A DNA stretch of 34,274 bases, taken from NCBI RefSeq assembly GCF_014696315.1, contig NZ_JACJPX010000082.1:1-34274 (forward strand). Direction: 5' to 3'. This DNA is from Calothrix membranacea FACHB-236. Its GTDB lineage: Bacteria > Cyanobacteriota > Cyanobacteriia > Cyanobacteriales > Nostocaceae. The notes beneath the pieces are model-generated. The model made no database searches, was not told the origin of the DNA, and saw nothing but the letters and a program-made list of their open reading frames with translations. Position 1 is the first letter of the stretch. Each line of letters begins with the position of its first letter. A program made the position numbers and the translations under genes. Of this stretch, positions 1 to 34,274 are shown piece after piece.

Positions 1-193
1 GGGTTTCCTGTTCGCGCTCTTGCTTTTCTACTCATGATGTATCACTTAGAACATCAGAATTGATATTCTAAGATTACATCTTATGCTTCCTTTTAGCTTA
101 AGTTGACACCAATGGGAATTGCCTTGCCCTCTAGAATATATTGATATGTCGCAAACATTATTTGAATTGGTATTAGTTCATCTTGACAATCAA
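1..193. other. Window edge, no supported gene
   Basis: No gene can be supported here. A minus-strand ATG at 35-33 opens a frame (MSRKARARTGNP) that runs off the left edge and could be the first codons of a neighbouring gene. It has no clear ribosome binding site and is too short to judge. The rest is AT-rich spacer downstream of the TpsA/CHAT gene. Confidence 0.3.
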
Positions 194-3100
194 TTACCAA
201 GGATTACCGACCATTGTAAATGCTGACCAATAATAAGGATGGGATAGAGATTTATTTGGTTCATCAATACTCTCAGCAGGTAAAGATAAATTTCCCACTG
301 GTTCTAAACCTTGAATTTGACCATTCTTAAGAAAAACCTTTCCTGTAGCCATCGCTACTTGTGCTTGTCTTAAAGCTTCAGCACGAATAGGTGCGGTTTT
401 CAAGCTTTCATAAAATTTCGTCATTAAGGCGGCTGTACCTAAATCGCTGACATACCATAAGCTAGCAACACTAGTTTTTACACCAGCCAATACAGCTAAA
501 CCGGCAAAGCCAATCTCTGCTTCTTCGTTTCCTACCGCAGTGCGACAAGCACTTAATACCATCATCTCAACTTGAGGGTCGTTTAAACGTAATTGCCGGA
601 TTTGGTCTAAACGTAGTTTATCCTCCCACAATTGAATATAGGATTTATTCAAAGCACCTGGCTCAAAATCTGCATGGGTAGCCATGTGAATAATCCCAAA
701 AGGTTCTTGACGGCGAATAGCTTTAAGATTATCTAAGGTGGCTTGTTTATTTAACAATAATTTGCCCTGCCATAGTCTCATGACTAATGTTGATATCTCA
801 ATGGGAACAGCTGGCAAAGGTTCTTGCCCTTGGGTACTTTGGGAGACACCCAAGGCTAAAACTTGAGATTTTTTGATGTCTGTATACAGGGTGTTAGTTA
901 AGCTGAGACTGGGCATTAAGCCGATGCTATATTTTTCTACTAAAAAGCTTTTACCATCATGAAGTGCTGCCATTGGTGTAGAACGTAAGCCGATGTCTGG
1001 GAGAAAGACTAAATTGTTAATTCCTTGTGTTTGTAATTCTGCATTAATTGGGGCAATTATCCAATTATAAAGTTGCTGAGATGGTCGCAAATAAAGATTA
1101 TTGCCTGGATTAATAATCTCTTGGCGGAATTGGTTAGCGGCTTTCAAAACTTTGGTTTTTGTAGCTTCTGAAATACGTTTACGTATGGGGTTACCTTTCC
1201 CTGTAATTACTACTAATTCCAGTTGTTCATTGTCTTTTTCGGCTGTAGTATTTAACTGTTTATTAGCTGAATCTGGCGCAATTTCTACAGGTACAAAACT
1301 GAGGTAAATAAATGCTGGTTTTACACCAGTAGCTTTTTCAATTTGGATGGCTATTTCTTTAGCATCATCAGGTGATTTGAGTGTATTACGGCTGACACCT
1401 AAACGTTTCTCATATTCCCCAGTGAATTTATCTTCAGGGAGTTCCTCGCCAACTTTTTCTTCACCGCCACCACCACCACCACCACCGCCGCCACCGCCAC
1501 CGCCGTCACAAGTAGCCAACAAATCACATGGGGGAATCTCTGGTTGGTTATTTTGGGTGACGTTGATACCTATCTGTACAGGCGTGGAAGTAGAAACACC
1601 ATCATTGGCGCTAATGGTGAAGGCATTTAGTGAACCATTAGTATCTGCTGGGGGTGTGTAAACTAAGTTAGAACCGCTTGATACTGTAGTCACACCAGGA
1701 ACAACAGCCGCACCATTGACAGTTAAAGTACCAGAATTAACTGCATCCACGCGAATAGTGGTGTTGTCGTTGTTAGCATCTGTAACTACTGCCCCTAAAC
1801 TACCAAAGTTTACTGCTACCGATTGATTTGTTTGGGTATTAGGTAATGTGGTGTTGGCTGTTAATGTTGGGGCACTGTTAATAGAATTAATTGTAATCCC
1901 GGTGGGAGTGCCACTAGCAGCGCCGCCGTTGGGTAATACAGGTGCGCTCAAGCTACCTGCATTAATGATGGAAGTTCCCCCAGCGTTGAGTGCGCCTGCT
2001 GTACCGTTAACGCTAGCATTCCCTACGGTAAACGGCACATTATCAGGGCCGCCATCATGTTGAATTGTGATGTTACCGCCAATAGGTGGTGCAGAGCTAC
2101 TAGTACCGCCTTCTCCAGCATCAATAATGCCACCAGTGGCGATGGTATTTCCTAGTAGAGTACCTGTTCCTCGCACCAGTCCATTTGTTAGGACTTGGAC
2201 ATCACCGCCAGTTACAGTACCTCCTGGTTCGGTTGTGGCTTGGCTGTTGATTGTAGTAAAGGTAATTGTGCTACCAAAAGGATTAGTCGTTCTGAGAGTG
2301 ACGTTTCCACCTGTAGCCGTTGCATCACCATCAACATTAAGTGCGGTAGCTGAGGAGTTGATTGCACTAGTTGTAATATTAGCAGCAGCAGTTAAGTTCA
2401 CTGCACCAGATGTCGCCGTATAATCGCCACTCGGCCCAGTTTTGGTTACAGATGAGTTAATTGCGCCTGTCGTGATACTACCTGCGCTACTACTTGCTTG
2501 AACGGTTCCACCTGTACCTGACTGGAAACCTCCAGTTGCGGAGGTATTAATATTACCTGTATTGATATTACCAACAGCAGTTAAATTTACAGTCCCCGCC
2601 TGACCCCCAGTCACGGCACTGATATTGGTGCTAAGATTTCCCAGGGTAATCGCACCCCCGCTACTAGTAGCAGTAATATTACCTCCGTTATAGCCACCAC
2701 CGTAGCCTTCACCCCCAAACACAAAGCCACTGGTGTTAATATTGCCCGCAGTAATGTTACCAGTTGCAGATAAATTAACATCACCGCTAGGAGCAAAGCT
2801 ACCTGTGGTGTTGAGATTCCCTAGTGATAAACTCGCGCCAGAGATGAAGATATCGCCTCCGGTGGTATTGATGGTGTTGCTGGTATTAGCAAAGGTGACA
2901 GCACCGTTTTGTGAAGTTAGCCGGAAACTACCTGTACTACCTAAATTTAGCGTCGCCACACCAGCAGCGGTAGTTACCCCAGGTGTATTACCTGTAATGG
3001 GGTCAATAGTAATATTTCCTGTAGCTTGTAAATCTATATTGGCACCAGCACCACTTAACGCACCCCAAGAAATAGTATTCGCACCATTATCAGCAGCTCC

Positions 3101-5329
3101 AAAGGGAATATTATTTGGTGTAGCATCAAAAGTACCACCTGTTGCAGCATCAATAATTGTCAAGGTACTGGGGTCGAGTAACAAAGTTCCCAATGTACCT
3201 TTAGCAGCAGAAGTATCTACCTGACCATTGAAGGTAAGGAAATTTTTACCCGATACTTCCACAAAACCACCATTACCACTATTCGCTCCGCCACGAGCAG
3301 TAATTTTGCCGAGAAATTGGGTTGTGTCATTAGCCCAAACAATTACCCTTCCCCCATCACCATTGAGGTTACTATCGGCAGCAATTACCGATTTACCATC
3401 AACATAAGTGTTAGTAGCATTGGGTACAGTACCCTGACCTTTGTAATCGCCACCAATCAAGACTGTACCGCCACCATTATTCCCAGAGGCGTTAATATTG
3501 GCATCAACTAAACCGACTTGTTGACCTAAAATATTCACCTTCCCGCCTGTTGCACCGGATGCATCAACTTTCCCAGACACAATGGTTGTACCGGGAGTTG
3601 TGGGAATAGTTGTGTTAGTACTGGAAAGTTTCACCGTGCCATCAGGGTTAGCCGTTAAACCTGTGTTCCCGACGGTGAGTAATTCTGGTAGAGATGGTAT
3701 TGGGATTGTCCAGTTATTTGGTTGATTGCTATTAGCCGCTGCAGGTTGAATTTCTAGACTCAGCAAATTACCAGGCTGGCTAAGGCGTACCCAATTTTCC
3801 CCTGGTACAGATGTGACTAAAATTTGCCCAGCTGGTGCTGTAAGAGTTCCGGTATTTACCACCGTTCCACCTAACAGGCTCAAACTTTGCCCATCAGCCA
3901 CAGCCAAATTACCAGCATTTAATATAGCTCCTGGCTGGCTCATGGTAAAGGCGAATCCGGTGGGATTGCCAACTAAAACGGAGTAGTTATTCGCACCAGT
4001 AGCATTAAACCAACTGTTACCAAAAGCAATGCCATTGGCTGTGGTGGCGGTGAACGCACCAGGAATATTTAAGCTAGCATTCGGCCCAAACACAAATCCG
4101 GCGGGATTCATCAGGTAGAGGTTAGCAGTACCACCAGTTACCTGAATTAAGCCGTTGATAATGGAAGCATTACCACCTGTCACCCGACCTAGAATATTTT
4201 GCAGATTGGGATTAGCTTGGAAGTTAGCAATTTGTTCTGGTGTTAAACCAAACTGTTGAAAGCTGTGGAACAGGTTAACACCATTACTCGAAGTCTGACC
4301 ACCAGTGATATCTAGCCTGTTGCCATTGGGGTTAACTATAGTATTTGTACCATCATTTGCAGGTATAATTTGTTGAGCTTGGGCTGTAATAGCAGAGAGA
4401 GTTGCAACTAACGGAAGAATCCCGGCGCAAAGTGGCTGGGCTTTGAGTAAATGTTTGCGGATTCGGGAGTAATTATGTTCTCTTACCTCTTGCCTCCTGC
4501 CTCCTGCCTCCTGCCTTCTGACTCCTGCCTTCTGACTCCTGCCTCCTGCCCCCTGCCTCTTTTCCTCTACTTGCTTGTGACGCAAGAAAAAGTGCCCAGT
4601 GGCGAGTTCAACATCGATTTGATATTTTTCAGCTAGTCCTCGCCGTTGTAGTGCTTGGACAATAACTTGTTGAGAACATAACAGCAGTTCTAGCTGGGCT
4701 TGTTTGGTGATATTCCCTGCATGGTGGCGGTAATAGTAAAGTGGCTGCTGAATATGTGCAACTTGGGTGATTTCCGAAAGCCGCAAACATAAATCGTAGT
4801 CTTCTGCGTAATTCGGGGAACCATTGAAACCATCTACTAAGTCATAAATAGAACGACGAATGAGGCGGAATTGGAAAGTCATAAAATCGACTAGCAGCCG
4901 TTCTTGGGAGTAGGGAATCAGACTGCGCCGACCATATCTAATAACTTTACTCTTGTCGTCAACATCTAGATAATCGGTGTACACAAAGCCGATTTCTGGC
5001 TGACGATTGAGGATAGTAACGGTTTTTTCCAAGGCGGTTGGCGCTAAGTAGTCGTCGCTATCTACCCAACCGATGTATGTTCCTGTAGTTTGGGCGATCG
5101 CATCTCGTCGTGCCGCAGTTACTCCCTGATGGGGTGCTGCTACTACCCGCACACGGCTATCTTGCCCCGCATATTTTTGCGCGATCGCAAGGGAATTATC
5201 TGTAGAGCCATCATCCCACACCAGTAACTCAAAATCTTGCCATGTCTGCCCCAGAACGCTAGCGATCGCCTCTCCTAGAAAAAGCTCCCGATTGTAATTC
5301 GTAATGACAATGGAAATCGGCAGTGACAT
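194..5329 (-). CDS. Glycosyltransferase family 2 / TpsA secretion domain / CHAT protease fusion
   Basis: A multidomain protein of about 1711 residues. Residues ~3-230 are a GT-A family 2 glycosyltransferase (DDGSTDNS and DSDDYL nucleotide-sugar/metal motifs). Residues ~256-279 are a Gln/Arg/Gly-rich linker encoded by a heptanucleotide repeat. Residues ~297-316 resemble a Sec signal peptide ending AQAQ. Residues ~320-456 match a TPS secretion domain (NPNGNRLDITGG, NLYLMNPAGFVFGPNA). A long Gly/Asn/Thr-rich beta-helix-like passenger follows, then a cadherin-like module, a poly-Gly tract (1461-1505) and a C-terminal CHAT cysteine-protease domain with the His (HMATHADF) and Cys (VLSACRTA) motifs. 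The start at 5329 is preferred over 5347 because GGAG lies 7 bases upstream. The partner transporter gene is divergent. TpsA plus CHAT is a known cyanobacterial combination. A cytosolic glycosyltransferase placed before the signal peptide is odd and may be a recent gene fusion, since no ATG, GTG or TTG restart is visible just before the TpsA part. Confidence 0.85.
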   Translation of the reverse strand: MSLPISIVITNYNRELFLGEAIASVLGQTWQDFELLVWDDGSTDNSLAIAQKYAGQDSRVRVVAAPHQGVTAARRDAIAQTTGTYIGWVDSDDYLAPTALEKTVTILNRQPEIGFVYTDYLDVDDKSKVIRYGRRSLIPYSQERLLVDFMTFQFRLIRRSIYDLVDGFNGSPNYAEDYDLCLRLSEITQVAHIQQPLYYYRHHAGNITKQAQLELLLCSQQVIVQALQRRGLAEKYQIDVELATGHFFLRHKQVEEKRQGAGGRSQKAGVRRQEAGGRRQEVREHNYSRIRKHLLKAQPLCAGILPLVATLSAITAQAQQIIPANDGTNTIVNPNGNRLDITGGQTSSNGVNLFHSFQQFGLTPEQIANFQANPNLQNILGRVTGGNASIINGLIQVTGGTANLYLMNPAGFVFGPNASLNIPGAFTATTANGIAFGNSWFNATGANNYSVLVGNPTGFAFTMSQPGAILNAGNLAVADGQSLSLLGGTVVNTGTLTAPAGQILVTSVPGENWVRLSQPGNLLSLEIQPAAANSNQPNNWTIPIPSLPELLTVGNTGLTANPDGTVKLSSTNTTIPTTPGTTIVSGKVDASGATGGKVNILGQQVGLVDANINASGNNGGGTVLIGGDYKGQGTVPNATNTYVDGKSVIAADSNLNGDGGRVIVWANDTTQFLGKITARGGANSGNGGFVEVSGKNFLTFNGQVDTSAAKGTLGTLLLDPSTLTIIDAATGGTFDATPNNIPFGAADNGANTISWGALSGAGANIDLQATGNITIDPITGNTPGVTTAAGVATLNLGSTGSFRLTSQNGAVTFANTSNTINTTGGDIFISGASLSLGNLNTTGSFAPSGDVNLSATGNITAGNINTSGFVFGGEGYGGGYNGGNITATSSGGAITLGNLSTNISAVTGGQAGTVNLTAVGNINTGNINTSATGGFQSGTGGTVQASSSAGSITTGAINSSVTKTGPSGDYTATSGAVNLTAAANITTSAINSSATALNVDGDATATGGNVTLRTTNPFGSTITFTTINSQATTEPGGTVTGGDVQVLTNGLVRGTGTLLGNTIATGGIIDAGEGGTSSSAPPIGGNITIQHDGGPDNVPFTVGNASVNGTAGALNAGGTSIINAGSLSAPVLPNGGAASGTPTGITINSINSAPTLTANTTLPNTQTNQSVAVNFGSLGAVVTDANNDNTTIRVDAVNSGTLTVNGAAVVPGVTTVSSGSNLVYTPPADTNGSLNAFTISANDGVSTSTPVQIGINVTQNNQPEIPPCDLLATCDGGGGGGGGGGGGGGEEKVGEELPEDKFTGEYEKRLGVSRNTLKSPDDAKEIAIQIEKATGVKPAFIYLSFVPVEIAPDSANKQLNTTAEKDNEQLELVVITGKGNPIRKRISEATKTKVLKAANQFRQEIINPGNNLYLRPSQQLYNWIIAPINAELQTQGINNLVFLPDIGLRSTPMAALHDGKSFLVEKYSIGLMPSLSLTNTLYTDIKKSQVLALGVSQSTQGQEPLPAVPIEISTLVMRLWQGKLLLNKQATLDNLKAIRRQEPFGIIHMATHADFEPGALNKSYIQLWEDKLRLDQIRQLRLNDPQVEMMVLSACRTAVGNEEAEIGFAGLAVLAGVKTSVASLWYVSDLGTAALMTKFYESLKTAPIRAEALRQAQVAMATGKVFLKNGQIQGLEPVGNLSLPAESIDEPNKSLSHPYYWSAFTMVGNPW
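1461..1505. repeat. Trinucleotide repeat encoding poly-Gly
   Basis: A run of CCA/CCG triplets on the plus strand encodes about 14 consecutive glycines on the minus strand. It forms a flexible hinge between the cadherin-like module and the CHAT domain. Because the unit is three bases, copy-number change alters hinge length but not frame. Confidence 0.85.
4493..4562. repeat. Heptanucleotide array (CCTCCTG-type) inside the fusion ORF
   Basis: Ten consecutive 7-bp units: CCTCCTG three times, then CCTTCTG/ACTCCTG alternating twice, then CCTCCTG, CCCCCTG and CCTCTTT. They lie exactly at the junction of the glycosyltransferase and the TpsA signal-peptide region. Seven is not a multiple of three, so gain or loss of one unit would uncouple the two halves. 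Confidence 0.9.
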
Positions 5330-5347
5330 GGAAGTTCTCCAACGCAA

Positions 5348-5670
5348 TTTCTAATCTCTTACCAGCCTCTTTATCCTATCGGATATCACTGAGAATTTAT
5401 CACTGTTAAATGTAATTAAATATATTAATTTTTTTGAATAAGGACGGCAAAAATATGATATTTAAATATTACTGTGGCTAAAATAATTCTCCGGAATCTC
5501 AAGTAGCCAGGTGTTTAACTAAGTAAACAGTAATTAAGCGTATAGTGCTTTGTTGCAAAGCTCTAGCGCCTTCTGCAAATTGTTTGAGAAGGCGTTATGT
5601 TGGCAATGAAACTGATAACTTATACCTGATCACTGAGAACTTTATACATCATACATTTCAGTATAGTGAA
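5348..5670. promoter_or_regulatory. Divergent intergenic region of the two-partner-secretion locus
   Basis: An AT-rich spacer between the divergent TpsA fusion and transporter genes, so it must hold both promoters. I see no confident -35/-10 pair. A strong inverted repeat lies at about 5569-5597: CGCCTTCT pairs with AGAAGGCG, and the stem can extend inside through CAAA/TTTG. It would sit in the 5' leader if transcription starts upstream of it. A GTG at 5545 extends the transporter frame through this hairpin but is the less likely start. Confidence 0.5.
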
Positions 5671-7653
5671 ATGAAAAAAGGTATAAAAAATAGTCTTAAT
5701 TCTAAACTTTTAATTCCGCAAAGTACGAAAATATATCAAAAAATTGATGCTTTGGGAAGTCCCAGTAAGAAATCAATAAAATGTCGATATCAACGCCAGT
5801 TTTTAGCTACCGTCCATCAAGCTTTTAACTATATTTTTAATAGGAAATTTTTTATATCTTTCTTGTATCAAAGTTTCAGTTTCAAAAGCAGTTTGCTGAT
5901 TCTGCATTTAATGGGAATCTTCGCCATCACTGGCTTGAAAGCCACAGCAAACCAAAACAGTACTGAGTCTCAAAGCAGTACTGAGTCTCAAAATAGTGCT
6001 GAGTTAACAGTCCTCAGTCCTGAGTCACAACCCAATTACCAATTACCAATTACCAATTACCAATTACCAATTACCCAATCCCCAACCCCCAGCCCCCAAC
6101 CGCCAGAAACCACCCCACCAGAATTTACCCCCACAACCCCTGAGAGATTTTTCGTCCGCAAAATTAATGTTGTAGATAGCACCGTATTTACGGAACAACA
6201 ACTAAATCAGGTGGTTCAGCCATTTGAAGGGCGGGAATTAACAGTAGAGGATTTGCGGAAAGCTGCTGATGCTGTGACTCAGCTTTACCTGAATAATAAC
6301 TATATAAATTCGCGGGCGATTCCCGTAACGCAACAGGCTGGAAATACAAATGGTGTGGCGGTAATTCGCATTATTGAAGGGCGAGTGTCAGAAATTGAGG
6401 TACAAGGAACCAAGCGCTTAAATCCTGGGTATGTGCGCGATCGCATTCGGTTAGGCGCAGGGATTCCCTTAAATACAATTAAGCTGGAAGAACAACTGAA
6501 AGTACTGCGACTCGATCCGCTATTTAATAATGTAGAAGCTAGCCTGCGCCCTACGGGACAAATTGGTCAAAGTATTCTTATAGTCAGGGTTGATGAAGCC
6601 AATCCTTTTGTCAGCAGCTTGAGTATAGATAACTATTCACCGCCTAGTATTGGTTCCGAAAGGTTAGGGATTCAACTACTCCACCGCAACCTAACTGGAA
6701 TAGGAGATGAAATCGCAGGTGCTTATTATCGCACCTTCACAGGTGGTTCCGATCGCTTTGATTTTAGCTATCAAATTCCCCTAAATGCGATGGATGGGAA
6801 GTTACGCCTACGAGTTGCACCCAATCGCAACGAAATCACCCAGCCACCTTTTGACCAGTTTGGTATCAAAGCCGACCAAGATGTCTATGAAATTAGTTAT
6901 CGCCAGCCGTTAATGCGATCGCCTAGAGAAGAATTTGCCTTGTCTTTCGGCTTTACTTATGAAGATGGGCAAACTTTTCTCTTCGATCAACTTCCCACCC
7001 CCTTTGGTATCGGCCCTGATGCGAATGGCGTTAGCCGTACCAGTGTATTTAAGTTTAGCCAAGACTACGTCCGACGCGACCCCCAAGGGGCTTGGCTGTT
7101 ACAATCACAATTTAGTTTAGGCACTGGTTTATTTGATGCCACGATTAATAGTGACCCCATTCCCGATAGTCGCTTTTTCAGTTGGCTAGGTCAAATCCAG
7201 CGCGTACAGCAGCTAAATAACAATCACCTGTTAATTATCCAAGCAGACTTACAACTTACACCAGACAGTTTGTTACCTTCCCAGCAATTCGTCATTGGCG
7301 GCGGACAATCTGTGCGTGGATATCGGCAAAATGTCCGTTCTGGCGATAATGGATTCCGTTTTGCAATTGAAGACAGAATTACAGTGCAACGCAATAAAGC
7401 GGGATTATCCACCCTACAGGTGATACCGTTTGTTGATTTAGGCGCTGTTTGGAATCAATCAGACAATCCCAATAAACTACCCAATCAAACATTTTTAGCC
7501 AGTGCAGGTTTAGGGCTATTGTGGAATCAAGCCTTGGGCATTGATAAATTAACAATGCGCCTAGATTACGGCATCCCATTTGTAGATTTAAGCGATCGCG
7601 GTAATAATGCTCAAGATGATGGCTTTTACTTTAGTATCCGCTATCAACCTTAG
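5671..7653 (+). CDS. ShlB/FhaC-type two-partner secretion transporter
   Basis: An outer-membrane translocator of about 660 residues, a TpsB/Omp85-superfamily protein expected to export the divergent TpsA partner. After a long basic N-terminus and a hydrophobic signal segment (LLILHLMGIFAITGLKATA) comes a repeat-encoded Ser/Thr/Gln/Pro linker. Then two POTRA-like regions (FFVRKINVVDSTVFTEQQL and VSEIEVQGTKRLNPGYVRD) and a C-terminal 16-strand-type barrel with the VRGY motif (GGGQSVRGYRQN) that marks the family's L6 loop. It ends in aromatic residues typical of outer-membrane barrels. ATG at 5671 (MKKGIKNSL) is preferred; the frame is open back to a GTG at 5545. The linker includes six perfect CAATTAC heptamers (6033-6074), so its length is prone to frameshifting change. 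Confidence 0.9.
   Translation: MKKGIKNSLNSKLLIPQSTKIYQKIDALGSPSKKSIKCRYQRQFLATVHQAFNYIFNRKFFISFLYQSFSFKSSLLILHLMGIFAITGLKATANQNSTESQSSTESQNSAELTVLSPESQPNYQLPITNYQLPITQSPTPSPQPPETTPPEFTPTTPERFFVRKINVVDSTVFTEQQLNQVVQPFEGRELTVEDLRKAADAVTQLYLNNNYINSRAIPVTQQAGNTNGVAVIRIIEGRVSEIEVQGTKRLNPGYVRDRIRLGAGIPLNTIKLEEQLKVLRLDPLFNNVEASLRPTGQIGQSILIVRVDEANPFVSSLSIDNYSPPSIGSERLGIQLLHRNLTGIGDEIAGAYYRTFTGGSDRFDFSYQIPLNAMDGKLRLRVAPNRNEITQPPFDQFGIKADQDVYEISYRQPLMRSPREEFALSFGFTYEDGQTFLFDQLPTPFGIGPDANGVSRTSVFKFSQDYVRRDPQGAWLLQSQFSLGTGLFDATINSDPIPDSRFFSWLGQIQRVQQLNNNHLLIIQADLQLTPDSLLPSQQFVIGGGQSVRGYRQNVRSGDNGFRFAIEDRITVQRNKAGLSTLQVIPFVDLGAVWNQSDNPNKLPNQTFLASAGLGLLWNQALGIDKLTMRLDYGIPFVDLSDRGNNAQDDGFYFSIRYQP
5960..6003 (+). 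repeat. 18-bp imperfect tandem repeat in the transporter linker
   Basis: About two and a half copies of a unit like AGCAGTACTGAGTCTCAA encode the Ser-Thr-Glu-Ser-Gln repeats after the signal segment. The unit is a multiple of three and keeps the frame. Confidence 0.7.
6033..6074 (+). repeat. Six perfect CAATTAC heptamers within the transporter gene
   Basis: Six identical 7-bp units are translated as NYQLPIT-like peptides, followed by degenerate CCAATCC/CCAACCC units. The same heptamer forms a larger intergenic array at 17953-18064. Within this gene any change by one or two units would frameshift before the POTRA domains. Confidence 0.9.
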
Positions 7654-7659
7654 CAATTT

Positions 7660-8046
7660 CTAGCTATTGTCTGAGATATCATCTTGCTCGGTAAGCGTCC
7701 TTTGCTCATAGTCTTTTATGATGCTCTGAATGTCATCTGCGGCAATATCGACTTGTTCAGATTTTGTGTAAATGGTCAGTAGAATGATTCCTGTTGCTGT
7801 TTTGACGTAGTAAATTAAACGATAGCCACCACTTTTACCTTTTTGAGTGTCGCTATTTCGCACTCTCAACTTAAAGACTGTATAACCAACACCAGGTATT
7901 TGATCTCCTGGTAACTCTCCCTGCTGAAGTTGTTCGATAACAGGTTGTATATCATTCCTAATACTGCGATATTTCTTGGCAAGAGCGCGTAGATTTCGGT
8001 TGAATGTTAGCGAAGCTTCAACTTGAATCAACGGCGGATCAACCAT
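7660..8046 (-). CDS. Type II toxin, RelE/ParE superfamily
   Basis: A small basic protein of about 128 residues with the RelE/ParE fold signature: an N-terminal helical segment (FNRNLRALAKKYRSIRNDI) followed by strands KLRVRNSD, GKSGGYRLIYYV and ILLTIYTKSEQVDI. Family members are usually ribosome-dependent mRNA interferases or gyrase inhibitors; which applies is not visible. The start may be ATG at 8046, overlapping the antitoxin stop as ATGGTTGA, or ATG at 8052. The overlap implies translational coupling with the upstream antitoxin gene. Confidence 0.85.
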   Translation of the reverse strand: MVDPPLIQVEASLTFNRNLRALAKKYRSIRNDIQPVIEQLQQGELPGDQIPGVGYTVFKLRVRNSDTQKGKSGGYRLIYYVKTATGIILLTIYTKSEQVDIAADDIQSIIKDYEQRTLTEQDDISDNS

Positions 8047-8278
8047 CTTCAAGCCCTTCCCACATTTGAGCCACCGGGATAGTTTGCCCAGTCATAGCCT
8101 CTTGCCAAGCTTGCCGGAAATCTGCTAAGACTTCTGCCTGAGCGGTCTGATCTGGGGTTTCCTCATCTGGGATTAAAACAATGACTTCTACACGACTATT
8201 TTTATCTGTTGTGAGAGGATGATCTAAAGTTAATTGTCCTTCCTCATTGATCGTTGCCATAACTTTAAGTGCTTTCAT
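8039..8278 (-). CDS. Antitoxin, RelN-like family
   Basis: A 79-residue acidic protein with an N-terminal AbrB/RelN-like strand region (MATINEEGQLTLDHPL, SRVEVIVLIPDEE) and a C-terminal helix (VLADFRQAWQEAMTG) probably used to wrap the toxin. It immediately precedes and overlaps the RelE/ParE-type toxin, the usual antitoxin-first order. Such antitoxins normally repress their own promoter. That is inference here, since no operator was identified. Confidence 0.8.
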   Translation of the reverse strand: MKALKVMATINEEGQLTLDHPLTTDKNSRVEVIVLIPDEETPDQTAQAEVLADFRQAWQEAMTGQTIPVAQMWEGLEDG

Positions 8279-8351
8279 TGCTACTTAGAGATGTTAAGTG
8301 GTCGTGGTTTGGTTGTTTCAAGTCGCTTGTTGATGAGCCTTGTCTAACTGA

Positions 8352-8497
8352 TAAGCTGTTATGCATTTAAATTGTATATTTCGCACTCAGGTTGTCAAAA
8401 GTCAAGAGTCCAAAGTCCAAGCTAGCCTTTGACCCTGGACTATTGACCCTTGACAGTCCCAACGCCAGAATATTTGATTTAGGTGCGTATCAGCTTA
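8352..8497. mobile_element. MITE-like element, intact copy
   Basis: A 146-bp non-coding element. The left end TAAGCTGTTATGCATTTAAAT and the reverse complement of the right end, TAAGCTGATACGCACCTAAAT, match at 17 of 21 positions. The outermost bases at both ends are TA, as expected of a TA target duplication. The interior (GTCAAGAGTCC ... GGACTATTGACCCTTGAC) is self-complementary, so the whole element can fold into a long imperfect hairpin. A second diverged copy with a nested insertion is at 16122-16326. It sits just past the 3' end of hisIE. Confidence 0.8.
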
Positions 8498-8501
8498 CTA
8501 T

Positions 8502-9152
8502 TCATTTCCGCCGTTCTTGCAACTTCCGATAAACGGCTTTGACATCAACTTTATGATGTGCTAGAGCGACCAAAGTATGATATAGCAAATCTGCAACTTC
8601 ACCTGCGATCGCATCGGCATCATCATCTTTAAATGCCATTACTACTTCCGCGGTTTCTTCACCTATTTTTTTCAAAATCTTGTTATCACCGCCGGCGAAT
8701 AACTTGCAGGTGTAGGAACTCTCAGTAGGATTGTCACGGCGATCGCAGATTACTTGAAATAATTGTGACAATGTATCCCCTGGTGGGGCTACTATTTGTC
8801 CATCTATTTGATGGAAGCAACTACGCTCTCCTGTATGACAAGCAATATCGCCTATCTGTTCTATACCAATAAGGAGCGCATCGCTATCGCAGTCATAACG
8901 GATACTTTGCACTTTTTGCAAATGGCCAGAAGTTGCGCCTTTATGCCATAATTCTTGACGCGAACGACTCCAAAACCAAGTTTCCCTAGTTTCTAAAGTT
9001 TTTTGTAAAGACTCCCGATTCATCCACGCCATCATCAAGACAGTACCATCAAGATAATCTTGAACTATTGCTGGTACTAGACCTTGTTCGTCATAACGGA
9101 TTTTTTCAACAGGGATAGCGTTGTGTAATGAATGCGGTTCTTTAGAGAACAT
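8502..9152 (-). CDS. hisIE: Bifunctional phosphoribosyl-AMP cyclohydrolase / phosphoribosyl-ATP pyrophosphatase
   Basis: Catalyses the second and third steps of histidine biosynthesis: pyrophosphate removal from phosphoribosyl-ATP (HisE) and opening of the phosphoribosyl-AMP ring (HisI). The protein has 216 residues, the usual length of the fused enzyme. Residues ~10-120 are HisI, with [19 protein letters not shown], the metal-binding YDCDSDA and the Zn-binding [10 protein letters not shown]. Residues ~125-216 are HisE, with [14 protein letters not shown] and [15 protein letters not shown]. The gene stands alone, as his genes usually do in cyanobacteria. A MITE-like element abuts its 3' end, five bases after the stop codon. 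Confidence 0.95.
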
Positions 9153-9264
9153 ACCAGCTAATTTTTTGCGTGAGAACGATTCCTTGATTCACGATACCAT
9201 TCTCAATAGGTTAAGTCGCACGATTTTTTTAATAGTCAGCCAATAGTCAGCCAGTTATATAATC

Positions 9265-9453
9265 TTAAACTAGAGCATTTTTATCCATAGCCGATTGCAT
9301 CTTTACCGCACTCAATGCTACCTTATGCGCTTTTGCGGCTTCACCATACCAGTGAACTGCCGAGTTAAAAGCCGCCCGATAAAGATCCTGGTATGCCTCA
9401 GACAATCGCGAGCGAATTTCTAAAGGCAAATCTTGATTCGACTTGTATAACAT
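9265..9453 (-). CDS. ChaB-like small protein
   Basis: A 62-residue protein resembling the ChaB family: YKSNQDLPLEIRSRL near the N-terminus, the central helix QDLYRAAFNSAVHWY, and the closing AHKVALSAVK. ChaB was first linked to cation transport regulation in Escherichia coli, but its biochemical role is poorly defined and nothing here tells more. No good ribosome binding site precedes the ATG. The gene lies between the divergent hemL and hisIE. Confidence 0.8.
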   Translation of the reverse strand: MLYKSNQDLPLEIRSRLSEAYQDLYRAAFNSAVHWYGEAAKAHKVALSAVKMQSAMDKNALV

Positions 9454-9561
9454 ATTGTTATTTTTTTGGTTCTGGTAATTTTATACGATAGAAGTTCTAA
9501 CCAGTTTTTAACCCTATCCTAAGATAGAGCTTTTAATTTGCCCCTCACGTAGGAGAGAACC

Positions 9562-10860
9562 TTGGTAAATACGACGATTAAAACCACAAAATCACAAGAG
9601 ATTTTCGCCGCTGCCCAAAATCTCATGCCCGGAGGCGTTAGTTCTCCAGTTCGTGCCTTCAAATCTGTCGGTGGACAGCCAATTGTGTTTGATCGCGTCA
9701 AAGGCGCATACATTTGGGACGTTGATGGTAATCAATACATCGACTATGTAGGTACTTGGGGCCCTGCTATTTGTGGTCATGCTCATCCAGAAGTAATTGC
9801 TGCACTACATGAAGCCTTGGAAAAAGGCACGAGTTTTGGTGCGCCTTCTGCACTAGAAAATGTTTTAGCAGAAATGGTCATTGATGCCGTTCCCAGCATC
9901 GAAATGGTCAGATTTGTCAATTCTGGTACTGAAGCTTGTATGGCTGTGTTGCGGCTGATGCGGGCGTTTACCAATCGGGAAAAAATCATCAAGTTTGAAG
10001 GCTGCTACCACGGACACGCTGATATGTTCCTGGTAAAAGCTGGCTCTGGTGTAGCGACACTCGGCTTACCCGACTCCCCAGGAGTGCCAAAATCGGCAAC
10101 TGCTAGTACTCTCACGGCTCCTTTTAATGATTTAGAAGCAGTTAAGGCTTTGTTTGAAGAAAACCGTGATCAAATTGCTGGCGTAATTTTAGAGCCAGTA
10201 GTAGGTAATGCTGGGTTTATTACTCCCGATGCAGGATTCTTGGAAGGGTTACGGGAACTTACCCATGAACATGGTGCATTATTAGTCTTTGACGAAGTCA
10301 TGACAGGCTTCCGCATCGCTTATGGTGGCGCGCAACAAAAATTTGGTGTTACCCCCGATTTGACTACCTTGGGTAAAGTCATTGGTGGTGGTTTACCTGT
10401 GGGAGCTTATGGCGGTCGTCGCGATATTATGTCAATGATTGCCCCTGCTGGCCCTGTATATCAAGCTGGGACACTTTCTGGTAATCCTTTGGCAATGACG
10501 GCGGGAATTAAGACTCTAGAATTGTTGCAAAAACCCGGTACTTATGAGTACCTAGAGCAAATTACCAAAAAGCTAGCAGATGGCTTACTGCAAATTGCTC
10601 AAGAAACAGGTCATGCAGCTTGTGGTGGTCATATCAGTGCTATGTTTGGCTTATTTTTCACTGCTGGCCCAGTGCATAACTACGAAGATGCAAAAAGTGC
10701 GGATACAGCCAAATTTGGACGTTTCCATCGCGGTATGTTAGAGCGTGGTATTTACCTAGCACCATCTCAATTTGAGGCTGGGTTTACTTCCTTTGCTCAC
10801 ACCGATGAAGATATTGACCAAACTTTAGCGGTAGCAAGAGAAGTACTTTCTAGTTTGTAA
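9562..10860 (+). CDS. hemL: Glutamate-1-semialdehyde 2,1-aminomutase
   Basis: A PLP-dependent aminomutase that converts glutamate-1-semialdehyde to 5-aminolevulinate, the committed C5-pathway step for heme, chlorophyll and bilins. The 432 residues match the family. Visible motifs are [13 protein letters not shown] at the N-terminus, [26 protein letters not shown], the cofactor-binding Asp in [11 protein letters not shown], and the PLP Lys in [15 protein letters not shown]. The start is a TTG at 9562, supported by AGGAGAG at 9551-9557 with suitable spacing and by homology beginning at once ([16 protein letters not shown]). A terminator-like hairpin is present downstream at 10994-11038. Confidence 0.97.
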
Positions 10861-10993
10861 ACAGTGCTGAGTTAGTTAAATACAGCAGATTGCAAGTTGG
10901 TGATGTAGAGATAATTCTACGGGCAAGGCACGGCACTGCCCCTACCCTTGTAACTAATTTAACTGAGGCTGTATCTCTAGTTTTGTTGCGAAT

Positions 10994-11038
10994 AATCACC
11001 AACCTCATCTATTTTTTAGTGGGGGCTGGTGATTTTTT
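10994..11038 (+). terminator. Terminator-like hairpin downstream of hemL
   Basis: AATCACCAACC pairs with GGCTGGTGATT (one mismatch) around a loop of about 19 bases, and a run of six T follows at 11033-11038. This is the best rho-independent-like structure in the window. It lies about 134 bases after the hemL stop. Confidence 0.55.
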
Positions 11039-11322
11039 AATTGGTATAAAATATAGTATGGCCAAAATGTTTATAGTTGCGCTTGAGCGCTGTTTTCACC
11101 TGCAATATAACGCACTGTTCTAGATCTAAAAATGGTGCTTTGTGCTACAGAACAACACACCCTACGCAGGAATGGCGTTCTTTAGTCATAGCTCATACCA
11201 TAGCTTACTCAGAGGGAGAGAGCTATATAAATTTATACCTTTATATCAATAATTGAGCGGTTGTCTTGAGCTTGGGGAGAAGTCAAGCTAATATGATTTT
11301 CCCTATGTTCTATAAATGCTCA

Positions 11323-11556
11323 TTGATAAACAATCTTAACCCCTTGGTCACGAATGAGTTAAGGTTCTCTATGGATGAGGTAGCGTTGATAAACAACCCT
11401 AACTCTTTGGTCACGAATGGGTTAAGGTTCTCTATGGATGAGGTAGCGTTGATAAACAACCCTAACTCCTTGGTCACCAATGAGTTAAGGTTCTCTATGG
11501 ATGAGGTAGCGTTGATAAACAACCTTACCTCCTTGGTCACCAATGGGTTAAGGTTC
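11323..11556. repeat. 63-bp tandem repeat, 3.7 copies
   Basis: Copies start at 11323, 11386, 11449 and 11512; the last is cut off after AGGTTC. Units differ at only a few positions. Each contains a small palindrome GTTGATAAACAAC at the unit junction (copies 2-4) and a GGTCACGAATGAGTTAAGG-type segment. Because 63 is a multiple of three, both strands stay open across the array (21-residue repeats such as LVTNELRFSMDEVALINN). Substitutions among copies do not favour synonymous sites in either frame, so coding is doubtful. Confidence 0.9.
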
Positions 11557-11592
11557 AGTTAAAAATTCTTCGTCATGATTTTGGGGTTGTAG

Positions 11593-11612
11593 AGACGCGA
11601 TTCATCGCGTCT
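11593..11612. repeat. Dispersed palindrome GACGCGAT/ATCGCGTC
   Basis: A short palindrome with stem AGACGCGAT/ATCGCGTCT and loop TC. The same family occurs as an expanded 13-bp array at 16436-16536 and as repeated arms at 18976-19034. It lies near the 3' end of the kinase gene. Confidence 0.75.
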
Positions 11613-11628
11613 GTTATTCCCCCAATCC

Positions 11629-14600
11629 CTAATCCCCAATCCCCGCCAAGGAAGCAACAATCAACACCAACTGCCTTGGTTCAACGGGTTTGGCGATGTG
11701 CATTTGAAAACCGGCGGCTTGGGCTTCTGTGCGTTCTGCATCTCCAGCGTACGCAGTGAGGGCGGCGGCGGGAATTTGTCCACCAGCTTCAGCACTTAAG
11801 GCTCTTACCATACGAATTAAATCGTAACCGTCTTGTTCTGGTAAACCAATGTCAGATAATAAAACATCGTAGCTGTTGGGGTTAGCTATTAAGGTAGATA
11901 AGGCTTCATTGGCGGATGCAACGGTTGTTACTTCTACTCCGTACTGCTGTAAGGTAATGGTAAATAACTGGCGAATATCTGCTTCGTCATCGACAACCAA
12001 AACCCGCACACCCGCCAAGGATGTAATATTCTCAAGAGGAATTTCTGACTCGTTTGATAAAGGGGCTAACTGTGTAGCCACTGGCTGAGAAATTTCTGGG
12101 GACTGAGTTTGCAAAGGTAGCCTGACTGTAAAAGTTGCTCCTTGATTTTCACCAGGGCTTTCTGCCTCAACAGTACCACCGTGGAGTTCTACTAAGTGCC
12201 GTACTATGGAAAGCCCCAACCCTAAACCAGGGTTTGAGCGATTTTTGCTACTATCAGCTTGACGAAAGCGCTCAAAAATATATGGGAGAAAATCGGCTTG
12301 AATACCTCTACCTGTATCGCTAATTTGAATTTCAGCGTGGGAATCTGTGTAATTTAGGGTGATATCTATTCTGCCTCCATCTGGGGTAAATTTAATTGCG
12401 TTAGAAAGCAAGTTCCACATTACCTGCTGTAAGCGATGGGGATCACCGTTGATGATTCTAGCTGTAGAATCGAGCTGCAATTCAATTTGGATATTTTTGG
12501 CTTCGGCTGAGAGGCTAACTACTTCAATAGCGGCTGTAATTATGGGTAAAAGCTGCATTGGCTCAGGATCAAGGCGCAGCCTCCCGGCGCTGATGCGTGA
12601 TATGTCTAACAAATCTCCAATTAGCTGGGCTTGAGCAGTGGCGCTACGCTCAATTGCTTCTATCCCTTGATTAATCACGCCTTGCTCGAGATTCGGCCGT
12701 TGGAGTAGCTGTGCCCATCCTAATAAGGAATTGAGGGGATTACGTAGTTCGTGGGAAAGAATCGATAAAAACTCATCTTTGGCACGGTTGGCTGTTTCCG
12801 CCGTCGCTCGGGCTGATTGTTCTTGAGTGAGTAGCTGAGTGCGTTCTGCTTCTAGTTGCTTTTGTTGGGTAATATCTTCAATTACCAACAAAATCAATTG
12901 CATATTCTCGATTTCCGGCATTCTGCGAGCATTCAACCGCATAATTTTATGCCCAATCGACTCAAACTCATGCTCAACTTCCAAATCTTGAAATATGGCA
13001 TTGCTGGGAATCACATCTTCTAAGAGCGATCGCAATCGCGGTATATTCCACTGTCCATTCCCGAGTTCAAAAATTAAGCACTGCTCTGTTTCTGCGGGTA
13101 ACACTTGGAAAGTTTCGTAGAAAAAGCGATTGGCTCTCATCACTCGTAAGTCTAAATCCAGCACCAAAATCGATTCCCGCACGGTATCTACAATTGCTTC
13201 AGCGTAATCTCTGGATGCTCTTAGCTGTTCAGTGCTGCGTTTGAGTTCGTCAATGTCAACTAATACAACCACCGCCCCGTCAATTTTATGATCTATTGTG
13301 CGATAAGGCCTGATTCGCAAATCATACCAGTGTCCTTCGGAGTCTTGAACTTCCTGGCTTTTAAAGTTGAGAGTACCAATTACTGCTAAAATTTGTTGTT
13401 CTAAATCAGAAATATTTAAATTGTGATTAATATCACTAATTGGTCGTCCGACATCCGTAGAAATCAGGTTGAAAATTGTGCCAGCCACGGGAGTAAACCG
13501 CCGAATTCGCAAATCACCGCCCAACATAAGAATGGGAATATTAATATTGCTGAGTAAATTCTGCAAATCGTTGGTGACTTGAGTTGATTCCAAATTCCGC
13601 CGTTGCAGTTCGTCGTTAATGGTGTTTAATTCTTCGTTAGTTGCTTGAATTTCTTCTTTAGCGGTTTCTAATTCCTCATTAGTACTTTGCAACTCTTCGT
13701 TGCTAGAGAGAATTTCTTCGTTAGCTGCTCTCAGATTTTGATTAGTAGCTTGCTGTTCCTCAATAATTGATTGCAGATATTCTTTAGTAGTGGCTAATTC
13801 CTGCTTTAGTGAGTTAATCTCTTCTTGATCTGCAGCTTGTTTGCCCCGCCGAGATTTACTGCGATCGCTTGCTGATTCAGAGATAGTAGTTGCTGGCAAT
13901 GGCAGATCTGCAAACAATACTAAATAGTATTTTTCTTCCTTATGGGGAGATTTAAACGGTATGATATCAACCCTTACCAGCCTAACTTGGCCGTTCTCAA
14001 CAATTTGGATGCCTTCTTTTCGCTCTCGGGTTTGTCGCTGTTTTGCTTGGTGAATGACAGTGCGTAACTCTAGCTGCAGTTCTTCTTTCGCCATCTTCAA
14101 CAAATTAAAGCTGGGCCTGCCTGATGGCGGTTGCAAATAAGAACTAGTCTGTCCACGAAATTGCAAAATCTCTAAATCATTGTTAATCACTACACCCACC
14201 GGAGCATAGTGATTGAGCACAATTCGGTCAGCTGCTGTCTGCATTTCCAGCTCATTCAACACATTCTCGCTCACTGGTGGCTGCCGGGTATTTAATTCTT
14301 TGGGAGAGCTGCTGGCAATTAGATCCATACCCAACAGCGCAGGTGCCATTTTGCGACTATAAATCTTCGACTTTCTATCCGCTAACGAAAACAAGTCAGA
14401 AAATTCTCCCACTGTCTCTGAGGTGCCTAACATCAAAAAGCCTGTTGGGTTGAGACCATAATGAAAGATGGGTAAAAGTTTCTTCTGGACACGACTGCCC
14501 AAATAAATTAGCACATTGCGACAGGTAATTAAATCCAAGTGCGAAAAAGGCGGATCGGCAATTAAGTTTTGCCGAGCGAAAATACACAATTCCCGCACTG

Positions 14601-15840
14601 GCTTGCTGATCTGGTAACCACCTTCTACCTGAACAAAAAAGCGCTGTAGACGTTCTGGCGAAACATCTCCTACTTGGCTAGGCTTGTAGAAGCCCATTCT
14701 CGCTGTTTCAATTACCGCTTCATTGACATCTGTAGCAAAAATTTGGATTGTTGTATTAATTACCTGATCGGTCAAAAACTCTAGCAAGCAAATTGCTAGT
14801 GAGTAAGCTTCTTGACCAGTGGAACATCCCGCTACCCAAATGCGAATGGGTGTATCTGACGTGCGATTGTGGGCAATAACAGGAAATACTTTTGTCTTTA
14901 AGGCTTCAAAAGATTCCGCATCCCGGAAAAAACTGGTGACAGTAATCAGCACATCTTGATGCAAGGCCATGACTTCTGCCGGATTTTCCAAAAGATAGGC
15001 GACATAATCTTCTAATCTTTGCAGCTTGTACAAAATCATCCGCCGTAAAATGCGCCGCTTGAGAGTATTTTGCTTGTATTGGTGAAAGTCAACCCCTGTA
15101 GCAGACCGTAGCAAGCTAAAGATTGTCGAGATAGCATCGTCGTTTTCTGGCAGCACTTCAGCCTTTGGAGCTTGCTGCTGGCGCACATAGGGATGACGGC
15201 TCAGTTTTGTCAGTTCCTCCGCAATCTCTCGTGGGCTGAGAACAAAATCTACATTACCCGAAGCCACAGCAGTGTTAGGCATACTACTAACTTTTGCCGA
15301 GCTTTCGCACTGGGCAAAGGTAATCCCACCAGCCCCTTTGATAAATTCTAGCCCCCGTGCTCCATCGCCATCACTCCCCGACAGTACTACACCAATTGCT
15401 TTACTTCCTCGCTCCTCTGCTAAGGAAATCAAGAAAGCATCCACCGACATAAATAACCCATAGGTTTTTCCTCTGGGAGCTAGTTGCAGCAATCCCTGAT
15501 AAATGGTCATCTTGGCATTAGGCGGAATCACATACACGTGATTCGGTTCCACAACCATGCCATTCTGCACTTCCACTACAGGCATTTGGGTTGAGCGTGA
15601 AAGAATCTCGCTTAACAAACTTTTTTGATTAGGACTCAAGTGCTGTATTATAACAAACGCCATCCCAGTATCATTGGGCAAATGGCTCAGTAATTCTGTG
15701 AAAGCTTCCAATCCACCCGCCGAAGCACCCATCCCCACAATCGGAAATAATTCATTTTGATTATTCTCTTGCTCATTATTTAAAGATTGAGCAGCTGGAG
15801 TATTAGCTTGAGATTTTTTAGCAGACCGCTTAGAGTTCAT
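11629..15840 (-). CDS. CheB-CheR-PAS hybrid histidine kinase with receiver
   Basis: A signalling protein of about 1403 residues that fuses chemotaxis-type modules to a hybrid kinase. In order: CheB-like methylesterase (~30-220; GASAGG Ser, QHLS His, GSDGDG Asp); CheR methyltransferase (~235-500; SAM motif AGCSTGQEAY); a long coiled coil (~675-750; repeated NEEL/TNEEL heptads); two PAS domains (~755-1000); a HisKA domain with SHELRNPLNS (phospho-acceptor His ~1037); a HATPase with SNAIKFTPDGG, DTGRGI and GLGLGLS; and a C-terminal receiver with VVDDEAD, SDIGLPEQDG (phospho-acceptor Asp ~1327) and AKPVEP. All key residues are present. No membrane segment is seen, so it is probably cytosolic. Signal and output are unknown. 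ATG at 15840 is chosen; a GTG at 15903 would add 21 residues. Neither has a clear Shine-Dalgarno sequence. Confidence 0.92.
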   Translation of the reverse strand: MNSKRSAKKSQANTPAAQSLNNEQENNQNELFPIVGMGASAGGLEAFTELLSHLPNDTGMAFVIIQHLSPNQKSLLSEILSRSTQMPVVEVQNGMVVEPNHVYVIPPNAKMTIYQGLLQLAPRGKTYGLFMSVDAFLISLAEERGSKAIGVVLSGSDGDGARGLEFIKGAGGITFAQCESSAKVSSMPNTAVASGNVDFVLSPREIAEELTKLSRHPYVRQQQAPKAEVLPENDDAISTIFSLLRSATGVDFHQYKQNTLKRRILRRMILYKLQRLEDYVAYLLENPAEVMALHQDVLITVTSFFRDAESFEALKTKVFPVIAHNRTSDTPIRIWVAGCSTGQEAYSLAICLLEFLTDQVINTTIQIFATDVNEAVIETARMGFYKPSQVGDVSPERLQRFFVQVEGGYQISKPVRELCIFARQNLIADPPFSHLDLITCRNVLIYLGSRVQKKLLPIFHYGLNPTGFLMLGTSETVGEFSDLFSLADRKSKIYSRKMAPALLGMDLIASSSPKELNTRQPPVSENVLNELEMQTAADRIVLNHYAPVGVVINNDLEILQFRGQTSSYLQPPSGRPSFNLLKMAKEELQLELRTVIHQAKQRQTRERKEGIQIVENGQVRLVRVDIIPFKSPHKEEKYYLVLFADLPLPATTISESASDRSKSRRGKQAADQEEINSLKQELATTKEYLQSIIEEQQATNQNLRAANEEILSSNEELQSTNEELETAKEEIQATNEELNTINDELQRRNLESTQVTNDLQNLLSNINIPILMLGGDLRIRRFTPVAGTIFNLISTDVGRPISDINHNLNISDLEQQILAVIGTLNFKSQEVQDSEGHWYDLRIRPYRTIDHKIDGAVVVLVDIDELKRSTEQLRASRDYAEAIVDTVRESILVLDLDLRVMRANRFFYETFQVLPAETEQCLIFELGNGQWNIPRLRSLLEDVIPSNAIFQDLEVEHEFESIGHKIMRLNARRMPEIENMQLILLVIEDITQQKQLEAERTQLLTQEQSARATAETANRAKDEFLSILSHELRNPLNSLLGWAQLLQRPNLEQGVINQGIEAIERSATAQAQLIGDLLDISRISAGRLRLDPEPMQLLPIITAAIEVVSLSAEAKNIQIELQLDSTARIINGDPHRLQQVMWNLLSNAIKFTPDGGRIDITLNYTDSHAEIQISDTGRGIQADFLPYIFERFRQADSSKNRSNPGLGLGLSIVRHLVELHGGTVEAESPGENQGATFTVRLPLQTQSPEISQPVATQLAPLSNESEIPLENITSLAGVRVLVVDDEADIRQLFTITLQQYGVEVTTVASANEALSTLIANPNSYDVLLSDIGLPEQDGYDLIRMVRALSAEAGGQIPAAALTAYAGDAERTEAQAAGFQMHIAKPVEPRQLVLIVASLAGIGD

Positions 15841-16121
15841 TATGTGAGGAGTGTCCGTTGGGATGTTACATAAAGTCAGCCTTTGATTACCCACTTCTAC
15901 CACAGGTGGAATGATTTTCAGTCTTGAGCAATCACAACAATATTTGTTATTTGCACTTTATCAGAGATGAGTCCGAGCAACTAGCCATCTAGAATTTGAG
16001 CTTACAAGTGATAATCGAGCAATGCGATTTAATTTCTCCAATTTTTTGCCTAAGCAGTTAAGTTTTAATAGGGAACAGCAAATAAATAATCAAGCTCTAC
16101 TGATTTGTTTGAGAAATCAAA

Positions 16122-16326
16122 TAAGCTGTTACGCATTTCAATTGTATATTTCGCACTCAGGTTGTCAAAAGGAGCCAGTGCGTTGGGTCGCCAGACTTGT
16201 ACCGCTAACGCGGAACCCGCAGGGTAGCAACTGGCGTTCCAGAGTCCAAGCCAGCCTTTGACTCTGGACTCTTGACCTTTGACAGTCCTAACAGCAGAAT
16301 ATTTGATTTAGGTGCGTATCAGCTTA
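16122..16326. mobile_element. MITE-like element, copy with nested insertion
   Basis: Homologous to 8352-8497 at both ends (TAAGCTGTTACGCATTTCAA ... TTTAGGTGCGTATCAGCTTA), again with TA at each outer edge. After GGTTGTCAAAA the element is interrupted at 16171-16240 by 70 bp whose ends are themselves inversely related (GGAGCCAGT ... ACTGGCGTTCC). The copy also lacks one AAAGTCC heptamer present in the other. It lies upstream of the kinase gene. Confidence 0.8.
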
Positions 16327-16435
16327 TGAGTTGAATAAGTATATAAAATTTTGTTTATCTATATTTAGTAAATACTACTTGAATCCATAAATTAACTGAT
16401 TCCCTCGTTAGGCAGAACTTTGCAGCGTTGCAACA

Positions 16436-16536
16436 GACGCGATTAATAGGCGCGATGAACAGACGCGATGAACAGACGCGATGAACAGACGCGATGAACA
16501 GACGCGATGAACAGACGCGATGAATCGCGTCTCTAC
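16436..16536. repeat. 13-bp tandem array derived from one palindrome arm
   Basis: Five perfect AGACGCGATGAAC units plus degenerate ones at the left edge. The array closes on the right with a full palindrome, AGACGCGATGAATCGCGTCT. It appears to have grown from the left arm of the dispersed palindrome. It is intergenic, just past the 3' end of the membrane glycosyltransferase gene. Confidence 0.9.
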
Positions 16537-16555
16537 AAGATTTATGATGCCTCTG

Positions 16556-17842
16556 CTAAATTCTTCCCTGATGCTCAGTTTTGATCCAATGCGATCGCGG
16601 TTTTTGGAAACATAACTTGCAAGTAGTCACAATCATCGCCGGAATCCAATGCACCATGTAGATTGAACCTTGGATAGTTGCCCAAAGTAAAGACCAGCCG
16701 CGTAAATTTTGATATTGATAAATTCCCGCGATAAAAGCAACTGTGAGAATAATGCTGAGTAAGGTTTGTAGTGGTAACAAAACAGCGCGATCGCTCTTTA
16801 ATATTGTCCACAATAAATCAGGTATCAGCCCAATAGGAAGGAGAAATTGTAAGAGAAAAAATAATAGTAAATCGATAAATTTAGCCCAGCCCAAAGTTAA
16901 AATTTGGGGAAAATAATCAAGGTAACGCTGATAGCCACCTTCCGCCCAGCGACAATGTTGCGGCCATAGGTCTTTCCACGTTGTCACCGCTTCTTCTTGA
17001 ATTGTCGGAAAGCTGACAAACTCAATTTCTGCACCTAATAAATACAACTTAAAACAGAGATCCAAATCATCAGTAACAGTGTCTTCACTCCAACCTTGAC
17101 ACCTTTGCAGCAGTTCTCGCCGCACTAACATTCCATTCCCCCGTAGTTCCGACATTCCCCCAATAGCAATGCGATGAGTTTGCAAAAAACTATCGCAATT
17201 CATCTCCATTTGCTGACAACGAGTTAAGAAATTCGTCTCTGCATTCATAATTGCTTTTCGCACCTGTACAGCACCAACACCAGGTTTCTGAAATACAGGT
17301 ACAGTTGCCATGAGAAAATTAGCCGGAAGCAGTGCATCAGCATCGCAAACTAAGATAATTTCTCCTCGCGTCACAGGAAAAACCGCATTTAGCGCCCCCG
17401 ATTTACCACCCTTTGATTCTCGGTGGTGAACTTGTAGCGTCGGGAATTCCGCTTGTAATTGCTGCAAAATCTGGGGTGTAGCGTCCGTACTCCCGTCATC
17501 AATCACCCAAATATCCAGGCGATCGCGCGGATAATTTAATTGATATAAGCTATAAACTAAATCAGCTATAACTGCACTTTCATTTTTAGCCGGCACTAAA
17601 ATTGATACCTGCGGCAAATCAGCATCACTTGCAATTACCAAAGACACAGGTTTTGCTATCAGCATTCGCAGAGTTTGCACAGCCAAAATTGCCGTTAAGC
17701 CCACCATCAACCATTGTGCTTGGGGTAGCCAATGCAACAAACTCACAAACCCCCACACCAGTAATAATACTAGAGTTGCCTTTAAACGGCGATCGCGATG
17801 AACGCTAATATCTTTCCTGGGCTGATAGATGCTTTTTCCCAC
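16556..17842 (-). CDS. Membrane-anchored processive-type glycosyltransferase family 2
   Basis: A 428-residue inner-membrane glycosyltransferase. Two N-terminal transmembrane segments (LKATLVLLLVWGFVSLLHWL and a second near residues 45-63) precede a GT2 catalytic domain with WVIDDGSTD, the CDAD metal site, the TDDLD acidic motif and the QHCRWAEG (Q-x-x-R-W) motif found in cellulose/hyaluronan-synthase-like enzymes. At least three C-terminal membrane segments follow. Sugar donor and acceptor cannot be told. The likely role is extracellular polysaccharide or glycolipid synthesis. It is not in an obvious operon and is flanked on both sides by tandem repeat arrays. Confidence 0.85.
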   Translation of the reverse strand: MGKSIYQPRKDISVHRDRRLKATLVLLLVWGFVSLLHWLPQAQWLMVGLTAILAVQTLRMLIAKPVSLVIASDADLPQVSILVPAKNESAVIADLVYSLYQLNYPRDRLDIWVIDDGSTDATPQILQQLQAEFPTLQVHHRESKGGKSGALNAVFPVTRGEIILVCDADALLPANFLMATVPVFQKPGVGAVQVRKAIMNAETNFLTRCQQMEMNCDSFLQTHRIAIGGMSELRGNGMLVRRELLQRCQGWSEDTVTDDLDLCFKLYLLGAEIEFVSFPTIQEEAVTTWKDLWPQHCRWAEGGYQRYLDYFPQILTLGWAKFIDLLLFFLLQFLLPIGLIPDLLWTILKSDRAVLLPLQTLLSIILTVAFIAGIYQYQNLRGWSLLWATIQGSIYMVHWIPAMIVTTCKLCFQKPRSHWIKTEHQGRI

Positions 17843-17952
17843 TGTTTAGCAATTCTCCTCAGTTTGGATATATATTATCCTGTCCGCTTAGGTACTGACT
17901 GAGGAGTAGGGGAAGTAGGGGGGACAAGGAGACAAGGGGAAATAACTATTAC

Positions 17953-18064
17953 CAATTACCAATTACCAATTACCAATTACCAATTACCAATTACCAATTA
18001 CCAATTACCCATTACCCATTACCAATTACCCATTACCAATTACCCATTACCAATTACCCATTAC
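17953..18064. repeat. Heptanucleotide array CAATTAC/CCATTAC, 16 units
   Basis: Eight CAATTAC units, two CCATTAC units, then alternating CAATTAC and CCATTAC to the end, all in perfect 7-bp register. It fills most of the gap between the glycosyltransferase and the TauE gene, and its last unit provides the stop codon of the TauE gene. Confidence 0.95.
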
Positions 18065-18891
18065 CTCTGCACTATTCTTGCAGAATAATGTTGTGGTACT
18101 TGAGATGATTGTGGGGTATAACGATTTTGTAGTAGAACTAAAGCCCCAATTGTCAGAAGAAAATAGCCAAAGAATTTTTGCAGTTTTTGCGCTGGTACAT
18201 ACTGAGCCAAATACGCCCCAGGTAAGCTTCCTGCACTCGCAGCAATAATAAAGGAAAACATCAAATTCCAATTGAGATCAACATGGCCTAGATAGCCCAA
18301 AAAGCCTGTAACTGAATTAAAAATAATAATCAGCAGTGATGTACCAATCGCTTTTTTCATGGGTACATTTCCTAAGAGTACCAAAGCGGGGACAATAGCA
18401 AATCCACCACCGACACCGACTAACCCAGTTAATACTCCTACGCCTAAGCCTTCAGTCATTAACCACAACCAGCAATACTTACAAACAGGTCGGGGATAAA
18501 ATGCTAGTTGTGGATCTGCGGAGATTGGCTTAGAACTACGGCGAATCATAAACACTGCTGCAAGCAACATCATGATTGCAAACAGCAACATTTGAAAGCT
18601 TTCGGTGACTACTGGAAGTGTAGCAATTTTAGCCCCAATAAATGCACCCAACATTGTGGCGGAACCAAAAATTAATGCCGTTTTGAAGCTGACATTTCTA
18701 GCTCGCCAGTGGGGAATCAATCCCAGTATGCTAACTGTACCGACAATTACCAACGTCATGGCGATCGCAGATTTTGGCGGTACACCCATCACGTAAACTA
18801 AAATTGGCAGCGCCAGCACCGAACCACCACCGCCAATTAAGCCCAAGCTTAACCCAATACAAGCAGCCAATAGATGCCCAATAATCCACAC
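18061..18891 (-). CDS. Sulfite exporter TauE/SafE family membrane protein
   Basis: About 276 residues with roughly eight hydrophobic segments in two related halves. Each half has a Gly-rich loop typical of TauE/SafE (GLSLGLIGGGGSVLALPILV and GVGVLTGLVGVGGGFAIVPALVLL). The family exports sulfite, sulfoacetate or other sulfur anions. Next to a rhodanese and a persulfide dioxygenase, sulfite export is the natural guess. The chosen start is GTG at 18891 (VWIIGHLLAACIGL), preceded by GGAGCGAAGCGAC from a dispersed repeat. An ATG at 18912 would add seven residues (MNSERSD) encoded by that repeat. It is probably transcribed with the two upstream sulfur genes. Confidence 0.88.
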   Translation of the reverse strand: MWIIGHLLAACIGLSLGLIGGGGSVLALPILVYVMGVPPKSAIAMTLVIVGTVSILGLIPHWRARNVSFKTALIFGSATMLGAFIGAKIATLPVVTESFQMLLFAIMMLLAAVFMIRRSSKPISADPQLAFYPRPVCKYCWLWLMTEGLGVGVLTGLVGVGGGFAIVPALVLLGNVPMKKAIGTSLLIIIFNSVTGFLGYLGHVDLNWNLMFSFIIAASAGSLPGAYLAQYVPAQKLQKFFGYFLLTIGALVLLQNRYTPQSSQVPQHYSARIVQR

Positions 18892-18933
18892 GTCGCTTCG
18901 CTCCGAATTCAAAATTCAAAATTCAAAATTAAG
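18892..18933 (-). repeat. 42-bp dispersed repeat supplying the ribosome binding site of the TauE gene
   Basis: Read on the minus strand, three AAAATTC-type heptamers are followed by GGAGCGAAGCGAC, ending exactly at the start codon. It differs at one base from 19588-19629, which ends exactly at the ATG of the rhodanese gene. Confidence 0.85.
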
Positions 18934-18975
18934 ACACCTACAAGGAACTTCCAGAACATAAATTATGCAATTGCT

Positions 18976-19034
18976 TGTAGAGACGCGATTCATCGCGTCT
19001 GATTCATCGCGTCTCAATTCTGATTCATCGCGTC
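18976..19034. repeat. Repeated palindrome arms (GATTCATCGCGTCT)
   Basis: One full AGACGCGATTCATCGCGTCT palindrome is followed by two more right arms (GATTCATCGCGTCT), the last after a short CAATTCT spacer. It lies between the TauE and rhodanese genes and belongs to the same family as 11593 and 16436-16536. Confidence 0.85.
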
Positions 19035-19047
19035 TGCTAAATATCGG

Positions 19048-19587
19048 TCATGAGCCACTGCGTTGGTTATACGGTAGTTTTGCCAGCATCATCCCCAACA
19101 TACAAGTGTCTGTTATGCCCGAATAGAATAACCCTGCTCCCATTACGCCACTGAGAAGTAGAAACCAGGGAGAAACAAATGCTCCTAGTAAAGTACCGAG
19201 TAATACTGAGAAACCTGTAATAATTTGAACTTGCCGCAGTAAGCTAATTGGGGCTTTGCGGTTGATTGTAGTAGGGAAACCTGCTTCTTTCCATGCACCA
19301 ATACCACCACTCAAATGAGTGACAGTTGCAAACCCAGCACTAAACAACTTTTGCGCCGCCATTGCCGAGCGATTTCCGGAGCGACAATAGAGAACAATGC
19401 TACCATCCTGAGGAACCTTGCGCGGATCAAAGCTGGAAAGGGAAACGAGTGTTGCATCTGCGATATGTTCTCCTGCATACTCAGATGGTTCCCGAACATC
19501 AATCAGTGTCACAGCTTTTTGGTCAAGCAGTTGTTTAAGAGTTTGGGCGCTAACAGTTTGTAATTTATTTACACCAGAAGTAGTCAT
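19048..19587 (-). CDS. Rhodanese-DUF2892 membrane sulfurtransferase (YgaP-like)
   Basis: About 179 residues. An N-terminal rhodanese domain (~residues 10-105) has VTLIDVREPSEYAGEHI and the active-site loop LYCRSGNRS, whose Cys would carry the persulfide. A C-terminal DUF2892 region follows with two membrane segments (ITGFSVLLGTLLGAFVSPW and LLLSGVMGAGLFYSGI), as in Escherichia coli YgaP. It is expected to move sulfane sulfur at the inner membrane. It lies between the TauE and persulfide dioxygenase genes on the same strand. ATG at 19587 (MTTSGVNKLQ) is chosen. The 7-residue extension MNLERSD, starting at 19608, comes from the dispersed 42-bp repeat. The last residues (RSGS) and stop overlap a sequence like the insert in the second MITE copy. 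Confidence 0.9.
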   Translation of the reverse strand: MTTSGVNKLQTVSAQTLKQLLDQKAVTLIDVREPSEYAGEHIADATLVSLSSFDPRKVPQDGSIVLYCRSGNRSAMAAQKLFSAGFATVTHLSGGIGAWKEAGFPTTINRKAPISLLRQVQIITGFSVLLGTLLGAFVSPWFLLLSGVMGAGLFYSGITDTCMLGMMLAKLPYNQRSGS

Positions 19588-19629
19588 GTCGCTTCGCTCC
19601 AAATTCAAAATTCAAAATTCAAAATTAAG
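19588..19629 (-). repeat. 42-bp dispersed repeat supplying the ribosome binding site of the rhodanese gene
   Basis: It matches 18892-18933 at 41 of 42 positions and is placed identically, with GGAG nine bases before the ATG at 19587. Confidence 0.85.
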
Positions 19630-19666
19630 TAATGAGAAATAATTAATTACGCAGATTTTTTTGTCT

Positions 19667-20362
19667 CTATGCGGCGGTGCTACCGCAGCGTTGATTGGCT
19701 GGGACGGCTTCCATAATCTTGTTAGGTTGGGGTAGATTGAGATTTGCCATCAATTCCACAAATTCACTGCGGCTACGTCCGGCTAATCGTGGGTTATATT
19801 GCTTCTCTTCACCGATAGTAGAAACTGTATGCCCGCGATAATCGTGACCGGGATAAACTAAGGTTTCATCAGGTAATGTGAACAGCCTTTGCGTTATCGA
19901 GTCATACATCGCTTCTGCATTGCCACTTTGGAAGTCAGTGCGTCCACAACCACGAATTAAAAGCGCATCTCCAGTTAACAAGTGAGTGCTATTAACTAGA
20001 TATGCCATGTGAATATCAGTATGACCAGGAGTTGCGATCGCTTCTATTTTCACACTCGCCAACTCTAAGATTTCTTTATCTTTAATTAAGCGGTCTGCAC
20101 AAGCAACTTGGGCATTCTCCGGTAGGATTCCTTGGCAACCTGTTAACTCACGTAGTTTTGCTGTACCAGTAATATGGTCAGCGTGGATATGAGTTTCTAG
20201 ACAGTATTTGAGAGTTAGCCCGAGTTCATTGAGCAATTTGCGATCGCGTTCTACTTGCTCTATTACCGGATCAACTAAAACAGCAAATTTCGTCGTGCGA
20301 TCGGCAATTAAATACGTATATGTACTAGTTTCTGGGTCAAATAGTTGTCGAAATAACATCAT
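19667..20362 (-). CDS. ETHE1/Blh-like persulfide dioxygenase (MBL fold)
   Basis: A metallo-beta-lactamase-fold enzyme of about 231 residues. Metal-site motifs are visible: THIHADH, the GHTDIH His, the Asp in LLTGDALLIRGCGRTDFQ, and YPGHDY. The GRTDFQ and YPGHDYRGH pattern is typical of ETHE1-type sulfur dioxygenases, which oxidise glutathione persulfide to sulfite, rather than of glyoxalase II or beta-lactamases. The start ATG at 20362 (MMLFRQLFD) is chosen because GGAG lies 6 bases upstream; an in-frame ATG at 20389 lacks that support. A palindrome shared with the SQR promoter region lies about 50 bases upstream. It heads the minus-strand sulfur genes with rhodanese and TauE downstream. Confidence 0.92.
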   Translation of the reverse strand: MMLFRQLFDPETSTYTYLIADRTTKFAVLVDPVIEQVERDRKLLNELGLTLKYCLETHIHADHITGTAKLRELTGCQGILPENAQVACADRLIKDKEILELASVKIEAIATPGHTDIHMAYLVNSTHLLTGDALLIRGCGRTDFQSGNAEAMYDSITQRLFTLPDETLVYPGHDYRGHTVSTIGEEKQYNPRLAGRSRSEFVELMANLNLPQPNKIMEAVPANQRCGSTAA

Positions 20363-20405
20363 AGCTGACTCCAATCTTCTATCTTGCATATATACCAGGT
20401 AATAA

Positions 20406-20433
20406 TACTACTATATAGTAATATAGTAAATTT
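20406..20433. promoter_or_regulatory. Candidate operator upstream of the persulfide dioxygenase
   Basis: Contains the perfect palindrome ACTATATAGT (20410-20419) and, on the minus strand, AAATTTACTA (20433-20424). Both sequences recur in the same order upstream of SQR (20822-20853). Its position 48-57 bases before the start codon fits an operator or promoter core. Binding by the local ArsR protein is inference. Confidence 0.55.
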
Positions 20434-20483
20434 GTCGATATTATCTGCAAAAAGATAATTAAATTCTTTGCTGGTGAGTCGTT

Positions 20484-20714
20484 TTACTCCATATCCTGAC
20501 AGGAACAGCGACGACAGTAATACCGCAATCCCCACAAAGAAGTTAGCAAAACCAAGATTTTTAAGACCAAAGGACTTAACACGAAACTGATAAACAAACT
20601 GATGACAGCGATAGTGCTGGACAACACAACTACAATCTCTTCGTTGCGAAAGTAAAATCTGACAAAGATGGCGAGCAGTGCAACGCTAAATGCCAAGAGC
20701 AAGGATATATACAT
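20484..20714 (-). CDS. Small membrane protein with Cys-rich tail, unknown
   Basis: A 76-residue protein, not recognised. It has two or three hydrophobic helices (YISLLLAFSVALLAIFVRFY, VVVLSSTIAVISLFISFVL, PLVLKILVLLTSLWGL) and a short hydrophilic C-terminus YYCRRCSCQDME with Cys at residues 67, 70 and 72. No strong ribosome binding site is seen. It lies between the persulfide dioxygenase and SQR genes, flanked on both sides by the shared ACTATATAGT palindrome, so a role in sulfur or metal handling is plausible but only inferred from context. Confidence 0.55.
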   Translation of the reverse strand: MYISLLLAFSVALLAIFVRFYFRNEEIVVVLSSTIAVISLFISFVLSPLVLKILVLLTSLWGLRYYCRRCSCQDME

Positions 20715-20821
20715 AAAAATGCACCGTGAAGAGTCGAAAAGGAATTGAAATAGGGAGATGAAGAGAAATTACCAACACCCATTACCCATTACCCATTCTC
20801 CAGTAAAGATTTTTATCATTT

Positions 20822-20858
20822 AAATTTACTAAAACCTTTTACTACTATATAGTTATAT
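20822..20858. promoter_or_regulatory. Candidate operator between the small membrane gene and SQR
   Basis: AAATTTACTA (20822-20831), then TACTACTATATAGTTATAT (20840-20858), which contains the palindrome ACTATATAGT (20844-20853). The same parts occur upstream of the persulfide dioxygenase with shorter spacing. It is about 150 bases before the SQR ATG and 130 bases before the divergent small membrane gene. Confidence 0.55.
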
Positions 20859-21001
20859 CATGAGATGGTGGTTATGAGGTAAAACTGCTGTGGGATGTCA
20901 GTCGCAGACTGCTACAAAGCGGTATCAGTAGGTGAACCTTGTAACTAGTATGAGGAGCTGGTTGACTCTAGCTTGATTAAATAGTTACCGGGGGGAATTT
21001 T

Positions 21002-22306
21002 ATGGCTCGAATTGTAGTGATTGGTGCTGGAATCGGGGGGTTACCCATTACCTACGAACTGCGACGACTACTGCCAAAAGAGCATCAAATTACACTGATT
21101 TCCAATACCCCTAAGTTTACTTTTATTCCTTCCTTACCCTGGGTAGGCTTGAATCTTAAAGAACTTGAGAGTATTCAATTAGATGTAGAAAATCTGCTAG
21201 TAAATCGAGGAATAGATTGGATATTAGGAGGAGTTAGCCAAATTCAGCCAGAATTACAGCAACTCGTTGTCAACGATACTGTAATCTCTTATGACTATGC
21301 AGTGATTGCTACAGGTGCAGAGTTAGCACTAGATGCAATTCCCGGATTGGATCAAGGATATGTGGAGTCGGTGTGTAATCCAGCTCATGCACTCAAAGCT
21401 GCGGAATGCTGGAAACAGTTTCTCAAAAATCCCGGGCCAATAGTAGTGGGTGCAGTACCCGGCGCTAGTTGTTTTGGCCCAGCTTACGAGTTTGCATTAC
21501 TTACAGACTGGCTTTTGCGGCGCTATGGAATACGCGATCGCGCCCCCATTACCTTTGTGACACCAGAACCTTATGTTGGACATTTGGGAATTGGTGGAAT
21601 GGCAAATTCTGCGGAATTGGTAACTAAATTACTCAAACAAAAAGAAATTACAGTACTTGAAAACACCGCTATTAGCCACATTGGGCCAAACACAATTTAC
21701 CTAGCAGATGGGCGTTCTCTACCCTTTGCTTTTAGTATGTTGTTACCGCCATTCCGCGGGCCGCGTTTTTTAAGAGAAGCACCTACTTTAACCGATCCCA
21801 AGGGATTTGTACCTGTATTACCCACTTATCAACATCCTAAATTTCCCTCAATTTATAGCGTTGGGGTAATTACTCAACTCAAACCACCCGAACAAACTCC
21901 CATTCCCATTGGTGTACCCAAGACAGGCCAAATGACCGAAGCAATGGGAATAGCTGTAGCTCACAACATTGCTGTGCAACTAAAAGTAATTTCTGCACCT
22001 TTGGTAACTCCTACCTTAGAAGCACTTTGTTTAGCCGATTTTGGCGACACAGGAATTGCATTTTTAGCAGACCAAGTTTTACCAGATCCAATTACTAAAC
22101 AAAGGCGAAGAGCCATAGCTAAAGAAGGACTTTGGGTAAGTTGGGCTAAGACTGCTTTTGAGAAATTTTTCTTAGCTAAAATGCGTTGGGGTTTAGCAGT
22201 TCCTTGGTTCGAGCATTGGGGATTGAATATGATGGGTTTAGACCTAGTAAAACCCGTTGAAAACTTAGAAGTCTCACAAGATACTCAAACTCTTGTAATT
22301 AAATAG
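21002..22306 (+). CDS. Sulfide:quinone oxidoreductase family flavoprotein
   Basis: A 434-residue FAD-dependent, peripheral-membrane oxidoreductase that should oxidise sulfide to sulfane sulfur and pass electrons to quinone. The N-terminal dinucleotide fold GAGIGGLPITYEL, the ATGAELALDAIPG segment and the second FAD-contact region SVGVI are visible. Cysteines stand at 125 (SVCNPAHA), 157 (GASCFGPAYEF) and 343 (ALCLADFGDTG). This is the three-Cys arrangement seen in SQRs such as that of Acidianus, where two Cys form the catalytic sulfur bridge. The C-terminal amphipathic stretch (FEKFFLAKMRWGLAVPWFE) may bind the membrane. The start is supported by GGGGGG just upstream. Neighbouring dioxygenase, rhodaneses and ArsR agree with the call. 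The exact SQR type is uncertain. Confidence 0.88.
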   Translation: MARIVVIGAGIGGLPITYELRRLLPKEHQITLISNTPKFTFIPSLPWVGLNLKELESIQLDVENLLVNRGIDWILGGVSQIQPELQQLVVNDTVISYDYAVIATGAELALDAIPGLDQGYVESVCNPAHALKAAECWKQFLKNPGPIVVGAVPGASCFGPAYEFALLTDWLLRRYGIRDRAPITFVTPEPYVGHLGIGGMANSAELVTKLLKQKEITVLENTAISHIGPNTIYLADGRSLPFAFSMLLPPFRGPRFLREAPTLTDPKGFVPVLPTYQHPKFPSIYSVGVITQLKPPEQTPIPIGVPKTGQMTEAMGIAVAHNIAVQLKVISAPLVTPTLEALCLADFGDTGIAFLADQVLPDPITKQRRRAIAKEGLWVSWAKTAFEKFFLAKMRWGLAVPWFEHWGLNMMGLDLVKPVENLEVSQDTQTLVIK

Positions 22307-22318
22307 TTAGTGAATATA

Positions 22319-22348
22319 TGGTGCGTTGTGGTGGGCAACAACACACCA
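22319..22348 (+). repeat. Hairpin repeat after SQR
   Basis: TGGTGCGTTGT pairs with ACAACACACCA (one mismatch) around a GGTGGGCA loop, 13 bases after the SQR stop. It lacks a T-run, so it is more likely a dispersed palindrome or RNA-stability element than a strict terminator. Confidence 0.55.
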
Positions 22349-22436
22349 TCAAGAATTGTAAATTTTACCCAAAATTTTCTCTGTTAAATCTGGATTTTTT
22401 ATCAAAAATTATTAACCAGAAAGAGGAGAAATCAAT

Positions 22437-22889
22437 ATGAAAAGGATAATCCCAACAATCGCTACTATTTCGATTTTGAGTTTACTTCCAGTACCAGTTG
22501 TAATAGCTCAATCAGGTACAGGAGGATGCCCTTCTAGGGCTACTTCTTCCTCAGGAATGTATGACCCAAAAACAGTAGAAACCATAACAGGTCAAGTAAT
22601 TTCTATAGACAACACTGCTTCTCCTAGAGGAATGTCTGGTGGCTTGCATTTAAAAGTCAAAACTCTAAAAGAAGAGATTCCAGTACATTTGGGGCCAGTA
22701 TGGTACATCAACCAACAAAACATCCAAATTAAACTTCAAGACCAAATTGAAGTTAAAGGTTCAAGAATAACCTTTGCTGGACAGCCCACAATCATTGCTG
22801 CCCAAATTAAAAAAGACAACCAAATTCTGAATTTACGTTCTGATGATGGTCTACCAGTTTGGGCGGGATGGAGAAGAAACCAGAGGTAA
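22437..22889 (+). CDS. Secreted OB-fold-like protein, unknown function
   Basis: A 150-residue protein with a Sec signal peptide (MKRIIPTIATISILSLLPVP...VIAQ). The mature part has a repeated beta-rich pattern: YDPKTVETITGQVISI, LHLKVKTLKEEIPVHLGP, QIEVKGSRITFAGQP, and the C-terminal PVWAGWRR signature. This resembles a family of small periplasmic OB-like proteins found in cyanobacteria and proteobacteria, often labelled DNA-binding or magnetosome-like without evidence. A Cys at about residue 31 (GGCPSR) follows the signal peptide. AGAGGAG lies upstream at good spacing. Its place between SQR and a heme-type membrane protein hints at a periplasmic redox or sulfur role, which is inference. Confidence 0.75.
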   Translation: MKRIIPTIATISILSLLPVPVVIAQSGTGGCPSRATSSSGMYDPKTVETITGQVISIDNTASPRGMSGGLHLKVKTLKEEIPVHLGPVWYINQQNIQIKLQDQIEVKGSRITFAGQPTIIAAQIKKDNQILNLRSDDGLPVWAGWRRNQR

Positions 22890-22893
22890 GCCA

Positions 22894-23184
22894 ATGAACA
22901 GCGACGAGCACAATAGTCAGCTAAAAAATTACTTTCGCTTAGTAGATGTTTTGGCATTAATTACTTGCTGGAGTTTGGCATTTTTGACAGGGTTTTTATT
23001 GTGGTTTGCCCCTATAGAAAAAGATGTGGATAGAGTCGCTTGGTTTTTCGGTTTATTGAAACATGAATGGGGCAAACTTCATTTATTCATGGGTGTAATT
23101 GCTTTGTGTATCACAACGATTCATCTTGTAATTTATCAAAAAGTTTTACAAAGTTTGAATCATCGTCACAATTTATGGGAATAA
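22894..23184 (+). CDS. DUF4405-like small membrane protein
   Basis: About 96 residues with two clear membrane helices (VDVLALITCWSLAFLTGFLLW and LFMGVIALCITTIHLVIY). His residues occur in the inter-helix region and second helix (HEWGKLHLF and TTIHLVI), spaced as in DUF4405/cytochrome b561-like proteins that may bind heme. ATG at 22894 is chosen because AGAGG lies 7 bases upstream and a frame opening at 22843 overlaps the preceding gene by 47 bases. It follows the OB-like gene by four bases, implying one operon, and could hand electrons to or from quinones. Heme binding is not proven by sequence. Confidence 0.75.
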   Translation: MNSDEHNSQLKNYFRLVDVLALITCWSLAFLTGFLLWFAPIEKDVDRVAWFFGLLKHEWGKLHLFMGVIALCITTIHLVIYQKVLQSLNHRHNLWE

Positions 23185-23200
23185 TCTTTATTAAAGATGT

Positions 23201-23494
23201 ATGGAAATTGCACTCAACCCCAATGAATTAGAACTACTAGCACGCCGCTTTAAAGTTCTTGCAGAACCCACAAGATTGCAGATTTTAGGGGCATTATGCA
23301 ATCAAGAGCAGACCGTACAGGAAATATGCGATCGCACTGGTCTTAAACAAGGAAACGTCTCTAGACACTTACAACTGATGAAAGATGCAGGAGTGTTAAC
23401 TTGTCGCCGCGAGGGTTCATGGCGCTACTACCGTGTGATCGATACCGAACTTTTAGCCATGTGCAAACAAGTTTTCCGCAACGTTATGAGGTGA
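23201..23494 (+). CDS. ArsR-family winged-helix transcriptional regulator
   Basis: A 97-residue dimeric repressor-type protein with the typical order: FKVLAEPTRLQILGAL, the recognition helix region TGLKQGNVSRHLQLMKDAGV, and the wing RREGSWRYYRV. The canonical ArsR metal motif ELCVCD is absent. Cysteines are at 33, 43, 68 and 88. Two well separated Cys (33 near helix 2 and 88 in the C-terminal helix) recall the arrangement in persulfide sensors of the SqrR/BigR type, but I cannot align them exactly. Its place in an SQR operon supports a sulfide or persulfide sensor. The likely target is the ACTATATAGT palindrome. Confidence 0.88.
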   Translation: MEIALNPNELELLARRFKVLAEPTRLQILGALCNQEQTVQEICDRTGLKQGNVSRHLQLMKDAGVLTCRREGSWRYYRVIDTELLAMCKQVFRNVMR

Positions 23495-23497
23495 TTC

Positions 23498-23581
23498 GTG
23501 ATACCTTGCCACATCCGAAGAATTTTCTCTTGGCTATTACTACTTGGCAGCTTAGTTTTACTGATTTGGGGCAATAAGTAA
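23498..23581 (+). CDS. Possible 27-residue single-helix membrane peptide
   Basis: A short frame starting with GTG, whose likely ribosome binding site GAGG overlaps the stop region of the ArsR gene, reads (V/M)IPCHIRRIFSWLLLLGSL followed by VLLIWGNK. It has a basic N-terminus with one Cys and one clear membrane helix. Coupled start placement and composition favour a real small protein, but there is no family to compare with and the helix could arise by chance. Confidence 0.4.
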   Translation: MIPCHIRRIFSWLLLLGSLVLLIWGNK

Positions 23582-23672
23582 CTAGATTTGTCATTTGTCA
23601 TTTGGTGTTTGTCATTTGGTGTTTGTCCCAATTACCAATTACCCAATCCCCAGTCCCCAATCCCTAATCCCT
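23582..23672. repeat. Short tandem repeats upstream of the SCP-2 gene
   Basis: Two copies of a 14-bp TGTCATTTGGTGTT unit, then CAATTAC and CCCCAAT-type heptamers. It is non-coding and of the same heptamer style as elsewhere in the window. Confidence 0.6.
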
Positions 23673-23685
23673 TGGAGTTAAAAAC

Positions 23686-24081
23686 ATGACAGAATTATTT
23701 TCCCCAGAATGGATGCAAGCTTACGCAGAGAAATGGAATCAAGAACCTGAGTTAGCAGATGCGCTCAAACAAATTCATTTCAATTCCGTAATTGGTTATG
23801 GCTTTGAAAATGAGTCAGAACCTAGAGGTGTACTCACCATTGTGGATGGAAAAGCTATTGAAGCAAGTGCTTACAATGGGCAAAAACTTAACTGGGATCT
23901 GCGTGCTGACAAGGATAATTGGCAACAGTGGGTAGCTAAGGGCTTAAACATGATGGGTTTGAGCATGGCTTATATGTCGCGCAAGCTGCAATTCCGTGTA
24001 GGAGATTATCTCGCCATGATTAAAGACCCCCGTATGGCAGGGCCATTTATCAAATCTTTCTCGGTTATGGGTAGGGTATGA
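23686..24081 (+). CDS. SCP-2-like lipid-binding domain protein
   Basis: A 131-residue single-domain protein resembling the sterol carrier protein 2 superfamily: an N-terminal helix (SPEWMQAYAEKWNQEPELAD), a central strand set (GVLTIVDGKAIEA, WDLRADKDNWQQW) and a C-terminal helical part (LQFRVGDYLAMIKDP). The fold binds hydrophobic ligands; substrate and role here are unknown. GGAG lies 8 bases before the ATG. It lies between the ArsR regulator and a rhodanese, and is probably part of the same sulfur operon. Confidence 0.75.
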   Translation: MTELFSPEWMQAYAEKWNQEPELADALKQIHFNSVIGYGFENESEPRGVLTIVDGKAIEASAYNGQKLNWDLRADKDNWQQWVAKGLNMMGLSMAYMSRKLQFRVGDYLAMIKDPRMAGPFIKSFSVMGRV

Positions 24082-24269
24082 AAAGGGCATAGGGCATGGG
24101 AAATACAGATTTTCATGCTTGGTTGTGCCAAAACCTGCCGTGAATGGCTGATGAGATGAACTCTACTCTCACTCTGTGCCTCTGCGTCTCTGCGTGAAAA
24201 AATTAGGTGAAATAGGCGCAAGAGAATCACTCACAATCCAAAATTCAAAATCTAAAATCCAAAATTGTC
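24082..24269. other. Spacer with dispersed repeats
   Basis: Holds a CTCTGCGTCTCTGCGTGA-type dispersed repeat (about 24180-24197), also recognisable near 26103 and 31243. AAAATTC/AAAATCC heptamers follow and end three bases before the ATG of the rhodanese gene. Confidence 0.6.
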
Positions 24270-24617
24270 ATGAAACGTACTCTCAAAGAAAACGAACAAA
24301 ATCAAACTCAACCTTTCAGCTTAGGTGCTAGACAACTGCAATCGCGACAAGCACAATTCACAATCATTGATGCGCGCAGTTGGATGGAGTACGTTCTTGG
24401 GCATATTCCCGGAGCACGTTACCTCAGTCAAAGCAGTATCCTAAAGGAAATTCCTAAAGACCAACTAATAGTAGTCACTTGCCTGTCAGGACACCGCAGT
24501 TTATCAACCGCAAATTGGTTAATAGAGCAAGGCTACAGTAAGGTTTACAACTTACAAGGCGGCATCATGACATGGCAACAGTTAGGCTATCCTCTGCAAC
24601 GAGGAAACAATCCCTAG
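24270..24617 (+). CDS. Single-domain rhodanese
   Basis: A 115-residue cytosolic sulfurtransferase. One rhodanese domain has FTIIDARSWMEYVLGHIPGA, the active-site loop VVTCLSGHRS (persulfide-forming Cys) and the closing NLQGGIMTWQQLGYPL. It would accept sulfane sulfur from SQR-derived persulfide. No strong ribosome binding site is visible because an AAAATTC-type repeat occupies the leader. It is the second rhodanese of the island. Confidence 0.9.
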   Translation: MKRTLKENEQNQTQPFSLGARQLQSRQAQFTIIDARSWMEYVLGHIPGARYLSQSSILKEIPKDQLIVVTCLSGHRSLSTANWLIEQGYSKVYNLQGGIMTWQQLGYPLQRGNNP

Positions 24618-24657
24618 CTATTTGATGCTGAATTAATGGGAGAGCAAAATCAATCTT

Positions 24658-26091
24658 ATGTTTAACGATCAATCGTCCGTCAACTTGGAACCAACTATTA
24701 AAGACATTACCGCAGAACCAGCCCCAGAACTACAACCCAAAAAACCCAAGCGGCTGCGGATGATTGCCTTGATTAGTGTTTTTGCGATCGCATTTGGGGG
24801 TGTGGCTTGGTTCTGGTTATTGCGTCATCCTTCCGAATCTACGGAAACTGCAACGGTGCATCTTGAACCTCTAGAGGTGGAAACTACAACGGCTGCTCAA
24901 GAATCTATAGCGGGTGACAGCAGTCTCACTGGTACTATCGAATCTGTGGAAACTGTCACCACTACCAGCCGGATTCAAGGACAAATTAAAAATCTCCCAG
25001 TGGCAGAAGGTGACAGAGTTAAAGCCGGTCAAGTGCTGGCTATTATCGATGTTAAAGATATCCAAGCCCAAGGGAATCAGGCATTAGCAGCCATCGCCCA
25101 AGCGCAAGCGGGTGTGACAGTGGCGGCGGCGGCGCAAACGCAAGCAATGGCTAGCAAAACTCAGGCAGAAGCCCAGTTAAATCAAGCTGAGGCGGGACAA
25201 CAACAAGCTGAAGCTCAATTACAAGAAGCAGCAGCACAATTAGCTGATGCCCAGTTAAATCAACGCCGCATGACAATGCTGCAAAAAGATGGTGCAGTTA
25301 GTCAATCACAGTTGGATCAGGCAAATACACAGGTAGCATTAATTCAAGCACGGATTAAACAAGCCAAGGCGGGAATTGAGCAAGCCAACCGGGGAATTGA
25401 TCGCGCCAAAGCTGGCGTACAACAAGCCAGTTCCCAAGTCAAACAAGCCGAAGCTGGAGTAGAACAAGCACGTTCCCAAGTCCAACAAGCCAAAGCTGGA
25501 CAACAGCAAACCCTCGCTAACTTAAACTATGGCACTGTCACCGCACCCTTTGCAGGCGTAATTACCAAAAAACATACAGAAGTCGGTGCGATCGCAGGGC
25601 CAGGACAGCCGATAGTTACATTAGAAAGCACCAATCGACTACGTTTAAGTGTCGCAGTGCCAGAATCCTTAATTACCTTAGTCAGACTGGGAGACGAAGT
25701 GACAGTACAGCTAGATACTGTTAACCGTTCCGTCACTGGTCACGTGCGGCAAATTGTACCTTCCGCTAACTTAAATTCACGTAGTTTTACTGTGAAAGTC
25801 GCTCTAGATAATTCCTATAAATTAATGCCAGGAATGTTCGGCCGCTTAGAACTACCGCGAGAAACTCGCACAGTCATGATGATTCCGCAAAATGCTGTAT
25901 TTAAGCGGGGTCAATTAGCAGGAGTTTATGTAATTGCTGCTAATAATACTGCTCAATTACGCTGGGTGAAAACCGGGAAAGCGCAAGATAACAAACTAGA
26001 AATTGTCTCCGGGTTAGAAACAGGCGATCGCATCATTACTAGCAATGTTGAAGAACTGCGTGATGGACAGCAAGTTGTCGCTAATAAATAA
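24658..26091 (+). CDS. RND efflux periplasmic adaptor (membrane fusion protein)
   Basis: A 477-residue HlyD/AcrA-type adaptor linking an inner-membrane RND pump to an outer-membrane channel. A cytosolic Pro/Lys-rich N-terminus is followed by one membrane anchor (MIALISVFAIAFGGVAWFWL). Then comes a lipoyl half-motif (SRIQGQIKNLPVAEGDRVKAG) and an unusually long Ala/Gln-rich coiled-coil hairpin (~residues 140-290, repeated QAKAG/QAEAG units). The second lipoyl half (TVTAPFAGVITKK) and beta-barrel and membrane-proximal domains follow. No lipobox was seen, so it is anchored by the helix. The pump gene follows. No TolC-like gene is in the window. Confidence 0.92.
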   Translation: MFNDQSSVNLEPTIKDITAEPAPELQPKKPKRLRMIALISVFAIAFGGVAWFWLLRHPSESTETATVHLEPLEVETTTAAQESIAGDSSLTGTIESVETVTTTSRIQGQIKNLPVAEGDRVKAGQVLAIIDVKDIQAQGNQALAAIAQAQAGVTVAAAAQTQAMASKTQAEAQLNQAEAGQQQAEAQLQEAAAQLADAQLNQRRMTMLQKDGAVSQSQLDQANTQVALIQARIKQAKAGIEQANRGIDRAKAGVQQASSQVKQAEAGVEQARSQVQQAKAGQQQTLANLNYGTVTAPFAGVITKKHTEVGAIAGPGQPIVTLESTNRLRLSVAVPESLITLVRLGDEVTVQLDTVNRSVTGHVRQIVPSANLNSRSFTVKVALDNSYKLMPGMFGRLELPRETRTVMMIPQNAVFKRGQLAGVYVIAANNTAQLRWVKTGKAQDNKLEIVSGLETGDRIITSNVEELRDGQQVVANK

Positions 26092-26230
26092 AGAGTTTTG
26101 TCTCACGCATAGGCGCAGAGACGCAAAGCATTTTTCTCAATAAATAACTCTCTTCTATAACTTCTTTCTTCGTGTTCTTCCTGCCTTCGCGGTTCGTTTT
26201 ATCTCCCCATCTTACAAAACTGCATATATT
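26092..26230. other. Spacer between adaptor and pump genes
   Basis: Contains a GGCGCAGAGACGCAAAGCA-type dispersed repeat (about 26111-26129) and no gene. No clear promoter is seen; the two genes are probably cotranscribed. Confidence 0.5.
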
Positions 26231-29200
26231 ATGAACGGTAAAAGTTCAGAACCAAAAATACAAAATCAATCTAAACTTGGTTTTGTTGGCAAACTAGCCA
26301 AAAAATTTATTGACTCTAAATTAACTCCCCTAATTATTTTAGTTTCATTATTATTAGGCATTGGGGCAACGATAATTCTACCTCGCGAAGAAGAACCGCA
26401 AATTACAGTCCCAATGGCAGATGTATTCGTGCAAATGCCCGGTGCAACTGCCAAGGAGGTAGAACAGCGGGTTACCTTCCCAATGGAGAAGTTAATTAAA
26501 GAATTACCCGGTGTCGAGTATGTTTATTCAACTTCTACCCCTGGTTCATCTGTCGCCATTGTCCGGTTTTATGTAGGGCAAAAAACCGAAGATGCTATTG
26601 TTCAACTTTATAACAAGCTATACGCTAACTTCGATAAAATTCCGGCTGGTGTTTCTCAGCCATTAATTAAATCTCGCGCCATTGATGATGTCCCGATTCT
26701 GACACTCACTTTGTGGAGTAATCAAGCTAACTCTACCGATTTACGGCAAATTGCTGCTCAATTAGATGAGCAAATTAAGCAGGTGCCAGATGTATCGGAA
26801 ACAACTTTAATTGGCGGTCAAAAACGACAGTTACGCATCGAAGTTGACCCTGCAAGATTGAATGCTTTCGGTTTAACTCCTTTAGATATTTCCCAAGCAT
26901 TACAGTTACAAAATACCGAACTAGCAAGCGGTGCTTTGAGCCAAAATAATCAATCATTCTTAATTAGAACGCAAAGCTTTATTCGCTCGGCAGAAGATGC
27001 ACAAAATTTAGTTGTGAGTGTGGCGAATAATCAACCTGTATATTTGCGGGATGTCGCTACTGTTAGCGATGGTGCAGAAGAACCGACTAGTTATGTATTT
27101 TTCGGACAAGGGAAGACAGAGGGTAAACATGGTGCAAAACAAGCAGCGATGGGTGAAGCAGATGCAGTCACAATTGCGATCGCAAAACGTCCAGGTGCAA
27201 ATGCAATTCAAGTTTCCCATCATGTATTGCACAAGTTAAAGGAAATTCAACATAATTACATACCTAACTATGTACAGCTAACAGTCACACGAGATTATGG
27301 GGAAACCGCCGCTGAACGTTCTAACGAGTTGTTAGTCCATATGGGTATCGCGGTAATTTCCGTTACTGTCCTCATGTGGTTTGCACTAGGTAAAAAAGAG
27401 GCAATGGTGGTGGCAGTTTCCATCCCTGTTACCTTAGCCTTGACCCTGGCTAGTTTTGTATTTTATGGCTTTACCCTTAACCGTGTAACATTTTTTGCGT
27501 TAATTTTCTCCATTGGGATTTTAGTTGATGATGCGATCGTGGTTGTAGAAAACGTTGGTCGTCATTTGCAACTTCCCGAAAACAAAACCCGAATGCAGTT
27601 ATCGCACAATCGCCAAAAGACGCTACAAAAAATTGTTCTCGAAGCTGTAGACGAAGTAGGAAATCCGACAATTTTGGCGACTTTAACTGTAATTGCGGCG
27701 ATTTTGCCAATGGCATTTGTCGGTGGCTTGATGGGGCCTTATATGCGCCCAATTCCTTTGGGTGCATCTGCGGCGATGATTTTCTCGGCTTTAGTGGCGT
27801 TTATTGTTGTCCCTTGGGCAACGATGCGCTTTTTTGGTAACTACAATAGTCACAATCACGGACATGAAGAGGAAGATTATCTCAGCCGCCTTTATCGCCG
27901 CTTCATGGGGCCGTTAATTGCGCGTCGTCAATGGGGAAATGCTTTTATTGCGGGAACACTGGCGTTATTAATCGCAGCTTTAGGATTAGCGGGATTTCGG
28001 TTAGTAATCCTGAAAATGTTACCTTACGACAACAAAAGCGAATTGCAGATAGTCCTCAATATGCCAGAAGGGACAACCCTAGAGCAGACGGCTAGGGTAA
28101 CAAAAGAAATGGGGCAATATTTGACTACAGTACCAGAAGTCACGAACTATCAAAGTTATGTTGGTACTGCGTCGCCTTACAACTTCAATGGCTTGGTGCG
28201 ACATTACTTTTTACGTTCTGGTGCGAATATTGCAGATATGCAGGTGAACTTTTTACCAAAAGGCGATCGCAACAGGCAAAGCCATGATATTGCTAAAGCT
28301 ATCCGCCCCCACCTTAAGCAAATTGCTGATAAGTATAACGGTCGTGTGCAAGTAGCAGAAATACCCCCAGGGCCACCAGTGTTGCAAACTTTGGTTACCG
28401 AAGTCTACGGTGCAGATTATGAAAAACAAATTGAATTAGCCCGACAAATCCGCGAAATTTACAAGCATACTGCCGATATTGTGGATGTGGATTGGTACAT
28501 GGAATCACCACAAACAGAATATCATTTGGTAATTGACCGAGAAAAAGCCGCACTCAATGGTATTAGTCCAGCGCAAATTTCCCAAGTGTTACAAATTGCT
28601 CTTTCTGGTCAAAATGTGGGTTTACTCCATGATGCCAACTCCCGCGAAGATGTCGCCATTAACTTACGATTAAATCAAGCAAATCGCACCAGTTTAGGAG
28701 ACCTAAAATCCCTAAAAATGAAGGGAGTAAATGGTAATTTAGTAGCTGTAAGTGATTTAATTCAAACTGAAACCACCACAGCAGACCATAGTATTTATCA
28801 TAAAAACTTAAAGCCTGTAGTTTATGTTACGGCTGATGTTGCTGGGAAAGTTGAGAGTGCAGTGTATGCCATGCTTAACGTGCAATCTAAAATAGACAAA
28901 CTCTCTCATACTAAGGGCTATAACATTACTACCTACTTTACCGAACAACCCCCAACCACAGAAATATTCGGGATTAAATGGGATGGTGAATGGCACGTTA
29001 CCTTTGAAGTATTCCGCGATTTAGGAATTGCTTTTGCTGTAGTGTTGGTGCTAATTTATGCCCTCGTTGTCGGTTGGTTTCAATCCTTTATTACTCCCTT
29101 AGTAATTATGGCAGCAATTCCTTTTTCCCTAGTAGGAATTATGCCAGCTCACTGGTTAATGGGAGCCTTTTTCAGCGCTACCTCCATGATTGGCTTTATT

Positions 29201-29533
29201 GCGGGAGCCGGAATTGTAGTGCGAAATTCAATTATTTTAGTAGATTTTATTGAATTGCGCCTGAAAGAAGGAATACCTTTGGAAGAGGCAGTAATTGATG
29301 CTGGTGCAGTGCGGTTTCGTCCAATGTTACTCACCGCAGCAGCAGTAATTGTTGGTTCAGCAATTATTTTAACTGACCCCATCTTCCAAGGATTAGCAAT
29401 TTCCTTAATGGCTGGTGAAGTCGCCTCTTTATTATTATCGCGTTCAGCCGTCCCCATTTTATATTACAAAGTCTGGCGAGGTAAAAAATCAAAACCAGAA
29501 GCTATCCCTATTCCCTCTGCAATTGTCAATTAA
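26231..29533 (+). CDS. RND efflux permease (AcrB/HAE-like)
   Basis: An 1100-residue inner-membrane proton-driven pump. It starts with one membrane helix ([20 protein letters not shown]), followed by a large periplasmic porter domain, and has the 12-helix RND layout in two halves. The fourth-helix region has [16 protein letters not shown] with the double Asp typical of HAE/AcrB-type proton relay. The second half has [21 protein letters not shown]. Substrate cannot be told. A His/Glu-rich loop ([10 protein letters not shown], ~residues 538-547) sits between the membrane bundle halves. Location after two sulfur-transfer genes suggests extrusion of a sulfur or electrophilic product, or simply a neighbouring resistance pump. 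Confidence 0.93.
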
Positions 29534-30076
29534 ATATTACTCAGATTTGATTGTTGCAATAATGTAGGATGCGTTAGCGATAGCGTAACGCATCATTACC
29601 AAAGCTGAGATTTTTTCAGAAGTCAAATCGGATTACCATAGCACTTGTAATGCTTACACCAAATCAAATAATGTTGAAGACACATCAATAGATTATAGAG
29701 GGCAAGGCACTGCCTTACCCCTACAATCTGTTGCATTCTTTTTTTAAAACGGAAGTAACCTTATATTTTTTGACAATTCAAATCGGAGTTCTCCATCTAA
29801 TACAAATCTAAAAAAGAATGAAACAGATGGATACAAGCACAAAATTCTTGTACTATTCTGGCTAAAATATACATTTTGTATAAAATTTAACAGAAATATA
29901 TTAAAAAATACTAAGCTAAAAATTTCATATAGTTGTAAAAGCCTTATTAGACAAGATGTGCTTAAAAACAATCAAACTACTTCATCAAAAATTTATAGTG
30001 AAAACACTTACACATTTTAATAATGCAAAGGATATGATTGAATTTATCGGATTAGTCATCGATTAAATATTAGATA
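29534..30076. other. Intergenic region with dispersed hairpins
   Basis: No gene supported. It contains a perfect hairpin at 29568-29594 and a GGGCAAGGCActGCCTTACCC repeat at about 29700-29720, followed by AT-rich spacer. The minus-strand open frame at 29744-29971 has no recognisable features. Confidence 0.6.
29568..29594. repeat. Perfect inverted repeat after the RND pump gene
   Basis: GATGCGTTA pairs with TAACGCATC around a 9-base GCGATAGCG loop, 35 bases after the pump stop codon. There is no T-run. It is a common type of dispersed cyanobacterial hairpin and may protect the mRNA 3' end or end transcription. Confidence 0.6.
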
Positions 30077-30316
30077 ATGGTGAACGAGCAACATCATTTT
30101 ACAAGTCCAGAACAACAAGAAACAGAAGTCTGGATAGATTTAATGCGTGAAAGACTGAAATGTCTGCCTAATAAATTATTGGCTGCAGAAATTGAGCATT
30201 ATTTAAAAATAATCGAAGAAAATTTGCATAATCAAAGTCTTATTGATAATTGTCTCTACAACATTCAAATCTTACGCCTCAAAAGTCAACAGCAGCCCTG
30301 GATAAAGTTAAATTAG
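30077..30316 (+). CDS. Hypothetical small protein
   Basis: A 79-residue, mostly helical, soluble protein (TEVWIDLMRERLKCLPNKLL, AAEIEHYLKIIEENLHN), not recognised. Amphipathic helices and normal codon use make coding plausible. No ribosome binding site stands out. It converges with ctaE, and a 12-bp hairpin lies between the two. Confidence 0.5.
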   Translation: MVNEQHHFTSPEQQETEVWIDLMRERLKCLPNKLLAAEIEHYLKIIEENLHNQSLIDNCLYNIQILRLKSQQQPWIKLN

Positions 30317-30417
30317 CCATTACTGCGTGAAATAACCTGTATTATAGACTTTAGTTACAAACACGAAATGTGAATGTGGTTCTTTTTACCACCATCAATA
30401 TTAAATTTATTAAATTT

Positions 30418-30446
30418 GTAAGGGTACAAAAATGTTGTACCCTTAC
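30418..30446. repeat. Perfect 12-bp inverted repeat between convergent genes
   Basis: GTAAGGGTACAA pairs with TTGTACCCTTAC around a 5-base loop. It lies between the converging 30316 and 30553 gene ends, so it could act as a terminator in both directions, but it lacks flanking T-runs. Confidence 0.7.
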
Positions 30447-30552
30447 CTGTATATCTCACTAATTCACTATTTGCTATGGTTTAATATGGTTCAGCCTGGG
30501 AATTAAATCAAGAGGGCTTTACCTCTGGCAGGAAATTTATTGAAATTGCGGA

Positions 30553-31155
30553 TTACTGCCAAATGTAAATCAGAATAAACAACACAATCCAGATCACATC
30601 GACAAAGTGCCAGAATAATGAAGTGGCATTGACACCAAAGTGACCAGTATCATAATTACCTGGATTAAAAGAGCGTACCAGAATAATCAACTGCAATATA
30701 ATTCCGGTGAGTACGTGCAAACCGTGAAAGCCTGTGAGCAAATAGAACATCCCACCAAAAACGCCAGAAGTAAAACCAAAGGCGAGGCTGTGCCATTCAA
30801 GCGCCTGTCCTAATAAAAAGTAGCTACCCATAGCCATTGTAGCTGCAAGAAACAGACGAAATTTCAGTAAATCGTGATGTTGCAGAGCGCGTTCTGCCAG
30901 GTAAATCACAAAACTACTGGAAACCAAAATCACTGTATTGATTGCGGGGTCTTTAATTTCTAATCCCGAGACACCAGTCGGTAGCCAGTTAGGAGTGGTG
31001 ATTTTGTAAACAATATATCCAGCGAAAAAGCTTAGGAAAATAACACTTTCTGATAGCAAGAAGACGATGAAGCCAAACATCTTATTGCCTTCTTCGTCGT
31101 GGGTATGTTCACCACTTATGTGATGCGACTCCCCAGAAGTGAGATAACTATCCAT
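30553..31155 (-). CDS. ctaE: Cytochrome c oxidase subunit III
   Basis: A 200-residue integral membrane protein with five hydrophobic segments. COX3 motifs are visible: FGFIVFLLSESVIFLSFFAGY, GFHGLHVLTGIILQL and SLFWHFVDVIWIVLFILIY. It is a structural subunit of an aa3-type heme-copper oxidase. AAGGAG lies 10 bases before the ATG. It lies downstream of ctaD on the same strand across a 177-bp repeat-filled gap. The gene looks intact although ctaD does not. Confidence 0.93.
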   Translation of the reverse strand: MDSYLTSGESHHISGEHTHDEEGNKMFGFIVFLLSESVIFLSFFAGYIVYKITTPNWLPTGVSGLEIKDPAINTVILVSSSFVIYLAERALQHHDLLKFRLFLAATMAMGSYFLLGQALEWHSLAFGFTSGVFGGMFYLLTGFHGLHVLTGIILQLIILVRSFNPGNYDTGHFGVNATSLFWHFVDVIWIVLFILIYIWQ

Positions 31156-31242
31156 TGCGGAAATTCTCCTTAACCAAATTCAGTAATGAGTGCTGAGTGA
31201 AGATAAAGTAGTCAGCACCTTGATTGCAGAGGGTAATAAACG

Positions 31243-31318
31243 AACCGCAGAGGACGCGGAGGACTCAGAGATATGAAACTCTGCGTTACTCAGCGTTAAC
31301 CCTGCTTCCTCTGCGGTT
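31243..31318. repeat. Inverted repeat in the ctaD-ctaE gap
   Basis: AACCGCAGAGGA (31243-31254) is repeated in perfect inverse orientation as TCCTCTGCGGTT (31307-31318), enclosing related CTCTGCGTTACTCAGCG sequence. It is a dispersed-repeat family member inserted inside the operon. Confidence 0.75.
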
Positions 31319-31332
31319 AAAAATTACTTGCC

Positions 31333-32760
31333 TCAAGCGAACGGCTTGTAGGCGGAATCAGATGGGGCCTTAATGTTAGCAGTCAATGGTTCAGACTTAC
31401 CGTAGCCGTAGGGTTCGCTGATGACGATAGGGATTTCTTCAAAGTTTTCTACTGGTGGTGGTGAAGCAACCAACCATTCCAAACCAATAGCGCGCCAAGG
31501 ATTAGCAGGTGCTTTCTGACCATGCATCCAGGAAACTACCATATTGAAAATGAAGGGTAAGGTAGACATTCCTAAGAGGAATGAGCCAAGACTAGCAACA
31601 ATATTCCAGAATTCATACTCTGGTGCGTAGGAAGAAATCCGGCGTAACATCCCTTGCAATCCTAATGGGTGCATAGGCAAGAAGTTGAGGTTAGTACCAA
31701 TGAATGTTAACCAAAAGTGCAATTTACCCCAGCTTTCGTAGTACATCCGTCCAGTCATTTTGGGGAACCAGTGGTAGATGGCTGCATACAAGCCCATTGT
31801 CACTGTTCCGAATAGGACATAGTGGAAGTGACCAACTACGAAATAGGTGTTATTGACGTGCACATCCACAGGTACTGAGGAAAGCATAATGCCAACGATA
31901 CCTGCGAAGACAAACATGATCAACGCACCCAAGGCAAATAGCATGGGTGTAGTTAAGCGCATCTTTCCACCCCAAATTGTTGCTACCCAAGCAAACACCT
32001 TAATCCCAGTTGGTACAGATACCAACATTGTGGTCACCATGAACAGCATCCGCATCCAAGCTGGTGTACCACTGACATACAAATGGTGTACCCAAACAAT
32101 GGCGCTAACGACTGCAATTAACAGAGAGGAAATCGCAACTACTTTGTAACCAAATAAAGGTTTGCGGCTATAAACAGGGAAGATTTCGGAGAAGATGCCG
32201 AAGATGGGCAGAATGATCACATAAACGGCAGGGTGGGAGTAGAACCAGAAGTAGTGCTGGAACATAACTGGGTTCCCGCCTTTGCTGGGGTCAAAAAAGG
32301 CTGTGCCAGCAGTGAGGTCTAGTAGCAACATGACTGCACCAGCTGTCAAAGCAGGTAGACCAAAAAGTTGGATAATTTGGGCGCTAAACACTGCCCAAAC
32401 GAAGAGGGGCATTTTAAAGAAGCCCATACCTGGTGCCCGCATCTTGACGATGGTGGTGACAAAGTTAACTGCCCCCATAATTGAGGAGACACCAGATATT
32501 GCTACTGCCAATAACCAGACAACTTGACCATTAATTAAGTGACCTGTGGGGTTTTGCAAGCTAACTGGGGGATAAGCCCACCAACCAGCTTGGGCTGGCC
32601 CACCTGGAACAAAGAAGCTGGCCATTAACAGAATCCCGACTACTGGCACCATCCAAAAAGCGACGGCGTTGAGGCGGGGAAATGCCATGTCTCGTGCCCC
32701 AATCATCAAGGGCACTAAATAGTTAGCAAAACCAACTAAAGATAAGCTTACAAGGGACAA
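31333..32760 (-). pseudogene. ctaD: Cytochrome c oxidase subunit I, 5'-truncated
   Basis: 475 residues against about 550-575 for a normal cyanobacterial CtaD. Homology begins abruptly at GFANYLVPLMIGARDMAFPR. The first helix and the second helix with the HG-x-x-M His that ligates low-spin heme a are missing. The rest is well kept: the CuB/cross-link site SHPAVYV (H176, Y180), VWVHH (H225, H226), and VVGHFHYV (H311, H313 for hemes a3 and a). The frame opens at a TTG directly after an in-frame TGA. No ctaC lies upstream. The body looks like a full-length gene cut at its 5' end, so I call it a probable pseudogene. A functional shortened form is unlikely because one heme ligand is lost. Confidence 0.75.
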
Positions 32761-33222
32761 TCACAGATCTCATACTAAGGGACTTCCAAGTAAAAAAACA
32801 TTCCATTGCTATTGTTCACGGTTGACCGTTGACTGTTAACTGTGAACCGTCAACAGTCAACGACTTAAACGGAATAATTTATTTTTTGGAGTTCCCTAAA
32901 ATATCGAGTGACTATACGTAAGTTAGGCAAGCAGCAGAAAGAACAACAGTATTCAATACTTCTCGGTTAAGGATTTTCAACTCTTAATTTGGTTTGGGTA
33001 AAAGGTGAAAGGTTAAGGGTTAAAGGTTTTTTCTTGCCCTTTTTCCCCTTCCCCTTTTGCCCTTAACCGACAAGTATTGCAACAGTATTGGTTTAAGTAC
33101 TTGAAACTTCTTTGAGATTTGCTTTGCACGCAGACAATGAAACAATCTGGTTTTGTTTGCTATGGCGGTAATAGCGATCGCATATGATTGTTATGAGAAT
33201 GGTGCGATCGCTACTGTTGAGA
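32761..33222. other. Intergenic region where the ctaD 5' part and ctaC are missing
   Basis: No gene. It holds a palindrome at 32827-32862 (CGTTGACTGTT / AACAGTCAACG) and an AGGGTTAAAGG-type repeat with GGTTAAGGG (33011-33019) facing CCCTTAACC (33060-33068). There are HIP1-like sites near 33174 and 33205. I see no remnant of the missing ctaD or ctaC coding sequence. Confidence 0.6.
32827..32862. repeat. Palindromic repeat upstream of the truncated ctaD
   Basis: A perfect 11-bp stem, CGTTGACTGTT/AACAGTCAACG, with a 14-base loop. It is made of GTTGACT-like heptamers and lies 67 bases upstream of the truncated frame. Confidence 0.75.
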
Positions 33223-33864
33223 CTAACTTACAGTATCCAGAATAGTACTCCAAGTATTTCGACCAACGATGCCATCATTTTGTAAATTGGCATACCGTTG
33301 TTGGAATGCTTCTATAGATGCAGCAGTTGCAGAACCATAGATGCCATCAACTGCACCTGTATAATACCCTTGCTGTTTCAAAAATGCTTGAATATCCTTG
33401 ACAGCTTGACCCTGGCTACCAATTTTCAGAATAGGTGCAGTGTTTGGTGAGTATTGGCTGAGGTTATTGGAATTGACAGGAGTGTTGCGATTATAAGCAT
33501 CAAGTAATGCCTCCCAGGTATTTTGGCCAATTCGACCATCGGCAGTTAAATTGCGCGATCGCTGAAATGTGACTACGGCAGAATATGTATTAGGCCCATA
33601 TATCCCATCAATCGATCCATTGTAAAATCCTTGCTGCTTCAGGAAGGTTTGTACATCTCTGACTGCTGGTGTCACAGTACCACGAACAAGTATGGGTGCA
33701 GTTGAGGATGAGTATTCAATGAGTCTACCATCAGCTATGATGTTAGTAAGTGTAGAGCTGGTTTGTCCTCTAGCTGGTGTCATACTAACAGCTAACACTC
33801 CTAGCACCAATGCTGAGAACAAGCTAACTCTAAGAATTTTTGAACGAATAAATTGAGTATTCAT
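33223..33864 (-). CDS. Secreted protein with two peptidoglycan-binding domains
   Basis: A 213-residue protein with a Sec signal peptide (SLFSALVLGVLAVSMTPARG) and two PG_binding_1 repeats of about 60 residues. Each begins VRDVQTFLKQQGFYNGSIDG or VKDIQAFLKQQGYYTGAVDG and ends with DGRIGQNTWEALL or DGIVGRNTWSTIL. There is no catalytic domain, so it is likely a cell-wall-associated protein in the periplasm. The ATG at 33864 is supported by AAGGAG nine bases upstream. It has no functional link to the adjacent oxidase genes. Confidence 0.9.
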   Translation of the reverse strand: MNTQFIRSKILRVSLFSALVLGVLAVSMTPARGQTSSTLTNIIADGRLIEYSSSTAPILVRGTVTPAVRDVQTFLKQQGFYNGSIDGIYGPNTYSAVVTFQRSRNLTADGRIGQNTWEALLDAYNRNTPVNSNNLSQYSPNTAPILKIGSQGQAVKDIQAFLKQQGYYTGAVDGIYGSATAASIEAFQQRYANLQNDGIVGRNTWSTILDTVS

Positions 33865-34274
33865 AAACTAATACTCCTTTAACAAACGACAACAAAATCT
33901 TTTAGCCTCAAGTATCTACCAAGGCTCACAAATACAAAACTAATTAAAAAAGTTTTGGCAGCAATTCTCTCAATTCGCTGCAAATATTCGCTTACAAGTA
34001 ATTGATTTTGCTGGATTTGACAAACAATTTGAGTATCTCAAAATTTCAGCAAAGCATCATTTGTCAATTACTTTTTACAAAGGTTTACTTGATTGACTAT
34101 TAACTTGATAATAATTAATTCTTTTTTCATCAACTTCAGTCATATGTCAGAGATGATAGTCAAAATTTTTCTATAAACCTCGTCTATGTTGAAACCCGTA
34201 GTTTTTCCTCGTCAGAGTCAAGGTGATTTTTCACCCACAAGCGATCGCTAATTTCAAAGGGGTTGGAATTAATA
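33865..34274. other. AT-rich region at the right edge
   Basis: Contains the upstream region of the peptidoglycan-binding protein gene and a HIP1 octamer near 34241. I see no gene, RNA or clear promoter. Confidence 0.6.

Follow-up and report, generated by a model that had tools for sequence, protein, structure and literature searches.

Previously described systems resemble different parts of the locus analyzed here. The BigR/Blh operon of Xylella and Agrobacterium encodes, in the available portion of its description, a DUF442-ETHE1 dioxygenase, a TauE-related transporter, and the regulator BigR (PMC5823870). In Azospira suillum PS, the accessible sections of the published study describe an operon, Dsui_3440-3443, encoding an unknown protein, an efflux pump, a sulfide:quinone oxidoreductase (SQR), and an RND membrane-fusion protein (MFP), which was highly expressed under sulfide-oxidizing conditions and flagged by Bar-seq and RNA-seq; deletion of these four genes left the rate of perchlorate-dependent sulfide oxidation unchanged, and the authors interpreted sulfide-induced RND pumps as serving metal-sulfide efflux (PMC5358917). 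In Geitlerinema PCC 9228, a type I sqr has arsR downstream; the main text, in its available part, contains no RND or sterol term and mentions a multidrug efflux pump that lies upstream of sqr2 (type VI) rather than sqr1; arsenic genes accompany a second cyanobacterial sqr (PMC5061849).

A sulfide-induced RND-SQR-MFP operon is already published for Azospira, and we found no description of a unit joining an SCP2-fold protein to an RND pump among the best 10–20 matches listed in open-access PMC for RND and sulfur globules, SCP2 and sulfur oxidation, SQR and RND, or sulfur export, nor in the available portions of PMC11237559, PMC7042703, and PMC5823870. Allochromatium RND-family genes raised on pyrite were considered as support and dropped, because the available part of that report lists them alongside a CzcA-family pump (PMC11267869).

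Results

The window, a 34,274-nucleotide stretch of DNA from Calothrix membranacea FACHB-236, holds the genes that a first-pass annotation had claimed for a sulfide island. SQR (21002..22306, plus strand) aligned with the solved type I structures 3sz0 (320 bits, residues 2–418 of 434) and 3hyv (315 bits, residues 3–410), and its C125, C157, and C343 each align with a cysteine of solved SQR, at the catalytic positions. Judged by sequence, the enzyme is type-I-like and, as with the type I sqr of Geitlerinema PCC 9228, an arsR gene lies downstream.

The core of the adjoining gene set is a 131-amino-acid protein (23686..24081, plus strand) that has no conserved cysteine. Its predicted fold matches solved SCP2 structures, although it is only 10–23% identical to 2cx7, 1wfr (Thermus TT1886), and UbiJ (6h6n-6h6p), and none of the 63 members of its family matches the Pfam SCP2 model, the sole Pfam match being to EpuA, for a single member (E 0.017). 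Searching Pfam and the PDB by sequence returned nothing useful for the protein, and its placement comes only via predicted structure, by which the earlier name "SCP-2" proved apt despite the lack of Pfam model matches. SCP2 folds are commonly lipid-binding.

Further along the plus strand lie a single-domain rhodanese (24270..24617; Pfam Rhodanese, 62 bits), an RND periplasmic adaptor, i.e., MFP (24658..26091; TIGR01730, 232 bits vs. a cut-off of 94.9), and the adjacent RND permease (26231..29533), which has a full ACR_tran domain across residues 26–1081 (Pfam, 550 bits). The permease scored below the cut-offs of both the multidrug RND_permease_2 model (NF033617; 450.5 vs. 1250 bits) and the CusA/CzcA heavy-metal RND model (TIGR00914; 323.5 vs. 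701 bits). It carries the VDD motif, which marks RND pumps for hydrophobic substrates; this pattern matched RNDs of the window's clade and the proteobacterial rows, and none of the eight rows of a second cyanobacterial RND clade. According to the tree and identities, the RNDs tested group into a single subfamily that spans both cyanobacterial clades and the proteobacterial units (identity averaging 35.5–41% between clades and 22–25% to other RNDs), and both of these cyanobacterial clades occur beside one cyanobacterial SCP2 group. An RND pump and MFP also accompany SQR in the Azospira operon, but that operon belongs to another phylum, and its available description mentions no carrier and reads the pumps as metal efflux (PMC5358917).

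We compared 52 SQR-positive cyanobacterial loci, 5 of which extended less than 7 kb from SQR in one direction. The SCP2-like gene occurred at 13 loci spanning eight genus codes, with MFP and RND present at all 13, compared to 1 of the 39 SCP2-negative loci. In a set of 386 cyanobacterial genomes, the SCP2-like gene was found in six, each time with SQR less than 2 kb away, and within the family it was found in 8 of 217 genomes, all eight SQR-positive. Lineages vary in their gene order (L048, L050, L110, L119, and L147), and linkage thus outlasts rearrangement; SCP2-like, MFP, and RND constitute a linked unit. The first-pass annotation had proposed a wider sulfide system including the pump, and this stands insofar as the three genes stay with SQR at 13 loci and with each other in many Proteobacteria; a single system is not supported, the unit being absent from 39 of the 52 SQR loci.

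Other partners included in that proposal were not constant. The secreted 150-amino-acid protein then called OB-like (22437..22889, plus strand), a DUF4405 membrane protein (22894..23184, plus strand; Pfam DUF4405, 33 bits), and a 76-amino-acid membrane protein with cysteines at 67, 70, and 72 and no match in a Pfam search (20484..20714, minus strand) were encoded at 4, 5, and 4 of the 52 loci, respectively, mostly within the window's genus and, for the 76-amino-acid protein, entirely so. These genes are lineage-restricted; an OB-like homologue recurs in Acaryochloris (L110), between MFP and the SCP2-like gene, and DUF4405 recurs at L096 and L104. For the putative OB fold of that protein, an AlphaFold model from four sequences reached a pLDDT of 35, and the MamS model scored 21 bits vs. 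a cut-off of 200.

The SCP2-like/MFP/RND set is not confined to cyanobacteria. Among the best 80 of 400 SCP2-like relatives, a selection that favors pump-linked copies, the 50 proteobacterial loci had MFP nearby in 47 cases and RND in 46, whereas in a gammaproteobacterial sample drawn evenly, 31 of the 71 copies that could be read had an MFP directly downstream. Given that 33 of these 71 copies had no MFP or RND nearby, the carrier has other contexts. In proteobacterial locus L240, a type-I-like SQR follows the SCP2-like gene at a distance of 57 bp, and MFP and RND are encoded nearby on the other strand. Uncorrected for kinship, comparison of 40 SCP2-positive with 40 SCP2-negative gammaproteobacterial genomes yielded soxB in 35 vs. 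11, dsrA in 34 vs. 9, and a sulfur globule protein in 27 vs. 2. A sulfur-globule-protein match lay within 10 kb of the SCP2-like gene in only 5 of the 40 positive genomes; in eight genomes, such a match lay 7.5–8.1 kb downstream.

The left arm of the island, on the minus strand, encodes a TauE/SafE permease, a putative sulfite/sulfonate exporter (18061..18912; Pfam TauE, 170.6 bits), a rhodanese fused with a YgaP-like transmembrane domain (19048..19608; Pfam Rhodanese, 67 bits, and YgaP-like_TM, 30 bits), and a probable ETHE1-type persulfide dioxygenase (19667..20389), nearer to persulfide dioxygenases (4ysb, its top PDB sequence match, 279 bits; ETHE1, 4chl, 240 bits) than to the glyoxalase II hydroxyacylglutathione hydrolase (1qh3, 78 bits). 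These functions, with an ArsR-family regulator nearby, recall the BigR/Blh operon as partly described, but in the window ETHE1 and rhodanese are encoded separately, SQR, SCP2, and RND are additional, and the ArsR is not BigR by score, with 46 bits against the 155-bit cut-off of the equivalog model NF040642 (PMC5823870). The three genes vary within the window's genus independently of the pump and form a separate, labile module, which has a candidate operator palindrome in common with SQR. This motif, with the core ACTATATAGT, occurs, without assigned strand, about 21 bp before ETHE1 (20406..20423) and again 149 bp before SQR (20840..20857), and 23 of 26 exact sites fall close to the start of a sulfide-island gene, in regions that make up 7.4% of bases. 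The exact core was found near none of this genome's four other ArsR matches (72, 64, 47, and 40% identity to a second-type ArsR of L078), all examined as short loci only. The ArsR/SmtB-family regulator of the island (23201..23494, plus strand; NF033788, 86.5 bits) has four cysteines that may supply the alpha2 plus alpha5 pair of BigR/SqrR sulfide sensors, C33, C43, C68, and C88; in an alignment judged by eye, C68 and C88 are conserved together in all 16 relatives of its type. RexT was considered as the palindrome's reader and is unlikely, since its site as given in the available part of the report, ATTCG-N15-CGAAT, differs (PMC8960804).

Discussion

We tentatively favor, at somewhat below even likelihood, the reading that the right arm (SQR, ArsR, SCP2-like, rhodanese, MFP, and RND) is a module that serves sulfide oxidation and includes an exporter of its own, the likeliest cargo being zero-valent sulfur. 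That the SCP2-like protein and the pump travel together in cyanobacteria and in sulfur-oxidizing bacteria of another phylum suggests a pump dedicated to exporting a sulfide-oxidation product, and this pump may plausibly handle sulfane sulfur. SQR would convert sulfide to polysulfide or zero-valent sulfur while reducing plastoquinone; the SCP2-fold protein would hold the hydrophobic product, non-covalently because a conserved cysteine is absent, and, drawing on either the cytosol or the inner membrane, pass it to the MFP-RND pump. Together with an outer-membrane channel whose gene lies elsewhere, the pump would deliver the product into the periplasm or out of the cell. The cargo would most likely be S8, long polysulfanes, or a lipid or thiol carrying sulfur, loaded into the globule in sulfur-globule formers and discarded in cyanobacteria. 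Sulfide would presumably induce the island, and a regulator may read the palindrome. The left arm, which has this candidate operator in common with SQR, would offer an alternative outlet, in which persulfide is burned to sulfite and sulfite is exported. The SQR active site is generally located on the periplasmic side, and a cytosolic carrier for its product is therefore less obvious. The reading is further weakened by the gammaproteobacterial SCP2-like copies that lack a neighboring pump (33 of 71), by the 39 cyanobacterial SQR loci that manage without the unit, by the few SCP2-positive genomes (5 of 40) with a globule-protein match within 10 kb, by the usual lipid binding of SCP2 folds, and by the unchanged sulfide oxidation of the Azospira deletion mutant. 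A more specific version, possible but doubtful, is that the SCP2 cavity solubilizes S8 or polysulfane and feeds the RND, the unit being a dedicated zero-valent sulfur exporter that in purple and symbiotic sulfur bacteria builds periplasmic globules and in sulfide-oxidizing cyanobacteria rids the cell of sulfur.

The unit could instead handle a lipid or isoprenoid (quinone, hopanoid, or sulfur-adducted quinone) in membrane repair or remodeling of cells that run SQR or make globules, which we consider unlikely given how strongly it is associated with soxB, dsrA, and sulfur-globule genes; lipid- or quinone-biosynthesis genes were also not noticed among recurrent neighbors, a weak point since most neighbor clusters are unannotated. 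A pump exporting toxic metals, metal sulfides, thiol adducts, or general toxins of sulfidic habitats, with SQR as a co-resident of a habitat island, would accord with the metal-sulfide interpretation in the available Azospira text (PMC5358917) and with the arsenic genes reported, in the part available, beside a second cyanobacterial sqr (PMC5061849). Nevertheless, this seems distinctly improbable given the permease's score under the heavy-metal cut-off and the VDD motif of the window's clade, unmatched in the second cyanobacterial clade, and a conserved SCP2-fold partner would be unexpected for metal efflux. The patchy spread (6 of 386 genomes) and the gain and loss of the left arm within the genus would suit a habitat or gene-transfer island in which SQR and pump are functionally uncoupled; such an origin would hardly lead one to expect that SCP2 and RND genes are associated in two phyla, that one cyanobacterial SCP2 group is accompanied by two RND clades from a single subfamily, that gene order varies, or that SQR adjoins the SCP2-like gene in L240, and we hold it to be very unlikely.

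Sulfur-oxidizing bacteria lay down elemental sulfur outside the cytoplasm, and to our knowledge no exporter of elemental sulfur has been identified so far. If the unit is indeed a zero-valent sulfur exporter, it would explain the route by which elemental sulfur exits the cell or gets into globules, and SCP2-fold proteins may have a role as pump feeders. The carrier-pump unit beside cyanobacterial SQR, and near some proteobacterial sulfur-globule-protein genes, represents a concrete and testable candidate for a sulfur exporter.

Results

The island at 18061-29533 consisted of two arms on opposite strands. The left arm (minus strand) carried TauE, a rhodanese with a YgaP-like transmembrane domain (rhodanese-TM), ETHE1 and a 76-aa membrane protein, and the right arm (plus strand) carried sulfide:quinone oxidoreductase (SQR), a secreted 150-aa protein (OB-like), DUF4405, ArsR, a 131-aa protein of predicted SCP2 fold (SCP2), a rhodanese, an RND periplasmic adaptor (MFP) and an RND permease. 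This content bears out the sulfide-oxidation core and pump proposed in the first-pass annotation. SQR residues 2-418 could be aligned with the solved SQR 3sz0, cysteines falling on cysteines, and solved persulfide dioxygenases were the closest structures to ETHE1. The Calothrix membranacea FACHB-236 genome (8.8 Mb, 164 contigs) encoded a single full-length SQR of this type, and four further matches spanned only about the first 110 residues. Near relatives bear the names Nostoc carneum NIES-2107 and Nostoc linckia FACHB-104. A very large CheB-CheR-PAS-histidine kinase-receiver fusion (11629-15903) lies upstream, a run of short ATTACCAATTACC-like repeats (17950-18060) separates the glycosyltransferase and TauE genes, and cytochrome oxidase subunit III and I genes (30553-32760) adjoin the island.

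SQR was detected in 35/386 genomes of a phylum sample and 25/217 of a family sample, giving 52 after dropping eight common to both. Neighbourhoods were read for all of them (the window plus 51 regions, five of the 52 with <7 kb on one side), with gene presence called by score thresholds. ArsR occurred in 35/52 loci, MFP, RND and a second rhodanese in 14 each, SCP2 in 13, ETHE1 and rhodanese-TM in 12 each, TauE in 11, DUF4405 in five, and OB-like and the small membrane protein in four each. The first-pass annotation had suggested that such partners belong to one wider system. Its SCP2, MFP and RND portion held together, as RND and MFP were present in 13/13 SCP2-positive loci (five from one genus, eight genus codes overall) and 1/39 SCP2-negative loci (L085), while the genes for OB-like, DUF4405 and the small membrane protein are restricted to certain lineages, and 39 of the 52 homologous SQR loci lacked SCP2. 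Probabilities calculated for these associations take no account of kinship among the genomes. Searched independently, SCP2 was found in 6/386 phylum genomes, with SQR <2 kb away in each, and in 8/217 family genomes, all SQR-positive.

The palindrome core ACTATATAGT, a candidate operator, stood before ETHE1 and before SQR and nowhere else in the window, where the 14-mer with up to two mismatches gave four overlapping matches at these sites vs 0.17 expected. Across the 52 SQR loci (1.03 Mb) there were 26 exact copies, of which 23 fell in the 350 bp ahead of an SQR, ETHE1 or ArsR gene, stretches that make up 7.4% of the bases, and the core preceded SQR in 14/52. As the loci are related to one another, the probability calculated for this clustering is an underestimate. 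Thirty letter-permuted palindromes, this one included, averaged 1.9 copies, the runner-up having 10. By eye, C68 and C88 were kept in 16/16 alignment rows of the window's ArsR type; by model score this ArsR is not a BigR.

Several neighbours varied among loci. In four loci of the window's genus the SQR-to-RND stretch was kept and the ETHE1-rhodanese-TauE arm differed: ETHE1 was split over two frames with no TauE seen (L069), only remnants were left (L070), ETHE1 and rhodanese-TM were missing (L071), or the entire arm was absent (L072). With or without the pump, a psbA (D1)-like gene lay near SQR in 16/52 loci (e.g., L040, L041, L042, L076, L078), in agreement with published psbA-sqr proximity, and a Rieske-like gene in 15/52; the window had neither. 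Two secreted proteins, one bearing a CxxCH heme-like motif, recurred beside SQR in 15 and 17/52 loci (e.g., L045 10931-12193, L055, L062) and were absent from the window. Locus L100 (genome G472) had two SCP2 copies ~9.6 kb apart, one after SQR and one heading an MFP-RND pair on the opposite strand.

Scanning one genome per species yielded 400 relatives, and the best 80 comprised, judged by record titles, 30 cyanobacterial loci and 50 proteobacterial loci, chiefly of Magnetococcales and Gammaproteobacteria, several bearing sulfur-oxidiser names. Among these 80, MFP and RND were nearby in 47/50 and 46/50 proteobacterial loci, and SQR, MFP and RND in 28/30, 28/30 and 24/30 cyanobacterial loci. 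ParA-like ATPases (20/50) and DUF4412-type proteins (18/50) also occurred near the SCP2-RND unit (linked SCP2, MFP and RND genes) in the proteobacterial loci, and in Thiodiazotropha (L154, L131, L141) secreted YRFRP/WRPL-repeat proteins followed RND, ~6-8 kb downstream of SCP2. An even gammaproteobacterial sample, covering the class to which a Thiodiazotropha genome belongs, had SCP2 in 69/321 genomes. From its 87 matches 80 regions were taken, nine of them too short; 38/80 had an MFP- or RND-like gene and 33/80 had none, and the pump is thus a frequent but not the sole SCP2 context. MFP lay immediately downstream on the same strand in 31/80, with RND too in 30/31. In L240, 57 bp separate SCP2 from a type-I-like SQR downstream of it, and both pump genes, MFP and RND, are close by on the opposite strand; this is one SQR link beyond cyanobacteria.

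Comparing 40 SCP2-positive with 40 SCP2-negative gammaproteobacterial genomes, we found the sulfur globule protein PF17228 in 27 vs 2 (24/37 positives after leaving out three seen before), soxB in 35 vs 11, and dsrA in 34 vs 9 (E up to 1e-40; three positives were scored from fragmentary matches). PF17228 was also over cut-off in 34/49 genomes bearing the 50 proteobacterial loci and in 0/14 controls. A match over cut-off followed SCP2, 7.5-8.1 kb further along the same strand and contig, in G691, G642, G760, G744 and L151, with coordinates pointing to the same arrangement in L122, L124 and L138. In the 80-genome set most matches were elsewhere, 5/40 SCP2-positive genomes having one <10 kb from SCP2, including G674 (1 kb upstream, other strand).

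Discussion

The SCP2-pump association could reflect shared function or hitchhiking. Cyanobacterial SCP2 copies formed one group (29 rows, SH-aLRT 98), nested among mostly pump-linked proteobacterial copies (support 83 only) in a tree of 131 columns with many open forks; pump linkage was clustered on it, yet required ~17 changes. SCP2-adjacent RNDs formed two cyanobacterial clades and one proteobacterial clade, together one subfamily (a FastTree tree in which 24 of 72 proteobacterial rows were retained), with mean identities of 35.5-41% between clades vs 22-25% to other RNDs; the two other RNDs detected in the FACHB-236 genome at E up to 1e-60 were 27-28% identical. Both cyanobacterial RND clades were represented within the single cyanobacterial SCP2 group, which argues for function over hitchhiking.

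Grim and Dick (2016; PMC5061849) described sqr-arsR and psbA near sqr, and the main text of their paper contained no RND or sterol term; neither did the main texts of PMC5776472, PMC8002359, PMC12466478 and PMC8651085. In excerpts of PMC5358917, an Azospira suillum operon combines a gene of unidentified function, an efflux pump, SQR and MFP, resembling the window in its SQR and RND/MFP; it was strongly expressed with sulfide and flagged by Bar-seq, and its deletion caused no rate defect. The RND-SQR link is therefore already known. Among the matches listed, no description of the SCP2-RND unit was found, and this unit, like its distribution, seems to be new. Its putative role is most likely the export of a hydrophobic product of sulfide oxidation, which we infer to be elemental sulfur.
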